The translations under genes and the position numbers were made by a program. Below the pieces are notes generated by a model, which worked only from the letters and a program-made list of their open reading frames with translations, made no database searches and was not told the DNA's origin. From assembly GCA_002839675.1 (NCBI GenBank), contig PGYM01000003.1, positions 186,001 to 250,000 on the forward strand: a stretch of DNA of 64,000 bases. Reading direction: 5' to 3'. The stretch comes from Methanomicrobiales archaeon HGW-Methanomicrobiales-1 (GTDB lineage Archaea > Halobacteriota > Methanomicrobia > Methanomicrobiales > Methanospirillaceae). Positions 1 through 64,000 of this stretch are shown here, piece after piece (the stretch's first letter is position 1; every line of letters begins with the position of its first letter).

Positions 1-2250
1 GCGCAGCTTACCCGCCCCTCGCTCGAATTATTCCGAATGGATGACCCCACCCTCCCCCCGGCCCTGTCACGCAGCCTTCAGGAAATAAAACCCGGTGATG
101 GTTGGATAATCCAGCCACTTGACCGGGACACCATAGCGGGTTATGCACTTATCAGTGATATCTATGGAAAGGATACTCTTATCCTTGGCATCAGTGATCC
201 CCGCAGCATTTACCAGCAGGGTTTAACAACGACGTTTAGGTTCATCGGCATTATCCTCATTACCGGGCTTGTCTTTGGCCTGGTTGTAATGTTCCTGCTC
301 GACCGGCTGGTGCTCTCCCGGATGAGTGCTCTTATGCTGCAGGTGCACGGTATCGGGAACAAAACACGAACATCAAACCGGGTGGAAATTGGTGGAGATG
401 ATGAGTTCTCGGGTCTTGCCGGAGAAATTAACCGGATGCTGGAGACTACCGAACAGGCACAACAGAAGGTCCAGGCAAGCGAGACACGGTTCAGGGAGTT
501 GGCAGAACAGCTGCCGATGATCATTTTTGAAATGGATACAACCGGGAATCTTACCTATGTCAATAAAGCCGGTGTTGACCTGTTCGGTGTTACCGGACAA
601 ATTATCGCCGGAGGTATAAATGTACGGCGTTATTTATCCCCGGACAATATCCAGCAGATGGAGCGCGGACTTGCTGCTATTTTGACAGGTTCATCCTCAT
701 TGGGAGAAGTTTACTCATTACAGCGTTCCGATGGCACATTTATGAAGGCTATTGTCTTGACATCCCTCATTAAAAAGGAAGGTAAGATTACCGGCTTCCG
801 TGGGATTGTTGTTGATGTCACTGAACGAACAAGGCTCGGTGAAGAACTTGAGGAAACCACAAAACTGCTTACCGGCATTCTGCATGCATCACCTGTAGGT
901 TTTTTCCGGATGGATTCAGCCGGCATTGTCACCTTTGTGAATGAGACATTCACAAAAATTACCGGGATTTGGTTGGAAAAGATCCAAGGTAAACACTGGG
1001 GAGATTTCCTCCCGCAGGAAGAACGGGGTCGTGTGATGAGTGAAATTGGTCCGGCAACCCGGGAACACAGAACGTCCGGAGCTGAAGCACGGTACATCCA
1101 CCCGGATGGAAATGCCTACTGGCTTTTTGCCCAGATCATGCCTCTGATCGATAAGCAGGGGAATCTTGATGGCTGGGTCGGTACCATCACGGATATCACT
1201 GACCAGAAACTTATCGGAGAGGCACTCAAGGATAGTGAGGAAAAATATCGTGCACTCACGGAAAACACCGTAGACATTCTCTTCTCTACGGATATGGATG
1301 GGATAATTACCTATGTCTCGCCGCAGGTCAACAAATATGGTTTCCTTGTGGAAGAGGTGATCGGGAAATCACTCGGTATTCTCATTCATCCCGGTGATAT
1401 CCGGCGAGTGGAGAGCACGATGTCTCAGGAACTGGAAAAAGGTGCCCAGTTTGTTTCCCAGTTCAGGATCGTGGACAAATGGGAAACAATCTACTGGTTC
1501 GAGGAAAAGAGTTCCCTGCGGCTCGATATATCGGGAAACCCGGTGGGAATTTATGGGATCCTGCGGGATATCACTGAACGAAAACGGGTTGAAGATGCTA
1601 TCGATATTGCTAATAAAAAACTGAACCTGATGAACCAGATCACCCGGCATGATATTCTCAACACCATCACCGGATTACTGGGGTGTGTCGATATGGCAAA
1701 AGCAACGAACTCTCCTGAAGAGCGGGAACTGTTCCTCAATGACATCAAGGATCTCACCCGGGTCATCCAGCGCCATATCACGTTTACCCGGGAGTACCAG
1801 GAAGTTGGTGTCCACTTCCCGCAATGGCAGAATATTGATATCATTCTTCACAATGTCCTGCAGAATTTCCAGAAGTCCGGGATCATCTTTTGCATAGAGT
1901 TCGAAAAAATTGAGATTTATGCGGATCCTTTACTGGAAAAAGTGTTTTATAACCTCGTTGATAATGCAATCCGGTATGGAGTAACGATCACATCAATTTC
2001 GATATATCCCCAGATTTCCGATAAGGGCCTCTCCCTTGTTTTTGAGGATAATGGTGTTGGTGTTGACATCGGACAAAAACTCGAGATCTTTAAACGCGGC
2101 GTTGGAAAGAATACCGGCATGGGCCTGTTCCTGACTGCAGAAATTCTGGCTATAACCGGTATAACCATTGAAGAAAACGGAATTTTCGGGAAGGGTGCCC
2201 GGTTCGAAATCTGTATCCCGAACGGCACCTGGCGGTTTCCCCGGGATTAA
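1..2250 (+). CDS. CHASE4-HAMP-PAS(x3) sensor histidine kinase, 5'-truncated by window edge
   Basis: The reading frame is open from base 1, so the true start lies outside the window. Numbered from the Met at 37, residues 1-65 look like the end of an extracytoplasmic CHASE4 domain, about 68-90 is a membrane helix, and a HAMP-like segment follows. Three PAS domains come next (about 150-265, 275-395, 400-520). The kinase core has an H-box ITRHDILN with His538, an N-box NLVDNAIRYG near 639-648, and G boxes EDNGVGVD and GMGLFL. It should sense a signal outside or at the membrane and phosphorylate a receiver. The stand-alone receiver 61 bp downstream is the obvious partner. The RHD-x-x-N H-box recurs in the other kinases of this window. 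Confidence 0.93.
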   Translation, partial: AQLTRPSLELFRMDDPTLPPALSRSLQEIKPGDGWIIQPLDRDTIAGYALISDIYGKDTLILGISDPRSIYQQGLTTTFRFIGIILITGLVFGLVVMFLLDRLVLSRMSALMLQVHGIGNKTRTSNRVEIGGDDEFSGLAGEINRMLETTEQAQQKVQASETRFRELAEQLPMIIFEMDTTGNLTYVNKAGVDLFGVTGQIIAGGINVRRYLSPDNIQQMERGLAAILTGSSSLGEVYSLQRSDGTFMKAIVLTSLIKKEGKITGFRGIVVDVTERTRLGEELEETTKLLTGILHASPVGFFRMDSAGIVTFVNETFTKITGIWLEKIQGKHWGDFLPQEERGRVMSEIGPATREHRTSGAEARYIHPDGNAYWLFAQIMPLIDKQGNLDGWVGTITDITDQKLIGEALKDSEEKYRALTENTVDILFSTDMDGIITYVSPQVNKYGFLVEEVIGKSLGILIHPGDIRRVESTMSQELEKGAQFVSQFRIVDKWETIYWFEEKSSLRLDISGNPVGIYGILRDITERKRVEDAIDIANKKLNLMNQITRHDILNTITGLLGCVDMAKATNSPEERELFLNDIKDLTRVIQRHITFTREYQEVGVHFPQWQNIDIILHNVLQNFQKSGIIFCIEFEKIEIYADPLLEKVFYNLVDNAIRYGVTITSISIYPQISDKGLSLVFEDNGVGVDIGQKLEIFKRGVGKNTGMGLFLTAEILAITGITIEENGIFGKGARFEICIPNGTWRFPRD

Positions 2251-2311
2251 AAAAGGCGGTAAGCATATTATGCAGATACATTCTTAATCATATACAGGGA
2301 GCGGGATGTAA

Positions 2312-2680
2312 ATGTCTGGTGAAAAGATCCTTATTGTTGAAGATGATGATATCATTGCACGGGTTGAAGACTGGCGGTTAAAAAACCTTGGCTACATTGT
2401 CTGCGGTCGGGCAGTCACCGGTACAGAGGCCGTGGAACTTGTGGCGAAACACAAGCCCGATCTCGTCCTGATGGATATTAACATACAGGGCCCTATCGAT
2501 GGTATCGAAACAACAAAACTGATTAAAAAAGATTTCAACATTCCCGTTGTTTATGTTACATCCCACTCGGATGGTGCCACGATCGAACGGGCGAAGGATA
2601 CAAACCCAGAAGGATTTATTATCAAACCTTTCGAGGATAACGATCTTCGCGTCGCCATTTCACTCGCTTTAAAAAAATAA
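2312..2680 (+). CDS. Single-domain response regulator (receiver only)
   Basis: This 122-residue protein is a complete CheY-like receiver with no output domain. The acidic pocket is EDDD at 10-13, the phosphoacceptor is Asp55 in LVLMDINIQG, and the conserved Lys is in FIIKPF near 105. The ATG follows a GGGAGCGGG stretch that can serve as ribosome binding site. It lies 61 bp after the sensor kinase gene on the same strand, so the two probably form a two-component pair. With no DNA-binding domain, it likely acts by protein contact or in a phosphorelay. Confidence 0.93.
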   Translation: MSGEKILIVEDDDIIARVEDWRLKNLGYIVCGRAVTGTEAVELVAKHKPDLVLMDINIQGPIDGIETTKLIKKDFNIPVVYVTSHSDGATIERAKDTNPEGFIIKPFEDNDLRVAISLALKK

Positions 2681-2689
2681 GTATTGCTA

Positions 2690-5518
2690 TCAGATCTGGA
2701 TAATTGCTGTATCCTTCTTTTTCTGGATCGCTGCCTGAAAATCCTTTACTTTCTGTACGGTGATTCCCGAAGCAGCTGCCACGGTTCCTGCATCCGCCAC
2801 AAGCAGGGTTGCGGCAGTGGTGATTCCCGCATGGGAGAGTTTTTCAATAACCGTATCAGTGATACCTTTGATCGCAAGCAGTTCTTTTTTGCCTTTTACT
2901 ATTCTGAGTTTCGGCACCTTTTTGGGTTGTGGTTTGTTGAGGTAGGTGCAGACCATCTCCACATGTCGTTGCACTGTAGCTGGTGAAACACCTGCGAGTT
3001 TACTCAAGGCTTCAGGAGTGCGTTCACAGAACATCTCCGGTGTCATTATTCCCGCAGCAAGGTATTTTTTCAGGCTGACTGCGGGAATGCCGATCTCTTT
3101 GAGCACCTGGCCATAATACATGAGTTTTGATTCGGTGAGGATCAGTTCAGCCTCGCCATCACTTACCCCTGCTTTTTTCAATGTTGCAGTATCGGTGTGT
3201 GCAAGCCCGAACAATTCAGTAATGCCGAGTTCCTTTAAAGACGTAAGGATCTTTGCCGAACTGCGTCCTTTCCGGGGGATAATGCGCTCACGCAGGAATT
3301 TGCGGCATTCGGATCGGCGGCGCAGTTTATCGAGTACGGAACTGGCATCGCTGATGAGCTGTTGTGCTGCATCACGAGAAATATCGAGTTTTTTTGCCAT
3401 CTGTTCGGGTGTGCTGCGTGCAATCTCCGCCACGGTATACACGTGCTTTGCCAGGATTTTTGTCGCGAGCAGATCAGTCATGGATGCGATCTCGGCTAGC
3501 GATTCCCTGTTGGAGTTGATCTGGTGGCAGAGCGGACAACCTATATCCCAGGGGCGGGCACCTTTCCGGATAAGACGGACAAAGTTGAGCTGGTGCTTTT
3601 CACAGATCTCATCCGTGCGGACGGCAAAACCCCACTGCGCATTGGGAAGGCCGATATTGAAGGTGCATTCGGGATACCGGGAACAGCCGATAAACTGTGC
3701 ATTGCCCCGCATGTGCTTGATCGCAATAGTGCCGCCGCAGGCCGGGCATTTCCCGAGATTCATCTCTTCGGCAGTCCTGTCGCGGATATCATCGCCGATG
3801 ATCTGCTCGTTTGCCTCGAGTTGATCGAATGCCTGGTGGAGCATTTTCTGCGATTCCTTGATCACATCTTCCCGGGTCCGGTTGCTCTCCTTGATCTGCT
3901 GCATGTGCGATTCGAGCGTCTGGGTCATATCGGGTTTTGTGATCATGTCCGCATGCTGCTCTAAGGATTCGATGACCGCCCTGCCGACAAGTGTAGGGCG
4001 TAGCGGGGTGCCTTCCACGTACTTGCGCGACACGAGTTTTGCGATCACTTCATGGCGGGTACTTTTGGTGCCAAGGCCGAGTTCTTCCATCATCTGGATC
4101 AGCTTGCTCTGGGTGAACCGTGCCGGTGGCTGGGTCTCTTTCTCATCGAGAGTAATTTTTTTGATAGGAAGATGTTCCCCGGTAACAAATTCCGGCAGGA
4201 TCATCTCTTTTGCTTCGCTGAACGGGTAGACTGTATGCCAGCCGGGTTCGATGAGCTGCCCTCCGGTTGCTGTGTACTCTTCGCCTCCTGCGACAAAGAG
4301 GACTTTTAACGTCTTCCATTGTGCATCGGGAGAGAGTGTGGCAAGGAAGCGGCGGAGCACCAGTTCATAGATCCTGAATGCGTCGTCACCGATCGCCTCG
4401 CGGGTAGCCGGGCCGGCCGGGTGGATTGGGGGGTGATCGGTGGAGGATTTCTTCCCCCGCGTTGGAACTGCCCGGCGGTTTGCCATGGTCCATTCCACGT
4501 CTTTTTTAAATGGGGAGTTCCGGATATCTTTTAATATTCCATCCAGGTCCAAGGATGGGGGATAGACCGTATTGTCCGTCCTTGGGTAGGAGATATACCC
4601 GTTCATGTACAGGTCTTCGGCAATCCGCATTGCATTGGCTGCGGAAAACCCAAGGCGTGCGGCAGCAACGATGTAACTGGTAGTATCAAATGGCGAAGGT
4701 GCCCTGTCCTGCTTTGTCCCGGTTTTTATATCGGTGACCACGAGTGGTGCTTTTGTCCGGTCATGGGCGAGTTGCGCTTCGCCTTTTTCATGGAAACGCC
4801 CGTGGGTATGCCGGGTTTCAATGGCTTCGCCGCTTTTTTCGGTCAGGAGCGAGATCTGCCAGTATTTCTCCGGGACAAAGGCTTCGATCTCTTTCTCCCT
4901 GTCCACGATCATGGTCAATGTTGGGCTCTGTACCCGGCCCACCGAAAGAATATTCTGCCCGCCACGCCGTGCGGCAAGCGAGATGAACCGGGTAAGTGCT
5001 GCGCCCCACATGAGATCAATAGACTGCCGGGCCTCTCCTGCTGCAGCAAGGGCAAAATCGAGTTCCGTAGTATGAGAGAAAGCGTGTGTGAGTTCTTGTG
5101 CGGTGATCGCAGAGAAACGTGCCCGGTCAACAATAACTTTCGAGTTGACCGCACGGACGAGTTCGTAGGCTTCCTTTCCGATCAATTCCCCTTCGGTATC
5201 AAAATCCGTTGCAATGGTGATACGGTCTGCTTTTCGTGCCAGTTTCTGGAGGAGAGAGACGATCTTTCGTTCGGTGGGGATCTTGATCGTTTTTGCATCG
5301 ATAAGGCTACGAGGTTTGAATTCTTCACTGCGCCAGTTACTGTATCCTGGAACGAAATCGATCTCGACCACGTGCCCCCGTAAACCAACGGTTGTGGTAT
5401 CGCCGAAACTATACGTCGAAACGCCGGCATCCTTGCTTTCGACTATCCTCTTTCCATGACCGAGGATCTCTGCGATGCGGCGTGCAGAAATGTTCTTTTC
5501 AGCAACAATCAGGTGCAC
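2690..5518 (-). CDS. topA: DNA topoisomerase I (type IA), archaeal
   Basis: The product has 942 residues and relaxes negatively supercoiled DNA by single-strand passage. The Toprim acidic motif DFDTEG is at 105-110 and the catalytic tyrosine is Tyr311 within GYISYPRTD. Zinc-finger cysteines follow (CPACGG, then GCSRYPEC and CPLC). The last 300 residues look like repeated helix-hairpin-helix units rather than further zinc fingers. The start is a GTG 5 bp after the gatB stop, with GGAGGGG upstream. It is the last gene of the asnB-like/gatC/gatA/gatB/topA operon. Its stop is about 9 bp from the convergent response regulator gene. Confidence 0.96.
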   Translation of the reverse strand: MHLIVAEKNISARRIAEILGHGKRIVESKDAGVSTYSFGDTTTVGLRGHVVEIDFVPGYSNWRSEEFKPRSLIDAKTIKIPTERKIVSLLQKLARKADRITIATDFDTEGELIGKEAYELVRAVNSKVIVDRARFSAITAQELTHAFSHTTELDFALAAAGEARQSIDLMWGAALTRFISLAARRGGQNILSVGRVQSPTLTMIVDREKEIEAFVPEKYWQISLLTEKSGEAIETRHTHGRFHEKGEAQLAHDRTKAPLVVTDIKTGTKQDRAPSPFDTTSYIVAAARLGFSAANAMRIAEDLYMNGYISYPRTDNTVYPPSLDLDGILKDIRNSPFKKDVEWTMANRRAVPTRGKKSSTDHPPIHPAGPATREAIGDDAFRIYELVLRRFLATLSPDAQWKTLKVLFVAGGEEYTATGGQLIEPGWHTVYPFSEAKEMILPEFVTGEHLPIKKITLDEKETQPPARFTQSKLIQMMEELGLGTKSTRHEVIAKLVSRKYVEGTPLRPTLVGRAVIESLEQHADMITKPDMTQTLESHMQQIKESNRTREDVIKESQKMLHQAFDQLEANEQIIGDDIRDRTAEEMNLGKCPACGGTIAIKHMRGNAQFIGCSRYPECTFNIGLPNAQWGFAVRTDEICEKHQLNFVRLIRKGARPWDIGCPLCHQINSNRESLAEIASMTDLLATKILAKHVYTVAEIARSTPEQMAKKLDISRDAAQQLISDASSVLDKLRRRSECRKFLRERIIPRKGRSSAKILTSLKELGITELFGLAHTDTATLKKAGVSDGEAELILTESKLMYYGQVLKEIGIPAVSLKKYLAAGIMTPEMFCERTPEALSKLAGVSPATVQRHVEMVCTYLNKPQPKKVPKLRIVKGKKELLAIKGITDTVIEKLSHAGITTAATLLVADAGTVAAASGITVQKVKDFQAAIQKKKDTAIIQI

Positions 5519-5523
5519 GGTGA

Positions 5524-6972
5524 TTACCCCTCCCGCTTTGCTAACGCTTCGGTGAGGAGCCGGTTTAATTCGCCGGGATCTGCTTTTCCTCTTGTCTTTT
5601 TCATGACCTGCCCGACAAGGAAGTTAAGTGCCCCTCCCTTTCCTGCCCGGTAATCCTCAAGTGCCTTGGGATTTTCTGTGATGGCTTCTTCGATGGCGGC
5701 GAGGATCGCGCTGTTGTCTCCGGTGGTCTTTGCCAGGTTCAGACGCGTGATGATAGCCGCGGGTGTCTCAGTCGGCTCGTCTTTCAGACGCTGGTCGAGC
5801 ATAACCCGGAGCACTTCGATACCGCTCTTATCGGTGATTGTCCCCTGTTTCAGGATACCGACAAGTTCAGTAATTCCTGCTGCATCCACCCGCTCAAGGC
5901 TCATGCTGCGATAATTCAGTTCGCCGATCAGGGTATCTGCAATCCAGGTGGCGGCAAGAGTCGAGAGTCCTTTGGGATCTGCGGCAACAACTTTTTCAAA
6001 GAAGTTTGCCAGTTTGAGTTCTCCGGTTAAGGTGCGGGCATGGTTTAAGGAGCAGCCATATTGTGCTATGAACCGTTCCCGGCGTGCATCGGGAAGTTCC
6101 GGCAGCACAATACCTGCCACCCAGGACTGCACGTGGAGCGGGCGAAGGTCCGGTTCGGGGAAGTAACGGTAGTCGTGTTCCTGCTCTTTGGAACGGGAGG
6201 ACTGGGTGATACCTGTAGATTCTATGAAGTGCCGGGTCTCGCGCTCGATCCGCTGGCCCCGCCGGATCATATTCTTCTGACGGGTGACTTCATAGGTAAG
6301 GGCCTTTTCCACCCCTTTATATGAACTGATATTCTTGACTTCTACCCGCTCATGGCCTTTGATCGAGATGTTTGCATCCACTCGCAGCGATCCCTCTTTG
6401 TCGCTGTCAAAGACGCTGAGGTACTCGAGGGTGGCGCGGAGTTTGTTGAGGAATTTTCGTGCTTCCTTAGGAGAGCGCATATCCGGTTCGGATACTATCT
6501 CGATTAACGGGATGCCGGCCCGGTTATAATCCACGAGCGAATACTTGCCCCGCTCGGCATTGCCCATGTGAACGAGCCTGCCCGGGTCCTCTTCGACATG
6601 GATACGGGTGAGCTGGATACGCCGTTCTCCGCCTTCGTCACTCTCGATCTCAAGGTAGCCGCCTTCGGCGAGCGGCTTGTCGTACTGGGTGATCTGGTAT
6701 GCCTTGTCAAGGTCCGGGTAGAAATAATTTTTCCGGGAAAACTCAGATTCGTGGAGAACGGTGCAGTTCAGTGCTTTTGCCACTTTCATTGCATACTCAA
6801 TTGAACGCTTGTTGAGCACGGGCATTGCGCCGGGAAGCCCGAGACAGACCGGGCAGACATGCGTGTTTGGGCCATCGTCACGGTAATCGGTGGAGCAACC
6901 GCAGAAGAGCTTGCTCTTTGTGTCCAGCTGGCAGTGCACTTCGAGCCCGACAATCACCTGGTCTTCTGCCAT
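5524..6972 (-). CDS. gatB: Asp-tRNA(Asn)/Glu-tRNA(Gln) amidotransferase subunit B
   Basis: GatB (482 residues) binds the misacylated tRNA and activates the Asp or Glu side chain for amidation. The N-terminal GatB signature (VGLEVHCQLDTKSKLFCGC) and later Cys residues typical of the zinc site are present. A tail/YqeY-like domain occupies about the last 140 residues. The ATG directly follows the gatA TAA, with a GGTGAAC Shine-Dalgarno inside gatA, so the two are translationally coupled. In archaea Gln-tRNA is normally made by GatDE, so GatCAB here probably serves Asn-tRNA formation (inference from known archaeal usage). Confidence 0.97.
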   Translation of the reverse strand: MAEDQVIVGLEVHCQLDTKSKLFCGCSTDYRDDGPNTHVCPVCLGLPGAMPVLNKRSIEYAMKVAKALNCTVLHESEFSRKNYFYPDLDKAYQITQYDKPLAEGGYLEIESDEGGERRIQLTRIHVEEDPGRLVHMGNAERGKYSLVDYNRAGIPLIEIVSEPDMRSPKEARKFLNKLRATLEYLSVFDSDKEGSLRVDANISIKGHERVEVKNISSYKGVEKALTYEVTRQKNMIRRGQRIERETRHFIESTGITQSSRSKEQEHDYRYFPEPDLRPLHVQSWVAGIVLPELPDARRERFIAQYGCSLNHARTLTGELKLANFFEKVVAADPKGLSTLAATWIADTLIGELNYRSMSLERVDAAGITELVGILKQGTITDKSGIEVLRVMLDQRLKDEPTETPAAIITRLNLAKTTGDNSAILAAIEEAITENPKALEDYRAGKGGALNFLVGQVMKKTRGKADPGELNRLLTEALAKREG

Positions 6973-8274
6973 TTAGTTCACCGCCTGTTCATAAGCAAAT
7001 GCTGCATCGATCACGCGCTCGTCTTCGAATGGACGTCCCATGATCTGGAGTCCTACGGGCATATTGTCAACTTTTCCGCAAGGAACTGAGATAGCAGGGA
7101 TGCCGGCAAGATTGGCCGGGACGGTCAGGATATCGGACAGGTACATGGAGAGCGGGTCGCTCTTCTCGCCGAGTCTGAACGCGATGGAGGGCATCGTAGG
7201 CCCTGCAATCAGGTCGACTTCGGAAAAGATCCGGGTGAAATCGGCTTTCACATTCTCGCGGGCAACCTGTGCTTTTGCATAGTATTTTCCGTAATATCCT
7301 GATGAGAGGGCAAATGTTCCCAGCATGATCCTGCGGCGCACTTCGGTGCCGAAACCGGCCCTGCGGACTTCCTTGTAGGCCTCGTGCCATGACTTCTTGG
7401 AATCTGCAGCCGGGCCATACCGCACACCATCGAACCGTGCGAGGTTGGAACTGGCTTCGCAGGTACAGGTGACATAGTATGCGGCAAGCGCAAACTTCAT
7501 GGAGGGGATACTGCACGGCACCGTTGTTGCACCGAGTTCTTCGAGCCGGCTGATGGCTGTTCTGACAACCCCGGCAACCTTCGGGTCAACACCCTCGCCA
7601 AAATATTCTCCGGGGATGCCGATCTTTAATCCTTTTATGTCCGCGACCGGTGTATGGGTGTATGGTCGGTCATAACTGGTAGAATCGTGGCGGTCTTTGC
7701 CGGCAATGACTCCCATAAGGGTGGAAACGTCGCTTACCGTTTTTGCCATAGGGCCAATCTGTTCTAAGGAATTTGAGTATGCGATCAGGCCGAAGCGTGA
7801 AACCCGACCATAGGTTGGTTTCAGGCCGGTAATCCCACAAAATGCGGCCGGACAGCGGATGGAACCACCGGTATCTGTCCCAAGTGCCATCGGCACCATA
7901 TTGCTGGCAACCGCTGCGGCACTGCCCCCTGAGGATCCCCCGGGTACACGACCGGTATCGCAGGGGTTAAGGGTGGGGCCAAACGCTGAGTTTTCGGTAG
8001 TTGTTCCCATCCCGAACTCGTCCATATTCGTTTTGCCTACGATGGCTGCACCAGCATTCCGGAGCAGTTCAACCGCGTGAGCATCATACGGGGGAATATA
8101 CCCTTTGAGGATCTTTGAAGCACAGGTAGTCTCGATGCCCCGTGTCGATATATTGTCTTTCATTGCAACAGCAATTCCGGACAGTTTTCCTTTGCCGTAG
8201 GGTGCTTTTTTGCAGATCGTAAGAAACGCATGGTACCGGTCATCGGGTTCGAAGGTGAGTTCGTGAGATTCCAC
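6973..8274 (-). CDS. gatA: Asp-tRNA(Asn)/Glu-tRNA(Gln) amidotransferase subunit A
   Basis: GatA (433 residues) is the amidase-signature glutaminase that supplies ammonia to GatB. The Lys-cisSer-Ser triad is visible as Lys39 (AVAMKDN), Ser114 (PGGSSGGS) and Ser138 (TDTGGSIR). The 75- and 24-residue spacings match the family. The start is a GTG that overlaps the gatC TAG by one base (TAGTG) and is preceded by GGTGATG, a strong archaeal ribosome binding site. Confidence 0.97.
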   Translation of the reverse strand: MESHELTFEPDDRYHAFLTICKKAPYGKGKLSGIAVAMKDNISTRGIETTCASKILKGYIPPYDAHAVELLRNAGAAIVGKTNMDEFGMGTTTENSAFGPTLNPCDTGRVPGGSSGGSAAAVASNMVPMALGTDTGGSIRCPAAFCGITGLKPTYGRVSRFGLIAYSNSLEQIGPMAKTVSDVSTLMGVIAGKDRHDSTSYDRPYTHTPVADIKGLKIGIPGEYFGEGVDPKVAGVVRTAISRLEELGATTVPCSIPSMKFALAAYYVTCTCEASSNLARFDGVRYGPAADSKKSWHEAYKEVRRAGFGTEVRRRIMLGTFALSSGYYGKYYAKAQVARENVKADFTRIFSEVDLIAGPTMPSIAFRLGEKSDPLSMYLSDILTVPANLAGIPAISVPCGKVDNMPVGLQIMGRPFEDERVIDAAFAYEQAVN

Positions 8275-8543
8275 TACATCACCCGCGGTGCCTTGATGAA
8301 CCCGTCTTCCTGTGCAGCTGCGTTTTTCAATACCTCATCCCGGGGAAGGGACGGCTCGACAACATCTTCGCGCATGATATTGGTGAGATCGCGCGTGATG
8401 GCGATGTCTCCTTTGACCAGATCGAGCACATCGAAATAGTCAAGAATTGCATTGAACTGGTGCGTAAAAGTGTCCAGTTCTCCGGTATTGATGCCGATAT
8501 CGGCAAGTTCCGCAATATGTTCCACGTCTTTTTCAGTGACCAT
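8274..8543 (-). CDS. gatC: Asp-tRNA(Asn)/Glu-tRNA(Gln) amidotransferase subunit C
   Basis: This 89-residue protein is the small belt subunit that stabilises the GatA-GatB interface. The N-terminal pattern VTEKDVEHIAELADI and the central FNAILDYFDVLDLV are family-typical. A GGGTGG ribosome binding site lies 4-5 bp before the ATG. The start overlaps the end of the upstream asparagine-synthase-like gene by 11 bp and the stop overlaps gatA, so all three are one translational unit. Confidence 0.95.
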   Translation of the reverse strand: MVTEKDVEHIAELADIGINTGELDTFTHQFNAILDYFDVLDLVKGDIAITRDLTNIMREDVVEPSLPRDEVLKNAAAQEDGFIKAPRVM

Positions 8544-9537
8544 GTTCCACCCTGCTTATGTGGTTTATGTAATCTTGCACGGATGTTTTATAACCATTTT
8601 TTCGGGCAAGACTTGAGAGTTCCTTTGCAACCCCGCTCCCGTACTGCATGGCTTTCTTCTCGTACCAGGCGAGTTCCGGGCCGATGAAGCGTTCTGCAAC
8701 CGTTCTTAAGGGAACCTTACGGCGAGTTCCCTGTACTTTTTCCGCAGCCGGGATCTTCCGTGCCGCGCGCACGACCCGCATATCCAGGTACGGCATGGAG
8801 AGGTACGTGCCATGCAGGGCAGCGATAGACTGGTCGCGCTCTGCCTGCTGTTCAAGACCGGCAAAGTCCCGGATAAGATCCGCTTCGAGAGTATTGGTCT
8901 CAAGATAGCGGGAATATCCTCCGAATATCTCATCCGCTGCCTGTCCGGTGATGATGCGATGGTAGCCGTGTTCGCCGGCCCAGCGCGTGATGAAATACTG
9001 GGTGAGGGCAATGCCGGTATTAACCGGGTCTTTCCTGGGAATGGTATCGATGACTAACGGAAGGGCTTCTGCGATCTCAGAACGTGGTATTTCTACCAGG
9101 GTGCAGGTCAGAATGAGCGTGTCTGCGGCATGCTGAGCCTGCCGGAGATCGTGCGATCCTGCAAGGCCGACTGCCACGCATTCGCGCCCGGCAAGGTGCG
9201 CAACAAGGGTCGAATCTACCCCTCCGGAAAGTGCGGTCACTCCTTCATCGCTGCGGAGTTTTACCGCAGTGACGATTGCATCTTCAAGTGGCATATCCTT
9301 AACGTCGGGAATAATCTGCCCGACCATCCCGCTCTCGCAGGTAAGTGTACCTTTGGGGCAGTTGCCCTGCATTACGCCGAAATGGTCCCGGGCCCGGCAC
9401 CCGTACCCCTGGATAGAGAACTCCCCTCCACAACGGAGTATCTCGCGGGGGTGGTCCCGCAGGATTGTCTCAATATCGATGCGGCTGAGCCGGACTCCAT
9501 TGAGTTCGATCCAACCGGCCAGTTCAGGTTCACTCAT
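8533..9537 (-). CDS. Asparagine synthase-related protein with truncated glutaminase domain
   Basis: The best start is the ATG at 9537 (334 residues). The frame runs further upstream but would pass into the tRNA-Leu gene, so it is not the start. The C-terminal synthetase domain is clear: PP-loop ALSGGVDST for AMP formation and the AADEIFGGY motif of asparagine synthases. The N-terminal 80 residues keep only the end of the class II glutaminase fold (GEFSIQGYGCRARDHFG). The nucleophilic Cys2 and the first half of that domain are absent, so it should not use glutamine by itself. Its position before gatCAB suggests a role in Asn metabolism, but the substrate is unproven. Confidence 0.85.
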   Translation of the reverse strand: MSEPELAGWIELNGVRLSRIDIETILRDHPREILRCGGEFSIQGYGCRARDHFGVMQGNCPKGTLTCESGMVGQIIPDVKDMPLEDAIVTAVKLRSDEGVTALSGGVDSTLVAHLAGRECVAVGLAGSHDLRQAQHAADTLILTCTLVEIPRSEIAEALPLVIDTIPRKDPVNTGIALTQYFITRWAGEHGYHRIITGQAADEIFGGYSRYLETNTLEADLIRDFAGLEQQAERDQSIAALHGTYLSMPYLDMRVVRAARKIPAAEKVQGTRRKVPLRTVAERFIGPELAWYEKKAMQYGSGVAKELSSLARKNGYKTSVQDYINHISRVEHGH

Positions 9538-9736
9538 CGGTAACTCATCATTATATGGATGTTCACCTTCAAGAGCTCTTGCGTTTCTCCTCTCTATCTC
9601 CAGAGGTTTTTTTTCAGACCTAATCAGGATAAGGAAACATTGGACTATGGGGTATATTCGCCTGGCATGCCTTATGGACCTATAATACGGCAAACCTGCG
9701 ATTCTTTTTTGACCTAGGCATCTAATACTATAAGGC

Positions 9737-9821
9737 GCGAGGGTAGCCAAGCTCGGCCAACGGCGCTGGACTTAAGATCCAGTCCCGCAGGGGTTCATGC
9801 GTTCGAATCGCATCCCTCGCA
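9737..9821 (+). tRNA. tRNA-Leu (anticodon UAA)
   Basis: The acceptor stem GCGAGGG pairs with CCCTCGC at 9814-9820, with discriminator A at 9821. The anticodon stem CTGGA/TCCAG closes the loop CTTAAGA, giving anticodon TAA. The long variable arm typical of tRNA-Leu is present, and the T-arm reads GTTCGAATC. CCA is not encoded. An AT-rich TATA-like stretch (ctaatacta) ends a few bases upstream, and a T-rich run follows the gene. Confidence 0.96.
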
Positions 9822-10011
9822 TAAATTTAACTTTTCGTTATTCTTTTACACAAATCATATCCGTATTCAATCCGTTCTGTGAGCAAGGTGTTCAATGGGA
9901 ATACCGGTCGTGTAAAAAGAGTGCTATGTTTTTGTAATGAAACAATCGGAGATACGGCTATCCAGAACAAGATGATCAAAAAGGTTAAGGAAAAATAACC
10001 CTTCTTCCTGT

Positions 10012-10536
10012 CTACCATTCCACAGAAGTAAGTGCCTTGACGATTGCATCGGCAAATGCCTGTGAAGCGGCTGGGCCGTTTGCGGTAATTATGCGCCCAT
10101 CTTTGACTACGGGTGCGTTCGTCAGCACTGCGCCGCCAATCTTCATCTCCCTGAATGATGCGGGGCTTTCGTAATAGGTTGCCTTTTTCCCTTTCAGGAT
10201 ACCTGCACGCGCAAGCACTGCCGGTGCAAGGCATATGGCTGCAACAACCTTTCCGGACTGGTGGAAGAATTTCACAATTGGAGTGAGCAGATCATCATCC
10301 CAGAGATGTGTCTGGGAGCCAGATCCTCCGACAATCATCAGACCCTCATATCGTTTCGGATCTACCTCTTCAAAGGAAAGTGTTGCCGTGGTTTTCGCCC
10401 CCAGCATTCCTGTACAGGGTCCACGCCGTAGGGAAGCGATATCGAATTCGATACCAGCTTTCTGAAAACTGGCAACAGGAATGGTCAGTTCCTCATCTCT
10501 GAATTTTTCCGGTGCTATCGCAATGAGGATCTTCAT
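10012..10536 (-). CDS. DJ-1/PfpI family protein
   Basis: This 174-residue protein is a single DJ-1/PfpI domain. The nucleophile-elbow cysteine is Cys102 in VVAAICLAPAVLA and the partner acidic residue is Glu15 or Glu16 in KFRDEEL. Family members act as deglycases, glyoxalases, chaperones or peptidases, and the exact activity cannot be read from sequence. There is no close operon partner: about 190 bp of AT-rich sequence separates it from tRNA-Leu and 220 bp from the ywbE-like gene. Confidence 0.93.
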   Translation of the reverse strand: MKILIAIAPEKFRDEELTIPVASFQKAGIEFDIASLRRGPCTGMLGAKTTATLSFEEVDPKRYEGLMIVGGSGSQTHLWDDDLLTPIVKFFHQSGKVVAAICLAPAVLARAGILKGKKATYYESPASFREMKIGGAVLTNAPVVKDGRIITANGPAASQAFADAIVKALTSVEW

Positions 10537-10756
10537 AGTGTTCGAAATTACTTTTGTGCAGGTAACTGTATTAGCCCTTTGTTTTGCGAATGAACCGGAT
10601 GTTGCAGGTTTGAAATAACCTGAAAAGGATTGAATTATCTTCCTTTGGAAAAATGCAATGCACCTGGAATAATAAAATCAGAAAATCAGGGTTTTAATCC
10701 CTTCGGGTGATCACGGAACCTTATGAACGGGCATCGGTAACCCCTTGCAGGGTGAA

Positions 10757-10990
10757 TCAATCCAGGTTCTGCTCATTGGTTGTTATGATCGCAATGACCC
10801 GTCCGATACGACCATCTTTGATCCGCACTTTAATCCCGTGAGGATGCGTCAGGGAGTTGGTGAGGATGTCTTTAACAATGCCGCGGGTCTTCTTTCCACT
10901 TTGCTGATCTTCTTTTAAGATTATATCAACCACACAGCCGGGTTGAATAGCCTGACGGTTCCTTCCATTATTTTGGTTTGGCATTATCAT
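10757..10990 (-). CDS. YwbE family protein (DUF2196)
   Basis: This is a small basic protein of 77 residues from the Met at 10990, or 75 from the Met at 10984. The core from IQPGCVVDIILKEDQQSGK through GIVKDILTNS to GIKVRIKDGRIGRV is the pattern of the YwbE family, a small beta-barrel of unknown function. The frame extends upstream to 11083, but that would overlap the next gene by 23 bp and the added residues look unrelated, so the shorter start is preferred. Confidence 0.85.
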   Translation of the reverse strand: MIMPNQNNGRNRQAIQPGCVVDIILKEDQQSGKKTRGIVKDILTNSLTHPHGIKVRIKDGRIGRVIAIITTNEQNLD

Positions 10991-11060
10991 GGCAGACTTT
11001 CTCTGACTTTTCAGGAATTTTGATGGGCGATTGGATTTATGGCGGAGATCAACAAAAAAA

Positions 11061-11804
11061 TCATGGGGATGATGCTGGGACATTTTTCACGCCCAGGTTG
11101 CTTTGAAGCGTACCTTTCATTACTGTCCAGCCATGATTTTCACCAAACATCAGGACACTGATATCTGCATCATATTCATTGAATTGTGGCTCAAAGATCT
11201 TCCAGCTGTTCTTTCCGCTCAGGCTGGAAGCGATACTGACCGATGCATTCATCGGTGCCTGGTAATCTGCGTATACCGGAATTACGTACTGGTAACACAG
11301 GGGCTCTCCAACGGATTCGGTAGTAACAGCAGGGCAATTCACTTTCTTTATATCCTGAACCGGGCGGAACATCACTCCTCTTTCAACAGGTGTCTGGGTA
11401 TCGATAACTGTTTTTGAATCCGTGGTTATTGAGAGCCTGATGGTATATGGATGGGAAGAACTGGTTTCTTTCGGGGGTATAATTGCCGGTGTTGTGATCT
11501 TTGCAAGTGTTGCTTTTCCGGTATCAAACAAGGTCACTTTCCAATCAGCGGGGCGACCATCAATCTCCTGTGCGCTGTATCGTGCCACAATAGGGGAATT
11601 TCCGGCAGGATCTGCCGGAACCGGAATGAAGAATGTCACATTGGTGAGGGGGGAATCTGTGGTGATTGTACAACTATAGTCATACGTGCTGGATAACGAT
11701 GTCCGGTACGCCTGCTCCACAAATCCTGTATAGGACACACTGGCAACAAATGCTACCAGGAGAACGATAATCAATCCTAAGGTGATCCTGATGATTTTAT
11801 CCAT
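11061..11804 (-). CDS. Membrane-anchored extracytoplasmic protein, unknown function
   Basis: This 247-residue protein was not recognised. Residues 6-26 form one hydrophobic helix (IIRITLGLIIVLLVAFVASV), probably an uncleaved signal anchor. The rest is Ser/Thr-rich and beta-rich, as in surface proteins of Methanomicrobiales. Three Cys residues lie outside (in YSCTIT, VNCPAV and PLCYQY), so a disulfide is possible. It sits 70 bp upstream of the ywbE-like gene on the same strand. Confidence 0.8.
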   Translation of the reverse strand: MDKIIRITLGLIIVLLVAFVASVSYTGFVEQAYRTSLSSTYDYSCTITTDSPLTNVTFFIPVPADPAGNSPIVARYSAQEIDGRPADWKVTLFDTGKATLAKITTPAIIPPKETSSSHPYTIRLSITTDSKTVIDTQTPVERGVMFRPVQDIKKVNCPAVTTESVGEPLCYQYVIPVYADYQAPMNASVSIASSLSGKNSWKIFEPQFNEYDADISVLMFGENHGWTVMKGTLQSNLGVKNVPASSP

Positions 11805-12001
11805 TTTTTACACAACCCTGTATCCGGCATGTGCACGGATATCTGCTTTTTAAGATCCTCTGAAGTGCTTCTGCCGGAATTATTCTAGGGGAGTATTGAG
11901 CTATTCAGATTGAATACCCTTCGCAGAAAAACCAATAAAAATGTGTCCTGTCAGGAGCAAAGATCATCATACCTTTATGGTTGTGAGAAAAAGTGAGTAC
12001 T

Positions 12002-13264
12002 ATGGCACCCCCTCCAACTCTTGTACTACAGAATGTCACCTTACCTTCAGGGCGTTTAGCGGATATTACCCTTGCCGGCGGGAAAGTTACCCATGTGGGG
12101 GCGTATAAGGGTTCTGCGGAACAGTGCGATTGTAAAGGATGTTTTGTGCTCCCTGCCGCTGTTGATATGCACGTGCATATGCGGGGTGGCGTGCAATCGG
12201 CCAAAGAGGACTGGGGGAGTGGAAGCATGAGCGCTATTGCAGGTGGAGTTACTGTTGTTGTTGACCAGCCCAATACCATCCCCTCCCTCACCTCGCCACA
12301 TGCTCTGGCAGAGCGCGTTCAGGATGCAAAGAAACATTCTTACTGTAATTTTGCCATCAACAGCGGGGTAACTCCGGATACCCCTCTGGAAGCCATGTGG
12401 GATGCAGGAGCCATGGCATTTGGGGAGACCTTTCATGCCCCTTCCAGTTATGGCGATGCGATTGATGGAGTTGCACTGGAGTCGGCATTGGATCGCATTC
12501 AAAAACTGGGCGGGCTTGCAACCATCCATGCCGAACGTATCGGCGCTTCTCCCGATACCGATCTCATATCGCATGGTCTTGTTCGTTCTGCGTTGGGTGA
12601 AGCAGAAGCGGTTCATACTGTACAGTTCCTGAATCGCAGTGAATGCCGGCTTCATTTCTGCCATATGAGTTCCGTCCGTTCGATCGATGTAGTTACGGGT
12701 TCGGTTGAGGTAACTCCCCACCACCTGTTCCTTTCGCAGGAGCAGTTCGACAAAAATGATACCTTCGGGAAAGTTAATCCCCCTCTCCGAACGGAAATGG
12801 AACGAAAAGGGCTCTGGATTCGATGGGGACGAATCGATGTGATAGCATCCGATCATGCTCCCCACACGAAAGAAGATAAAATGCAGGATTTCTCCAGCGC
12901 CCCCTCAGGGATTCCGGGGGTCGAAACCATGGTGCCCCTGCTGCTCGCGCAGGTTGTTGCCAAAAAGATCGATCTGGCATCTGTTATTGACAAGACTTCG
13001 TATGCCCCCGCCCGGTTGCTGGGAATTCCCCGAGCAGGATTTGATGTCGGGGACCGGGCAGATTTTGCCATATACTCAAAAAAGCCTGAGCTGATACAGG
13101 GTGCATCACTGCACAGCAGGTGTGGGTGGACACCCTTTGAAGGACATAAGGCCCTTTTTCCCAAAATGGTGGTGATGAACGGTGCTGTTGCATATCTTGG
13201 AGGGGAATTCTTCCGTCAGGAACCAACATGGTTTGCGGGAAAAGGGTTCAATGGTACTCATTGA
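12002..13264 (+). CDS. pyrC: Dihydroorotase
   Basis: PyrC (420 residues) closes carbamoyl-aspartate to dihydroorotate in UMP synthesis. Metal ligands and substrate contacts are visible: H57-V-H59-M-R61, His176 (IHAER), His221 (CHMSS) and Asp284 (ASDHAPH). Where many class I enzymes carry a carboxylated Lys (AFK), this one has AFGE with Glu142. The ATG at 12002 is preferred. A GTG three codons upstream (11993) is the alternative. A TATA-like cttta lies about 26 nt before the ATG, which fits a leaderless mRNA. Confidence 0.94.
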   Translation: MAPPPTLVLQNVTLPSGRLADITLAGGKVTHVGAYKGSAEQCDCKGCFVLPAAVDMHVHMRGGVQSAKEDWGSGSMSAIAGGVTVVVDQPNTIPSLTSPHALAERVQDAKKHSYCNFAINSGVTPDTPLEAMWDAGAMAFGETFHAPSSYGDAIDGVALESALDRIQKLGGLATIHAERIGASPDTDLISHGLVRSALGEAEAVHTVQFLNRSECRLHFCHMSSVRSIDVVTGSVEVTPHHLFLSQEQFDKNDTFGKVNPPLRTEMERKGLWIRWGRIDVIASDHAPHTKEDKMQDFSSAPSGIPGVETMVPLLLAQVVAKKIDLASVIDKTSYAPARLLGIPRAGFDVGDRADFAIYSKKPELIQGASLHSRCGWTPFEGHKALFPKMVVMNGAVAYLGGEFFRQEPTWFAGKGFNGTH

Positions 13265-13443
13265 CAAAAAATAGCTGATATCATTCATATCAATTATCAG
13301 ATTTTATCTCATACCCAAGTGCTAAATATCATAAAACACGATGTATCTGATGCCGATACAGCGCAGCCATAGGTCCCCGGGTGATCGATTGACAAGCGTC
13401 TGGATGTGATCCATGGGACAACCCGGTTGCGCGACAGGCATAC

Positions 13444-13515
13444 GCCCGGCAAGGGTTTAAACACAGGTGAAGAACGGCAGCAGCCACTGGTGATCCATGT
13501 GCGTTATTGCCGGGC
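13444..13515. other. Long-range inverted repeat in the 275-bp pyrC/DUF167 gap
   Basis: GCCCGGCAA at 13444-13452 is an exact reverse complement of TTGCCGGGC at 13507-13515, enclosing 54 nt. Inside lies a small GGC-AGCA-GCC hairpin at about 13475-13484. The 10-mer GTGATCCATG occurs at 13406-13415 and again at 13490-13499. The stretch ends 24 bp before the DUF167 start. It could be a structured leader or small RNA, and no known RNA family was recognised. Confidence 0.35.
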
Positions 13516-13539
13516 AACATTCTTATCAGTAGTTTAACA

Positions 13540-13857
13540 ATGCCCGATATTTCTGACGCTCTTTCATCAGAGCGAAACGGTACAATCATTTCTATCGATG
13601 TTACTGCGGGTGCCAGATCCGCATTGTTTCCTGCAGGTTATAATGAGTGGCGAAAAGCCATCGGCTGCCGGGTTACCGCTCCTGCATTGGAAGGAAAAGC
13701 GAACAAAGCCATCGTTACCCTGATTGCCGGATGCCTCGACTTGCCAGTATCTTCAATCAGTATCCAGTCCGGTGCAACGTCGTCACAGAAACGTGTGCTG
13801 GTTACTGGTATTGCCAAAAACGATCTTCTTTTACGGCTCACATCGGTCATCAAATGA
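13540..13857 (+). CDS. DUF167/YggU family protein
   Basis: This is a protein of 105 residues from the ATG at 13540. A TTG at 13507 is in frame but falls in the structured leader and is less likely. The pattern ISIDVTAGARS...RVTAPALEGKANKAIVTLIA...IQSGATSSQKRVLV is characteristic of the DUF167 (YggU) fold. The biochemical role of the family is unknown. It lies between dihydroorotase and DnaG without tight coupling to either. Confidence 0.9.
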   Translation: MPDISDALSSERNGTIISIDVTAGARSALFPAGYNEWRKAIGCRVTAPALEGKANKAIVTLIAGCLDLPVSSISIQSGATSSQKRVLVTGIAKNDLLLRLTSVIK

Positions 13858-13985
13858 GGCGACTGCCTTTTAAAAATGATCAATTGAAATTCGCTTTTTA
13901 TTTACCCGGTCAGGCTGATCAACAGATGTACTGTTGACCAATTCTGGCAGTCGTTTAAAAGCATGCCCTTAAGTAATTTTACATG

Positions 13986-13995
13986 TTATATATAT
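13986..13995 (+). promoter_or_regulatory. TATA box of dnaG
   Basis: TTATATATAT is a near-consensus archaeal TATA element. A transcript would start near 14016-14020 and leave a leader of about 35 nt holding GGGGGTG at 14038-14044, which is 7 nt before the dnaG ATG. Confidence 0.65.
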
Positions 13996-14051
13996 CTTAT
14001 ACCTATGATCAGGCATTTCATTTATCGCATGATACATGGGGGTGCGTTTAC

Positions 14052-15284
14052 ATGTATTCACCGGATACTACCAAGTACCTTATTCACATCAGCCTCACAG
14101 CAGAGGGGGTGGTCGAGAAACCCGATGTAGTTGGTGCCATTTTTGGGCAGACTGAAGGGTTACTCGGCGAAGACCTGGATCTGCGGGATCTTCAGAGAAC
14201 AGGACGTGTCGGACGAATTGACGTCCAGATAACGAGCAAAAAAGGCGAGACAAAGGGAGAGATTCTGATCTCCTCCTCGCTCGACCGTGCGGAAACGGCA
14301 ATCCTTGCCGCATCGTTAGAGACGATCGACCGCGTAGGTCCCTGCGTAGCGCATGTGGTTGTCGAATCCGTAGAGGATATTCGCGTCAGCAAGCGAAAGA
14401 AGATTGTCGAGCGGGCAAAAGTGCTGCTTATCGAGCGGTTTGATGATGGCACTATCGACAGTGATGAGTTGCTGGACGATGTCCGTGAATGTCTCCGTAT
14501 GGAAAAGATTGGCTCTATTGGCGAAGAGAAAGTTCCTGCAGGTCCCAATGTGATGGAGTCAGATGCGATCATTGTCGTTGAAGGCCGGGCCGATGTATTG
14601 AATCTCCTTCGCTATGGTATAAAAAATGCCGTTGCTGTTGAAGGGACCAATATTCCCAAAACCGTTGTTGAGCTCTGCGAGAAAAAGACTGCTACTGCCT
14701 TTTTCGATGGAGACCGTGGCGGCGAATTAATCCTGCGGGAGCTCTTGCAGGTCGTTGACATAGATTTTGTTGCTTTCTCCCCCAAGGGAAAAAGTGTCGA
14801 GGATATGACCAGAAAAGAGGTCATCAAGACCCTGCGCAACAAGGTGCCGGTGGAATATGTGCGTGACCAGTACTTTGAAGATGCGGCTGAACTTCCGGCT
14901 GACCTCCGCATCACACGAGGGGGGGCGGATGAGACGGATGCTGCAGGTAAAAAGGCTCGTCATGCTTCCGCCTCAAAGCGCCCTTCTGACGGCACAAGTG
15001 GGCCTCTTACCCTGCGGGACCATATTGACGATGTTAAAGGTCATAGTCTTGCCCGGTTTCTTACCGATGATCTGACCGTTGTGAAAGAACTGCGCCCGGA
15101 TGAAGTGGAAAAAGCGATAGAAACTCTTGATGGCACTGTCAGTGGTCTGGTTGTTGATCGCCCGGTGGACCAGAAACTGCTGGACCGGCTGGTCTGGAAA
15201 GGCCTTTCCTATGTGGCAGCAAAAGATTTCAAGGGTGTTATAAAACGGCCGTTATCAATCCAGTTAATGAAAATGGGTATGTAA
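14052..15284 (+). CDS. dnaG: DnaG-like primase, archaeal
   Basis: This 410-residue protein is the archaeal DnaG homologue, associated in the literature with RNA turnover (exosome) and with a debated priming activity. The Toprim motifs are IIVVEGRAD with Glu177 and FFDGDRGG with Asp219/Asp221. The N-terminal [26 protein letters not shown] is typical of the archaeal family. A charged Ser/Thr/Lys linker (about 300-330) follows the Toprim domain. The ATG at 14052 is chosen over upstream in-frame codons because GGGGGTG lies 7 nt before it. Confidence 0.95.
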
Positions 15285-15341
15285 TGGCCACACAAATTTA
15301 TTTATCCTGCACAAAACCATGTTACTGTCTGGAGTCATGGC

Positions 15342-15623
15342 ATGCATAAAGAGGAACTGATCAATCTTCACAAAATGCTCGCTGAAGTCAAGGAGTATTT
15401 TGAAGAGATCAATCCTGAACTGAAATTTTCCCAATACACTTCATTAAAAATTACTCCTTCCCAGCAGCACAAGAGCAAAATGGAGCACAAGTACGCGATA
15501 TTTGTACTAGGTACGGAAATTGCCAATGCGATGAAGGAAGTTGATTATACCTCCTCAAGCCGGATATCAGCACGCATGAAAGAACTTGCTGATAAGACGC
15601 TCAAAGAGATGGATGACGCTTAA
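15342..15623 (+). CDS. UPF0058 family protein
   Basis: This 93-residue, mostly helical protein matches the euryarchaeal UPF0058 family (start MHKEELINLHKMLAEVKEYFE, core MEHKYAIFVLGTEIANAMKEV). Function is unknown. A TATA-like AATTTATTTAT at about 15294-15304 and GGAG about 7 nt before the ATG suggest its own promoter. It is followed by a T-rich run (about 15625-15641) that may terminate transcription. Confidence 0.88.
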   Translation: MHKEELINLHKMLAEVKEYFEEINPELKFSQYTSLKITPSQQHKSKMEHKYAIFVLGTEIANAMKEVDYTSSSRISARMKELADKTLKEMDDA

Positions 15624-15737
15624 TTTTTAGTGCTTTTTTTACGTGCGATTTTATAGTGACCTGCGGAGACCATTCGCCATTTGTCGTTATCATACTGTGA
15701 AGAAATGTTAAAATCCCATCCCGGCGGATTATCGCAC

Positions 15738-16673
15738 ATGCAGTACTTCACGGATACCGAGAAATCTATCGATCTCAGGGAAGTAAACCAGGCGATTGAG
15801 ACTGCATTTGCCGATCACGGGAGAGGTCGTGTCCAGATGCCCCCGAAAGTATACGTTACTCTTCCGGAAGGGGATTTCCGGACAATGCCTGCCTATCTCC
15901 CGTCTCTCTCTCTTGCCGGGGTAAAGATAGTCAATGTTCATACCGGAAATCCGTCACGCGGACTTCCGACTGTGATGGCCCTTACGGTGATTCTCGATAT
16001 CGCAACCGGTGAGCCGGTCGCTATTCTCAATGCCACAAAACTCACCAATATGCGTACCGGTGCCGCGGGTGCAGTTGCAGCAAAATACCTGTCTCCCAAA
16101 AAGGAGATTGTCCTGGGTCTTATCGGTACCGGCAGGCAGGCTGAAGCACAATACCGTGCAATCTCCAAGGAGCTCGATATCAGTGAGATAAAATGCTGGA
16201 GCCGGAATTCCCTGCACGCGGAAAAATTTGCACAGTCAATCACTGATTATGCTGCACGCAGCGTATCGGTGGAAAAAGCCTGTGACTGTGATGTTCTTGT
16301 CACTACAACTCCCTCACGCGAACCGGTTATCAAGAGCGAGTGGGTGAAGGATGGAACCCATATCAATGCTATCGGTGCTGACGCACCGGGCAAACAGGAA
16401 CTCGATCCTCTCCTGCTCAAACGAGGGCGGGTTTTTGTCGATGATATGGTCCAGGCCGTTCATTCCGGGGAAGTAAATGTTCCCATCAGCCGGGGAATTT
16501 TCTCTCCGGAAGAAATCGCAGGCACCCTGGGTGAAGTGGTTATCGGGAAGAAACAACGTGAGCGTCCGGACCAGATCACCCTATTCGATTCCACAGGTCT
16601 TGCAATCCAGGACCTTGCAATCGCGGCCATCGCAATGCGTAATGGAACGGTAATTGATCTCCCGTTTCTCTGA
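15738..16673 (+). CDS. Alanine dehydrogenase / ornithine cyclodeaminase family
   Basis: This NAD-dependent enzyme of the mu-crystallin/ornithine cyclodeaminase superfamily has 311 residues from the ATG at 15738. Upstream in-frame starts add a segment unlike the family. The dinucleotide-binding motif is GLIGTGRQAEAQ, and substrate-side motifs include MPPKVYV and NMRTGAAGAVAAKYL. In archaea the best known member interconverts alanine and pyruvate plus ammonia (Archaeoglobus Ala dehydrogenase). Ornithine cyclodeaminase activity cannot be excluded. It converges on the radical SAM gene with 21 bp between stops. Confidence 0.9.
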   Translation: MQYFTDTEKSIDLREVNQAIETAFADHGRGRVQMPPKVYVTLPEGDFRTMPAYLPSLSLAGVKIVNVHTGNPSRGLPTVMALTVILDIATGEPVAILNATKLTNMRTGAAGAVAAKYLSPKKEIVLGLIGTGRQAEAQYRAISKELDISEIKCWSRNSLHAEKFAQSITDYAARSVSVEKACDCDVLVTTTPSREPVIKSEWVKDGTHINAIGADAPGKQELDPLLLKRGRVFVDDMVQAVHSGEVNVPISRGIFSPEEIAGTLGEVVIGKKQRERPDQITLFDSTGLAIQDLAIAAIAMRNGTVIDLPFL

Positions 16674-16694
16674 TACTAAAAAAATAAGAAAATT

Positions 16695-18161
16695 TTATTC
16701 TTCAGGTTTTTTCGCGTATTTCTTCCAGACCTGTTCGCGATAGACCGGTCCACTGTTATAGGTGCAGAAGGGGATAAGTGTCCCATCGGGAGTTGCATAA
16801 TGGATGCAGCACCGCTGGACCCGTTCGATATCATAATTGTACCGGTCCATAAAATGCATGGTACCGATGAACAGTGCGTTCCAGTGGAATTCCCGGAGTG
16901 CATCGAAGTTCTGCCCGATCAATGTCTTGCCGATAATCTTCCAGAACTCTGCCGTGCTGCCATTTTCTCCTTTCTGCACGGAGTCGTGCATGTTTTTGAC
17001 CCCTTCGAGAAGTGCCTTGTATTTATTGATGGTACCGCCTTTCTTGATTGTCTCAGCCATCTGTCCGATGGATTCGAAAAAGCTTTCCACATCAACCATG
17101 CGGTTCACCGGAATAATGCCTGCTTCCTGCACAAAGACATAGGTTGCGGCACCACAGTGGGGGTGAGCAGTGAAACGTACCTGTGGTTTACCCGTGTACG
17201 CTTCAACCAGATCTGAAAACGGGAGCACACAGGGAATGGGATAAAAATCGTCTTTTTTGATGATACCCTGTGTCTGTTCTTCAATATCGGCCAGAACTTC
17301 AGGGATAGTAATGCGGGATTTCCTGATATCGTCATCACTTGCAGCACCGGTAAATGCAACCGGCTGGAAATTGACACCCCGGATAACCGATATGTTGTCA
17401 ACAGCAAACCTGATAATATCGCCAATCTCATGATCGTTTTTGCCGCGTATAACCGTAGGTACCAGCACGATACCAAGTTTTACCCGCTTCAAATTCTCGA
17501 CCGCTTTTAAATGAATTGCCAAAAATGGATTTGTTTTTTGGGTAACGCCGTCGAAATGCAGGTATACCGTGTTAAGCCCTGCATCCTTGAGTTCCTTTGC
17601 ATATTCCGGTTCTTTCGCGAGTCGCACACCATTGGAAGCGATCTGGACCTGGGGAAAGCCAATCTCTCTTGCTTTCCTGATGATCTTCGCCAGATCATTT
17701 CTCATGGTTGGTTCTCCCCCGGAAAACTGGACTGCTGGGGCTGGGACCGGCTTCTGGTCTCTTAACATTACCAGCATCTTTACGATCTCATCAAAATCGG
17801 GTTCATAGATAAATCCGCAGGCGCGGGCATTTGCAAAACAGAATTCACAGTCCAGATTGCAACGGTTGGTGAGATCAATATTGGCCAGCAGGGTCTGGGA
17901 ATGATGATTGTTACACAATCCACAGGATGATGGGCAGTTTTCAGAAGGTGCTGTATGCTGGGGATTTGCAACTCCGGTTCCTATGGCATTATACTTATCA
18001 AACCGGTGATACATCACAGGATCAGACCAGTAGATATTCCTGAACTTCCCGTGCTCCTTGCACGTTGAAACCAGCCAGATCTTTCCCTCATCTTCTACGA
18101 TCTCTGCATCAACAACGATATTGCATATGGGGCAAAGACTTCGGGTCTTTTTTATTATCAT
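16695..18161 (-). CDS. tes: Radical SAM enzyme of the tetraether lipid synthase (Tes, MJ0619) family
   Basis: The product has 488 residues from the ATG at 18161, which has GGGTGG 6 nt upstream; a GTG at 18182 is the alternative. The radical SAM triad is Cys101, Cys105 and Cys108 (CNLDCEFC). Extra metal sites are visible: CPIC at 10-13 with Cys34, CPSSCGLC at 76-83, and a C-terminal CC at 451-452 with Cys466. This multi-cluster layout and length fit MJ0619-type proteins, shown to join two archaeol chains into tetraether lipid. The divergent neighbour is carS, an archaeal phospholipid gene, which supports a lipid role. Related family members with other methylation roles remain possible. Confidence 0.8.
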   Translation of the reverse strand: MIIKKTRSLCPICNIVVDAEIVEDEGKIWLVSTCKEHGKFRNIYWSDPVMYHRFDKYNAIGTGVANPQHTAPSENCPSSCGLCNNHHSQTLLANIDLTNRCNLDCEFCFANARACGFIYEPDFDEIVKMLVMLRDQKPVPAPAVQFSGGEPTMRNDLAKIIRKAREIGFPQVQIASNGVRLAKEPEYAKELKDAGLNTVYLHFDGVTQKTNPFLAIHLKAVENLKRVKLGIVLVPTVIRGKNDHEIGDIIRFAVDNISVIRGVNFQPVAFTGAASDDDIRKSRITIPEVLADIEEQTQGIIKKDDFYPIPCVLPFSDLVEAYTGKPQVRFTAHPHCGAATYVFVQEAGIIPVNRMVDVESFFESIGQMAETIKKGGTINKYKALLEGVKNMHDSVQKGENGSTAEFWKIIGKTLIGQNFDALREFHWNALFIGTMHFMDRYNYDIERVQRCCIHYATPDGTLIPFCTYNSGPVYREQVWKKYAKKPEE

Positions 18162-18244
18162 TAATGTCCACCCGGTACTCACGTAACCAGATATCCCATT
18201 GTGAGTTACCTTAATGTTTTTATCTGCTCTTTATTAGAGGTATT

Positions 18245-18261
18245 GGGAGTGCATCACTATT
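18245..18261 (+). promoter_or_regulatory. Ribosome binding site and probable AUU start of carS
   Basis: GGGAGTG at 18245-18251 is followed, 7 nt later, by ATT at 18259 in the carS frame. No ATG, GTG or in-frame TTG exists between the upstream TAG (18235) and TTG at 18286. The GTG inside the site is out of frame and meets a stop after four codons. An AUU start gives about 17 residues before LPAYI, as in other CarS proteins. Confidence 0.5.
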
Positions 18262-18807
18262 AGCATCGATTTCTTCATAATACCGTTGCTTTCAGCGGTC
18301 TGGATTATGCTTCCTGCGTATATCCCTAATCCGATCGCCGCTCTTCTTGGAGGAGGCACTCCAGTTGATTTTGGAAGGAATTACTCTGATGGACGCAGGA
18401 TATTTGGGGATGGTAAAACGTTCCGTGGCCTGTTTTTTGGCGTGCTTGCCGGTATAATCACGGGTTTGCTGCTCATGTGGCTCTCTGCGACATATCCCTT
18501 AACATTCCTGCCACAACACACCCTGGCATCGATATCACTTCTTGCTCTTGGGGCGTTGTTAGGTGATCTGGGTAAGAGTTTTCTCAAGCGCAGGATGGGA
18601 AAAGTGCGGGGTGAAAAGTGGCCGGTTGCAGATCAGCTTGACCTTGTTGCGGGTGCATTTATCTTAATGCTCCTGTTCGATCCCGGGTGGCTTTTTGCAT
18701 ACATTACCCTACCCATTCTTATCATCATCCTGATCCTAACCATTATTCTTCACCGGGCAGTCAATATTATCGGATATATAATGGGAGTCAAGGAGGTACC
18801 ATGGTGA
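18259..18807 (+). CDS. carS: CDP-archaeol synthase
   Basis: CarS transfers CMP from CTP to unsaturated archaetidic acid, the activation step of archaeal phospholipid synthesis, in the membrane. The signature LPAYIPNPIAALLGGGTPVDFG, the GDGKTFRG motif, KRRMGKVRGEKWPVADQLD and several hydrophobic helices match the family. Starting at the ATT (18259) gives 182 residues; starting at TTG (18286) gives 173 and shortens the first helix. The 3' end overlaps pyrE by 7 bp, making carS the first gene of carS-pyrE-purD-argF. The tetraether synthase candidate is divergently transcribed 97 bp away. Confidence 0.92.
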   Translation: MSIDFFIIPLLSAVWIMLPAYIPNPIAALLGGGTPVDFGRNYSDGRRIFGDGKTFRGLFFGVLAGIITGLLLMWLSATYPLTFLPQHTLASISLLALGALLGDLGKSFLKRRMGKVRGEKWPVADQLDLVAGAFILMLLFDPGWLFAYITLPILIIILILTIILHRAVNIIGYIMGVKEVPW

Positions 18808-19328
18808 ATTCTGTAGCAGATCTTCTCATACAGTACAAGGCAATTGAAATAGGAGATTTTACCCTTGCGAGCGGTGCAAAAAGCACCTACTATATTGATG
18901 TGAAAACTGCAGTTACGCATCCCGATCTGCTTACGATTATTGCAAAACTTATTGCACAATCGCATGAATTCGAGGTTGTTGCCGGCGTTGCTGTCGGGGG
19001 TGTTCCACTTGCGGTTGCAACGGCACTCTCAGCAAAAAAGCCCTATGCGATCATCCGGGCCGCAGAGAAAAGTCATGGAAAGAAAGAGATGATCATCGGG
19101 AACGTCCGGAATAAACGGGTCCTCCTGGTTGAAGATGTGACAACCTCCGGCGGGTCCGCGCTGTACGGTATTGAAACCCTTCGCGCAGCAGGGGCGCACG
19201 CGGACCGTGTCGTTACTGTTGTAGACCGGGAACAGGGGGCTGAAGCGATGCTCACTAAAAAAGGTATTGAGTTCCTGCCGCTCGTCCGGGTGAGCGAACT
19301 GTTAAAAGAGAAGCAATTTTTACCGTAA
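18801..19328 (+). CDS. pyrE: Orotate phosphoribosyltransferase
   Basis: PyrE (175 residues) joins orotate and PRPP to form OMP. The PRPP-binding motif [14 protein letters not shown] is intact, as are the N-terminal [16 protein letters not shown] and [10 protein letters not shown] segments. AGGAGGT at 18791-18797 is a strong ribosome binding site for the ATG at 18801, inside the end of carS, which indicates coupled translation. Confidence 0.96.
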
Positions 19329-19341
19329 ACGTACATTAGAG

Positions 19342-20634
19342 ATGGATATGAAGATCCTTGTTGTGGGCGGGGGAGGAAGGGAGCATGCAATAGCATCTGC
19401 ACTCGCCCGCAACCGAAAAACTGTAATATATTCTGTGATGGCAAAGAAAAATCCGGGGATCTCAAAACTCGCAGAAAAGGTCCTGCTCTGCAGGGAAACA
19501 GACATACCCCGCATTATAGCCTTCGCACTGGAGAACGGTATCGAATATGCTTTTATCGGTCCCGAAGCCCCGCTTGAGGCCGGTATTGTTGATGCATTGG
19601 AAGCTGCCGGTATAGCCTGTGTAGGTCCCTCCAGGGCCGCTGCACGGATTGAGACAGACAAAGGATTCTGCCGCGGGCTGATGGAACAGCACCAGATTGA
19701 GGGGTGCCCGAAGTATAGGCTCTGCCAGAACAGCAGCGAAGCGATCGCGTTTATCAATGGCCACGATGGCGATCTGGTCATAAAACCGGTCGGGCTCACC
19801 GGAGGAAAGGGCGTAAAGATCATGGGCGAACAGGTGGACCGGGCAGGTGCAATCGCCTATGCAGGGCAGATCAAGGGGGAGATCATTCTCGAAGAGCGTC
19901 TTATAGGGGAGGAATTCACGCTTCAGGCCTTTGTCGATGGAATCTCCCTTATACCTATGCCTCTTGTTCAGGATCACAAGCGGGCATTTGACGGGGACAC
20001 CGGACCTAACACCGGTGGCATGGGTTCGTATACTATGCCTGACCATATGCTGCCCTTTGTAACAAACGCAGATTATAAAAAGGCGTTTAATATTATGCAG
20101 GCAACTGTTGAAGCACTGGCGAGAACCGGAACTTCCTATAAAGGCATCCTTTACGGTCAGTTCATGAACACTGCAAAAGGCCCGAAAGTGATAGAATTCA
20201 ATGCCCGGTTCGGCGATCCCGAAGCAATGAATGTCCTGTCACTGCTCACCTCAGACCTGTCGGAAATCATGGTGAACATTGCACGCGGGACGCTCAGCCC
20301 TGCCCATGTCACGTTCGAAAAGAAAGCAACGGTCTGCAAATACCTGGTACCGGAAGGTTATCCCGATGCCCCTCATGCCGGGGACTTGCTCCATGTAGGT
20401 GATACAGACGGGGCAATCACCTATTATGCAAATGTCGAAGAACGTGATGGGTCGCTGGTCACCCTGACTTCCCGCACTCTGGCGTTTATAGGAATTGGCT
20501 CTACGTTGGAAGATGCCGAACGTATTGCAGAGCATGCAGCAGCATCCGTCAAGGGTTGTGTGAGATACCGGAAAGACATCGGAACAGAGAACTTACTCAG
20601 CCAGCGTATCGCACACATGAAGGAGTTACGATGA
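19342..20634 (+). CDS. purD: Phosphoribosylamine-glycine ligase
   Basis: PurD (430 residues) is the ATP-grasp enzyme forming GAR in purine synthesis. It shows the N-terminal [17 protein letters not shown], the ATP-binding [12 protein letters not shown], and the family stretch NTGGMGSYT with [14 protein letters not shown]. The ATG lies 13 bp after pyrE; a second in-frame ATG at 19348 is possible. Its TGA overlaps the argF ATG (ATGA). Confidence 0.96.
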
Positions 20635-21542
20635 ATAAGGATTTTCTATCAATTCTGGATATCAGCAAAACCGAGCTGGAGCAGATACTATCTGAAGCAA
20701 AACATCTCAAGACGTTGAAGAAACAGGGAGTGGTTCACGACGTCCTCCGCGGGAAAAATCTCGCTATGATCTTTGAGAAGTCATCTACCCGGACCCATAT
20801 CTCGTTTGAAGTGGGTATGAACGAACTGGGTGGCCACGCATTGTTTTTGAATGCCCGGGATATGCAGATCTGGCGGGGCGAGGAGATACGGGACACTGCA
20901 CGGGCAGCATCCCGTTATGTATCCGGCATAATGATCAGGGCCTATAAACACAGCACCATCGAAGAATTTGCCCGGTTTGCAACCATTCCTGTCATAAATG
21001 GTCTCTCTGATCTTGAGCATCCCTGCCAGTTACTTGCAGATATTATGACCATGGAGGAGCATTTCGGCTCAACGCAGGATCTGCGTGTAGCCTGGGTTGG
21101 CGATGGGAATAATGTCTGCAATTCACTGATCCTCTCCACGGTACTCACCGGGTATTCTGTTACCGTGGCGACTCCGGATGGGTACGAACCCTCAGCAGAT
21201 ATCGTGACAAAAGCACGCGCACTTGGCGGAAAAGTGAACCTGGTGAAAAGTCCCGAGCAGGCAGTAAAAGATGCACACATCATTGTTACGGATACATGGG
21301 TATCTATGGGTGATGACGCAGAACGGGAAGAACGCTTAAAGGTTTTTTCCCCCTATACCGTAGACGCCGGCCTCATGCGACATGCATCACCGGATGCACG
21401 GGTGCTGCACTGTCTTCCTGCACACCGGGGCGAGGAGATTGCTGATGAAGTGATGGAAGGCGGCCAGAGTCTGGTGTGGGATGAGGCCGAAAACCGGCTG
21501 CATGCACAGAAAGCATTGCTTGTGCGTCTGCTGAAAAAATAA
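20631..21542 (+). CDS. argF: Ornithine carbamoyltransferase
   Basis: ArgF (303 residues) makes citrulline from ornithine and carbamoyl phosphate. The carbamoyl-phosphate motif SSTRT is at 51-55 and the ornithine/catalytic [10 protein letters not shown] is near the C-terminus. The Arg-X-X-X-SMG loop appears as DTWVSMGDD, which favours OTCase over aspartate carbamoyltransferase. The start overlaps the purD stop and has GGAG 6 nt upstream. argG and carAB lie 2-9 kb away. Confidence 0.96.
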
Positions 21543-21564
21543 AAAATAACTTTAAAAAAATCGT

Positions 21565-21822
21565 TTACTTTTCAGCAATGAATTTGTTAAGTTCATCGCG
21601 CATATAGGTCTCAACTTTTTGCAAGACCTCAAATTTACCCCGGAATGCGAGCAGATCGCGTTCTTCTCCATCCATATTGGCAAATTTGATCCTCTCTCTT
21701 CTGTCAACAACTTCCACGTCGAATTTGTTCGAGATATCCAGGATAATCTTCTGAGGTACACCCGGGGGAATAACGATATCGAATAATTGTTCTTCTTCGG
21801 ACAAGTCTTTCACCTGATTCAC
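21565..21822 (-). CDS. Small protein coupled to methanogenesis marker 14, unknown
   Basis: This is a protein of 85 residues from a GTG at 21822 that overlaps the TGA of the marker 14 gene (GTGA). It is charged and has no Cys or hydrophobic helix. The pattern QLFDIVIPPGVPQKIILDISNKFDVEVVDR suggests a small alpha/beta domain. An ATG further upstream (21912) would lie wholly inside marker 14 and is rejected. The coupling suggests work with the marker 14 protein, but no function is claimed. Confidence 0.75.
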   Translation of the reverse strand: MNQVKDLSEEEQLFDIVIPPGVPQKIILDISNKFDVEVVDRRERIKFANMDGEERDLLAFRGKFEVLQKVETYMRDELNKFIAEK

Positions 21823-23318
21823 TTTCCTATTTTGATTCGCCGGCTCATAATACATGGGCCCCCACGTACGCCCCCGATCGGGTTTTTGGGCTTTCCCAGC
21901 GAGTTCATACAACGGCCCATAAGTGCCGCGCCTCGTGCAAGACCGTCATCTACGAATACGAGGTGATCCCGGGGATCATCATAGAGATTACGTTCTGTGA
22001 TCCCATCGAGAATATATTCCGGTTTTCTTCCGGAGATTGCTGCCCTGCCGGTAAATCCAATTGAGGAATTCCCTGGAACGAGTTTTTGTTCGACAGCTAC
22101 GTCTATCAGGCGCAGAGCCATTTTTGCGCAGACCCGGTCAATGACTTCGTTGAGGGTTGCGAGGTTGTGGTTTTTATGGATCTCTTTTCCAATCTCCATC
22201 AGTTTATCGAGATCGCTGCTGTTTTCCCCACAGTCACAGCCTATCATGGCAATGCCGGACTCAAGTGCCAGCTTTGCATTGACCGGAACCCTGCCAAACC
22301 GGTCTCGTTCTGCTGGTACAATCCGGATGTCTATATGCTCGTGGCACCGGTTTACAAAATCATCGATGACCCTGCGGTTCCCACCGCCAAAGAGCCCTCC
22401 GGTAACACTGTGCTCGCCAAAAATATCAAGGGCCGTGCCGGTCCGCTGTTGCACAAGACCGGTTCCCCGGACAATTGCGTCAGGAATCGCGCCGGCAAGC
22501 CCGCAGAAGTTACCCACCGTTTTTGCAAACGGATTTGGATCATCTGCGCTCACATCACTGGTAATCCTGCCGTCAAGCGTTGTACCGAAATCCACTGAAA
22601 CGCAGGGGTTACGGAAATCAACCGGTGTCCATTTTGCACCCTCTTTGATCCCCGCCATTGCCAGTTCGCCCTCCATCTCGTTTGCTACCATCTCCACACC
22701 GGTTGAGCCCACCGGGGGAATGACTCCTGCTACCGCCCCGACAAAGACAACCTTGTCTGCAAAACTGAACGGCTGGAGTTTCTGCGGCTGGTTCTCTTTT
22801 GACATGGGGGGTGTCATTTTGCGGGGCGGGACCCCTGCGACAAGACAGCCATTTGCGAGTGCAATGACAAAATCGCCAATCTGATCCGGCGACTCCATTT
22901 CCGCCACAACCCCGGTACTCCGGACAACGAAATCCAGTTCTTTGAGAATATCGAGATGGGCATCTTTATGGCACTGGATCAGGGTGTCCCGGACGAGTTC
23001 GGTTACTGCTTCCCGGGTCAGTTCGGTCCCGTCAAGGGTTGCCCCGAAGATGGTTTCCCCGGGTTTCGGGGGGCGGATGTCGCGGCTCATGCTGACTGTT
23101 TTGTGGATAACATAGGACATGCCGGTTTCGAGATTAACGCCAGTCAGGATACATTTTGTTGTTGTGTTTCCCATTTCTACGGAAGCAACAATAAAATAAG
23201 GCTTATTCTTGTATTCAGGAAATTGCATGCCTGCGCCGTGAGTTATTGAAGGTGGAGGCGGACTTTCAACGATATAGGGATTTGGTTTTATAAAGCGGGA
23301 AAAAAAACCGGCGCACAT
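21819..23318 (-). CDS. Methanogenesis marker protein 14
   Basis: This protein of 499 residues matches the methanogen-restricted marker 14 family. It has ASKHA/reactivase-like features: a phosphate-loop-like VASVEMGNTTTKCILTG near the N-terminus, VSVDFGTTLDG in the middle, and FTGRAAISGRKPE and FVDDGLARGAALMG near the end. Family function is unproven; the fold suggests an ATP-dependent activator of a methanogenesis enzyme (inference). A TATA-like attataagg about 30 nt upstream supports the long start at 23318. An ATG at 23228 is the alternative. Confidence 0.88.
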   Translation of the reverse strand: MCAGFFSRFIKPNPYIVESPPPPSITHGAGMQFPEYKNKPYFIVASVEMGNTTTKCILTGVNLETGMSYVIHKTVSMSRDIRPPKPGETIFGATLDGTELTREAVTELVRDTLIQCHKDAHLDILKELDFVVRSTGVVAEMESPDQIGDFVIALANGCLVAGVPPRKMTPPMSKENQPQKLQPFSFADKVVFVGAVAGVIPPVGSTGVEMVANEMEGELAMAGIKEGAKWTPVDFRNPCVSVDFGTTLDGRITSDVSADDPNPFAKTVGNFCGLAGAIPDAIVRGTGLVQQRTGTALDIFGEHSVTGGLFGGGNRRVIDDFVNRCHEHIDIRIVPAERDRFGRVPVNAKLALESGIAMIGCDCGENSSDLDKLMEIGKEIHKNHNLATLNEVIDRVCAKMALRLIDVAVEQKLVPGNSSIGFTGRAAISGRKPEYILDGITERNLYDDPRDHLVFVDDGLARGAALMGRCMNSLGKPKNPIGGVRGGPCIMSRRIKIGK

Positions 23319-23517
23319 GGTGATCGAGTCTTCAATGCGTCAATCCTTATAATTTTCTATTTTGGTTCAGGTGTTCGACGCAGCTAGCCAGACACATGAT
23401 TTCCGGAATTCAGGTACTTGATTGCATTGGACAAAAACCAATAACTGTCTAAAAATATTTTCAATTGACCCGTGTATCACAGTGTATGGAAGATACACTC
23501 CAGAGAATAAAAAAAAA

Positions 23518-24726
23518 TTACTTTTTGGATTTTGTGTTCTTTCTTGTTTTTCTGGCATGGACCATGCGTGCCTGGATGCCAAAATACTGGGAGACCCCGA
23601 TTGCATGGCACTGGTCGAGAGATGTACTGTCAAACGAAACTAAATCCTCTGAATAGATAGCATCCGGTGAGCTGCGCCCGAGTACCCGTACCGCACCCTT
23701 GTAAATTTCGAGGTCCACCTTGCCATTCACCCGTTCCTGGGTGGTATCAATAAATGCATTCAGTGCAGCATACAGGGGTTCATATACCAGACCTTTGTAG
23801 GCCAGTTCCGACCACTTGTCATCCACCATGCGCTTGAATACCAGTTCCTGCCGGGTGAGGACAAGCGCTTCAAGATCGTGGTGTGCAGTAAGAATTACCG
23901 TTGCAGCCGGGTGCTCATAATTCTCCCGGGCTTTAATCCCGAGGATGCGATCCTCAATCAGGTCATTGCGGCCGATCCCGTGTTTTCCTGCAAGGATATT
24001 CAGCCGCTGGATCAGGTCATAGCCCTGCATTTTTTTGCCGTTAATGGCAACCGGAATACCGCCTTTAAACTCCAGGGTGATTTTTTCCGGCTTATCCGGT
24101 GCATTTACCGGAGAAACCGTCCAGAGATAGATCTCTTCAGGCGGGTGGAATGCGGGATCTTCCAGTTTGCCGCCCTCAATACTCCGGCTCCAGCAGTTTT
24201 CATCCATGCTCCATGGTTTATCTTTTTTTACCGGCACCGGAATCTTATGCTTTTTTGCATAATCGATCTCCCAGTCCCGTGTCAGGTTGAGTTCACGGAT
24301 GGGCGCGACGACTTCGAGACCCGCGCTGCGGATGATAAAGTCAAACCTGAGCTGGTCATTGCCTTTGCCGGTGCATCCATGCCCGATTGCTGTTGCACCT
24401 TCTTTGCGGGCAATCTTGACGACTTCCTCTGCGATCAGGGGCCGGGCAAGGGAAGTCCCCATCGGGTAGCCTTCATAGGAGCCATTCGCTTTAATCGCCG
24501 GGAAGATATGGTTATTCACAAATGCTTCGCGGGCATCAATGGTGTAATGTTTATCAGCGAGTTTCTTCCCTTTTTGCGTGGCGACATCGATCTCTTCATC
24601 CCGCTGCCCAACATTCACGGCAACGGTGATGACACGATCGTAATTATATCGTTCCTTTAACAGGGGGATACAGATGGAGGTGTCAAGCCCTCCGGAATAT
24701 GCAAGAACAATAGAACCTTTTCCCAT
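23518..24726 (-). CDS. argG: Argininosuccinate synthase
   Basis: ArgG (402 residues) condenses citrulline and aspartate using ATP. The PP-loop AYSGGLDTS is at 8-16, and [14 protein letters not shown] and [12 protein letters not shown] are family motifs. The ATG at 24726 has GGTG 8 nt upstream, so the frame extension to 24795 is not used. A 6-bp inverted repeat CCCTTA/TAAGGG (24776-24792) sits about 50-65 bp upstream and overlaps a TATA-like stretch, a weak operator candidate. Confidence 0.96.
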
Positions 24727-24854
24727 AATGAATACACCTTTTTTACTAATCGTAATATAGTGTTTTGATGTTTTTCCCTTATATGTTAAGGGCATAATGT
24801 CACGAAAACCTGATGTTCCAGAGAAAAAAATCCCTTTACAGCAGATTCAGAAAC

Positions 24855-24886
24855 TAAAAAAAAGTTGTTCAGGTTTTTACCTGAAC
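24855..24886 (-). terminator. Hairpin plus T-run terminator after the cupredoxin-like gene
   Basis: On the minus strand GTTCAGGT pairs perfectly with ACCTGAAC (8 bp, 4-nt loop) and is followed within a few bases by a run of nine T. It lies 18 bp past the stop of the lipoprotein gene, the position expected of an intrinsic-type terminator. Such hairpins are uncommon in archaea, where T-runs usually suffice. Confidence 0.7.
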
Positions 24887-24903
24887 CTAGGTATCGTTGG
24901 GAA

Positions 24904-25407
24904 TTAGGCCGTTACGTAAATGATTCCTGGTGTTTGAGGCTGGAAGTTAGTCGTGTAATCATACGCGCCTACTTTATCAAAGGTGACTTCGATGGTCTTG
25001 CCGTAAGGGATCGAAACCTCTTTCAGGCCATTTAACCATGCTCCGTCAGTGGGATCGGTTGCCAGTACACCATGAGGCCTGAGTGAATCCATGTTTGCCC
25101 AGAGAACTTTAGTGCCAACTTTTACATATATCGTTGTATCCGGGGTAATTGTCATATCCTGGTTAAAGGTGATTGTAAATGTTGGCACTGGGGTTGCGGT
25201 CGGGGTTACCGTTGGCGCTGCAGTCTTGTTTACAACAACAACTACAATTTCCTTGGTCGGTTCGGCGGTTGGGGGTACTGTGGTTACAACCGTGGTTGGG
25301 ACTGCAGTCGGTACTGGGGTGGCTACAGGTGCCGCTGGCTGGGATGTGCATCCCGCGAGCAGGATTCCGATGAACAGAATCGCAAGTACAACAAGAAGTT
25401 TCTTCAT
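24904..25407 (-). CDS. Cupredoxin-like lipoprotein
   Basis: This is a protein of 167 residues from the Met at 25407. It starts with a signal peptide and lipobox LLAGC (Cys20), followed by a Pro/Thr/Val-rich spacer to about residue 78 and a beta-rich domain that resembles cupredoxins (VLWANMDSLRPHGV, then GAYDYTTNFQPQTPG). Only one plausible copper ligand, His112, is present; the usual Cys, second His and Met near the C-terminus are missing. It may bind metal poorly or not at all. It is likely anchored outside the membrane. Confidence 0.82.
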   Translation of the reverse strand: MKKLLVVLAILFIGILLAGCTSQPAAPVATPVPTAVPTTVVTTVPPTAEPTKEIVVVVVNKTAAPTVTPTATPVPTFTITFNQDMTITPDTTIYVKVGTKVLWANMDSLRPHGVLATDPTDGAWLNGLKEVSIPYGKTIEVTFDKVGAYDYTTNFQPQTPGIIYVTA

Positions 25408-25546
25408 GCATCTTTTTTTGTTATTTCGGTATATAAGGATATTCAATCATTTTGCATGATTATTGCATCTTACCCAACGAGATCTCTGGATCCGGTGTGC
25501 TGCGCAAAATCTTAAAAAAGGAAATATTTGCGTTTTTTCGTCGATA

Positions 25547-28500
25547 TTACTTCAGATAATGGCTGATTGGCTCAAGTGTCATTTTCTCGCGCTTGATCGC
25601 ATCAATGGCCAGTGCAGCTGCACGCGCTGCCTGAAGGGTGGTAATATAGGGTATTGAGTAATCCACTGCCGCACGCATGATCTGGTAATGATCCTCCCGT
25701 GACTGGCGGTCCTGTGGGGTGTTGATGATGAGACGTATCTCCCCGTGCCGCATCATATCCAGCACATTGGGAGAACCTTCCTGCACTTTTCTGACCAGAT
25801 GCGCCTCAATACCCGCATCGTGGAGGTAATCCACCGTCCCTTCAGTGCCGTAGAGGGTGAGCCCGAGATCACGCAGCTGCCGTGCGATTGGTGTTGCCTC
25901 TTCTTTCTGCTCGATATTTACCGATATGAATATATTGCCTTTCAGGGGGAGTTCATTGTCGGCAGAGATACAGGCCTTGTAAAAAGCAAGTCCGAAATCA
26001 TAATCAATACCCATCACTTCGCCGGTACTCTTCATTTCAGGGCCGAGGACTGTATCAACACCTGCGAGCTTGTTGAACGGCAGCAGGACCTCTTTGACTG
26101 CGACATGTTTGATCTCCCGTTCTTTATGGCCAAGATCGCGCAGTTTCCTGCCAACCATGACTTTTGCTGCAATTTTCGCTACCGGGAGCCCGGTGGCTTT
26201 TGAAACGAACGGTACGGTGCGGCTTGCCCGGGGGTTGGCCTCAAGGATATAGACCACGTTGTCTTTTACCGCAAGCTGGAGATTTACCAGCCCGATTACC
26301 CCAAGACCCAAGGCGATCTTGCGGGTGTAATCCCGGACGGTGTCAATAACGCTGGCTGGCAGTGACTGTGTCGGGATCACGCAGGCTGAATCACCTGAAT
26401 GGATCCCTGCCTGTTCAATGTGTTCCATAATCCCGCCAATGAGCACTTCTTCTCCATCGCAGACAGCATCGACATCGAGTTCAATGGCATTCTGAAGGTA
26501 GGAATCGATGAGAACCGGATGGTTCTTTGCAACCCGGACCGCTTCTTTGATGTAGGATTCAAATTCAACGGCATTGTGGGCGATCTCCATTGCCCTGCCC
26601 CCAAGCACAAATGAAGGCCGGACAAGCACAGGAAAACCTATCTTTTCTGCTTTCTCGAGTGCTTCTGCTTCGGAATATGCAGACGCGTTAGCCGGGCTGG
26701 GGATTTTGAGTTTATTTAACAGGACACTGAACCGGTCGCGATCCTCGGCAATATCCATCGCATCCGGACTCGTACCCAGAATCCTGGTTTTAAGGCCGAG
26801 GCGTTTGATTTCCTGCTCAATAGGTACTGCAAGGTTGACAGCATTCTGCCCACCGAACTGTACCATAACGCCATAATAATTGTCTTTCCTGAGAATATTG
26901 ACAACATCTTCGAGCTGCATCGGCTCAAAGAAGAGCCGGTCTGAGGTATCGAAATCCGTAGAGACGGTTTCTGGATTATTATTGACGATGTGGACTTCCA
27001 CGCCTTCTTCCCGCAGGGACTGGACCGCATGCACCGTGCAGTAATCAAACTCGATTCCCTGGCCGATACGGATTGGCCCGGATCCAAGGATGAGCACTTT
27101 CTGGCGATCGCTGGGAACGATCTCGCAGTCACTTTCATACGTGGAGTAGAAATAGGGGGTGCTTGCCGGGAACTCGGCTGCACAGGTGTCTACCATCTTG
27201 TACGAAGGGAGGCCTGCAATCTTTTCAACCTGGTCCACATTCATCCCGGTAATTTTTGCGATCTCCGCATTCGAAAACCCGAGTATCTTTGCTGACCGGA
27301 TATCTGCCGGTTCAGCATGAGCTGCGAGATGTTTTTCACAATCTATGATATTTTTGATCTTCTCTAAAAAGAACGGGATAATGGAGGTGAGTTGCGCGAT
27401 CTCGTCAAGGGTAAAATCCAGTCGGAAGGCATCGAAGAGACAATGGAACCGCTCATCGGTCGGGCGTGACAGGATCATCCGGACCTCACTGGGGCTTGTA
27501 TGGACTTGAACATCGGTGTCGATCGACCGCTTCGCTTTCATGAACGCTTCTTCCAGGGTGCGCCCGATTGCCATCACCTCTCCGGTGCTCTTCATGGAAG
27601 TGCCAAGTGTACGGTCAGCGCCTTTGAACTTGTCAAACGGCCAGCGGGGAACCTTGACTACGATATAATCAATAGTTGGTTCAAAAGATGCCGGGGTGCA
27701 TCCGGTAACGGTGTTCATGATCTCGTCGAGCCGCATGCCAATGGCGATCTTTGCTGCCACCCGTGCAATGGGATAGCCGGTTGCTTTTGAGGCAAGGGCC
27801 GATGACCGGGAAACCCGCGGGTTCACTTCAATCACCCGGTAATCGCCCTCCCAGAATGCGAACTGGACATTGCAGCCACCCTGCACATCCAGCGCCCGGA
27901 TGATGTGGATTGCTGCGCTTCGCATCATCTGGAATTCGTCATCGCGCAGGGTAAGGATCGGAGCAACAACCACACTCTCTCCTGTGTGGATGCCCATCGG
28001 GTCTACATTCTCCATCCCGCAGACAATAATGCAGGTGTCTGCGGCATCGCGCATCACCTCGAACTCGATCTCCTTCCAGCCCATCACGCTCTCTTCAATG
28101 AGCACCTGGTGGATGCGGGAGCGGGAGAGCCCTAGTTCAACGATCCGGGTCAGTTCCTCCCGGGTACGGGCGATACCTCCGCCTGCCCCTCCGAGGGTAT
28201 ATGCTGGCCGCACAACGGCCGGAAGACCGATCTCGGCGATGGCTTCCTCAATCTGCGTGAGGGTGTTGAGTACCATACTTTTCGGTACCGGCTCACCGAT
28301 ACTGATCATGAGATCGCGGAACTTCTGCCGGTCTTCCCCTTTGTAGATTGCTTCAAGCGGGGTTCCGAGAATTTCTACATCTTTGAGTGCGCCCATTTCG
28401 GCGAGTTCGACCGTGAGGTTCAGGCCGGTCTGGCCTCCCATCCCAGAAAGGATCCCGTCGGGTTTCTCTTTCTCTATGATCTTTGCGATAATGTCTGCCC

Positions 28501-28708
28501 TGAGTGGTTCGATATAAATCTCATCGGCCATATCCGGATCAGTCATGATCGTTGCCGGATTGGAGTTGACCAGTACGACTTTGACGCCCTCTTCCCGCAA
28601 AGAACGGCATGCCTGCGAGCCCGAGAAATCGAACTCCGCTGCCTGCCCGATCTGGATAGGTCCCGATCCTATCAGGAGCACCTTTTTGATATCTGTCCGC
28701 TTAGGCAT
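25547..28708 (-). CDS. carB: Carbamoyl-phosphate synthase large subunit
   Basis: CarB (1053 residues) makes carbamoyl phosphate from bicarbonate, ammonia and two ATP for pyrimidine and arginine synthesis. Two homologous ATP-grasp halves are evident, each opening with a similar motif (LLIGSGPIQIGQAAEFD at about 11-27 and LILGSGPIRIGQGIEFDY near 545). An allosteric MGS-like domain occupies about the last 130 residues. The ATG overlaps the carA stop by one base. No internal break was seen. Confidence 0.97.
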   Translation of the reverse strand: MPKRTDIKKVLLIGSGPIQIGQAAEFDFSGSQACRSLREEGVKVVLVNSNPATIMTDPDMADEIYIEPLRADIIAKIIEKEKPDGILSGMGGQTGLNLTVELAEMGALKDVEILGTPLEAIYKGEDRQKFRDLMISIGEPVPKSMVLNTLTQIEEAIAEIGLPAVVRPAYTLGGAGGGIARTREELTRIVELGLSRSRIHQVLIEESVMGWKEIEFEVMRDAADTCIIVCGMENVDPMGIHTGESVVVAPILTLRDDEFQMMRSAAIHIIRALDVQGGCNVQFAFWEGDYRVIEVNPRVSRSSALASKATGYPIARVAAKIAIGMRLDEIMNTVTGCTPASFEPTIDYIVVKVPRWPFDKFKGADRTLGTSMKSTGEVMAIGRTLEEAFMKAKRSIDTDVQVHTSPSEVRMILSRPTDERFHCLFDAFRLDFTLDEIAQLTSIIPFFLEKIKNIIDCEKHLAAHAEPADIRSAKILGFSNAEIAKITGMNVDQVEKIAGLPSYKMVDTCAAEFPASTPYFYSTYESDCEIVPSDRQKVLILGSGPIRIGQGIEFDYCTVHAVQSLREEGVEVHIVNNNPETVSTDFDTSDRLFFEPMQLEDVVNILRKDNYYGVMVQFGGQNAVNLAVPIEQEIKRLGLKTRILGTSPDAMDIAEDRDRFSVLLNKLKIPSPANASAYSEAEALEKAEKIGFPVLVRPSFVLGGRAMEIAHNAVEFESYIKEAVRVAKNHPVLIDSYLQNAIELDVDAVCDGEEVLIGGIMEHIEQAGIHSGDSACVIPTQSLPASVIDTVRDYTRKIALGLGVIGLVNLQLAVKDNVVYILEANPRASRTVPFVSKATGLPVAKIAAKVMVGRKLRDLGHKEREIKHVAVKEVLLPFNKLAGVDTVLGPEMKSTGEVMGIDYDFGLAFYKACISADNELPLKGNIFISVNIEQKEEATPIARQLRDLGLTLYGTEGTVDYLHDAGIEAHLVRKVQEGSPNVLDMMRHGEIRLIINTPQDRQSREDHYQIMRAAVDYSIPYITTLQAARAAALAIDAIKREKMTLEPISHYLK

Positions 28709-29772
28709 CAGGAAATCCCCCGGTACAGTGCATCAAAGAAATGCGCCTCGGTATCGCGTGGTCCCCCGTGTGCCTCCGGGTGAAACTGGACGGTGGTCAG
28801 TTTGAGGTCCTTGTTCTCGAATCCTTCGACCGTCCCGTCGTTGACATTGGTGTAGGTAATTTTGCAGCCTTCAGGGAGCGAGTCTTCATCGACAGCAAAT
28901 CCATGGTTCTGAGTGGTGATGAAGATCCTCCCGTCCTTAAACCTGACCGGCTGGTTTGCGCCGCGGTGACCGAACTTGAGCTTGTAGGTATCACCACCTA
29001 TGGCGAGTGCCGAAACCTGGTTGCCCATGCAGATCCCAAAGATGGGGAGTTGCCCGAGCAGTTCCCGGATACAACGGATCGCATGCGTGGCCTGCTTGGG
29101 ATCCCCGGGCCCGTTGCTCACAAAGAGCGCATCCGGCTTGCAGGCAAGCACCTGTTCCGATGTTACGTCATGGGGGAACACGTGGATGTCACCCCCGCGC
29201 TTTGCAAGGCTGGTGATCATATTCTTTTTTATCCCGAGATCGATCACTGCGATGCGTTTACCTTTCCCCTCGATGCGGTACGGTTGTTTGCAGGATACTT
29301 CGGGAATGGGAACAATATCGGTAATCTGGGGAGTCCGTTTTGCAAGGCTTACTGCATAGTCCCCATCATCGCTTCCGACAACGAGTGCAGCACGCATGGT
29401 TCCATGGACGCGGGTTTTGATCGTAAGGGCACGGGTGTCAACACCACTCATGCCGAGAAGGTGGTTCTCTTCAAAATAGGATCTGATGGACGGGCTGGCG
29501 GCGGGTTTTTCACAGATCTCTTTTGCAATGCAGCCAAGGGCACAGACTTTTTCATTCTGAAAATTCTGTGTATCAACACCGTAATTACCGATCTGCGGGA
29601 AGGTGAACATGAGGATCTGGCCAAAATAGCTCGGATCCGTGAGAGATTCCATGTACCCGGTCATCTGCGTATTGAACACGAGTTCCCCGGAACACTCTCC
29701 TTCAACACCAAACCCTTCCCCGATAAAAAACTGCCCGTCTTCGAGACCCAGAACCGCCTTCATGATTTCCAT
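28708..29772 (-). CDS. carA: Carbamoyl-phosphate synthase small subunit
   Basis: CarA (354 residues) is the glutaminase subunit feeding ammonia to CarB. The class I amidotransferase triad is visible as Cys in IFGICMGNQ and His/Glu in VQFHPEAHGGP. The N-terminal half contains NTQMTGYMESLTDPSY, typical of CarA. A TATA-like gttaataacta about 27 nt before the ATG at 29772 suggests a leaderless start. An ATG three codons in (29763) is the alternative. Confidence 0.97.
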   Translation of the reverse strand: MEIMKAVLGLEDGQFFIGEGFGVEGECSGELVFNTQMTGYMESLTDPSYFGQILMFTFPQIGNYGVDTQNFQNEKVCALGCIAKEICEKPAASPSIRSYFEENHLLGMSGVDTRALTIKTRVHGTMRAALVVGSDDGDYAVSLAKRTPQITDIVPIPEVSCKQPYRIEGKGKRIAVIDLGIKKNMITSLAKRGGDIHVFPHDVTSEQVLACKPDALFVSNGPGDPKQATHAIRCIRELLGQLPIFGICMGNQVSALAIGGDTYKLKFGHRGANQPVRFKDGRIFITTQNHGFAVDEDSLPEGCKITYTNVNDGTVEGFENKDLKLTTVQFHPEAHGGPRDTEAHFFDALYRGIS

Positions 29773-29983
29773 ATATTATGCGCCTGAGTAGTTATTAACG
29801 ATAGTGCAGATGACAACAGTCAGTCACCGAAACTTCTTTTGATAAGTGAATTTGTCATCGTGATCCATGCCCGGGGATCTATCTCCAGCATAATTATTCC
29901 GGATACCTGTCAGCCAGAAAACCAGGTTCATCTGGATACTCGGTTTACAATTTTCTGTGTCATCAACGATACAGATAAAAAGC

Positions 29984-30005
29984 ACAAGTGTTGATATTCA
30001 CTTGT
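29984..30005 (+). promoter_or_regulatory. Inverted-repeat operator candidate before ferritin-like gene
   Basis: ACAAGTG at 29984-29990 and CACTTGT at 29999-30005 form a perfect 7-bp inverted repeat with an 8-bp spacer. It lies just after an AT-rich TATA-like gataaaaa (about 29974-29981) and 26 bp before the start codon, so a bound protein would block initiation. GAGGTGA just before the ATG is the ribosome binding site. An iron or redox regulator is plausible, but its identity is unknown. Confidence 0.5.
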
Positions 30006-30031
30006 CGCTAAAAAAACAGAGGTGAACAATC

Positions 30032-30529
30032 ATGGGAACTCAAGGAAGGAAAATTGTTGATACCGATGTTGACGAGCTGGTTAAGCTCCTGAACAAGGCT
30101 TTTTCTGATGAATGGCTAGCATACTACCAGTACTGGGTTGGTTCTAAGGTAGTACGTGGTCCCAACAAGGAGGCAGTTATTGCTGAACTCACCCTCCACG
30201 CAACCGAAGAACTCGGGCATGCGGTCCTGCTCACGACCCGGATTATCCAACTCGGTGGAACTCCGGTTACCAATCCCCAGCAATGGTTCAAACTCACCAA
30301 CTGCGGATATGATGCACCTGACGATCCGTTTATCATCAAGGTGCTGGAACAGAATATCAAGGGCGAGCAGTGCGCCATCAAGACTTACAACAGCCTGCTG
30401 AAAAAGACCCGGGACAAAGATCCGGTTACCTACAACATCGTTCTGGGCATCCTCCAGATGGAAGTCGAGCATGAAGAAGATCTTCAGGCACTGCTCGAAG
30501 ATGTCAACATCATTATGAAAAACAAATAA
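30032..30529 (+). CDS. Ferritin-like diiron protein (bacterioferritin/Dps-like)
   Basis: This is a four-helix protein of 165 residues. Diiron ligands fit the ferritin pattern: Glu27 (SDEW), Glu60-x-x-His63 (EELGH), Glu112 (KGEQC) and Glu144-x-x-His147 (EVEH). It likely oxidises and stores iron or removes peroxide, which suits a strict anaerobe under oxidative stress. It stands alone behind a promoter with an inverted repeat, next to thiol-redox genes. Whether it forms a 24-mer or a 12-mer cannot be told. Confidence 0.92.
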   Translation: MGTQGRKIVDTDVDELVKLLNKAFSDEWLAYYQYWVGSKVVRGPNKEAVIAELTLHATEELGHAVLLTTRIIQLGGTPVTNPQQWFKLTNCGYDAPDDPFIIKVLEQNIKGEQCAIKTYNSLLKKTRDKDPVTYNIVLGILQMEVEHEEDLQALLEDVNIIMKNK

Positions 30530-30740
30530 ATTTTACCTCTTTTTTAAGAAGTATTTTTTCGTAAAACTTCCGGAAACCTGATTCGGGGAGAATTTGAGGT
30601 AAAATTGCTTTTTTTATCTGATGGGGATCACCCGGAAAACAAGGTCTCCGTTATACACGTGATGAAGCCTGATCTCATCCCAACCTCATTTTTAAATACT
30701 ATTTACCGCTATTTCCCTTTAGTGAATGGAGACTTTTTGT

Positions 30741-31019
30741 ATGAGTATTGAACACGTGAGCGGGAAAAAGAAAGGAACGGTGATGCTCTACGCACTGAGC
30801 ACCTGTGGGTGGTGCAATAAGACCAAGGAGCTCCTGCGTGAGCTTGGCATTGAATTCGATTACACGTATGTCGATCTCCTTGAAGGAAAAGAGCAGGATG
30901 AGGCCATGAATATTGTCGAGCGTTTTAATCCTTCAGGCTCGTTTCCTACCCTTGTTATCAATGAGAAAAAATGTATTGTAGGATTCAAAGAGCAGGAAAT
31001 ACGGCAGGAGTTCCGATAA
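30741..31019 (+). CDS. Glutaredoxin-like protein
   Basis: This thioredoxin-fold protein has 92 residues from the ATG at 30741, which has GGAG about 9 nt upstream; the ATG at 30726 has no such site. The redox motif CGWC is at 22-25 and the cis-Pro loop is SFPTLVI. The stop is immediately followed by the start of the ferredoxin:disulfide reductase, so the two are co-translated. The reductase probably reduces this protein. Confidence 0.92.
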   Translation: MSIEHVSGKKKGTVMLYALSTCGWCNKTKELLRELGIEFDYTYVDLLEGKEQDEAMNIVERFNPSGSFPTLVINEKKCIVGFKEQEIRQEFR

Positions 31020-31541
31020 ATGCCACTTATTGAGATCAAACCAGAAGATGTGGAAGCGACCTACCAAATCCTGCAGAAAGAGGCAAAAGAGGGAGGTTAC
31101 CTGCTGAATCCGGATGCAGAGTTCACCAAAAATCTCATTACCGGTCTTATGAAAAATGAGCGGCGGTACGGGTATCGTGCCTGCCCGTGCCGGCTCGCTT
31201 CCGGAAAAAAGGCAGAGGATCTCGACATCATCTGTCCCTGCGATTACCGGGATCCGGATCTCAATGCATTCGATACCTGTTACTGCGCTCTCTATGTAAG
31301 TGACGATATTGCAAACGGCAGGAAAAAAATACAACCCGTTCCCGAACGCCGCCCGCCACGCTCTGTCCGGGCAAAAACCGCTGCTACCCATACGGTCCCC
31401 CTCGCAAAAGTCCCTGCCCCCGTTCTTTCATTTCCGGTATGGCGCTGTAAAGTGTGCGGCTACCTTTGTGCGCGGGATCAACCCCCGGAGATCTGCCCGA
31501 TCTGCAAAGTAACGAAAGACCGGTTCGAACGGTTCATGTAA
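31020..31541 (+). CDS. Ferredoxin:disulfide reductase, FTR catalytic domain fused to rubredoxin
   Basis: This is a protein of 173 residues. The N-terminal domain has the FTR catalytic pattern CPC (55-57), CPC (72-74) and CYC (87-89), which binds a [4Fe-4S] cluster beside a redox disulfide. After a basic/Pro linker (about 105-138) comes a rubredoxin-like domain with CKVCGYLC (143-150) and CPIC (159-162). This fusion matches the ferredoxin:disulfide reductase known from Methanosarcina. It abuts the glutaredoxin gene with no spacer, so electrons likely run ferredoxin to reductase to glutaredoxin. Confidence 0.92.
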   Translation: MPLIEIKPEDVEATYQILQKEAKEGGYLLNPDAEFTKNLITGLMKNERRYGYRACPCRLASGKKAEDLDIICPCDYRDPDLNAFDTCYCALYVSDDIANGRKKIQPVPERRPPRSVRAKTAATHTVPLAKVPAPVLSFPVWRCKVCGYLCARDQPPEICPICKVTKDRFERFM

Positions 31542-31590
31542 CCCCCATTTTTACAAAAATCCAGATCATTTTTTGCAGTTTCCCAATCCT

Positions 31591-31600
31591 CATATAATGC
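31591..31600 (+). promoter_or_regulatory. TATA-like element for the Cys-rich thioredoxin-like gene
   Basis: CATATAATGC is centred about 26 nt before the ATG at 31621, which has no ribosome binding site. This fits a leaderless transcript and decides the start in favour of 31621 over 31573 or 31597. Confidence 0.45.
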
Positions 31601-31620
31601 CGCTTCCCAATAGTACCCCT

Positions 31621-31959
31621 ATGGCAGGCCCCATAACAATCGAGATTATTGGTCTGAAAGATTCTGAATGCTGCCCGTTTCCCTGCGATGAGAACCGGAC
31701 CTGTGGACTTTCTGACTGTTATCCAACAGGCAAGCTTACCGCAGCATTCGATGCACTGGCAGCAGAACTCAAAAAAGAGTATGGCGACCGGGTGGAGCTG
31801 AAACTCACGCTGGTTGATGGCGGTGTACCGGATTATGTGAAGAAAATTGTCGAGACCGATTTCCCGCCATTACCCATCGTTATGGTGAATGGGAAACTCA
31901 CCCGTATCGGGCGTATAGTTCTTGACCGGATAAAAAAAGAGATTGATGCTGTTTGCTGA
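31621..31959 (+). CDS. Cys-rich thioredoxin-fold protein, unknown function
   Basis: This is a protein of 112 residues. Five Cys lie within residues 17-33 (CC, then C22, C28, C33) and one more is at the penultimate position of the C-terminus. The rest resembles a thioredoxin fold: a long helix (ALAAELKKEYGDRVELKL) and a cis-Pro-like PPLPIVMVNGKLTRIG. The Cys cluster is too dense for a simple CxxC site and may bind metal or hold two disulfides. It follows the glutaredoxin/reductase pair by 80 bp on the same strand. Confidence 0.75.
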   Translation: MAGPITIEIIGLKDSECCPFPCDENRTCGLSDCYPTGKLTAAFDALAAELKKEYGDRVELKLTLVDGGVPDYVKKIVETDFPPLPIVMVNGKLTRIGRIVLDRIKKEIDAVC

Positions 31960-31962
31960 CGT

Positions 31963-32544
31963 TCAGGTAACCCGGGTCAGTGCTCCGTTTCCGAGATCAT
32001 AGTAGAGCCCGTGTACCTGTATCCTCTTCTCATCAACCGCTTTTTTCAGCAGTGGGTAAGTATAGAGGTGTTCGATCTGGAGCCTCACGTTCTCTTGTTC
32101 AATCTGGCGGTACCTCTCCTCCTTTTCAAGCACGGTTGTCGGTGGCGTGATCTTTTTGTCCACCCGCTCTTTTGCCTCGCGGGCATTGTTCAGCCAGAGT
32201 GGTATGTACGAATCAGTACTCTCTTTGTCGAGTGCCCGGATTGCACCGCAGTTCGAGTGCCCGCAGATGACTACATCCTCAACCTTGAGGTGAACAACGG
32301 CATACTCAAGCACGGTAGCAAAATTCCAGTCATGGATCGGCACGATATTGCCGATATTTCTCTGGATGAACAGTTCTCCCGCCCGTGCCTGGGTGATATG
32401 CCCGGTCTGGAGCCGGGAGTCCGAGCACCCTATCCATAATGTTGTCGGATGCTGACTCGATGCCAGCTCGCGGTAGTAATCGATATTCGGGGTAAAATCA
32501 GATTCCCTGAACTTAAAATTTCCCAGCAATAATTTGTCTATCAT
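31963..32544 (-). CDS. Beta-class carbonic anhydrase
   Basis: This protein of 193 residues interconverts CO2 and bicarbonate. Zinc ligands are Cys40, His96 and Cys99, with the Asp42-Arg44 dyad in CSDSR and the HSNCGA motif. No signal peptide is seen, so it is cytoplasmic. Its stop is 3 bp from the convergent stop of the Cys-rich protein. It may supply bicarbonate to carbamoyl-phosphate synthase and carboxylases. No N-terminal membrane or fusion domain is present. Confidence 0.95.
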   Translation of the reverse strand: MIDKLLLGNFKFRESDFTPNIDYYRELASSQHPTTLWIGCSDSRLQTGHITQARAGELFIQRNIGNIVPIHDWNFATVLEYAVVHLKVEDVVICGHSNCGAIRALDKESTDSYIPLWLNNAREAKERVDKKITPPTTVLEKEERYRQIEQENVRLQIEHLYTYPLLKKAVDEKRIQVHGLYYDLGNGALTRVT

Positions 32545-32973
32545 TATCCTGCATTCACCTCATATGGGGCAACTCCCGCTTACACACCTCAGGGAGCGCC
32601 GTAATGCTCACTCTATGGGAAATCAGTTAAATTTTGTGTTTTATGTCCGTTACCCATAATTCTGGGTTGAGAAAATTATGTTCCCGTTTCATCATTTGCT
32701 GACGGGGTGTCCTGAAATGCAGTACGCGCATTATCGGAATTATCGCATTAAATCGCCCCAATCTCATATCGGGGCCCGAATAATGAGAAAATTTTCTCTT
32801 TCAATGCTTCCCCGGAATCGCAGGAACCGGAAAAATTAAAATGCAATTGTTTTATATTAAAAATACGCGATGCCTTTATCGTAGTGAAATGGTAACATAA
32901 AGAAATCGACATCCAAACGATGATCTGAATGGACAATTACCCTTATCATATCAATACCCGAATAACTGGTTTT
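32545..32973. other. 429-bp gene-free stretch
   Basis: No convincing gene is seen on either strand. The region is AT-rich and must hold the carbonic anhydrase promoter (leftward) and that of the acetyltransferase (rightward, TATA-like cttatcatatc about 32942-32952). Minor inverted repeats are ACCCA/TGGGT (32652-32667) and GCCCC/GGGGC (32755-32775); neither is strong enough to name. Confidence 0.6.
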
Positions 32974-33145
32974 ATGGAGGTGCTGTATACCGATCGTTTC
33001 TCCGTATGCTGAACCGGAACCGTTCAGCGAGGATCAGACGCTTCTTACCCTGTATACGCTTGCCGGTGAAGAGAGCGGAGGGTTCGTAACATTCCGCCCT
33101 CATTTTTTTGTTGAGATTGGAAAAGCCCTGTTCTCTCCAGGTGCT

Positions 33146-33631
33146 GTGGCTTCGCCGGTGCAGTTTATCGGTGCGGTGAATGTCCGGGAGCTCTCCCCCG
33201 CAGAGCTCGTCCGTGCTGAACGTGAACTCTGGACCCACTATCACAATCAGACTGCCGACCGGAACAATGACCGGCTCTTTGCTGCCTTTGCGGGTACCAA
33301 ACTTATTGGAGTGGCACGGTGTTCACGCCATCCGGATGGACTTGAAGTTGATGCGGTCTATGTCCTGGATGAATACCGGCGCCGCGGGTTTGCCCGTTCG
33401 GTTATGATCCTTCTTATAGAAGAGTGCGGCAGGCAGGAAACGCTCTTCATGCACTCGAAGACCGAACTGGTGGATTTCTATGGGAGCCTGGGTTTTTATC
33501 CCATCGCAGAAATTGATCTGCCAAAAACAATCCGGGACAGGTTTGATTTCTGCATGGGAAATCTCAAGGGAATTGATGTATGCCCGATGAAACGTGATCC
33601 TGCGTCTCTTCCGGCAAAATTGAATACCTGA
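33146..33631 (+). CDS. GNAT acetyltransferase, N-terminus possibly frameshifted
   Basis: The GNAT core is intact: FAAFAGTKLIGVARCSRHPDG, acetyl-CoA loop EYRRRGFARS, and LVDFYGSLGFYPI. The GTG at 33146 gives 161 residues, but coding-like sequence in the same frame continues upstream to 32966 without an ATG/GTG start (for example FVTFRPHFFVEIGKALF). In the next frame an ATG at 32974, 27 nt after a TATA-like box, opens MEVLYTDRFSV and then hits a stop at 33010. A one-base shift near 33000-33008 would join both into about 219 residues. A paralogue lies at 49.2-49.7 kb. The acceptor substrate is unknown. Confidence 0.8.
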   Translation: MASPVQFIGAVNVRELSPAELVRAERELWTHYHNQTADRNNDRLFAAFAGTKLIGVARCSRHPDGLEVDAVYVLDEYRRRGFARSVMILLIEECGRQETLFMHSKTELVDFYGSLGFYPIAEIDLPKTIRDRFDFCMGNLKGIDVCPMKRDPASLPAKLNT

Positions 33632-33751
33632 TGGTGCAGAGGATGAACGATCAATCCTTAATTAATCCGGAATCCGGGGAAAAAATGGGCATTCTTCCCG
33701 GTTTAACTCAGTTATCAGACCTGTGCAGAATCGGATCAGGGAGAGCGAAAC

Positions 33752-35698
33752 ATGATTGCTGAACTGTTCTCCCTAACCATCATCGTGCTTCTTGCCGGCA
33801 CTATCTTTCCCCTTCTCTTAGCCTCGTCAGACCGGAGATCCGTACGCACGATTTCCCTGTCCTGCGTAATCATCGCATCCCTTCTGCTGGCGTGCTTTTC
33901 CCTTCTGACCCTGCTCTCCGGCAGAACAGAACATTTAACGCTCTACCAACCCCTCCCCGGGTTCTCCTTCTCGTTTGTTATCGATCGGCTCGCTTCATTT
34001 TTCCTGCTTATCATTGCGGTCGTATCGGCGTGTGTTTCCCTCTACTTTACTGAATATATCGAGCATATGGACGGGCAGTCCCGCAGGAACCTGCTCTGCG
34101 GTTGTACCAGTCTCTTTATTCTCGCAATGGTGCTTGTCGTTGCCTCGGCAAACACGCTCTCGTTCTTCTTTTCCTGGGAACTGATGGCGGTGAGTTCATT
34201 CTTCCTCGTCATGTACGAGTATTCGCAACCTGAATCAAGGAAAGCAGGGATCTTTTATTTTTTGCTGACCCAGTTGTCATCCCTGTTTATCCTGCTGGGA
34301 ATAATTACGCTCTTCATCCAGACGGGTTCGTTTGCGATCACCCCTTTGTCAACAGCATCGACTCCTCTCATTACCGTTGCATTCCTTGCACTTTTCATTG
34401 GTTTTTCCATAAAGGCAGGAATCATCCCGTTCCACAAGTGGTTGCCGTATGCCCACCCGGCAAGCCCGTCACCGATTTCCGCTCTCATGTCCGCCGTGAT
34501 GCTCAAGATCGCCGTCTATGGGCTGATTCGTTTCCTGCTGGATGTGTTCACGCCGGATCTCTGGTGGGGTGTGCTGATCCTTGCCGCGGGCACGGCATCG
34601 GCGGTTCTTGGCATTATCTATGCGTTAAAAGAGCATGATGTCAAGGGAATGCTCGCCTATTCGAGCATAGAAAATATCGGGATTATCTTCACCGGCATTG
34701 GGTTGTCCGTGATCTTTACTGCCCTTAATCTTCACGATCTCGCAACCCTCAGCCTGCTGGGTGCGCTTTTCCATTCGCTCAACCATTCCCTGTTTAAGAG
34801 CCTGCTTTTCCTCACCGCGGGTTCCGTCGTATCTGCAACCGGTACGCGGGATATCGAGCACATGGGAGGACTAGCCCAACGGATGCCGGTCACCTCTGCG
34901 CTCTTTTTTATCGGCGCAGTTTCGATAACTGCATTACCCCCCTTAAACGGGTTTGCCAGCGAGCTCCTGATCTTCATCTCGTTCTTCTCATCATCTTTTA
35001 CGGTGCTCGAACCGCTGCTTAAAGTTCTCCTGTTTATCTGCCTTGCCCTGTTCGCACTGACCAGTGCTCTTTCCGCAGCATGTTTTGTCAAGGCATTCGG
35101 GTCGATCTTCCTTGCCCTACCCCGTTCCCCGGAGAGTGCCGCTGCCCGTGAAGTTCCCCGTGCCATGCTGATCGGACCCGGCATTCTTGCAGCTGCCTGC
35201 ATACTCCTCGGCGTATGTGCTCTCCAGATCTTTGCATTCGTCGGCTTTGCAGTTCCCCTGCCGGATATGCTGCTGGTCAGCCTGCTTCTCGGGGGCATGG
35301 CGGTGTTTACCTATGCAGTACTGTATTTCACCGCCTCCCGCGAGGTACGGGTGAGTGAGACTTGGGGATGCGGGACACTCTCGCAGCAGGCATCGGCAGA
35401 ATACAGCGGTCATGGGTTCTCAGAACCCCTCGACATCATCTTCTCGTCCATTTACCGCACGCGGACAACCAATGAACGGACGTTCTATGACCAGAAGAAC
35501 TGCATATTCAAGGAAGGTAAAGGGGAGATCCGTCTCCTGAAGGTATTTGAAGAATATCTTTACCGTCCTCTCGCACAGCAATCCATGCGGGTTGCGGGCA
35601 GGGTATCGCGTTTCCAGAACGGGTGTCTTGACACGTATCTCCTCTATGTCTTTATCACCGTCATTGCTGTGATCCTGTTCCTTGGGTGGTTTGCATGA
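33752..35698 (+). CDS. hyfB: Proton-pumping antiporter-like subunit, HyfB/NuoL type
   Basis: This 648-residue, highly hydrophobic protein has about 14-16 membrane helices and the Proton_antipo_M domain. Residues needed for ion translocation in the family are kept: Glu in FSWELMAVSS and Lys in IKAGIIPFHKWLPYAHP. It is the first gene of a six-gene operon with ATGA overlaps between the membrane subunits. GGGAGAG lies about 7 nt before the ATG. It resembles hydrogenase-4 subunit B and complex I NuoL/M. Ion specificity (proton or sodium) is not evident. Confidence 0.93.
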   Translation: MIAELFSLTIIVLLAGTIFPLLLASSDRRSVRTISLSCVIIASLLLACFSLLTLLSGRTEHLTLYQPLPGFSFSFVIDRLASFFLLIIAVVSACVSLYFTEYIEHMDGQSRRNLLCGCTSLFILAMVLVVASANTLSFFFSWELMAVSSFFLVMYEYSQPESRKAGIFYFLLTQLSSLFILLGIITLFIQTGSFAITPLSTASTPLITVAFLALFIGFSIKAGIIPFHKWLPYAHPASPSPISALMSAVMLKIAVYGLIRFLLDVFTPDLWWGVLILAAGTASAVLGIIYALKEHDVKGMLAYSSIENIGIIFTGIGLSVIFTALNLHDLATLSLLGALFHSLNHSLFKSLLFLTAGSVVSATGTRDIEHMGGLAQRMPVTSALFFIGAVSITALPPLNGFASELLIFISFFSSSFTVLEPLLKVLLFICLALFALTSALSAACFVKAFGSIFLALPRSPESAAAREVPRAMLIGPGILAAACILLGVCALQIFAFVGFAVPLPDMLLVSLLLGGMAVFTYAVLYFTASREVRVSETWGCGTLSQQASAEYSGHGFSEPLDIIFSSIYRTRTTNERTFYDQKNCIFKEGKGEIRLLKVFEEYLYRPLAQQSMRVAGRVSRFQNGCLDTYLLYVFITVIAVILFLGWFA

Positions 35699-36636
35699 AC
35701 GCCGATTTCTTCATCTATCTCGTGATCAATACGCTCATCGTTATCGCAGTCTCGCCCCTCTTTGTCAGCCTGATCAAAAAGGTGAAGGCCTGGACGCAGG
35801 GGCGGCAGGGCCCATCCATTTTTCAGACCTACTTTACGCTGATGAAACTGCTGAAAAAGGAAGTCATCTACTCTCCCAATTCATCGCGGATCATGCGGGT
35901 CACCCCGCTTGTCACGATGGCGGCGATCCTTGTTGCCGCACTTTTTGTCCCGCTGGTCTTCGTGCCTGAACCGGTGGGAGGTATCGGTAACATCATTCTC
36001 TTCCTGTACCTGCTTGTCCTTGCCCGCTTCTTTATGGCGCTCGCCGGCCTGGATGCCGGCAGTGCTTTCGGGGGTATGGGCAGTTCGCGGGAGATGAGTA
36101 TATCTTCCATTATCGAACCCACTACCATCATCGTCTTTGCTGCGCTTGCGTTCGTCTTTAAGACTCTCAATATCTTTGATATGTTTACCCTCAATGTATC
36201 TGCCGGATCGCCCTCCCCATCAACACAAATCCTGATCGGTATCTCGTTATTTATTATCATTATCGTAGAGACCTCGCGGATACCGGTCGACAACCCTGAG
36301 ACGCATCTTGAACTCACCATGATCCACGAGGGTATGATTCTCGAGCAGTCGGGCAGGAACTTAGCCCTGATGGAACTCTCCGCAGCCGTCAAGATGACCG
36401 TTCTCATGGCGCTCCTCATCAACCTGCTCGTGCCGTTTGGTCTCATGACCACCCTGACCCTTACCGGGCTCCTTATTGCGCTGGTCGTTTTCGTGGTAAA
36501 AGGATCGATCCTTGCCGGGATCATCGGGCTCTTTGAATCGTCAATGGCAAAGAAACGGTTCTTCCAGCTCCCCAGCCTGTTTGCCATGGCGTTCTTCTTC
36601 TCGACCCTGATCATCATCATCGAGGTGTTCTCATGA
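35695..36636 (+). CDS. hyfC: Membrane anchor subunit, HyfC/NuoH type
   Basis: This protein of 313 residues has about eight membrane helices. The conserved cytoplasmic loop ETSRIPVDNPETHLELTMIHE, which contacts the catalytic subunits in complex I and group 4 hydrogenases, is fully kept, as is the N-terminal KAWTQGRQGPSIFQTYFTLMKLLKKE. The ATG overlaps the upstream stop (ATGA). It should couple the peripheral subunits to the pump. Confidence 0.93.
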   Translation: MNADFFIYLVINTLIVIAVSPLFVSLIKKVKAWTQGRQGPSIFQTYFTLMKLLKKEVIYSPNSSRIMRVTPLVTMAAILVAALFVPLVFVPEPVGGIGNIILFLYLLVLARFFMALAGLDAGSAFGGMGSSREMSISSIIEPTTIIVFAALAFVFKTLNIFDMFTLNVSAGSPSPSTQILIGISLFIIIIVETSRIPVDNPETHLELTMIHEGMILEQSGRNLALMELSAAVKMTVLMALLINLLVPFGLMTTLTLTGLLIALVVFVVKGSILAGIIGLFESSMAKKRFFQLPSLFAMAFFFSTLIIIIEVFS

Positions 36637-37328
36637 TCGACACCGCAATCGTCGTCGGGATCATCAGGATCCTGTTTGTATGCATCATCATTACGGCAGC
36701 CTACATCATCTCGACACGTAACCTGCTCTCCGTAGTGTCCGTCTATGCCCTCCAGAGTCTCACTCTTGTCGGTATCGCGCTTGCGCTCTGGTCACTGGAG
36801 GGATCCCTGGTTCTCCTGGCGATTGCCGGGGTCACGTTTGTCAGCAAGGTTCTCATCATCCCGTACTTCATTGCCACCATCCAGGAAAAGATCCGGATCA
36901 AGCGGGATATCGAGTTCCATTACCTGAATCCCACAACCTCGCTGCTCATCTCGATGGCACTGATGCTGGTGATCTACATGGCGCTCGAAACAATCCTTAA
37001 AGATACACCCGCCTGGGACAACAGCCTCTTTTTCTTTGGCGCAGTGCTGGGGATCTCGCTGATGCTGATGGGCATGATGGTCACGTTCAGCCGCAAGAGG
37101 GCTATTACCAAGGTCTTAGGATTCCTCTCTATGGAAAACGGTGTGCTCCTCTTTGGTATGTTTGTCACCGAGCTCCCGTTCATCATCGAGTTTTTGATCG
37201 TCATTGACCTGATCATCGTCGTAATCCTGACGGCGATATTATCGGTAGGTATCGATTCGACCCTTGAAGATTACCATAAGCGTCTCCACCGTTTCCACCT
37301 CCTGGAAGAGGAGGAGGATGTCGCATGA
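36633..37328 (+). CDS. hyfE: Membrane subunit HyfE (NuoK-like)
   Basis: This protein of 231 residues has about seven hydrophobic helices. The C-terminal half contains a NuoK-like segment (FLSMENGVLLFGMFVTELPFIIEFLIVIDLI), whose intramembrane Glu residues are expected to take part in ion transfer. The start overlaps hyfC (ATGA), and the stop overlaps the next ATG. HyfE is specific to hydrogenase-4-like complexes and not found in complex I, which helps to classify the operon. Confidence 0.92.
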   Translation: MIDTAIVVGIIRILFVCIIITAAYIISTRNLLSVVSVYALQSLTLVGIALALWSLEGSLVLLAIAGVTFVSKVLIIPYFIATIQEKIRIKRDIEFHYLNPTTSLLISMALMLVIYMALETILKDTPAWDNSLFFFGAVLGISLMLMGMMVTFSRKRAITKVLGFLSMENGVLLFGMFVTELPFIIEFLIVIDLIIVVILTAILSVGIDSTLEDYHKRLHRFHLLEEEEDVA

Positions 37329-38806
37329 TCCTGATTGCCTTTGTCCTGGTATCGGTGCTCTCGCTGGTTATCATTGCAGCTACCCGGAACCACCGGCAGA
37401 TGAACACCGTGTGCATCTCCCAGGCACTGATCTTTGCCGCGCTCGCTGTCTACATCGCACTCTTCGAGCAGGTGCCGGTGGTGTCGTTTCTTGTCGGAAG
37501 CCAGTATTTCTTTATCGATCACCTCGGGCTTTTTGAAGTGCTGATCGCAACAATCATCTTTGCCTGCGCTGCGGTCTATGCCCGGGGGTATATCGGAGGA
37601 CTTCTTGAGAGCGGGGAACTGGAAAAAGGCAGTCTCAAGCTCTTCTATGCGGCATGGGTTTTGCTCCTTCTGGTCATTGTCCTTGCATTCTGTTCTGATA
37701 ATCTCGCACTCTTCTGGATCTTTGCTGAAATGACCACCATCATCTCTGCAATGCTCATTGCCATCCTTTCTGCCCGCGAGAACATCGATGCAGCGATCAA
37801 GTATATCTTCGTGGCTTCGGTTTCCATGCTCTTTGCGTTTGTCGGGTTCATCTTCCTCTTCGAGATATCGCGGGTCTATATTGGCACCGGTACCCTGAAC
37901 TGGACCGTGCTCATGCAGCATGCTGCTGGATTTTCCCCCGGCATGATGATCGCTTCCTTCGCGCTCGTCTTTATCGGGTTTGCTGCAAAGTCCGGTATAT
38001 TCCCGTTCCATACCTGGCTGCCGGAAGCCCATGCGAAAGCCCCGTCAGCGGTGAGTGCTATTCTCTCCGGTGTACTGCTGAACGTGGGTATCTACGGGAT
38101 TATCCGCATGTATGCGATTGTGCACCAGACAACCGCTGTTGCTACCATTGCGCCGATGATTGCGGTGTTTGGGATCCTTACGATTGGCATTGCCGCCTTC
38201 TCCATGATACCCCAGAAAAACTTAAAAAAACTGGTGGCATTCTCCAGCGTGGAGAACATGGGGATCATGCTCGTGGGTCTTGCCATCTCCACGCCGGTTG
38301 CGCTCTTCTGGGTGCTCTTCCACATCATGGCACATTCCCTGACCAAGGCCTCGCTCTTCTTCTCTTCCGGTATCCTGCACCGGCAGTACCGGAGCCGGTT
38401 CTCGAGTGATGCAGCGGATGAGATTAAGGATGTATTCCGGCTTCAGCCGCTGGCTGCATGGGGAATTATTCTGGGCGGGCTCGCGATCATTGGTATGCCC
38501 CCGTTTCCCATCTTCTTCTCAGAATTTTTCATCATGCTCCAGCTGGGTGCCATCTCCCTCTGGGTGCTTGCGGTGATACTTGTCCTGCTGTTCATCGCGG
38601 CGGCGGCGCTGGGATACTTCGTACTCACGACATTCACGCAGGTTTCTGAACCGGAATCACTGTCAGATATTATTCCCTACCAGACTCCCGCCAGCATGAA
38701 GATTCCCATCATCTTCCTGCTTGCACTCCTTCTCCTTGTCGGTATTGTTCTCCCTGCCGGTGGTATGGAGTTCCTCAACCAGATTGTAACGGAGCTGAAA
38801 TTCTGA
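37325..38806 (+). CDS. hyfF: Proton-pumping antiporter-like subunit, HyfF type
   Basis: This 493-residue, second antiporter-like subunit has about 14 helices. Key residues are kept: Glu in FWIFAEMTTI and Lys in AAKSGIFPFHTWLPEAHAKAPS. The GHS-type helix bundle with VAFSSVENMGIM and HIMAHSLTKASLFFSSG is family-typical. The start overlaps hyfE, and the last base of the stop is shared with the next ATG. Two pump subunits suggest sizeable ion translocation or ion-driven work. Confidence 0.93.
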   Translation: MILIAFVLVSVLSLVIIAATRNHRQMNTVCISQALIFAALAVYIALFEQVPVVSFLVGSQYFFIDHLGLFEVLIATIIFACAAVYARGYIGGLLESGELEKGSLKLFYAAWVLLLLVIVLAFCSDNLALFWIFAEMTTIISAMLIAILSARENIDAAIKYIFVASVSMLFAFVGFIFLFEISRVYIGTGTLNWTVLMQHAAGFSPGMMIASFALVFIGFAAKSGIFPFHTWLPEAHAKAPSAVSAILSGVLLNVGIYGIIRMYAIVHQTTAVATIAPMIAVFGILTIGIAAFSMIPQKNLKKLVAFSSVENMGIMLVGLAISTPVALFWVLFHIMAHSLTKASLFFSSGILHRQYRSRFSSDAADEIKDVFRLQPLAAWGIILGGLAIIGMPPFPIFFSEFFIMLQLGAISLWVLAVILVLLFIAAAALGYFVLTTFTQVSEPESLSDIIPYQTPASMKIPIIFLLALLLLVGIVLPAGGMEFLNQIVTELKF

Positions 38807-40386
38807 TGACTCCAGACAATGATATCGGGATACGGGCAGTACAGGAATTTCTTGGTGAGGCTGCCCTCGGTGATCGGCTCAGCCACGGGCCCAATAATGA
38901 ACAGTATGTACTCATCGAAGAAGCAGAATTCGAAACGGCGGTATCGCACCTTGCTGCCAACAAGTTCGTGTTGATCAGCCTCTTCTGCTGTGAAGGCTTT
39001 TCCAGCAACGCTGCGCACACCCTCTTTTACGTGTTTGAACGGCGAACCAGCATTCTGGTGCTGGTCCGTAATGTCAGCGGACGTGCAACCTCCATTGCCT
39101 GCATCTATCCGTCGGCTTGCTGGTTCGAACGGGAGTGTCGTGACGGGTTTGGTGTGGAGTTTGACGGAGCCTTTGATACCCGTCGGCTCTTCCTGCACGA
39201 GACCTATCCGGAAGGGTTCCACCCGCTGAAGAAATCGTTCAGGAATGCGCCTGTTGTCACCCGGGCGACTATTGATCCCTCTGAAGAATACCCGTTCCGG
39301 CAGGTGAGCGGTGAAGGGGTATACCAGGTGCCAGTCGGCCCGGTGCATGCAGGAATCATTGAGCCCGGGCACTTCCGGTTCAGCGTGATAGGCGAGACGA
39401 TCTTCAACCTCGAGTGCCGGATGTTTTACAAGCACCGGGGTATCGAGAAACTGGCAGAAGGAAAACTACCCCGGGAATGTCTCGGGATTGCTGAGGCAGT
39501 GAGCGGTGATGAATCGGTGGCAAATGCAACCGCGTTCTGCATGGCAATCGAGCAGATATCCCGTATTCAGGTTCCTGAACGGGCATGGTACCTGCGGACA
39601 ATCCTTCTTGAACTGGAGCGGATCCACTCGCACTTAGGGGACCAGGCAGGGATGCTCGTGGACGTGGCGTTCCCGCTGGGCGCCAACCAGTTTTCGGTGC
39701 TGCGTGAAGAATGTTTCCGCGAAAATGACCGCCTTACCGGTTCACGGTTCCTGCGAAATATGGTCTCTGTTGGCGGGTTGAGCCGGGATATTGCAAAACC
39801 AGATCTCGACGAACTCGCTGTATTTGTGCACCGGGCACGGAAAGGGTACAAGGTAGGGCTGAAGATTGTGCTCTCTACCGCATCGGTAATCGACCGGTTT
39901 GCAACTACCGGAGTGATCCGCCCGGCCCTGCTGCGCCCGCTCAATATTACCGGCCCGGCAGCACGTGCTTCCGGCGGGAAGGTAGATGTCCGGCTGAATC
40001 ACCCGTACGGTATCTACGAACAGTTCGCTCCCAAGCCACAACGGCTCCGGGATGGGGATGTCCTCTCCCGGTTTACGGTCAAGGCATCGGAGATCATGGA
40101 CTCGTTTGACCTGATCGAACGACTGATCGCAGCAATGCCTGAGGGAGAAATCGGCACAACGCCTGTGATCCATGACGGTTACACCCTAGCGCAGGTGGAA
40201 TCTGCCCGGGGCCAGAACCTCTGCTGGGTCTGGATCAAGGGCGGCGTAATCGAGCGGTACAAGGTCCGGACTGCTTCGTTCTGCAACTGGCTGGCACTCG
40301 AACATGCAGTTCAGGGGAACATCGTCCCGGATTTCCCGGTGATCAACAAGAGCCTGAATCTCTCGTACGCGGGAACAGACCTGTGA
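38806..40386 (+). CDS. Hydrogenase-4-like large subunit (NuoC-NuoD fusion) lacking all NiFe ligands
   Basis: This protein of 526 residues has a 30-kDa (NuoC-like) domain at 1-160 fused to a 49-kDa/NiFe large-subunit fold at about 170-526. In active group 4 hydrogenases the metal is held by ERICGIC and a C-terminal DPCxxC. Here the first site reads EAVSGDE (Ser233, Glu236) and the second SLNLSYAGTDL (Ser520, Gly523). All four Cys are gone although flanking residues align well (RGIEKLAEGK, ERIHSHLGDQ, VDVRLNHPYG). It cannot bind a NiFe centre and resembles the Ehr class of complexes. The frame is intact, so the gene is not decaying. Confidence 0.9.
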   Translation: MTPDNDIGIRAVQEFLGEAALGDRLSHGPNNEQYVLIEEAEFETAVSHLAANKFVLISLFCCEGFSSNAAHTLFYVFERRTSILVLVRNVSGRATSIACIYPSACWFERECRDGFGVEFDGAFDTRRLFLHETYPEGFHPLKKSFRNAPVVTRATIDPSEEYPFRQVSGEGVYQVPVGPVHAGIIEPGHFRFSVIGETIFNLECRMFYKHRGIEKLAEGKLPRECLGIAEAVSGDESVANATAFCMAIEQISRIQVPERAWYLRTILLELERIHSHLGDQAGMLVDVAFPLGANQFSVLREECFRENDRLTGSRFLRNMVSVGGLSRDIAKPDLDELAVFVHRARKGYKVGLKIVLSTASVIDRFATTGVIRPALLRPLNITGPAARASGGKVDVRLNHPYGIYEQFAPKPQRLRDGDVLSRFTVKASEIMDSFDLIERLIAAMPEGEIGTTPVIHDGYTLAQVESARGQNLCWVWIKGGVIERYKVRTASFCNWLALEHAVQGNIVPDFPVINKSLNLSYAGTDL

Positions 40387-40397
40387 GGTGAGGAAAA

Positions 40398-40913
40398 ATG
40401 GTAAATGCATTAACCTGCCTGCTGAAAAAGAAAGTGACCGAAGAGGTGCCGGTACGGGATGAAGACTTAGAGATTCTTGGCCGTGCCATAAGGACGGAAA
40501 TCGATGCAGTGTTCGGCCGGAGCCTTGCGATCCGGGAACTGGATACCGGCAGCGACAATGCCACGGAAATTGAGATCAACAATCTCAACAACCCGTTTTA
40601 CGATGTGGAACGTTTCGGTATCTTCTTTGTTGCCTCTCCCCGTCATGCGGATGTCCTTCTCGTGACCGGTGCTGTCACGCACAATATGGCAATCGCAGCA
40701 AGAAAGACCTACGATGCCATGCCGTCTCCCAAGTTTGTAGTCGCCGTTGGCGATGATGCCTGTAATGGCGGGATCTTTGCCGGAACGTATGCAGTCCTTG
40801 GCGGCGCGGAAAAGATATTTCCGGTGGACCTGAAGATACCCGGAAACCCCCCCACGCCGATCCAGATTCTTTCGGGACTGCTTGCATTAATGAAGCAGGC
40901 CCGGGCGCACTGA
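40398..40913 (+). CDS. Hydrogenase-4-like small subunit (NuoB/HyfI type) lacking [4Fe-4S] ligands
   Basis: This protein of 171 residues keeps the NuoB/HyfI fold motifs (EIEINNLNNPFYDVERFGI, VTGAVTHNM, GIFAGTYAVLGG). The usual four cluster cysteines are replaced: SCNGC reads SDNAT (Asp53, Thr56), the third position is Asp120 in VGDDACNGG, and PGCPP reads PGNPP (Asn150). Cys122 is near but not at the canonical third site. The proximal cluster is therefore very unlikely. It starts 11 bp after the large subunit, with GAGGTGAGG upstream, and ends the operon before a T-run at about 40942-40948. Confidence 0.9.
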   Translation: MVNALTCLLKKKVTEEVPVRDEDLEILGRAIRTEIDAVFGRSLAIRELDTGSDNATEIEINNLNNPFYDVERFGIFFVASPRHADVLLVTGAVTHNMAIAARKTYDAMPSPKFVVAVGDDACNGGIFAGTYAVLGGAEKIFPVDLKIPGNPPTPIQILSGLLALMKQARAH

Positions 40914-40999
40914 CTGCGTGAAATATAGCGCAAATACACTTTTTTTGTACGGTTTTCAGGGTTATCCTATTTATTCCCGTAAAATAACCTGATACCTGT

Positions 41000-41779
41000 A
41001 TGAAACCGGTACGTAAATGGGGGCCCGGGCCGTATCCGGTTGCGGTCATTCATGGAGGTCCGGGTGCTCCGGGTGAGATGGCACACGTGGCACGGGAACT
41101 GTCCGGGATGAAAGGAGTCCTCGAACCTTTCCAGACCGAGAAATCCCTTGAAGGACAGATACAGGAACTTCGTTTGGCCCTGTCAGAATATGGCCAGGTA
41201 CCAGTAACCCTTATCGGTTTTTCATGGGGAGCTTTTCTGTCGTGGATGGTGGCTGCACGGTATCCTGAGCTCGTCCGTAAGTTGATCCTGATTAGCAGCG
41301 CACCCTTCGAGGAGCGATATGCAACCTATATCACCAGGACCCGGCTGGACCGGCTTAAATCAAAGGAACGTGCGGAAGCGCAGACCCTCCTGAAACAGAT
41401 AGAGGCACCAACAACTCCGGACAAAGACGCTCTCCTGGGAAGACTGGGGTGTCTCCTTGCCCACGCGGATGCATTCGATCCGATCAGTCTGGAAAACGAG
41501 TCCTTTCACTGCCAGTATGATGTTTTCAAGGGTGTCTGGGATGAGGCTGCAGAGCAGCGGCGGAATCTGGCCCTCCTCCGTCTGGCGCATTCGATCAAAT
41601 GCCCGGTAGTTGCGATTCATGGTGACTATGATCCTCACCCTGCTGAAGGCGTTAAAGAGCCGCTTACCCGGGAACTGTCCGACTTTAAGTTCATCCTTCT
41701 GAAGAAGTGCGGCCACCGTCCGTGGATTGAGCGCAATGCGTCTGAGGACTTTTTCGGGATTCTTGCAAAGGAGATCTGA
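41000..41779 (+). CDS. Alpha/beta hydrolase
   Basis: This protein of 259 residues has the alpha/beta hydrolase layout. The oxyanion motif is HGGPG (18-22), the nucleophile Ser75 is in GFSWGA, the acid is probably Asp209 or Asp211 in HGDYDPH, and the catalytic His239 is in KKCGHRPW. A cap region lies between about 105 and 195. No signal peptide is present. The substrate is unknown; the HGGPG motif is common in proline iminopeptidase-like enzymes. Confidence 0.92.
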   Translation: MKPVRKWGPGPYPVAVIHGGPGAPGEMAHVARELSGMKGVLEPFQTEKSLEGQIQELRLALSEYGQVPVTLIGFSWGAFLSWMVAARYPELVRKLILISSAPFEERYATYITRTRLDRLKSKERAEAQTLLKQIEAPTTPDKDALLGRLGCLLAHADAFDPISLENESFHCQYDVFKGVWDEAAEQRRNLALLRLAHSIKCPVVAIHGDYDPHPAEGVKEPLTRELSDFKFILLKKCGHRPWIERNASEDFFGILAKEI

Positions 41780-42256
41780 AATAAGGAGAACCGGGTTTTG
41801 TCGGTTCCTGCCCGGGACATTTCAGTGAATGCTTCTGATAACTGGCAATTGCACTTTTTTGATTAATTTTTATTAGCTTTCAAATGAATCCGAGTTGGGG
41901 GGAGTTGGGTCCCTCTTTGTCTGGATAGGGTACTACCCCTTCCCATTTGCCCGGAGGGGAACCCCCCCTCCAAAAAAAGAGGGGATGTGCTTGACCGCCC
42001 CGTCACTTGAAAATATTTTGACCCCTCCCCTCTTAGTGCAAAGGGGGACCTTACCCCCCTTTAAAAATGTGTGGGGGTCGGTTGTGAACTTTCAGTGGAG
42101 GGTTGAAATGATGAATGGTAAGGAGGGTTCCCCGCCTCAGGGCCTTTCCGAGGCACGGCGGGGTGGATGACTGTTTTGTTGTTAGGCATTTGAACCCCCG
42201 CAGGGGCGTCCCTTCGGGGACGGTGGTGTTCATCGCTATGTTTTGAAAGAACTAGC
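41780..42256. other. 477-bp structured gene-free stretch with C/G-tract hairpins
   Basis: No credible gene. At least four hairpins are exact: CCCCTC/GAGGGG (41965-41984), AAAGGGGG/CCCCCTTT (42040-42062), CCCCGCC/GGCGGGG (42130-42163) with an inner GCCTC/GAGGC, and CGTCCC-TTCG-GGGACG (42207-42222) with a UUCG loop. A further GAACCG/CGGTTC pair at 41788-41807 may terminate the hydrolase gene. Long C and G tracts set this apart from all other gaps in the window. It may encode a structured RNA or be the remnant of a repeat element. Confidence 0.5.
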
Positions 42257-42772
42257 TTACTTCTCCCCAATCCCCCCAATCCTCTCTTCCAGCATTTTCC
42301 CGTGCGACCCGTTCCAGTACAGTTTCCTGCAGCTTTCGCACCAGAAGAACGACAATCCCCGCCAGTCCTTTGGCGCATAATCGGCACCCGCGATCTCGCA
42401 CTCGAATGCTTCCCGGACCTGAGTGTTGCAGAGCGAGCACCGGCTCATCGTCACCCGCCGCTGGATCAAACCTAGTTCTATGAGTTGCTGCACCTGTTCC
42501 ATCACATCTTCGGACCTGATCAGGATCGCCTTGTCTTTCCCGCGCCGTGCCAGCTCGGCATCCCGGGTGAGCAGGATGCGTTGTTCCTGAAGGCTGAGTT
42601 CCAGCAGGAGAGTATCTTCTTTTGCATTACCCTCGGCAAGCCCGTTTGCGCTCGTGGTATCATAGCCCATGAACCGCAGGTACCGGGTGAGGGTGCCAAG
42701 CATGCGGTCCGCGAGGAAACGTGGCTCGGAGGCCGGACACTGGTGAGCGGGGATTACGTGTTCAGGAGACAT
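42257..42772 (-). CDS. Mut7-C RNase domain protein with zinc ribbon
   Basis: This protein has 171 residues from the ATG at 42772, which overlaps the amrS stop by 11 bp. The N-terminal PIN-like Mut7-C region shows FLADRMLGTLTRYLRFMGYDT with Asp22 and LLTRDAELARRG with Asp71, the acidic pattern of the nuclease. The C-terminal zinc ribbon has Cys112/Cys115 and Cys145/Cys148. The upstream frame to 42832 is unlikely. The protein is probably an RNase or RNA-binding protein; the target is unknown. Confidence 0.88.
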   Translation of the reverse strand: MSPEHVIPAHQCPASEPRFLADRMLGTLTRYLRFMGYDTTSANGLAEGNAKEDTLLLELSLQEQRILLTRDAELARRGKDKAILIRSEDVMEQVQQLIELGLIQRRVTMSRCSLCNTQVREAFECEIAGADYAPKDWRGLSFFWCESCRKLYWNGSHGKMLEERIGGIGEK

Positions 42773-43775
42773 GGCGCACAATCTCGATCTTTTCACCACA
42801 GTTGGTACATTGGTTGCCGTCAAGCGCAACAAACCTGCTGGAAAACCCCTGCCGTTCGATCAGGGTTGTATTGCAGTGGGGACAGTACGTGTTTTCGTAC
42901 GTATTTCGGGGCACATTGCCGAGATAGGGGAATCTCAGTCCCAGCGCTTTTGCTTTCTTGTAGATCTTTTCCAGGGTTGCGACAGGAGTTGCTCCCCGGT
43001 TGAGCATCTTGTAATCCGGGTGGAACGCGGAGAAGTGCATCGGGGTATCCGGGCCGAGGTGTTCTATCACCCAGCGGATCAGGTTCTCCTGCTCTTCCAT
43101 GCTGTCATTGAGACCCGGTATCACCAGCGTGACCGTCTCGACATGCATGCCCAGTTCCTTTGCGAGCTGTGCCGAATCGAGCACCGGCTGGAGCTTTGCC
43201 CCGCAGATTTTTTTGTAGAAATCATCGGTGAATGCCTTGAGGTCCACCCGGAATGCCCCGAGCATCGGTGCGAGCTCGCGGAGCGCTTCTTCCGTGATGT
43301 ACCCGTTTGTCACGTACACGGTGCCGAGCCCTTTTGCCTTTGCCAGCGTGCCCATATCCAGCGCATATTCGTGCCAGATCGTTGGCTCGTTATAGGTCCA
43401 CGAGATGCTTGCACTGCCGCTCGCAAGTGCCCGCTTCACCCCTTCCTCCGGTGCCAGTGAACGGAGCATGGCACCATCCAGACCTGCGCGGGAGATGTGC
43501 CAGTTCTGGCAGTGCTCGCAGTGAAAGTTGCAACCGATACTGCCGAGTGAGTATGACAGGGTGCCGGGCAGGTAGTGGAAAAGAGGTTTTTTTTCGATCG
43601 GATCAACTGCTTCAGCGCTGATCCTGCCATAGGTCATCGCTTTGAGAGAGCCGTGTTCGTTCACCCGCACGCCACAGATGCCGTGTTTTCCGTCATTGAT
43701 TGTACAGCGATGGCTGCACAGCGAGCATTTCACTGCATTGTTTTCCTGTTTAACGTACTGGCGTGCTTCGTGCAT
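42762..43775 (-). CDS. amrS: AmmeMemoRadiSam system radical SAM enzyme
   Basis: This protein of 337 residues carries the radical SAM triad Cys82, Cys86 and Cys89 in GCNFHCEHCQN. An N-terminal zinc/iron motif CSLCSHRC (17-24) with GICGVR and a C-terminal CPHC/CTNC pair are typical of AmrS. The gene family is named for linkage with AMMECR1 and MEMO genes, which are not in this window. The reaction is not known. It is co-transcribed with the Mut7-C gene. Confidence 0.92.
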   Translation of the reverse strand: MHEARQYVKQENNAVKCSLCSHRCTINDGKHGICGVRVNEHGSLKAMTYGRISAEAVDPIEKKPLFHYLPGTLSYSLGSIGCNFHCEHCQNWHISRAGLDGAMLRSLAPEEGVKRALASGSASISWTYNEPTIWHEYALDMGTLAKAKGLGTVYVTNGYITEEALRELAPMLGAFRVDLKAFTDDFYKKICGAKLQPVLDSAQLAKELGMHVETVTLVIPGLNDSMEEQENLIRWVIEHLGPDTPMHFSAFHPDYKMLNRGATPVATLEKIYKKAKALGLRFPYLGNVPRNTYENTYCPHCNTTLIERQGFSSRFVALDGNQCTNCGEKIEIVRHVS

Positions 43776-43797
43776 ACCCTGCTCTTTTAACGAGTGA

Positions 43798-43968
43798 TTA
43801 GGGATGTTCCTTATTCTCTTTTTCTATCTCTTTGAAAGCATCTGCACCATCGATCTCGAGGACAAACGAACCGCGATATCCGCAGTTCTTGCAGAGATAA
43901 ATCTGTCCGACACACCCCCCGACAACGGGAAAAATATCCTGGCTCTTGCATTTCGGACAGTAATACAT
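43798..43968 (-). CDS. Small zinc-ribbon protein
   Basis: This protein has 56 residues from the ATG at 43968. Two knuckles, CPKC (4-7) and CKNC (26-29), plus Cys19, form a single zinc ribbon, followed by an acidic/lysine-rich helix. An upstream frame to 44028 would overlap the divergent pyrH start, so the shorter form is chosen. It lies 22 bp upstream of amrS. It may be a transcription- or translation-associated ribbon protein; function unknown. Confidence 0.78.
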   Translation of the reverse strand: MYYCPKCKSQDIFPVVGGCVGQIYLCKNCGYRGSFVLEIDGADAFKEIEKENKEHP

Positions 43969-44011
43969 AGTAAACAACTCTATATGAGCATCAGGTACAA
44001 AAACTAGTGCA

Positions 44012-44716
44012 ATGAGGAATATTGTCATCTCGCTGGGCGGTTCAATCCTGATACCATCCCTTGAGAAGAACCGGATCAGCAGCTATGTCCCGGTACTCAG
44101 GGCAATCGCGGAGCACCACCGGCTCTTTGTTGTTGTTGGCGGGGGCGGCGCAGCACGGGATTATATTGAAGCTGCCCGGAAACTTGGTGTGGACGAGGGG
44201 ACTTCCGATGAGATCGGCATCCTGATCACCCGGCTTAATGCCACTCTCCTGATCGCTGCTCTTGGGGATTCGGCCTACCCGAAAGTTGCGGAGAGTCATG
44301 CAGAGGCAAAGAAATTTGCAGAAACCAACAAGATCGTAGTCATGGGCGGCATTACACCCGGCCAGACCACCGATGCGGTTGCAGCGGTACTTGCCGAACG
44401 CGTGAGGGCGTCTGTTTTCATCAACGCAACCTCGGTCAATGGCATCTATGACAAAGACCCGAAAAAGCACAAGGGTGCGAAGAGGTTCGAGACCCTCACC
44501 CCCGAGCAGCTGCTGGTAATTGTCAGCCAGATCGGACTTGGTGCCGGGTCCAATAATGTGCTTGACATCATCGCCGCCCGTATCGTCGAGCGCAGCCATA
44601 TTCCTCTTGTAGTGCTTGACGGAACGGAACCGGAGAACCTGTCAAATGCGATCATCAGGGGAACTTTTACGGGAACGATTGTCTCCGAATCAGGCAAATC
44701 TCCTCTCCCGGTCTGA
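44012..44716 (+). CDS. pyrH: Uridylate kinase, archaeal type
   Basis: PyrH (234 residues) converts UMP to UDP. The amino-acid kinase fold motifs ISLGGSIL (6-13), VVVGGGGAARDYI and the C-terminal NNVLDIIAARIVERS are present. The length fits archaeal UMP kinases. It completes the pyrimidine genes in the window (carAB, pyrC, pyrE). Only 43 bp separate it from the divergent zinc-ribbon gene. Confidence 0.95.
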   Translation: MRNIVISLGGSILIPSLEKNRISSYVPVLRAIAEHHRLFVVVGGGGAARDYIEAARKLGVDEGTSDEIGILITRLNATLLIAALGDSAYPKVAESHAEAKKFAETNKIVVMGGITPGQTTDAVAAVLAERVRASVFINATSVNGIYDKDPKKHKGAKRFETLTPEQLLVIVSQIGLGAGSNNVLDIIAARIVERSHIPLVVLDGTEPENLSNAIIRGTFTGTIVSESGKSPLPV

Positions 44717-44767
44717 TCGCAGATACCATTACCTATTTTTATCATCCCGGCACATCTATGATGTCGC

Positions 44768-44842
44768 GGGGTAGTAGGGTAGCCTGGTCCATCCTAGAGC
44801 GTTTGGGACGCTTTGACGGCGGTTCGAATCCGCCCTACCCCA
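44768..44842 (+). tRNA. tRNA-Pro (anticodon UGG)
   Basis: The acceptor GGGGTAG pairs with CTACCCC at 44835-44841, with discriminator A at 44842. The anticodon stem GAGCG/CGCTT (one G-T pair) holds the loop TTTGGGA, giving TGG. The T-arm is GGCGG-TTCGAAT-CCGCC. CCA is not encoded. The endonuclease III start codon is only 7 bp downstream, so both may share a transcript. Confidence 0.95.
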
Positions 44843-44849
44843 TTGGACC

Positions 44850-45512
44850 ATGAAAAAACAGGACGCAGCGCTGATTTATTCTCTTCTTGTGGAGCGCTAT
44901 CCAGATTCCCGCAATTATAATTCTCCCGCTCTCATTGCGAAAGGCTCTCCCTTTGAGGTGCTTGTCCTCACTATCCTGTCAGCGCAGACCACTGATCGGG
45001 CGGTATTGAAAGTAGGGGGACCTTTGTTCGAAAAATACCCGACACCGTCTGCTCTTGCGAAAGCAAAGACGGAAGATGTGGAAACGATCATCCACAGTCT
45101 CGGCTATTTCCATGCAAAGGCCCGCAATATCATCGCGGCTTCCCAGGCGCTGCTCTCGACCTTTGGGGGAAATGTCCCTGAATCGATGGACGAACTGCTC
45201 ACACTTCCCGGGGTTGGGCGAAAAACGGCAAACATCGTGCTCTACCATGCGCTCGGCAGGAACGAAGGGATTGCTGTCGACACGCATGTCCGCAGGCTGG
45301 CCCAGCGGATCGGTTTTTCCAGTACCGATAACGTTGCGGTGATCGAACGCGATCTCATGGCACTCTTCCCGCAGGAGCAGTGGGGGGATCTTACCGATGT
45401 CCTGATCTCTCATGGGCGGGCATGCTGCGATGCGAAGAAGCCGCATTGTGAAGTATGCCCGATTCGTGCACGGTGCCGGTATTATGCAACAACGGTAAAA
45501 AAGAATAAATGA
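44850..45512 (+). CDS. nth: Endonuclease III
   Basis: Nth (220 residues) is a base-excision DNA glycosylase/AP lyase for oxidised pyrimidines. The helix-hairpin-helix LPGVGRKTA carries the catalytic Lys125, and Asp144 is in VDTHVRR. The [4Fe-4S] loop C193-x6-C200-x2-C203-x5-C209 is canonical. It starts 7 bp after tRNA-Pro and converges on the phosphate transporter gene. Confidence 0.96.
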   Translation: MKKQDAALIYSLLVERYPDSRNYNSPALIAKGSPFEVLVLTILSAQTTDRAVLKVGGPLFEKYPTPSALAKAKTEDVETIIHSLGYFHAKARNIIAASQALLSTFGGNVPESMDELLTLPGVGRKTANIVLYHALGRNEGIAVDTHVRRLAQRIGFSSTDNVAVIERDLMALFPQEQWGDLTDVLISHGRACCDAKKPHCEVCPIRARCRYYATTVKKNK

Positions 45513-45536
45513 ATTTCCGGTTTTTCCGGTCTGTTT

Positions 45537-46565
45537 TTATCCGACAATCAGTCGGATCGTGAGAAATGAAACAAACCCTATAAGGGCACTGATCGGGATT
45601 GTAAGTATCCATGCAACCGCGATGCTCCGGGCAACACCCCATTTTACCGTACTTGCGCCCATCGTAGTGCCAACGCCCATGATCGATGTGCAGATGACAT
45701 GTGTAGTACTCACGGGGATACCTGCAACAGACGCCCCGAGAATTGTTGCTGCACCGGCAGTCTCTGCTGCAAAGCCATGAACCGGACGGAGTTTGGTAAT
45801 TTTATAACCCATGGTTTTTACTATCCGCCAGCCGCCGGAAAGAGTGCCCAGGGCAATAGCACCATAGGATACCAGGATCACCCATAAGGGGACCGGAAGA
45901 TGGTTGGGATCAATGGTTGCCCCGAAATACCCGATAGAAAAGAGCAGGGGAAGGATGATACCCATTGTTTTCTGGGCATCATTGGTGCCGTGGCTGAAAC
46001 TGTAGGCTGCCGCAGAACAGAGCTGGAGTTTTCTGAAATGGGATTCTGCTGTTGATTTATGGGCATTCTTGGTGATGTTGAGAACGAGTGCCATGAACAA
46101 AAATCCGATTGCAAAACCAATAAGGGGGGAGAGGATCATAAAGGTCGCGACAAGTTCGACCGTGGACCACTTGATTGCCGCAATACCCGCCGCTGAGATG
46201 CCGGCTCCGACAAGGCCCCCGATCAGGGCATGGGATGATGATGTCGGGAGACCGAAGAACCAGGTGATGAGGTTCCAGACAATGGCGCCCGTGAGTGCAG
46301 CGAGAATAATATAGGGGACCATAACGGTATCGACAATCTCCAGCTGGATGATTTTGGAGATCGTACTTGCAACCGCAACCCCGAATCCGAATGCAGCAAC
46401 AAAGTTAAAAAATGCGGCAAAGACCACTGCATTTCTCGGCGAAAGAACTTTTGTGGAGACGACCGTTGAGATTGAATTGGCTGAATCGTGAAACCCGTTG
46501 GTAAAATCAAAGATCAGCGCGATGACGATGATGGCAATAATCAGGATGAACGGTGCCTCGATCAT
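45537..46565 (-). CDS. PiT family inorganic phosphate transporter (copy 1)
   Basis: This membrane protein of 342 residues has about ten helices. Both PiT signature repeats are present: NGFHDSANSISTVVSTKVLSP near the N-terminus and GANDAQK-type GTNDAQKTMG in the middle. It symports phosphate with H+ or Na+. AAGGAG lies 5 nt before the ATG, and the DUF47 gene lies 28 bp upstream on the same strand. It is the last gene of a duplicated DUF47-PiT module. Confidence 0.94.
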   Translation of the reverse strand: MIEAPFILIIAIIVIALIFDFTNGFHDSANSISTVVSTKVLSPRNAVVFAAFFNFVAAFGFGVAVASTISKIIQLEIVDTVMVPYIILAALTGAIVWNLITWFFGLPTSSSHALIGGLVGAGISAAGIAAIKWSTVELVATFMILSPLIGFAIGFLFMALVLNITKNAHKSTAESHFRKLQLCSAAAYSFSHGTNDAQKTMGIILPLLFSIGYFGATIDPNHLPVPLWVILVSYGAIALGTLSGGWRIVKTMGYKITKLRPVHGFAAETAGAATILGASVAGIPVSTTHVICTSIMGVGTTMGASTVKWGVARSIAVAWILTIPISALIGFVSFLTIRLIVG

Positions 46566-46593
46566 GCAGACTCCTTACTTCTAATTGCGTCCC

Positions 46594-47223
46594 TCATGAG
46601 TGCCGGATCGCGATATCGGACAGCACATTTGCAACATCTTCGCAGTTGTCCGTGGCGGTCTCCAGGTGCTCGTAAATGTCTTTTAATTTGATGATGGTGA
46701 TCGCATCGGTTGTTTTGAACAGGTCGGTCACCGCGTGAGCAAGTGCATCATCCGCGAGATTTTCAAGACGGTTCACTTCAATACACCGTTCTTCGATATA
46801 GCGGGGGTCCTTAATGGAACGGATGCCTTTTACCGCACTCTCGATCTCGACCGTTGACATATGGATCAGTTTTGCCAGCTCGATCATGTGGGAGTCCGTG
46901 CCCTCGATGCCGTAATAGTACATCTTCTCGGTTGCACCATCGATATAGTCCAGCACTTCGTCAAGAGCTGAGGCCAGTTTTGAGATCTCTTCCGGATCAA
47001 TCGGTGTAATGAACGAACTGTTCAGTTGTTCGTAAATATCATGGGTGATCTGGTCTCCCTTGTGTTCAAGTTTCTCGATCGCGTGGCGTTTCTCCTTGAC
47101 ATTGGTGAAATCCTCGGTCAGGGCAACAAGCTGCCATGCCGCCTCCTTTACTACCCCCGCCTGCTTTTCGAACAGGTCGAAAAAAACTTTATCTTTCGGT
47201 ATCAGCAACTCACGAAGACCCAT
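46594..47223 (-). CDS. DUF47/PhoU-like phosphate transport regulator (copy 1)
   Basis: This all-helical, 209-residue protein belongs to the DUF47 family (Pit accessory). Acidic metal-binding motifs of the PhoU fold are seen in KLEHKGDQITHDIYEQL and ALDEVLDYIDGATE. Family members are thought to control PiT transporters. It is paired with PiT copy 1. Copy 2 at 48.5-49.1 kb is clearly similar and identical in length. Confidence 0.92.
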   Translation of the reverse strand: MGLRELLIPKDKVFFDLFEKQAGVVKEAAWQLVALTEDFTNVKEKRHAIEKLEHKGDQITHDIYEQLNSSFITPIDPEEISKLASALDEVLDYIDGATEKMYYYGIEGTDSHMIELAKLIHMSTVEIESAVKGIRSIKDPRYIEERCIEVNRLENLADDALAHAVTDLFKTTDAITIIKLKDIYEHLETATDNCEDVANVLSDIAIRHS

Positions 47224-47282
47224 AACAAACCTACTGGTAATCGGTGGCAGAACCTAAAAAATATAGCGGAATTGTCTGGGCA

Positions 47283-48473
47283 CTAAATGCTTGTCAAAGC
47301 GAAGCTGACGATCTGGTAACCAACCCATGAGACCCCCAGCCCAAGCGGGATAGTGATGACCCATGCCGTCATCATCTCGCGCACAACCTTCCACTGCACA
47401 GCATTCCTGCCCCGCGTGGCTCCTACTCCGATAATTGCTCCGTTGATCGCGTGGGTGGATGAAACGGGTATACCCTGCTGGGTGACCATTACGAGAATGG
47501 CACTGCTGGCAGTTGCTGCACAGAATCCCTGGTACGGCCGGATTTTTGTGATCTCTTTTGCCATCTTATCGATAACCTTCCACCCGCCAAAACAGGTGCC
47601 CAGTCCTATTGCAATGGCTGATGCAAGAATTACCCATGTGGGCACATCGAAGGTTACGAGAAGTCCGGATGAGACCAGCAGTGCGGTAATCACGCCCACT
47701 GCGTGCTGGCCATCATTGGCACCATGGGCGGTTGCCTGCCCGAGGCAGGCGAGTACATGCAGGGGCTGGAAGATACGTTTCGCCCTGCTCTGCCGCGAGT
47801 GTTTGATGAGCTGGGAGACCAGGATGTTAAACAGGAATGCACCCGAAATGCCGAGGAGAGGCGAGATGAAGATGAAGAGCACGATTGCAAGGAGACCCTG
47901 GATCTGGATTACTCCGGCAATCATCAGGAACGGGATGATTATTCCTGCTCCGCAGATTGCTCCTATCTGGATACCCAGCCGGATATCCCCTTCAAACAGT
48001 GCACAGATAACGGCAAGTACCAGGGCCCCGAGAATCGCACCCATTATCGCGAAGAAAAAAACCTGCAATACGGTGTCCATACCAGGAAGGATTATGGCGG
48101 AAAATCCAACCGCCCCGATTCCTGCTCCCAGTAATCCTCCCACCAGTGCATGACTGCTGGAGAGCGGGATTCCCATGCGGGTGGCAACAAAAACCAGAAG
48201 GATCGAAGCTCCCATTGCGACCACAATCGAGAGCGGGGTAAGTGCACTCTGGGTAACGATCGCCGTACCAATGGTCGCTGCAACCGCTGTCGATAAGACA
48301 AATGGCCCGATCATGTTGCAGATCGCAGTGGAGAATACCGCCTTAATCGGTGAGAGCGCTTTTGTAGCTACAACGGTTGCAATCGAATGTGAGGCGTCGT
48401 TGAGACCATTGACAAAGTTGAGAGCCAGCGCAAGGATGATGCCAAACAGGACAATGGGTTCCATGCCGATCAT
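47283..48473 (-). CDS. PiT family inorganic phosphate transporter (copy 2)
   Basis: This protein of 396 residues has about eleven helices and the PiT repeats GLNDASHSIATVVATKALSP and ATAHGANDGQHAVG. It is longer than copy 1 and distinct in sequence, so the two are old duplicates or separate acquisitions. The ATG overlaps the stop of the upstream DUF47 gene (ATGA), showing tight coupling. An ATG three codons later is possible. Confidence 0.94.
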   Translation of the reverse strand: MIGMEPIVLFGIILALALNFVNGLNDASHSIATVVATKALSPIKAVFSTAICNMIGPFVLSTAVAATIGTAIVTQSALTPLSIVVAMGASILLVFVATRMGIPLSSSHALVGGLLGAGIGAVGFSAIILPGMDTVLQVFFFAIMGAILGALVLAVICALFEGDIRLGIQIGAICGAGIIIPFLMIAGVIQIQGLLAIVLFIFISPLLGISGAFLFNILVSQLIKHSRQSRAKRIFQPLHVLACLGQATAHGANDGQHAVGVITALLVSSGLLVTFDVPTWVILASAIAIGLGTCFGGWKVIDKMAKEITKIRPYQGFCAATASSAILVMVTQQGIPVSSTHAINGAIIGVGATRGRNAVQWKVVREMMTAWVITIPLGLGVSWVGYQIVSFALTSI

Positions 48474-49099
48474 GCGTGGCTCATCGCGATGTCATTGAGT
48501 GCGTGCCCGACATCATTGCACTTCTCCATCACCCGTCCGAGCCCTTCGTAGATATCCTTAAGTTTGATGATCAGGAGCAGATCTTTTTTCTTGAAAAGAT
48601 CGAGCACCGCTTTTGCCTGCAACTCTATTGAAAGGTTATATATCCGGTTGATCTCGATTGAATGGCTTTTCACCTCATCCGTCTTTTTGAAGCTCTCAAG
48701 TGCCGTTACCGCATCCCGGATCTCGGTAGCAGACATGATGATCAGGTAGGAAAATTCCTTTAATGTCTCATTACTCTCGGCGAGTTCGTAATTGCAGATC
48801 TGCTGGGTGACTCGATCAATGCGGTCCATGACATCGTCCATGACGGGTGCAAGCCGGGAGATCTCATCGGGTTCGAGCGGTGTGATCAGTGATTCGTTCA
48901 GATGTTCGAACACCTGGCGGGTGATCTCATCACCTTTGTGTTCAAGCTGCCGCACTTTGTGCGATTTTTCTATGCCATTCGGAAGTTCGTGGGTGATCTC
49001 GTTTAAGGTTGTGGACGCTTCATAAATCTTCTCGGTCATTTCTTTAAACAGGGTAAAAAAGATCTTTTCTTCGGGAAGGATCAGGTCACGGATACGCAT
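48470..49099 (-). CDS. DUF47/PhoU-like phosphate transport regulator (copy 2)
   Basis: This helical protein has 209 residues, the same length as copy 1 and with the same layout (ILPEEKIFFTLFKEMTEKIYEA; RQLEHKGDEITRQVFEHLNESLITPLEPDEISRLA). It is first in the order DUF47-PiT-DUF47-PiT. No Pho-type operator was recognised in the 108 bp upstream. Confidence 0.92.
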   Translation of the reverse strand: MRIRDLILPEEKIFFTLFKEMTEKIYEASTTLNEITHELPNGIEKSHKVRQLEHKGDEITRQVFEHLNESLITPLEPDEISRLAPVMDDVMDRIDRVTQQICNYELAESNETLKEFSYLIIMSATEIRDAVTALESFKKTDEVKSHSIEINRIYNLSIELQAKAVLDLFKKKDLLLIIKLKDIYEGLGRVMEKCNDVGHALNDIAMSHA

Positions 49100-49207
49100 G
49101 GTATGATAGTCCCTCTGACAGCCAAGTATAAAAAACGTGGGCTACGGGCTGTGCAAATCTCGTGATCCGGGACGAATGGTGGAGTAATTCCGCCTTTTTT
49201 TCTATTG

Positions 49208-49651
49208 TCAATATAAGAATAACCCGGCTTTCCGGTACATCGGCTGAACCTCCGCTCCTTCAAGGTTTCCCCCGGCCCAGAGGTAGCGCTCGCGTATGGT
49301 CGGCGGCAACTCCTTTTCATCGATGGGTATAAACCCCATTGTTGCATAAAATCCGACCAGGTGCCGGACAGCATGCATATACAAGCCGTCATTATGGCAG
49401 GCTTCCACCAGTGCACCGACCGCGAGTCGTGAATAACCGTTCCTGCGATATTCTTCCGGGGTAAAAATGCCATCAACATCCATCCCGTCCGGATGACGCC
49501 GGCAGCGGGCTAAGGAGACGATCAGTTCTCCTGAAAAAGCAGCAAAAATCCTGTCTGTAGCGGGTTCGCCGGTCGTTTCATGGTATTCCACCCATATTTT
49601 ATCTGCTGCCGGAAACTCGTTTGCCCTGAGTTCACGCACGATTATTTTCAT
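49208..49651 (-). CDS. GNAT acetyltransferase (paralogue of the 33-kb gene)
   Basis: This protein has 147 residues from the ATG at 49651, where the GNAT domain begins (MKIIVRELRANEF). Motifs: FAAFSGELIVSLARCRRHPDGMDVDG, acetyl-CoA loop EYRRNGYSRLAVG and LVGFYATMGFIPI. It aligns along its length with the 33.1-kb protein. An ATG at 49741 overlaps the upstream kinase stop (ATGA) and would add 30 residues, so the start is undecided. Its substrate is unknown, and its place at the end of the signalling cluster may be incidental. Confidence 0.85.
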   Translation of the reverse strand: MKIIVRELRANEFPAADKIWVEYHETTGEPATDRIFAAFSGELIVSLARCRRHPDGMDVDGIFTPEEYRRNGYSRLAVGALVEACHNDGLYMHAVRHLVGFYATMGFIPIDEKELPPTIRERYLWAGGNLEGAEVQPMYRKAGLFLY

Positions 49652-49737
49652 ATCCGGATTGTATCCATCCCTATGCAGGGTTTCCCGGGTGGCTGGCAGG
49701 CTGTTTTTTCCGATAGCGGTGCTTTCATCCTGTGCGA

Positions 49738-51138
49738 TCATAGTATCCGGTATCCTTCGGGAGGAATCATGATCTCAAACCGTGTGCCTTTTCCGAAAAT
49801 TCCCGTTTCTTTGATCGTCATATCACTTATCGAACAAATTTCGTGGGCAAGGAATAACCCGTGTCCGAATCGCTCATCTCTCTGGGTTAAGAGCGATTCT
49901 TTACTGTTTGCTTCAATGCCCTCGCCATCCGTTTCCATAATAATCATACAGCCATTTTCCTGTATATGGTACGTGACAACAACCGTAGTCACACCATTAG
50001 TTTCTCTGATTGTTGTGTCAAAAATATGGAAAAAAACCGCTGGCAGGTGGGGATCGGCAAAAATCTCCAGCCGTTCAGTCCATGTTCTGAACGATACCCT
50101 GCCCGCCCCGACACGCTTTACAGCCTCAAGCACTGCGTCCTGTACCGGAATCCATGATGGGGGAGATGTACCAATGTCCTTAAATTCGCGGGAAATATCG
50201 ATCTGGTGCTGGATCCCCTGGGCTGAATCCTTCAGCGCTTCTATAAAGAACAGGACATCAGGATCATCGAATTTCATGACACCAATTGAAAGAATCCCAT
50301 AAAGAGCTGCAAGTTTTCTTGAAATGTCGTGGCGTACAATCCCTGCAATGGTATTGAGCCTGCTGCTGGTATTCTGGAGTGCCGATTCGGTCATTACCTG
50401 CTCGGTGATATCCCGGATCGACTCAATCGCTCCGGTGGTATTTCCGCTGCCATCGACAAGGGCGGTTGCAGCAATCCTGAGATACACGCCTTTACCCCCC
50501 TTAAAGCGGGGGATATACACTTCAGAAACCAGTTTTTTCCCCTCTCTTCTTATCTGGGGATACCAGGTTTCTGTTTCTGGATTGGGGGTTAGAATGAGAT
50601 CCAGGAGGGCAGGGCGTTTTGTACCGTAGATTGCATGGGAATAGGCATATTCCCCTTTATTGAGGATCTCTGCTTTTTTTACACCGGTCAGATCTTCAAC
50701 TGCCTGGTTCCATGCAATCACCACTCCTTCCCGGTTTACAGCAAACGTCGGGTAGGGAAGAAATTCAATAATTTCGTGAAGCTGCTGTTCTGACTCCCAG
50801 AGTTTCGTGGAAAGAAATGAAACGACACCCCCTACAAGGATAAAGAAGATCATGCGGAAGAGGGTGGATATGATGAGAAGGAGATCGAGGGGCATGAGAA
50901 GCAGGATCAGTGCACCATAAATACCTGCAATAAGCGCAGAAAGAAGAAGTCCCCGCCGGGGGAACCAGTACGCGGCAAGGATGATGGGGATATAGATGAC
51001 ATGCGAAAGCAGGACCGTGATTCCTGTGAACATGCCGACAATATTTACAAGCAATGCAATAGCAGTAGCAATGCCAAGGGTAACGATACGCGTACGGGTG
51101 AACGGAGATGAAGAACTGAATAACTGAAAGGTCTTCAT
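49738..51138 (-). CDS. Membrane PAS histidine kinase-like protein with degenerate ATPase domain
   Basis: This protein has 466 residues from the ATG at 51138 (GGTGG 8-9 nt upstream; an ATG at 51156 is possible). Four to five membrane helices fill about residues 15-115, followed by one PAS domain (about 125-250). The H-box is IVRHDISRK. The ATPase domain is altered: the N-box NLxDNAxRxG of its relatives reads HIFDTTIRETNG, so both Asn are lost, while DGEG and GHGLFL remain. It may be a pseudokinase. The close relative at 51.3-52.7 kb keeps these residues. Confidence 0.88.
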   Translation of the reverse strand: MKTFQLFSSSSPFTRTRIVTLGIATAIALLVNIVGMFTGITVLLSHVIYIPIILAAYWFPRRGLLLSALIAGIYGALILLLMPLDLLLIISTLFRMIFFILVGGVVSFLSTKLWESEQQLHEIIEFLPYPTFAVNREGVVIAWNQAVEDLTGVKKAEILNKGEYAYSHAIYGTKRPALLDLILTPNPETETWYPQIRREGKKLVSEVYIPRFKGGKGVYLRIAATALVDGSGNTTGAIESIRDITEQVMTESALQNTSSRLNTIAGIVRHDISRKLAALYGILSIGVMKFDDPDVLFFIEALKDSAQGIQHQIDISREFKDIGTSPPSWIPVQDAVLEAVKRVGAGRVSFRTWTERLEIFADPHLPAVFFHIFDTTIRETNGVTTVVVTYHIQENGCMIIMETDGEGIEANSKESLLTQRDERFGHGLFLAHEICSISDMTIKETGIFGKGTRFEIMIPPEGYRIL

Positions 51139-51328
51139 TCCAAAAGCCACCTGCATTTTCCCGGTTCGCTCTGGTGAGGCAAAAAGATTGTCTTTAGCAG
51201 GGTCCGGGCATTCTTGTGCCTGTCACGGACATGATCCTGTTTGGAAAATGCAGTAACCCCCAGGGTCTTTACGGTGCAATCTGTTTTTAGTGGCCCCGTG
51301 ATCTGGGGGTAAATATTCCGGGAAATTT

Positions 51329-52654
51329 TTAGTTCTGCCCGGATAAACGAATCTTTTCCGGCGGGCAGGTAATTTCAAACCGTGCACCCTTATGGAGTTC
51401 TCCGGTCTCCTTTATGGTGATCCCGGTAATATTGAGAATTTCCCGGGAAAGGAATAGACCCAGTCCAGTATTTTTACCAAATCCGTAGGTAAAAATCTTC
51501 TCCTTTTCATCTGCTGGTACTCCCGTTCCATCGTCTTCGCAGATGATGACGCAGCTATTGTTTTTGCATTCATAGCTGAACCGGATCGTAGTTGTCGATA
51601 TACCCCCATAGCGGATGGCATTTTCAATAAGATTGGAAAAGACTTTCTCGATTAACGGGTCTGCGCACACTTCCAACCCTGCAGGAATGGTATTTTCCAG
51701 TTTTACCATGCCCAGCGAGGTGTGTTTCAGTGAATTGTCCACAAGATTACTGACATTATGCCATATTGCCGATTTGATACCTATTTTCTGGTAGTCTCCC
51801 GTAAACTGGACCGTATTGATCGTCTGGCTGACAATGCCATCTGCAGTGACGATCTGTTTCCATGCTTTTTCTGGATCTGTTGATTTTGTCATCAGGGCAA
51901 GTTCAATGTATTCGTGCAGGGCCATAAGCTGGTTGAGCAGATCATGGCGGGTGATACTTGCCATCAGCTGAAGTTTTTTGTTGGCTTTTTCCAGCGCATC
52001 TTCAACCTTTCTTCGTTCAGTATTCTCCTTAAACAGGTCATCATTTGCCTGTTTGAGTTTTTCTACCGTGACCTGCAGTTCCTCATTCACTGCATTGAGC
52101 CGCTCGTGGGTTTCGAGCAGCTCAGTGTTTTTCTTTACCGCAAGATCATAGGTGGAGAGCAGGATGGTGAGAATCTGCAGCCTGCTGGCACTGATGGTAT
52201 GGTTGCTGCTTGCAAATGAGACTTCGATGCCGGTGTCGGACCGGCAGTCCGGGTCAGGGTGGACGAGCATCTCGAGTACGCTGTGAATACGTGAATAAAC
52301 GTGCTGGGGCTCGAAGGGTTTGATGATGAAGTTGTCAGCACCTGCTTCAAGCCCCTTGATCACATCTACAGGGTCGAACAGCTGGGTGACAAGAATAACC
52401 GGAATGGCAGCCAGCGCAGCATCGGCGCGGATCCTGCGGCAGAGTTCATATCCATCCATTTCCGGCATAATAATGTCTGATAAAACCAGTGCCGGGCGGT
52501 CGATTCGGATCTGATCGAGTGCTTCGATACCATTTGCTGCAAGAACGACCCGGTACCCTTCATTTTCCAAAATATGGCGCAGGTATTCTGCCTGTGTCCT
52601 GCTGTCTTCAACCACAAGAAGTTTCATCGGATTTTTGGGAATAGTGCCGTTCAT
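51329..52654 (-). CDS. Hybrid receiver-histidine kinase
   Basis: This protein of 441 residues opens with a receiver domain (acidic VVEDS, phosphoacceptor Asp in LVLSDIIMPEMDG, Lys in FIIKPFEP). A coiled-coil linker (about 165-225) follows, then an H-box ITRHDLLNQ and an intact ATPase domain (NLIENAIRYG, EDDGTGV, GLGLFL). There is no membrane segment, so it is cytoplasmic. GGAGG lies about 10 nt before the ATG. It sits just downstream of the CheA-like gene and may pass phosphate within this cluster. Confidence 0.92.
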   Translation of the reverse strand: MNGTIPKNPMKLLVVEDSRTQAEYLRHILENEGYRVVLAANGIEALDQIRIDRPALVLSDIIMPEMDGYELCRRIRADAALAAIPVILVTQLFDPVDVIKGLEAGADNFIIKPFEPQHVYSRIHSVLEMLVHPDPDCRSDTGIEVSFASSNHTISASRLQILTILLSTYDLAVKKNTELLETHERLNAVNEELQVTVEKLKQANDDLFKENTERRKVEDALEKANKKLQLMASITRHDLLNQLMALHEYIELALMTKSTDPEKAWKQIVTADGIVSQTINTVQFTGDYQKIGIKSAIWHNVSNLVDNSLKHTSLGMVKLENTIPAGLEVCADPLIEKVFSNLIENAIRYGGISTTTIRFSYECKNNSCVIICEDDGTGVPADEKEKIFTYGFGKNTGLGLFLSREILNITGITIKETGELHKGARFEITCPPEKIRLSGQN

Positions 52655-52696
52655 GGAAAAGCAGCCTCCATAAATATACTATATCCTTCATGCATT

Positions 52697-55105
52697 TTAG
52701 TAATCCCCATGCAGCAGTTCATTGATAATGGATAAAAAAAGCTCCTTTTCAAAACCCCTTTTTTCCATGTACACATCGGCCCCTACGGCAATCCCATGTG
52801 CACGGTCTTCTTTGGTATCAAGTGAAGTGACCAGCACGATCGGCAGGTAGGTAAGCCGGGTGTCGGCACGGATCTTTTCTGTGAGAGTAAAGCCGTTCAT
52901 GCGGGGCATGTCCACATCTGATACAACCAAATCAAACTTATCTTCTTTAAGCATGGCGAAGGCTTCCATACCATCGCGTGCCGTGGTCACCCGGTGACCC
53001 CCCAGTTCAAGGATGTTTGCCAGGAACATCCGGGACGTCACGGAATCCTCAACAACCATTACACGTCGGGAAATTGATTCATGCTGCTCCTCACGGGTTA
53101 CGGGAAGATCTGTTTTAATCGCTTCCTGGATAAGTTCAATCGGGTCAAGCACAATGGCAACGGTCCCATCCCCAAGAATTGCAGCTCCTGTTATGCGTTT
53201 TACCCTGCGCAACTGGCTGCCGAGAGGGCGCACGACGATCTCCTGGACCTGAAGGACCTCGTCCACCATACAGGCAATTTGTCCTGCGCTATAGGCAATG
53301 ATGATAATCGGTACCTGTGCAGGTATCTCAGAAGTACGGTGATATTTGGTTACGCCCAGGGCATCGGTAAGCCGGATGACACTGATAACTTCTCCATTGA
53401 GAGAAATTCTCGGCCGTTTGTCATGGAAGAAGATTGAATCCGGTTTTGCCCGGAAGACCTGCCGGACCTGCTGCATGGGAAGGACATAGCGGTGACTGCC
53501 GGACCGGACTACGACGCCGCGGAATGTGGCAAGCCTGACCGGGACTCTCAGGGTAATACTGGTGCCTTTCCCTAACTGGGATGAAAGAATCACGCTTCCG
53601 CCAAGGCGCGTTACTGTGTCTTCGACAATAGCAAGACCCAGGCCCCTTCCGGAGATATCCGTGACTTCAGGATTTACGGAAAGCCCGGAGCGGAAGATGA
53701 GCCAGATTACTTCTTCATCAGTCAGCCTGCCGGCCTCTGTTGCTGTGATGATCCCGTTTTTTACTGCCGCGTTCCGCACATTATTACAGTCTATCCCTGC
53801 ACCATCGTCTGATACTTCTATACCGACTTTGCTGCCCGAATGGGTGACAATACGGATCCTGACAATACCCCGTTCCGGTTTGTGTTGTTCCGCCCTGATA
53901 TCAGGATACTCAATTCCATGATCAATGCTGTTATTGATCAGGTGCATGATGGGATTTTTTAAGGATTCAAGGATACGGCGGTCCATCTCAATTTCTTCGC
54001 CTTCTATGACGAGATCCACTTTTTTGCCGGTGCTGCGCGAATATTCCCGCACAAACCCGGAAAAGGGTAACAGGATATCAGCGATTGGCACCAGTACCGC
54101 ATCGTGGATCAGGTCAGATATCTCTGAGGTGCTCGTTTCAAGGGCAGACCGGTCAAGTTCCGTTGCCCTGATATGAGCTCCCAGGTCGTGCCTGAGATAT
54201 GTCATGAATTCCCGGTCATACTCAAGAAATTCGAGCATGTGGTGGAGCGGGACGATAAGATCCGGAGGGAGCGTGGTCTTTTTGGTACCGGCAACCGCTT
54301 CCCTGAGTAAATAGAGATCGGATGAGATCATTGCATGGTTCCAGCGCCACTGTGAAAAACGGGTCATCATCTCTTCAAGTTCCCGCATCCTGTGCGTAAT
54401 GAAGAGCCGGGTGGTGAGGAGATCATCGGAACCGGCGATCAGCCGGTCGAGTTTATGTGCAGCAATCCTTACCGTGGCGCTGCTTTCAGTTTTTTGATGA
54501 ATCCCTCCTTTCTGGTTTGCCGGTTGGACTGGGAACAACGCTGGTGCGCCGGGCCATTTTTCCTCCGAAAAACTGGCTGATATAGTGCCTTTTTTGAAAG
54601 CATCAGCATCCGGTTCGGCAGGGGCAACAACGCGTATCACCGGTGATGTGTTGGGGTAGGCACTACCGTCGGTCCGTTTATTGTCTTCCGGTGATTCGCC
54701 CGGACTTTTCTTCTGTATGAGCAGCCCCCGTATCGCAGTAATGATCTCAGCAGAATTTGACAGTGAAGCCGGAAAATCCTGTAATTGTACCCGGATTACC
54801 TTGAGGGCATTATGAAATACATCAAATGCATCGGCGTCAGGCAGATACTCTCCTTTTTTGAGAGCAGCAAAGACATTTTCAAGGTTCTGGCAGATCAGTT
54901 CAATTTCTTTTAAGTTCACTGCACGTGCAGCACCCTTGAGGCTGTGAATTGTCCGGAAAACCCTCTCGATTACCGGGCTTCCGGTTTCGGTCCCGTCCCG
55001 CTCCAGCTCCAGAAGCCCTTCGGTGATGGTGTTGGTATATTCCTCTGCTTCTTCTTTGAATGTGGCGAGGAGTTTTTTATTGAATTCATCGTCCGGACCG
55101 GTCAT
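52697..55105 (-). CDS. CheA-type kinase with C-terminal receiver (FrzE-like)
   Basis: This protein of 802 residues has, in order: Hpt domain with His54 in RTIHSLKGAARAV; a long linker and coiled dimerisation region (about 110-330); HATPase_c with LINNSIDHGIE and DISGRGLGL; a CheW-like domain (about 520-655); and a receiver from about 680 with phospho-Asp730 in VVSDVDMPRMNG. No P2 (CheY/CheB-binding) domain is evident, which fits with the receiver being built in. It starts 12 bp after the chemoreceptor gene. The architecture is that of CheA hybrids used outside flagellar control. Confidence 0.93.
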   Translation of the reverse strand: MTGPDDEFNKKLLATFKEEAEEYTNTITEGLLELERDGTETGSPVIERVFRTIHSLKGAARAVNLKEIELICQNLENVFAALKKGEYLPDADAFDVFHNALKVIRVQLQDFPASLSNSAEIITAIRGLLIQKKSPGESPEDNKRTDGSAYPNTSPVIRVVAPAEPDADAFKKGTISASFSEEKWPGAPALFPVQPANQKGGIHQKTESSATVRIAAHKLDRLIAGSDDLLTTRLFITHRMRELEEMMTRFSQWRWNHAMISSDLYLLREAVAGTKKTTLPPDLIVPLHHMLEFLEYDREFMTYLRHDLGAHIRATELDRSALETSTSEISDLIHDAVLVPIADILLPFSGFVREYSRSTGKKVDLVIEGEEIEMDRRILESLKNPIMHLINNSIDHGIEYPDIRAEQHKPERGIVRIRIVTHSGSKVGIEVSDDGAGIDCNNVRNAAVKNGIITATEAGRLTDEEVIWLIFRSGLSVNPEVTDISGRGLGLAIVEDTVTRLGGSVILSSQLGKGTSITLRVPVRLATFRGVVVRSGSHRYVLPMQQVRQVFRAKPDSIFFHDKRPRISLNGEVISVIRLTDALGVTKYHRTSEIPAQVPIIIIAYSAGQIACMVDEVLQVQEIVVRPLGSQLRRVKRITGAAILGDGTVAIVLDPIELIQEAIKTDLPVTREEQHESISRRVMVVEDSVTSRMFLANILELGGHRVTTARDGMEAFAMLKEDKFDLVVSDVDMPRMNGFTLTEKIRADTRLTYLPIVLVTSLDTKEDRAHGIAVGADVYMEKRGFEKELFLSIINELLHGDY

Positions 55106-55117
55106 AGGCAGGGCATT

Positions 55118-57514
55118 TCAGACATGGTACTGGACAGTGAGTTTCTTTAAGCGCACGCCAAGTTCATGCAGGTCTTCTGCTGTTTTTTCCACTTTCCGGG
55201 TAATTTCAAGGTTTTTCTGTGCAGCATCGCGGATCTTTTCCATGGCAAGCGAGATCTGGTCCACACCGGCAGCCTGTTCCTGGATGGAAGTGGTGATTTC
55301 AATAGCTTCTCTGGAGGAGTCAGCAATCGACCGGGTAAGGACCTCGATTGCTTCCCGTGCATCGGAAGTCAGCCGGACTGCATCTGCCACAGACCGGGTC
55401 CCCTGCTCGGTTGATACCACGGTTGAAGAGACACCCCGCTGGATATCCGTCAGGATAGTGCGGATGTTTGCCGTTGCCTGTTTTGATTGTTCGGCAAGGT
55501 TGTGAATCTCATGGGCAACGACTGCAAAACCTTTGCCGAAATCACCGGCTTTTGCTGCTTCTATAGACGCGTTGACGGCAAGCAGGTTGGATTGTTCTGA
55601 AATATCGGTCACCGTTGCAATGATCTCTCCTATGGCCTGGCTCTGCTCCGAGAGCTTGACGACACTCATGCCGATGGTGTCCATCTGCCGCTGGATATGA
55701 TTCATCCCGTCGAGAATTTCCTGCACGGATTTCTGGCCTTCACCTGAGACAGCAATGGCTTTCATTGCTTTTTCCGATACGGATTTTGACTTGAGTATCA
55801 CTATGTCGGTCTTTTTGCGGACACTTTCTACGGTATCTGAGGTGTCATTGACGGTGCTTGCAGTCTGGGAACTGGCAGTCGCAAGCTGGGTAGTGACGGT
55901 CAGGATCTCGCTCGATGCTGATGAAAGAACCGATACACCTTCGTAGAGTTCCTCATTGATCAGCTTCATTAAGCGCTGGAGTTCGATACCGATCGTGTTG
56001 AGTGCATCCCGGTATGCGACAAACTCGCCGGCAACCGGAATCTTCTCGTCAAAACGGGCGGTAAAATCACCGGATGCATAGAACCGGGCAAGCCGCATGG
56101 CCTCGTTCACGGGCTCGGTGATCGTTTCGAGGGTCTTGTTGAACCCGGCGATGATCATCTTGTACCCGCCCCGGAAGGCGTTCTCATTCCCGCGAACCGA
56201 TAGGTCCCCGGCCCGGGCTGCATCCGTGAGTTTGATTGTTTCCTTATGCAGGTGATCCAAAGACTCCACCATCATCTGCAGGGCAGGACGGATCTCGTCG
56301 CGTTCATCGACCGGCTCTGCGAACGCTGATATATAATCCCCTTTGGCAATTTTTTTGATATTTCCCACAACGTTTGTCTGCAGATCATCGGCAAACTCGT
56401 CCATGGTTGCGGCCATGATCCCAATTTCATCCTGCCTTTTGATATTGAGGCGTGCAGAAAGGTGGCCGTTCCTGAGTTCCTTGATCATAACTACCACTGA
56501 CTGCAGGGGTCCGGATATTGAGCGGCCAAAGAGAATTGCAATGGCTGCACCAATGGCCATCGATGCAATCATCAGGGCAAAGATGGTATTTCGTATGGTA
56601 TCGATGGGGCCGGTGAAATCTGAGAGTTCTGCGCGTGATACGATATACCAGTCAAGTGGTTCATAATACGTGTAGGCATCAAGGACATTTGTACCGTCAA
56701 CGACATGGGGAACTGCACCTTCCTTGTTCATGAACATCTGCTGGATGTAATCCTTATCTGCCCAGTTCTGCCCTTGGGAGCTTGGATGGACAAGCACATT
56801 TCCCGCGCTGTCGATGACGTACATATAACCGTTCTTGCCTACGGTTGTCTCCCGTATACTTTTTTTGACCACATCGAGGGTCTGTCCTTCTTCTGTTCCA
56901 ACAAAAAGAACGCCAATTATCTTTCCGCTGGGATCTTCAATTGGCTCATAGGCTGTGACGTAGTTTTTCCCAAAAAGATCACGTCTTCCATAGTACGTCA
57001 CGCGGTCGTTTACGGTCACTTTGTAGACATCGTCAGTCAGGCGTGTTCCGACTGCCCGCTTCCCGTTTGCGTCCTGAACATTGGTCGAAACGCGAACCGC
57101 GTAACTGTCATTGTACACCTGAAAAACGGTTGCAGCCCCGCCAACCATTGCCTGCACCTGGTCGACAATCTCGAAATTATCGTTGACCACATAGCGATTG
57201 CCACTCTTGTCAATAAGGGTCATTTCGTTGTTAATGACTTCCGGTGTGCCCTTGCCATAGAAATTCTGTTTTGCTACGTTGAGGTCACTGTTGACCTTGT
57301 TGCGAGTGAGTTTGTAGACATCATTGGTCCACCCTTTCATGTCCCCGACCTGAGTCTCTAACAACGCCTGGGTCTGTTCACTGATAACGCTACTGGAACT
57401 GGTATAAGCGACCAGTCCGAGTAACAGTGTCGGGATGATTGCCAAGAAAAGACAGATAACGAGAATCTTGGTCCCGACTTTCATGTTTGAAAAAAATTGC
57501 ATATTATCCCGCAC
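55118..57514 (-). CDS. Methyl-accepting chemotaxis protein with Cache sensor
   Basis: This protein of 798 residues has a first membrane helix at about 15-37, an extracytoplasmic Cache3-Cache2-like sensor (to about 310), a second helix (about 315-340), two HAMP-like segments, and the signalling hairpin with tip SEQSNLLAVNASIEAAKAGD and FGKGFAVVAHEIHNLAEQS. No C-terminal CheR-binding pentapeptide is present. GTG at 57514 (AGGAG upstream) and ATG at 57502 (GGGTG upstream) are both possible starts. It probably controls the adjacent CheA hybrid through the double CheW protein. Confidence 0.94.
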   Translation of the reverse strand: MRDNMQFFSNMKVGTKILVICLFLAIIPTLLLGLVAYTSSSSVISEQTQALLETQVGDMKGWTNDVYKLTRNKVNSDLNVAKQNFYGKGTPEVINNEMTLIDKSGNRYVVNDNFEIVDQVQAMVGGAATVFQVYNDSYAVRVSTNVQDANGKRAVGTRLTDDVYKVTVNDRVTYYGRRDLFGKNYVTAYEPIEDPSGKIIGVLFVGTEEGQTLDVVKKSIRETTVGKNGYMYVIDSAGNVLVHPSSQGQNWADKDYIQQMFMNKEGAVPHVVDGTNVLDAYTYYEPLDWYIVSRAELSDFTGPIDTIRNTIFALMIASMAIGAAIAILFGRSISGPLQSVVVMIKELRNGHLSARLNIKRQDEIGIMAATMDEFADDLQTNVVGNIKKIAKGDYISAFAEPVDERDEIRPALQMMVESLDHLHKETIKLTDAARAGDLSVRGNENAFRGGYKMIIAGFNKTLETITEPVNEAMRLARFYASGDFTARFDEKIPVAGEFVAYRDALNTIGIELQRLMKLINEELYEGVSVLSSASSEILTVTTQLATASSQTASTVNDTSDTVESVRKKTDIVILKSKSVSEKAMKAIAVSGEGQKSVQEILDGMNHIQRQMDTIGMSVVKLSEQSQAIGEIIATVTDISEQSNLLAVNASIEAAKAGDFGKGFAVVAHEIHNLAEQSKQATANIRTILTDIQRGVSSTVVSTEQGTRSVADAVRLTSDAREAIEVLTRSIADSSREAIEITTSIQEQAAGVDQISLAMEKIRDAAQKNLEITRKVEKTAEDLHELGVRLKKLTVQYHV

Positions 57515-57651
57515 CCTTCCAGCTCCTGATCATTTTCTGGTAATGAATACACTGATCGCTTATTGTTTAAAATTACTGATATTATTTGCTGGCACGTTTA
57601 TTTGGTCTCGGTTATGAGGAACAAGGCAGGTAGTGCGCATATGGGGCTGTA

Positions 57652-58641
57652 TCATGCAGCGGTTTCATCTATCAGCATACGTGAATCCGCCAGAAGAGCC
57701 GCGCCATCCAGTACCATGATTCCTTCAACAACTCCTAACAGGTAGGGAGCAGCACCTGCGGGGGGAACCGGTGTTGGTACCTCCGGCAGACTGGCCGGGA
57801 TTGTGGCAATACCGGTGATATAGTCGGCAAGAATGCCAAAAGTCATTGTTCCGTCCGTGAGAACAATGACCCGGTTCAAGTCCGTGAGGCCTTTGCCGCT
57901 GATAGAGAAAAGCGCCCGGAGGTCTACGAGCGATATGATCTCACCGCGTATTGCGCAGATACCGGATATGTAATCCGGTGTGCCGGGAACCGGCGTGATC
58001 CCTCCGGTAAGGACTACTTCGCGGACATATTTCATTGCAACTGCATATTCCTGGTAGGCAAGCCGGAATTTCAGTATCTCGATGCGGACAATACCCCGGG
58101 AACGTACGGCTGGTTGCGAGAGTTTTTGTGCCCGTTCCGCGAGGATCGCAGTTATCCTTCCCGGATCCTCTCCCGTATCCTCGCGAGGGATACCCTTCCT
58201 TGTATGAAGTTCGGTGTGGATCTGTTCCGGATTTGCATTCATGAGAAAATCCGACAGGTCACTGATTATGACAAGCCCCTCGGCAGTGATAGTCACACCT
58301 GGCACCGCAGGCTCATCTGCAAGAGTGGATGCATCTTCCAGAGTGAGACTGGTATCCTGAGTGATCCCGGATGTCTCATCGACCCAGAGAGCAACACAAT
58401 CGGGACCGGCCTTTGTGACAATAATGACGTCTGAAAGGCGGGGATTGCGTTCAGGAAACCCAAGGAGCGTCCGGACCTGGTAAACGGGGACTATCCGGCC
58501 ATGAAGATTGATCCTACCGGCAATCCCGAATTCTGTTGCGGAGGCGGGAGTCACCTGGACCATCCGCTCGACAAAAACGGTCTTTCCCACCTTGATTGCA
58601 CAGGATATGCCTTCCACCGAAAACTGCAACAGGGTCGTCAT
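57652..58641 (-). CDS. Tandem CheW-domain scaffold protein
   Basis: This protein of 329 residues contains two CheW domains (about 1-135 and 185-325), joined by a charged linker. The second has VPGTPDYISGICAIRGEIISLVDLRALF, a typical CheW motif; the first has GRINLHGRIVPVYQVRTLLG. GGTGAAG lies 4 nt before the ATG. It is the first gene of the leftward signalling cluster. A double CheW could bridge receptors and the CheA hybrid in an array. Confidence 0.92.
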   Translation of the reverse strand: MTTLLQFSVEGISCAIKVGKTVFVERMVQVTPASATEFGIAGRINLHGRIVPVYQVRTLLGFPERNPRLSDVIIVTKAGPDCVALWVDETSGITQDTSLTLEDASTLADEPAVPGVTITAEGLVIISDLSDFLMNANPEQIHTELHTRKGIPREDTGEDPGRITAILAERAQKLSQPAVRSRGIVRIEILKFRLAYQEYAVAMKYVREVVLTGGITPVPGTPDYISGICAIRGEIISLVDLRALFSISGKGLTDLNRVIVLTDGTMTFGILADYITGIATIPASLPEVPTPVPPAGAAPYLLGVVEGIMVLDGAALLADSRMLIDETAA

Positions 58642-58809
58642 ACCGCTTCACCTTAATAATCCCTCATTGGTGCTGATGCGATAAAAGTGTAGAGGAATTA
58701 CTCCCGGAAAACAATCTGTTGAAGATACGACACTTGCTCCTTGGTGAAAAAAGGTTTGTTTTCATTTGCATATTATCCGGTGATACCCGGCGATTGTAAA
58801 CCGGCTGCA

Positions 58810-58817
58810 AATATAAA
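58810..58817 (-). promoter_or_regulatory. TATA-like element upstream of the chemosensory cluster
   Basis: On the minus strand the sequence reads TTTATATT, close to the archaeal TATA consensus. It lies about 170 bp upstream of the tandem CheW gene, implying a leader of roughly 140 nt. A second candidate (CTTTTTATAAGG, about 58850-58861) lies further upstream. The 252-bp gap to tRNA-Ala holds no gene. Confidence 0.4.
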
Positions 58818-58893
58818 TCCAATTTACATCTGAATGTGTGACTAACCTTATAAAAAGACACCAAAGCCATTCTGGCACTGGGTTAAAAACGAA

Positions 58894-58965
58894 TGGACTG
58901 GGCGGGAATTGAACCCGCGGCCTCTCCCATGCCAAGGGAGCGATCTACCACTGATCTACCAGCCC
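58894..58965 (-). tRNA. tRNA-Ala (anticodon GGC)
   Basis: On the minus strand the acceptor GGGCTGG pairs with CCAGTCC (one G-T pair), with discriminator A. The D-arm GATC-AGTGGTA-GATC is exact, and the anticodon stem CTCCC/GGGAG holds TTGGCAT, giving GGC. The T-arm is GCGGG-TTCAATT-CCCGC. CCA is not encoded. Confidence 0.95.
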
Positions 58966-59042
58966 GCTCCTATCCAGTAGGATGCCATAGGTTAAAAGAA
59001 TTGGCTTAAATGGCGGGGATAATACAAGGTTTTGAAAAAAAT

Positions 59043-60173
59043 TTAAGTCTCTGGTGCGGCAACGGATTTGAGCCAGGAAAGCACCCGGGTCCGCGCATTT
59101 TCCATTTCCACCTTTTTTGCTATTGTGCCGTTTTTTATATGCTGCTCCATCAGCGGAATTGCTCCCTCCGGCATTTTTTCTCCCACGGGCAGTACCGTGT
59201 GTTTTCCCGATGCCAGCCCGTACACCTGTTTCACCCCGCTCCGCTTACCGCGCTTTGCCTTTGCCACTCCTTCAATCTCTACGATATCCAGCGCAAAGTC
59301 AATCACGGGGGCATTTGCGATTGTGCCCCCGATACCGAATGCATCTACAATATCGCGGTACGCGATCACCTCTTCACGGGTGACTCCTCCGGATAAGAAT
59401 ATTTTGACAGATCCATAGCCATGAGTATCCAGTTCCCAGCGAACTTCTTCGATGATCGAACGCATGTTGCCCCTGCGCGAGCGGGGGGTGTCAAGCCTGA
59501 CTGCGGTTGCGCCACATTTCGCAGCCCGCAGGGATTCAGATTTTTCATCACAGTACGTATCGGAAAGCATGATTCGCGGTACTTCTTTCGGTGCGTGTTT
59601 GTCAAACGATCGCCATGCAGTTTCGGGCTTGTCGTAACACATCACAAATGCATGCGGCATGGTACCGACAACCGGCATCCCCTCCGGCGCACAGGTATTG
59701 GAAACTCCGTCAACCCCGCCGATCCAGGCCGCCCGCTCGATCATACGTGCAATCGATGGGTGCTGCCGGCGTGAACCAAAAGAATAGATCTGCCGGTCAT
59801 GGGCTGCGAGCTTGACATGGGCAGCAGCAGTTGCAATGCCGGAAGCATGGCAGAGAAAACCGAGGATTGCGGTCTCGAAACGGCAGAAGTCACGATATTT
59901 GCCGGAAATGCGCAGCACGGGCTCATTTTTATAAAAGATGGTACCTTCGGGTAGTGCATCAACCGTGACCGGCACTCCTTCGAGCAGCGCGAGCACATCG
60001 GAAAGTCCGCAGAAGACCGACCATGAGTCGGGAAGTGCGGATGCCGTCACTTCCATTACCACTTCAGGGTTGATCCCTTCTGCCTTTAGCGTCTCTTCCG
60101 TGCGCTCGAAATAGATGTCCGTGCATTCCCCGCGGTGGATCATCTCATCGCTGACCGTATCGAACATACCCAT
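59043..60173 (-). CDS. Nicotinate phosphoribosyltransferase
   Basis: This protein of 376 residues feeds nicotinate and PRPP into NAD synthesis. Family features include FCRFETAILGFLCHASGIAT, SFGSRRQHP, GVDGVSNTCAPEG and the phosphate-binding region KIFLSGGVTREEV and FGIGGTIANAP. It starts with MGMFDTVSDEMIHRGECTDIYF. The size fits the archaeal type. It stands alone, divergent from the phosphorylase gene across 166 bp. Confidence 0.9.
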   Translation of the reverse strand: MGMFDTVSDEMIHRGECTDIYFERTEETLKAEGINPEVVMEVTASALPDSWSVFCGLSDVLALLEGVPVTVDALPEGTIFYKNEPVLRISGKYRDFCRFETAILGFLCHASGIATAAAHVKLAAHDRQIYSFGSRRQHPSIARMIERAAWIGGVDGVSNTCAPEGMPVVGTMPHAFVMCYDKPETAWRSFDKHAPKEVPRIMLSDTYCDEKSESLRAAKCGATAVRLDTPRSRRGNMRSIIEEVRWELDTHGYGSVKIFLSGGVTREEVIAYRDIVDAFGIGGTIANAPVIDFALDIVEIEGVAKAKRGKRSGVKQVYGLASGKHTVLPVGEKMPEGAIPLMEQHIKNGTIAKKVEMENARTRVLSWLKSVAAPET

Positions 60174-60339
60174 ACCAGATGATAGTACGTTGAAGGAATT
60201 TACGCTTGCGTAATGCTCCTGATAATTCGCTAAATATTAGTGTCTCCCGCGACAATCATTCTTCAGCGCAGGTAGTCATGCAGTTTGTATCAAATATGTT
60301 TGCGGATAATCGTTCGAATCTGGCCCGGGTGTGGCACTG

Positions 60340-61011
60340 ATGCTCGGCATTATCGGGGGCACGAGCCTCCTGTTCTCTGAGCTGCCGAAGCTCCAGAAGC
60401 GCCGGGTAAACACGCCGTTTGGCAATGCCGAACTTCTCTGCGGGGATATCGTGATGCTGATGCGCCACCAGCAGGGCCTCCCGCCTCACCGGATCAATTA
60501 CCGGGCAAACATGGCTGCGCTCGCTATCGAAGGCGTGGACCGGATTGTTGCATTTGGATCCACGGGATCCTTAAACCGCGAGATCACGCCCGGTTCACTC
60601 GTGATCCCGACCGATTACGTAAGTATGACCGATATCCCTTCTATCCACGACCATGCGATCGAACATGTGCTCCCTGTAATGGATAAGGGCCTGTCAAAAA
60701 AGCTCGGTTCTCATATTCCCGAAGCCCGGTATGGCGGGGTTTACGTGCAGACAAAAGGTCCCCGTTTTGAGACCGTTGCCGAGATACTTGCCCTGTCGCG
60801 GGTAGCGGATCTCGTTGGAATGACTCTTGCTTCTGAGGCTACCCTTGCCTGCGAACTGGGCATGGATTTTACCGCGCTATGCACGGTAGATAATTATGCA
60901 AACGGGCTTGCGGATGGTGTGCTGACTTTTGATGAGATTCTTGAGATCTCGCGGTCATACCGGCACCGTACCGGAGAACTGGTAAAAACGATAATTACGC
61001 ATATGACCTGA
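60340..61011 (+). CDS. Nucleoside phosphorylase, MTA/methylthioinosine phosphorylase family
   Basis: This protein has 223 residues from the ATG at 60340 (GGGTG 9 nt upstream; GTG at 60331 is the alternative). Motifs: GIIGGTSLL, a phosphate-site region MRHQQGLPPHRINYRANMAAL, GPRFET, and DLVGMTLASEATLACELGM. The last contains the purine- and ribose-binding Met and Glu. It lies 17 bp before a 5'-deoxyadenosine deaminase-like gene. In Methanocaldococcus these two activities act in series, deaminating first and then cleaving methylthioinosine, so the same is inferred here. Confidence 0.9.
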   Translation: MLGIIGGTSLLFSELPKLQKRRVNTPFGNAELLCGDIVMLMRHQQGLPPHRINYRANMAALAIEGVDRIVAFGSTGSLNREITPGSLVIPTDYVSMTDIPSIHDHAIEHVLPVMDKGLSKKLGSHIPEARYGGVYVQTKGPRFETVAEILALSRVADLVGMTLASEATLACELGMDFTALCTVDNYANGLADGVLTFDEILEISRSYRHRTGELVKTIITHMT

Positions 61012-61028
61012 TAAGGCAGGATAATACC

Positions 61029-62339
61029 ATGGACGATATTTTCAACCGACGGCAATCGATTCTTATCGCAAATGTGATGATCGATGGAAAACAGGCAGAT
61101 ATTTTTGTGAACGACGTAGGCATCATCGCTGCTGCCGGTGAAGGAGTACGGGGGCAGTACAAAAATGAAGCAGATCTGGTGATTGACGGTGATGGTGCCA
61201 TTGCCCTACCCGGTCTTGCCAACACCCACACCCACGCGGCCATGTCGCTGCTCCGTGGTTATGCCGACGATATGATCCTGCAGGACTGGCTCAGCCAGAA
61301 GATCTGGCCTCTCGAAGCCCACCTGACCGGCAATGATGTGTACTGGGGAACGAAGCTGGCCTGTCTAGAGATGATAAAGAGCGGTACTACTGCATTCAAC
61401 GACATGTACTTCATGATGGATGAGGCTGCTCGTGCGGTAGACGAGGCCGGCATCCGTGCGGTTCTCTGTTACGGTTTTATCGACCTCTTCAATGCAGAAA
61501 AACGGGAGGCCGAATGTAAGGCCACCGAAAAGCTTGCTGCACAGATCCGTTCGATGAACAATCCGCGAATCAAGGCTGCTGTCGGACCCCATGCGATCTA
61601 CACCGTATCTCCTGAAGGCCTGAAGTGGTGTGCAGAGTTTGCCGGAGAGCAGAATATCGGTATCCACATCCACTTGTCCGAAACAGAAAAGGAAGTTACT
61701 GATTGTGTTGCCCAGCACGGCAAACGCCCGGCGGCACTACTGGACGACTGCGGCATGCTCACGCCAAAAACCATTGCCGCTCACTGCTGCTGGCTCGATG
61801 ATGCCGAGTGCGCCCTGCTCGGGAAACAGGGAGTTGCGGCTTCCCATAATCCGGCGAGCAACATGAAACTTGCTACCCACCGGGCCATGCCAACCCGCCA
61901 GCTCATGGATGCAGGAGCAAATGTCTGTCTCGGTACCGATGGCTGTGCAAGCAACAATAACCTCGATATGTTCGAGGAGATGAAGACTGCGGCCCTGCTC
62001 CAGAAATTCTTCTGGAACGATCCGACTGTTCTTCCGGCACCAGCAGCGCTTGCGATGGCAACGACCAACGGTGCCCGGGCACTGGGCTTTGGCACGGGAA
62101 CGTTATCGGTGGGCTCTCCTGCAGATATCGTGCTCGTGTCCGCACGCACCGCATGTAACACACCGTTGCATAATGTCCCCTCCAATCTGGTGTACTCGTG
62201 CAATGGTTCAGCGGTTGAGACAACCATCTGCGATGGCAGGATCCTGATGCTGAACCGGGAGATCCCGGGCGAAGACAAGATCCTTGCCGGGGCTGCCCAG
62301 GCCGCCCATGAACTTGTCAGCCGTTCACAATCCGAATAA
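61029..62339 (+). CDS. dadD: 5'-deoxyadenosine / S-adenosylhomocysteine deaminase
   Basis: This metal-dependent amidohydrolase has 436 residues. Ligands are visible: His67 and His69 in NTHTHAAMSLLRG, a His in IHIHLSETEKEV, a His in AAHCCWLDD, and Asp in LGTDGCASNNNLD. It matches the DadD type of methanogens, which deaminates 5'-deoxyadenosine (the by-product of radical SAM enzymes), methylthioadenosine and S-adenosylhomocysteine. The coupled phosphorylase would process the inosine products. A hairpin terminator follows. Confidence 0.93.
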   Translation: MDDIFNRRQSILIANVMIDGKQADIFVNDVGIIAAAGEGVRGQYKNEADLVIDGDGAIALPGLANTHTHAAMSLLRGYADDMILQDWLSQKIWPLEAHLTGNDVYWGTKLACLEMIKSGTTAFNDMYFMMDEAARAVDEAGIRAVLCYGFIDLFNAEKREAECKATEKLAAQIRSMNNPRIKAAVGPHAIYTVSPEGLKWCAEFAGEQNIGIHIHLSETEKEVTDCVAQHGKRPAALLDDCGMLTPKTIAAHCCWLDDAECALLGKQGVAASHNPASNMKLATHRAMPTRQLMDAGANVCLGTDGCASNNNLDMFEEMKTAALLQKFFWNDPTVLPAPAALAMATTNGARALGFGTGTLSVGSPADIVLVSARTACNTPLHNVPSNLVYSCNGSAVETTICDGRILMLNREIPGEDKILAGAAQAAHELVSRSQSE

Positions 62340-62366
62340 AACCGGTTAAATCCCTCTGAAAAAATC

Positions 62367-62399
62367 GGGTACTGTGCGGTTAGTACCCTAAGTTTTTTT
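62367..62399 (+). terminator. Hairpin plus T-run terminator after dadD
   Basis: GGGTACT (62367-62373) and AGTACCC (62382-62388) form a perfect 7-bp stem with an 8-nt loop, followed within four bases by seven T. It is placed 28 bp after the dadD stop. Confidence 0.65.
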
Positions 62400-62513
62400 A
62401 ATAAATCCTTTTCTCATGGTGTAGTCAGTCATGCCGGATGGGGTATGGCAGGATCTCAACCCCGGTAATTTATTTCGGTATGTTTTTTCCCTCGCACGAT
62501 CAATGTGGAAGAT

Positions 62514-62705
62514 ATGACACATCACCAAGAATTTGAGCGCCACGATCATGCCGGACACACATGTCGTCTTTGCTCATCATCCCATGATCCCGATCACAAG
62601 GCATCCGTAGGTGGCATCTGCCACCATTGCGTGTACAAGATCCTCATTATCATTTTTGTTGTGATGATTGCGATCTCGTATGTCGCATGGTTTGGTATTC
62701 TGTAA
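62514..62705 (+). CDS. Small zinc-binding single-pass membrane protein
   Basis: This protein has 63 residues from the ATG at 62514 (GTG at 62505 is the alternative). The N-terminal half is His/Cys-rich: HTCRLC and GICHHC form a likely zinc knuckle among several other His. The C-terminal half is one hydrophobic helix (ILIIIFVVMIAISYVAWFGIL). Function unknown. It ends 9 bp from the convergent potassium channel gene. Confidence 0.72.
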   Translation: MTHHQEFERHDHAGHTCRLCSSSHDPDHKASVGGICHHCVYKILIIIFVVMIAISYVAWFGIL

Positions 62706-62714
62706 AGAATCAAT

Positions 62715-63686
62715 TTATTTTTTAATTTCCCCTTCTTCAGGATCACGTAACCGTGGCAGGATAAGGGCCTTAAAATCATTAAATTCTTCTTCGGTAATCA
62801 ACCCGCGCTCTTTTAAGGTTCCTAAGCGCTCCAGCAGTAAAATCCCCGTTTCAGTTTCAAGAGGTTCATGGGATTTCTGCTCTTTCTGCCGCTCCTCCAT
62901 AAAACCTGAAGCAAGGATTGCTGAAGGGAGGGCAAGAAGCAAGACTCCCCCGATAGTCACCATGCTGGTGATGGTCTGGCCTAATGGTGTAATGGGGTAG
63001 ATGTCACCATACCCGACGGTAGTCATGGTCATTGCTGCCCACCACATAGCTGCCGGGATACTGGAAAACTTATCCGGCTGGGCAGCGTTCTCGACAAGAT
63101 ACATGATCGTCGAGGAGAACAGGATCTCAAATACCAGAAAAATTACAAGGATTGAGATGATCTCCCTTTTCTTGAAAATGACACGGCTCAGGAGTTGCAG
63201 TGCATCATTGTGGCGGGTGTAGCGCACCAGCTTGAAGATCGAAAGGAGCCGGAATATGTGGAGCAGGGCATAATCCTGAGGGAATACGAAAGGAAAGATG
63301 ATGGGAATGATCGATATGAAATCGATTATCATGTAGATCCCTGTTGCATAATGCAGGCGATCCTTTACCCTGCCCAGAAATGTGGGGCTGTCAGTACATG
63401 ACCAGAGCCGCAGGACATACTCTATTGTAAAAATCGTAAGACTGATTGAAATAATTGCAAAAATCAGGTTGTGGATCGATAGTGGAAGATCCGATATTGT
63501 GGAGAGAACCACCGCGATAGTGTTAGCCAGGATAAATATGGCGAGGAAATACTTTACTCTCCGTGCTGCCCGGTCCTCGTTTGGATAGGTGTTGAGGATT
63601 AAATTGACACGGGTTTTAACCCTGTCATAGCAGGATGGGTCTTTGCAAATTTCCTGTGTATCCTGTGCCGGATTTTCTGTCATCAT
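62715..63686 (-). CDS. Voltage-gated-type potassium channel
   Basis: This protein of 323 residues has six membrane helices. The selectivity filter is TVGYGD. The S4-like segment (FRLLSIFKLVRYTRHNDALQLLSR) has fewer evenly spaced Arg than classical voltage sensors, so strong voltage gating is uncertain. A short cytoplasmic C-terminus with charged coiled sequence follows, without an RCK domain. AAGGAG lies just before the ATG at 63686. It likely mediates K+ flux for membrane potential or osmotic balance. Confidence 0.92.
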   Translation of the reverse strand: MMTENPAQDTQEICKDPSCYDRVKTRVNLILNTYPNEDRAARRVKYFLAIFILANTIAVVLSTISDLPLSIHNLIFAIISISLTIFTIEYVLRLWSCTDSPTFLGRVKDRLHYATGIYMIIDFISIIPIIFPFVFPQDYALLHIFRLLSIFKLVRYTRHNDALQLLSRVIFKKREIISILVIFLVFEILFSSTIMYLVENAAQPDKFSSIPAAMWWAAMTMTTVGYGDIYPITPLGQTITSMVTIGGVLLLALPSAILASGFMEERQKEQKSHEPLETETGILLLERLGTLKERGLITEEEFNDFKALILPRLRDPEEGEIKK

Positions 63687-63849
63687 TGCTCCTTTGTGGA
63701 TGGATATTTTTGCAGGATCATACGGTTAATCCCGATTCTTGTATTGTTATATGACGAAATCCGGGTGGATGGTATTTAAAGAGTTCGAGATGAATGAGAT
63801 TCATCTGTTCTGTCAGGCCTTGACGATAAATAAAAAATATCGGACCGTA

Positions 63850-64000
63850 TCACGCGGTCTCGATTTTATCTGCTTCCTGTAAGCCCAGTACCCGTACGGA
63901 TTCTTCGCGCATCCGGAATTTCTGGATCTTGCCGGTGACTCCCATGGGGAAATCGTTCACAAACATCACATACCGGGGAATCTTGTAATGGGCGATCTTT
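63850..64000 (-). CDS. AMP-forming acyl-CoA synthetase, C-terminal fragment (cut by window edge)
   Basis: On the minus strand the frame enters at the window edge and ends at TGA (63852-63850), giving 49 residues. [31 protein letters not shown] is the C-terminal signature of the acyl-CoA/acetyl-CoA ligase family, with the catalytic Lys in TGKIQK. The rest of the gene lies beyond 64000. The substrate cannot be told from the fragment. Confidence 0.85.

Follow-up and report, generated by a model that had tools for sequence, protein, structure and literature searches.

Ehr complexes are defined by a large subunit that resembles those of the group 4 [NiFe] hydrogenases without their NiFe cysteines, and by an ehrABCDLS operon that encodes NuoL-, NuoH-, HyfE- and NuoM-like subunits together with the L and S subunits. 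Examples are known from Geobacter sulfurreducens (GSU0739-45), Nitrospira moscoviensis and Methanospirillum hungatei. In M. hungatei, the ehrABCDLS genes (Mhun_1817-1822) lie near fdh (1813-1814) and a gene for a formate/nitrite-type transporter (1811), and the complex was assigned a ferredoxin-reducing role (PMC4704411). Elsewhere, the function of Ehr has been described as unknown (PMC10432482, PMC10284858, PMC12342949, PMC6147122). Most Ehr small subunits have the ligands of a proximal [4Fe-4S] cluster, a feature that stands outside the published definition. The loss of the NiFe ligands in Ehr is already known. Among the papers searched, we found no mention of Fe-S loss in Ehr or of its repeated origin, and the Fe-S-less state described here may thus be new; an earlier mention is possible, and Coppi 2005 or Marreiros 2013 might hold one.

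In this study, we analyzed a stretch of 64,000 nucleotides (the window) that carries an ehr operon. By the published criteria the encoded complex is an Ehr complex: the large subunit has no NiFe ligands (S233, E236, S520 and G523 stand in their place), the genes follow the ehrABCDLS layout with all the expected subunit types, and the protein falls in the Ehr clade. Kinship with Ehr in a probable methanogen had been proposed in an original prediction made from the sequence alone. This was borne out, since L groups with other Ehr proteins and apart from intact hydrogenases in the phylogenetic tree, and a Methanoregula MAG is its closest relative with a name (70%, with matching neighbor genes). 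However, the window copy has also lost the proximal cluster ligands of the S subunit. This loss was overlooked in the original prediction, and it is what sets the window complex apart.

The ehr operon and its lost cofactor sites

The operon consists of six overlapping or adjacent genes (33752-40913), as expected from the earlier description of it as intact, and ehrL is the fifth gene. The order is NuoL/HyfB-, NuoH/HyfC-, HyfE-, HyfF-, HycE- and NuoB/HycG-like. The features discussed here are as follows.

31963..32544, minus strand: beta-carbonic anhydrase, a divergent upstream neighbor and not a subunit; the sole PF00484 gene of the genome
33146..33631, plus strand: GNAT-like acetyltransferase (identified by eye), the gene just before ehrA and part of its context
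33752..35698, plus strand: ehrA, HyfB/NuoL-like antiporter subunit, 648 aa; NCBIfam PRK08667 "hydrogenase membrane subunit", over the cut-off
35686..36636, plus strand: ehrB, NuoH/HyfC-like, 316 aa; Pfam NADHdh, E = 9e-34; the listed start is GTG, with an ATG 9 nt further in
36633..37328, plus strand: ehrC, HyfE-like, 231 aa; NCBIfam "hydrogenase 4 membrane subunit", E = 6e-18, below the cut-off
37325..38806, plus strand: ehrD, HyfF/NuoM-like antiporter subunit, 493 aa; NCBIfam PRK08676, over the cut-off
38806..40386, plus strand: ehrL, HycE/NuoCD-like large subunit without NiFe ligands, 526 aa
39502..39513, plus strand: codons 233-236 of ehrL (Ser-Gly-Asp-Glu), first CxxC site, by alignment with the genome's own EchE and EhaO-like subunits
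40363..40374, plus strand: codons 520-523 of ehrL (Ser-Tyr-Ala-Gly), second CxxC site, by alignment
40398..40913, plus strand: ehrS, NuoB/HycG/MbhJ-like small subunit without [4Fe-4S] ligands, 171 aa; Pfam Oxidored_q6, E = 2e-25

The reading frame of ehrL is open throughout its 526 codons, with neither stop nor frameshift, as had been stated. The N-terminal part of EhrL is NuoC-like and the C-terminal part is NuoD/hydrogenase-like, with profile matches to Complex1_49kDa (E = 1.4e-35) and Complex1_30kDa (6e-16) and a weak match to NiFeSe_Hases (5.6e-6). EhrL was aligned with the two intact group 4 large subunits of the same genome, one Ech-like (L001, motifs CGIC...CIGC) and the other Eha-like (L002, CGIC...CVAC). 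The four NiFe cysteines correspond to Ser233, Glu236, Ser520 and Gly523, exactly the residues and coordinates that had been given. In addition, no CxxC pair has been displaced elsewhere in the protein, and no Cys of the L subunit is conserved across all of the Fe-S-less relatives. Displaced metal ligands are thus ruled out. Because both NiFe-binding CxxC motifs are missing, EhrL is not a member of the group 4 [NiFe] hydrogenases, and [NiFe] hydrogenase activity is impossible for it; the earlier conclusion that the complex does something other than hydrogen chemistry stands. At the old metal site, Ser233, Asp235, Ser520 and Gly523 are specific to Ehr, and position 236 is variable across Ehr. 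The motif DFP...NKS...Y..D around the second site was also considered as a new Ehr site, but it is shared by NiFe-intact relatives and was rejected as part of the scaffold.

In EhrS, all four ligand cysteines of the proximal [4Fe-4S] cluster, the second hallmark of group 4 [NiFe] hydrogenases, are replaced (D53, T56, D120 and N150): the motifs read SDNAT instead of SCNGC, GDDAC instead of GxCAC, and PGNPP instead of PGCPP. These replacements are conserved in the genus, in Methanosarcina and in an Altiarchaeales MAG. Furthermore, there is no ferredoxin subunit among the six genes of the window operon, and in the Fe-S-less group none of the six subunits has a conserved set of Cys that could bind a cluster. 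With neither proximal ligands nor a ferredoxin subunit, no conventional electron path is left. Both proteins are predicted to keep their ancestral type of fold. The AlphaFold2 model of EhrL (pLDDT 89, pTM 0.92) matched HycE best in the PDB (7z0s_E, TM 0.92), followed by Escherichia coli NuoCD, and that of EhrS (pLDDT 92) matched NuoB, HycG and MbhJ (MbhJ, 6cfw_J, TMt 0.88, 2.0 A). The HycE fold for EhrL and the MbhJ fold for EhrS are the ones these models indicate.

The residues of the ion path are conserved in the membrane arm, including E143, K221, H341, H345, K349 and E404 in EhrA, E144, E209 and E220 in EhrB, and E135, K222, H229, K301 and H337 in EhrD, where the terminal position is E400. 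The Glu/Lys/His path and the key NuoH-like Glu are as conserved in the Fe-S-less members as in the Fe-S-containing ones.

Two further positions were noted. At the terminal path position of EhrD (E407 in NuoM), 19 of 21 archaeal Fe-S-less copies have Lys and 58 of 60 Fe-S-containing copies have Glu; the window copy and L078 have Glu, unlike the other archaeal Fe-S-less copies. His207 of EhrB, which is Glu in E. coli NuoH/HyfC, was rejected as an Ehr-specific change, since close relatives with an intact NiFe site have His207 too.

Selection and phylogeny of ehr

The ehr operon is under strong purifying selection. The ehrL gene is present in 24 of the 36 genomes of the genus (62-85% identity); no variation was seen at S233, G234, D235 or E236 in any of the 24 copies, nor at S520 or G523 among the 23 that extend to the C-terminus. 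The dN/dS values against five close relatives were 0.04-0.12 across all six subunits and 0.09-0.11 for L. An orthologue with intact CxxC motifs in a sister species would have pointed to recent decay or sequencing error; none was found among the 36 genus genomes, and both explanations are ruled out by the genus-wide conservation and the dN/dS values. Meanwhile, ehr is absent from 12 of the 36 genomes. An ehrL fragment with a stop adjoins a beta-carbonic anhydrase gene in a genome without intact ehr (G003:C62:18223-19143), which suggests a recent loss of ehr.

The MnhE family was found in 3 of 24 Ehr-bearing genus genomes and in 7 of 12 Ehr-less ones (Fisher, p = 0.007), and there is none in the window genome. 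However, after correction for the tree, the 3 informative pairs, all of them opposite, gave p = 0.25; five genomes have neither Ehr nor MnhE, and some MnhE matches sit in Mbh-type clusters rather than in free Mrp operons. A clean replacement of Mrp by Ehr was therefore rejected, and the anticorrelation is a hint. Free Mrp operons were confirmed in three Ehr-less genomes (G001, G012 and G015) and in two with Ehr (G013 and G014).

To describe the family, 80 named loci and 20 archaeal 20-kb loci were surveyed, and four states were found. The NiFe site, the Fe-S ligands and the ferredoxin module are all intact in L095, L098, L101, L107, L115 and L122. The NiFe site is lost while the Fe-S ligands and ferredoxin are kept, for example, in Methanoperedens L085, L076 and L099. 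The NiFe site and ferredoxin are lost and the proximal cluster is kept in 40 loci. All three are lost in 32 loci, the window among them. A ferredoxin motif in S or in a nearby gene was found in none of the 32 Fe-S-less loci, versus 19 of 59 Fe-S-containing ones. The original prediction had held the clean full set of NiFe ligand losses to be noteworthy. The four losses are real, but they are normal for nearly all Ehr and not distinctive: among 117 Ehr proteins, Ser is found at position 233 in 112, Ser at 520 in 114 and Gly at 523 in 114. The joint absence of NiFe and Fe-S ligands is conserved across Methanoregula-type, Methanosarcina, Altiarchaeales-MAG and other copies.

In the IQ-TREE phylogeny of L, the NiFe-intact sequences are basal, and the NiFe loss across Ehr is thus consistent with one ancestral event. 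In contrast, the proximal Fe-S cluster was lost at least twice. The Fe-S-less sequences fall in two places. One is an archaeal clade (100/96) with Methanosarcina, Micrarchaeota and the window copy, and the other is patescibacterial (97/94); a tree constrained to a single Fe-S-less clade was rejected (p-AU 0.005). Among 380 genomes of one patescibacterial phylum (that of G421), there were 13 matches, 11 of them Fe-S-less by motif.

Two contigs deserve a remark. A Dehalococcoidales-binned contig (L082) carries an archaeal-type Fe-S-less Ehr, through transfer or mis-binning. In an Altiarchaeales MAG contig (L080), the Ehr operon (4880-12046) is followed about 4 kb downstream by the membrane-subunit genes of a second operon (15814-20840).

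Genes adjoining ehr

The beta-carbonic anhydrase gene adjoins ehr, by position, in 12 of the 24 Ehr-bearing genus genomes and in three further archaeal lineages. In 8 of 9 searched Ehr-bearing archaeal genomes with PF00484, every copy of this family lies within about 15 kb of ehr, and the only exception is G270. FdhC and fdhAB genes were found near ehr in L064, L066 and L067, which are Fe-S-less, and in L076, which is Fe-S-containing and belongs to another Ehr clade; FdhC also lies near ehr in L172, L174 and L177. Several methanogens have their only beta-carbonic anhydrase gene beside ehr, often together with a formate transporter, which makes a tie of ehr to CO2, bicarbonate or formate likely. 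However, the carbonic anhydrase gene and fdhC make up a module of their own that is also found without ehr, and the tie may thus be indirect. Furthermore, since the Fe-S-containing Ehr of L076 has the same neighborhood, the cluster loss is not what ties Ehr to the formate genes.

The neighborhood varies among lineages. No PF00484 or PF01226 gene was found in the Methanosarcina genomes searched. In Patescibacteria, the Fe-S-less ehrS closely follows atpC in L096, L109, L125, L179 and L180; in L181 and L188/L132 atpC is in the vicinity, and atpD lies just upstream in L133. A GNAT-like gene is likewise found upstream of ehr in L059, L063, L065, L078, L162-L166, L168, L169, L172 and L174.

Some other genes were observed near ehr. 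In bacteria, genes for SulP-type (possibly bicarbonate/sulfate) transporters are near or directly upstream of Fe-S-containing ehr or a NiFe-intact relative in L106, L115, L124, L135, L141, L148 and L154. In L063, the beta-carbonic anhydrase gene beside ehr is broken by a TAG codon (G016:C1:1493340-1493776). By eye, the window includes a block of ferritin-like, glutaredoxin, ferredoxin-thioredoxin reductase and thioredoxin-like genes (30032-31959), which is kept near ehr genus-wide, and a PhoU-like (DUF47-type) gene between two Pit-like phosphate permeases (45537-48473).

Possible functions and comparison with known systems

As judged from the encoded proteins, conventional electron transfer through the peripheral arm is not possible in the window complex, because there is no NiFe site, there are no Fe-S ligands and there is no ferredoxin. 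We infer that what remains for this architecture to do is to move ions along the conserved path in the membrane. We proposed, with somewhat more belief than doubt, that the complex is a redox-free ion translocator with the complex I fold, probably an H+/cation exchanger gated by the L-S module. Translocation would then proceed without being driven by electron transfer: H+ and cations would be exchanged between the antiporter-type EhrA and EhrD via EhrB and EhrC, and the L-S module would be a redox-dead gate or ligand sensor. The putative binding site is the conserved pocket Ser-Gly-Asp...Asn-Lys-Ser...Ser-Tyr-x-Gly-x-Asp at the old metal site. That this pocket binds bicarbonate, CO2 or formate, with binding or proton chemistry coupled to ion translocation, is a more specific reading that we regard as possible but rather unlikely. 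In the methanogens studied here, the exchange would serve the balance of CO2, bicarbonate, formate and protons; this part of the proposal is less certain, and it was made because beta-carbonic anhydrase and formate-transport genes adjoin ehr. It offers a testable connection of Ehr to the CO2 and formate balance.

The same neighbors also suit a machine coupled to the proton-motive force, in which proton movement in the membrane arm is coupled to a step where CO2, HCO3- or formate is bound, hydrated or transported; carbonic anhydrase and FdhC would be its partners. In Geobacter, Ehr subunits were found at higher abundance on formate than under conditions that included hydrogen (PMC7894505), which agrees with such a machine, as do the clustering of nearly all PF00484 copies around archaeal ehr, the FdhC/fdhAB genes near several Fe-S-less and Fe-S-containing copies, and the SulP-type transporters adjoining ehr in several bacteria. 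However, the Methanosarcina genomes searched lack both gene families, the patescibacterial copies adjoin ATP synthase instead of carbonic anhydrase, and half of the genus copies have their carbonic anhydrase elsewhere. We regard this machine as possible but rather unlikely. The cyanobacterial NDH-1 CO2-uptake and DAB complexes would be its functional analogues.

Could the complex still be a redox enzyme, with electrons passing from formate dehydrogenase or ferredoxin via a non-standard cofactor? Such a path may run through an organic cofactor or through a redox partner whose gene lies elsewhere, fdhAB genes lie near some ehr copies, and both an FDH-Ehr arrangement (PMC6349859) and the ferredoxin-reducing M. 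hungatei Ehr (PMC4704411) have been proposed. However, the lack of any conserved cluster-capable Cys set and the joint disappearance of four proximal ligands, four NiFe ligands and the ferredoxin module make this improbable, and for the Fe-S-less clade the annotation of methanogen Ehr as a hydrogenase that reduces ferredoxin (PMC4704411) is untenable. Least credible of all is a vestigial or decaying complex. The lost ligands, the 12 genomes without ehr and the G003 fragment would suit it, but the low dN/dS, the operons intact in all lineages, the invariant pocket and the long-term retention after two independent Fe-S losses speak against it, and for the window copy it is refuted by the selection data. 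The redox-free exchanger is the reading that we prefer. In its favor are the conserved losses, the low dN/dS, the retained folds and ion path, the repeated Fe-S loss, the carbonic anhydrase and FdhC neighbors, the ATP synthase genes beside patescibacterial Fe-S-less copies and, as a hint, the scarcity of MnhE in Ehr-bearing genus genomes. Methanosarcina, for which genetic methods are well established, is among the carriers of Fe-S-less ehr.

Compared with other Ehr, the window complex has the same A-B-C-D-L-S gene order as that of M. hungatei, the same S-G-D...L-S-Y-x-G replacement of the NiFe ligands, and a place in the same clade of the L tree as that of N. moscoviensis. However, the proximal [4Fe-4S] ligands are present in most Ehr and a ferredoxin module in some, whereas the window clade has neither. 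The subunit types and folds are also like those of the E. coli formate hydrogenlyase and hydrogenase-4 (Hyc and Hyf), but the window operon lacks NiFe, FeS, the HyfA/HyfH ferredoxins, HyfD and formate dehydrogenase. The antiporter-type subunits are homologous to MrpA/MrpD of the Mrp (CPA3) cation/H+ antiporters, and non-redox ion exchange is a proposed analogy; MrpB/E/F/G are missing, and NuoH, NuoCD and NuoB homologues are present instead. A link to CO2 as in the cyanobacterial NDH-1 CO2-uptake forms is a tentative suggestion. The NDH-1 CO2-uptake form and DAB are recognized by a carbonic anhydrase subunit bound to the complex; in the window, the beta-carbonic anhydrase is a neighbor gene and not an operon member.

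With complex I/NDH-1, the window complex shares the path residues of the membrane arm and the NuoCD/NuoB folds. However, it has no NADH module and no N2-type cluster, and no Fe-S chain leads to a quinone site, as the operon has neither Fe-S ligands nor genes for Fe-S subunits. The way in which complex I couples electron transfer to proton pumping is still disputed. A natural relative with a membrane arm and a NuoCD-NuoB arm and without a conventional redox center would allow a direct test of the role of this arm without electrons. If the ligand-coupled reading is true, the pocket could drive the coupling apparatus of complex I, or be driven by it, without redox chemistry.
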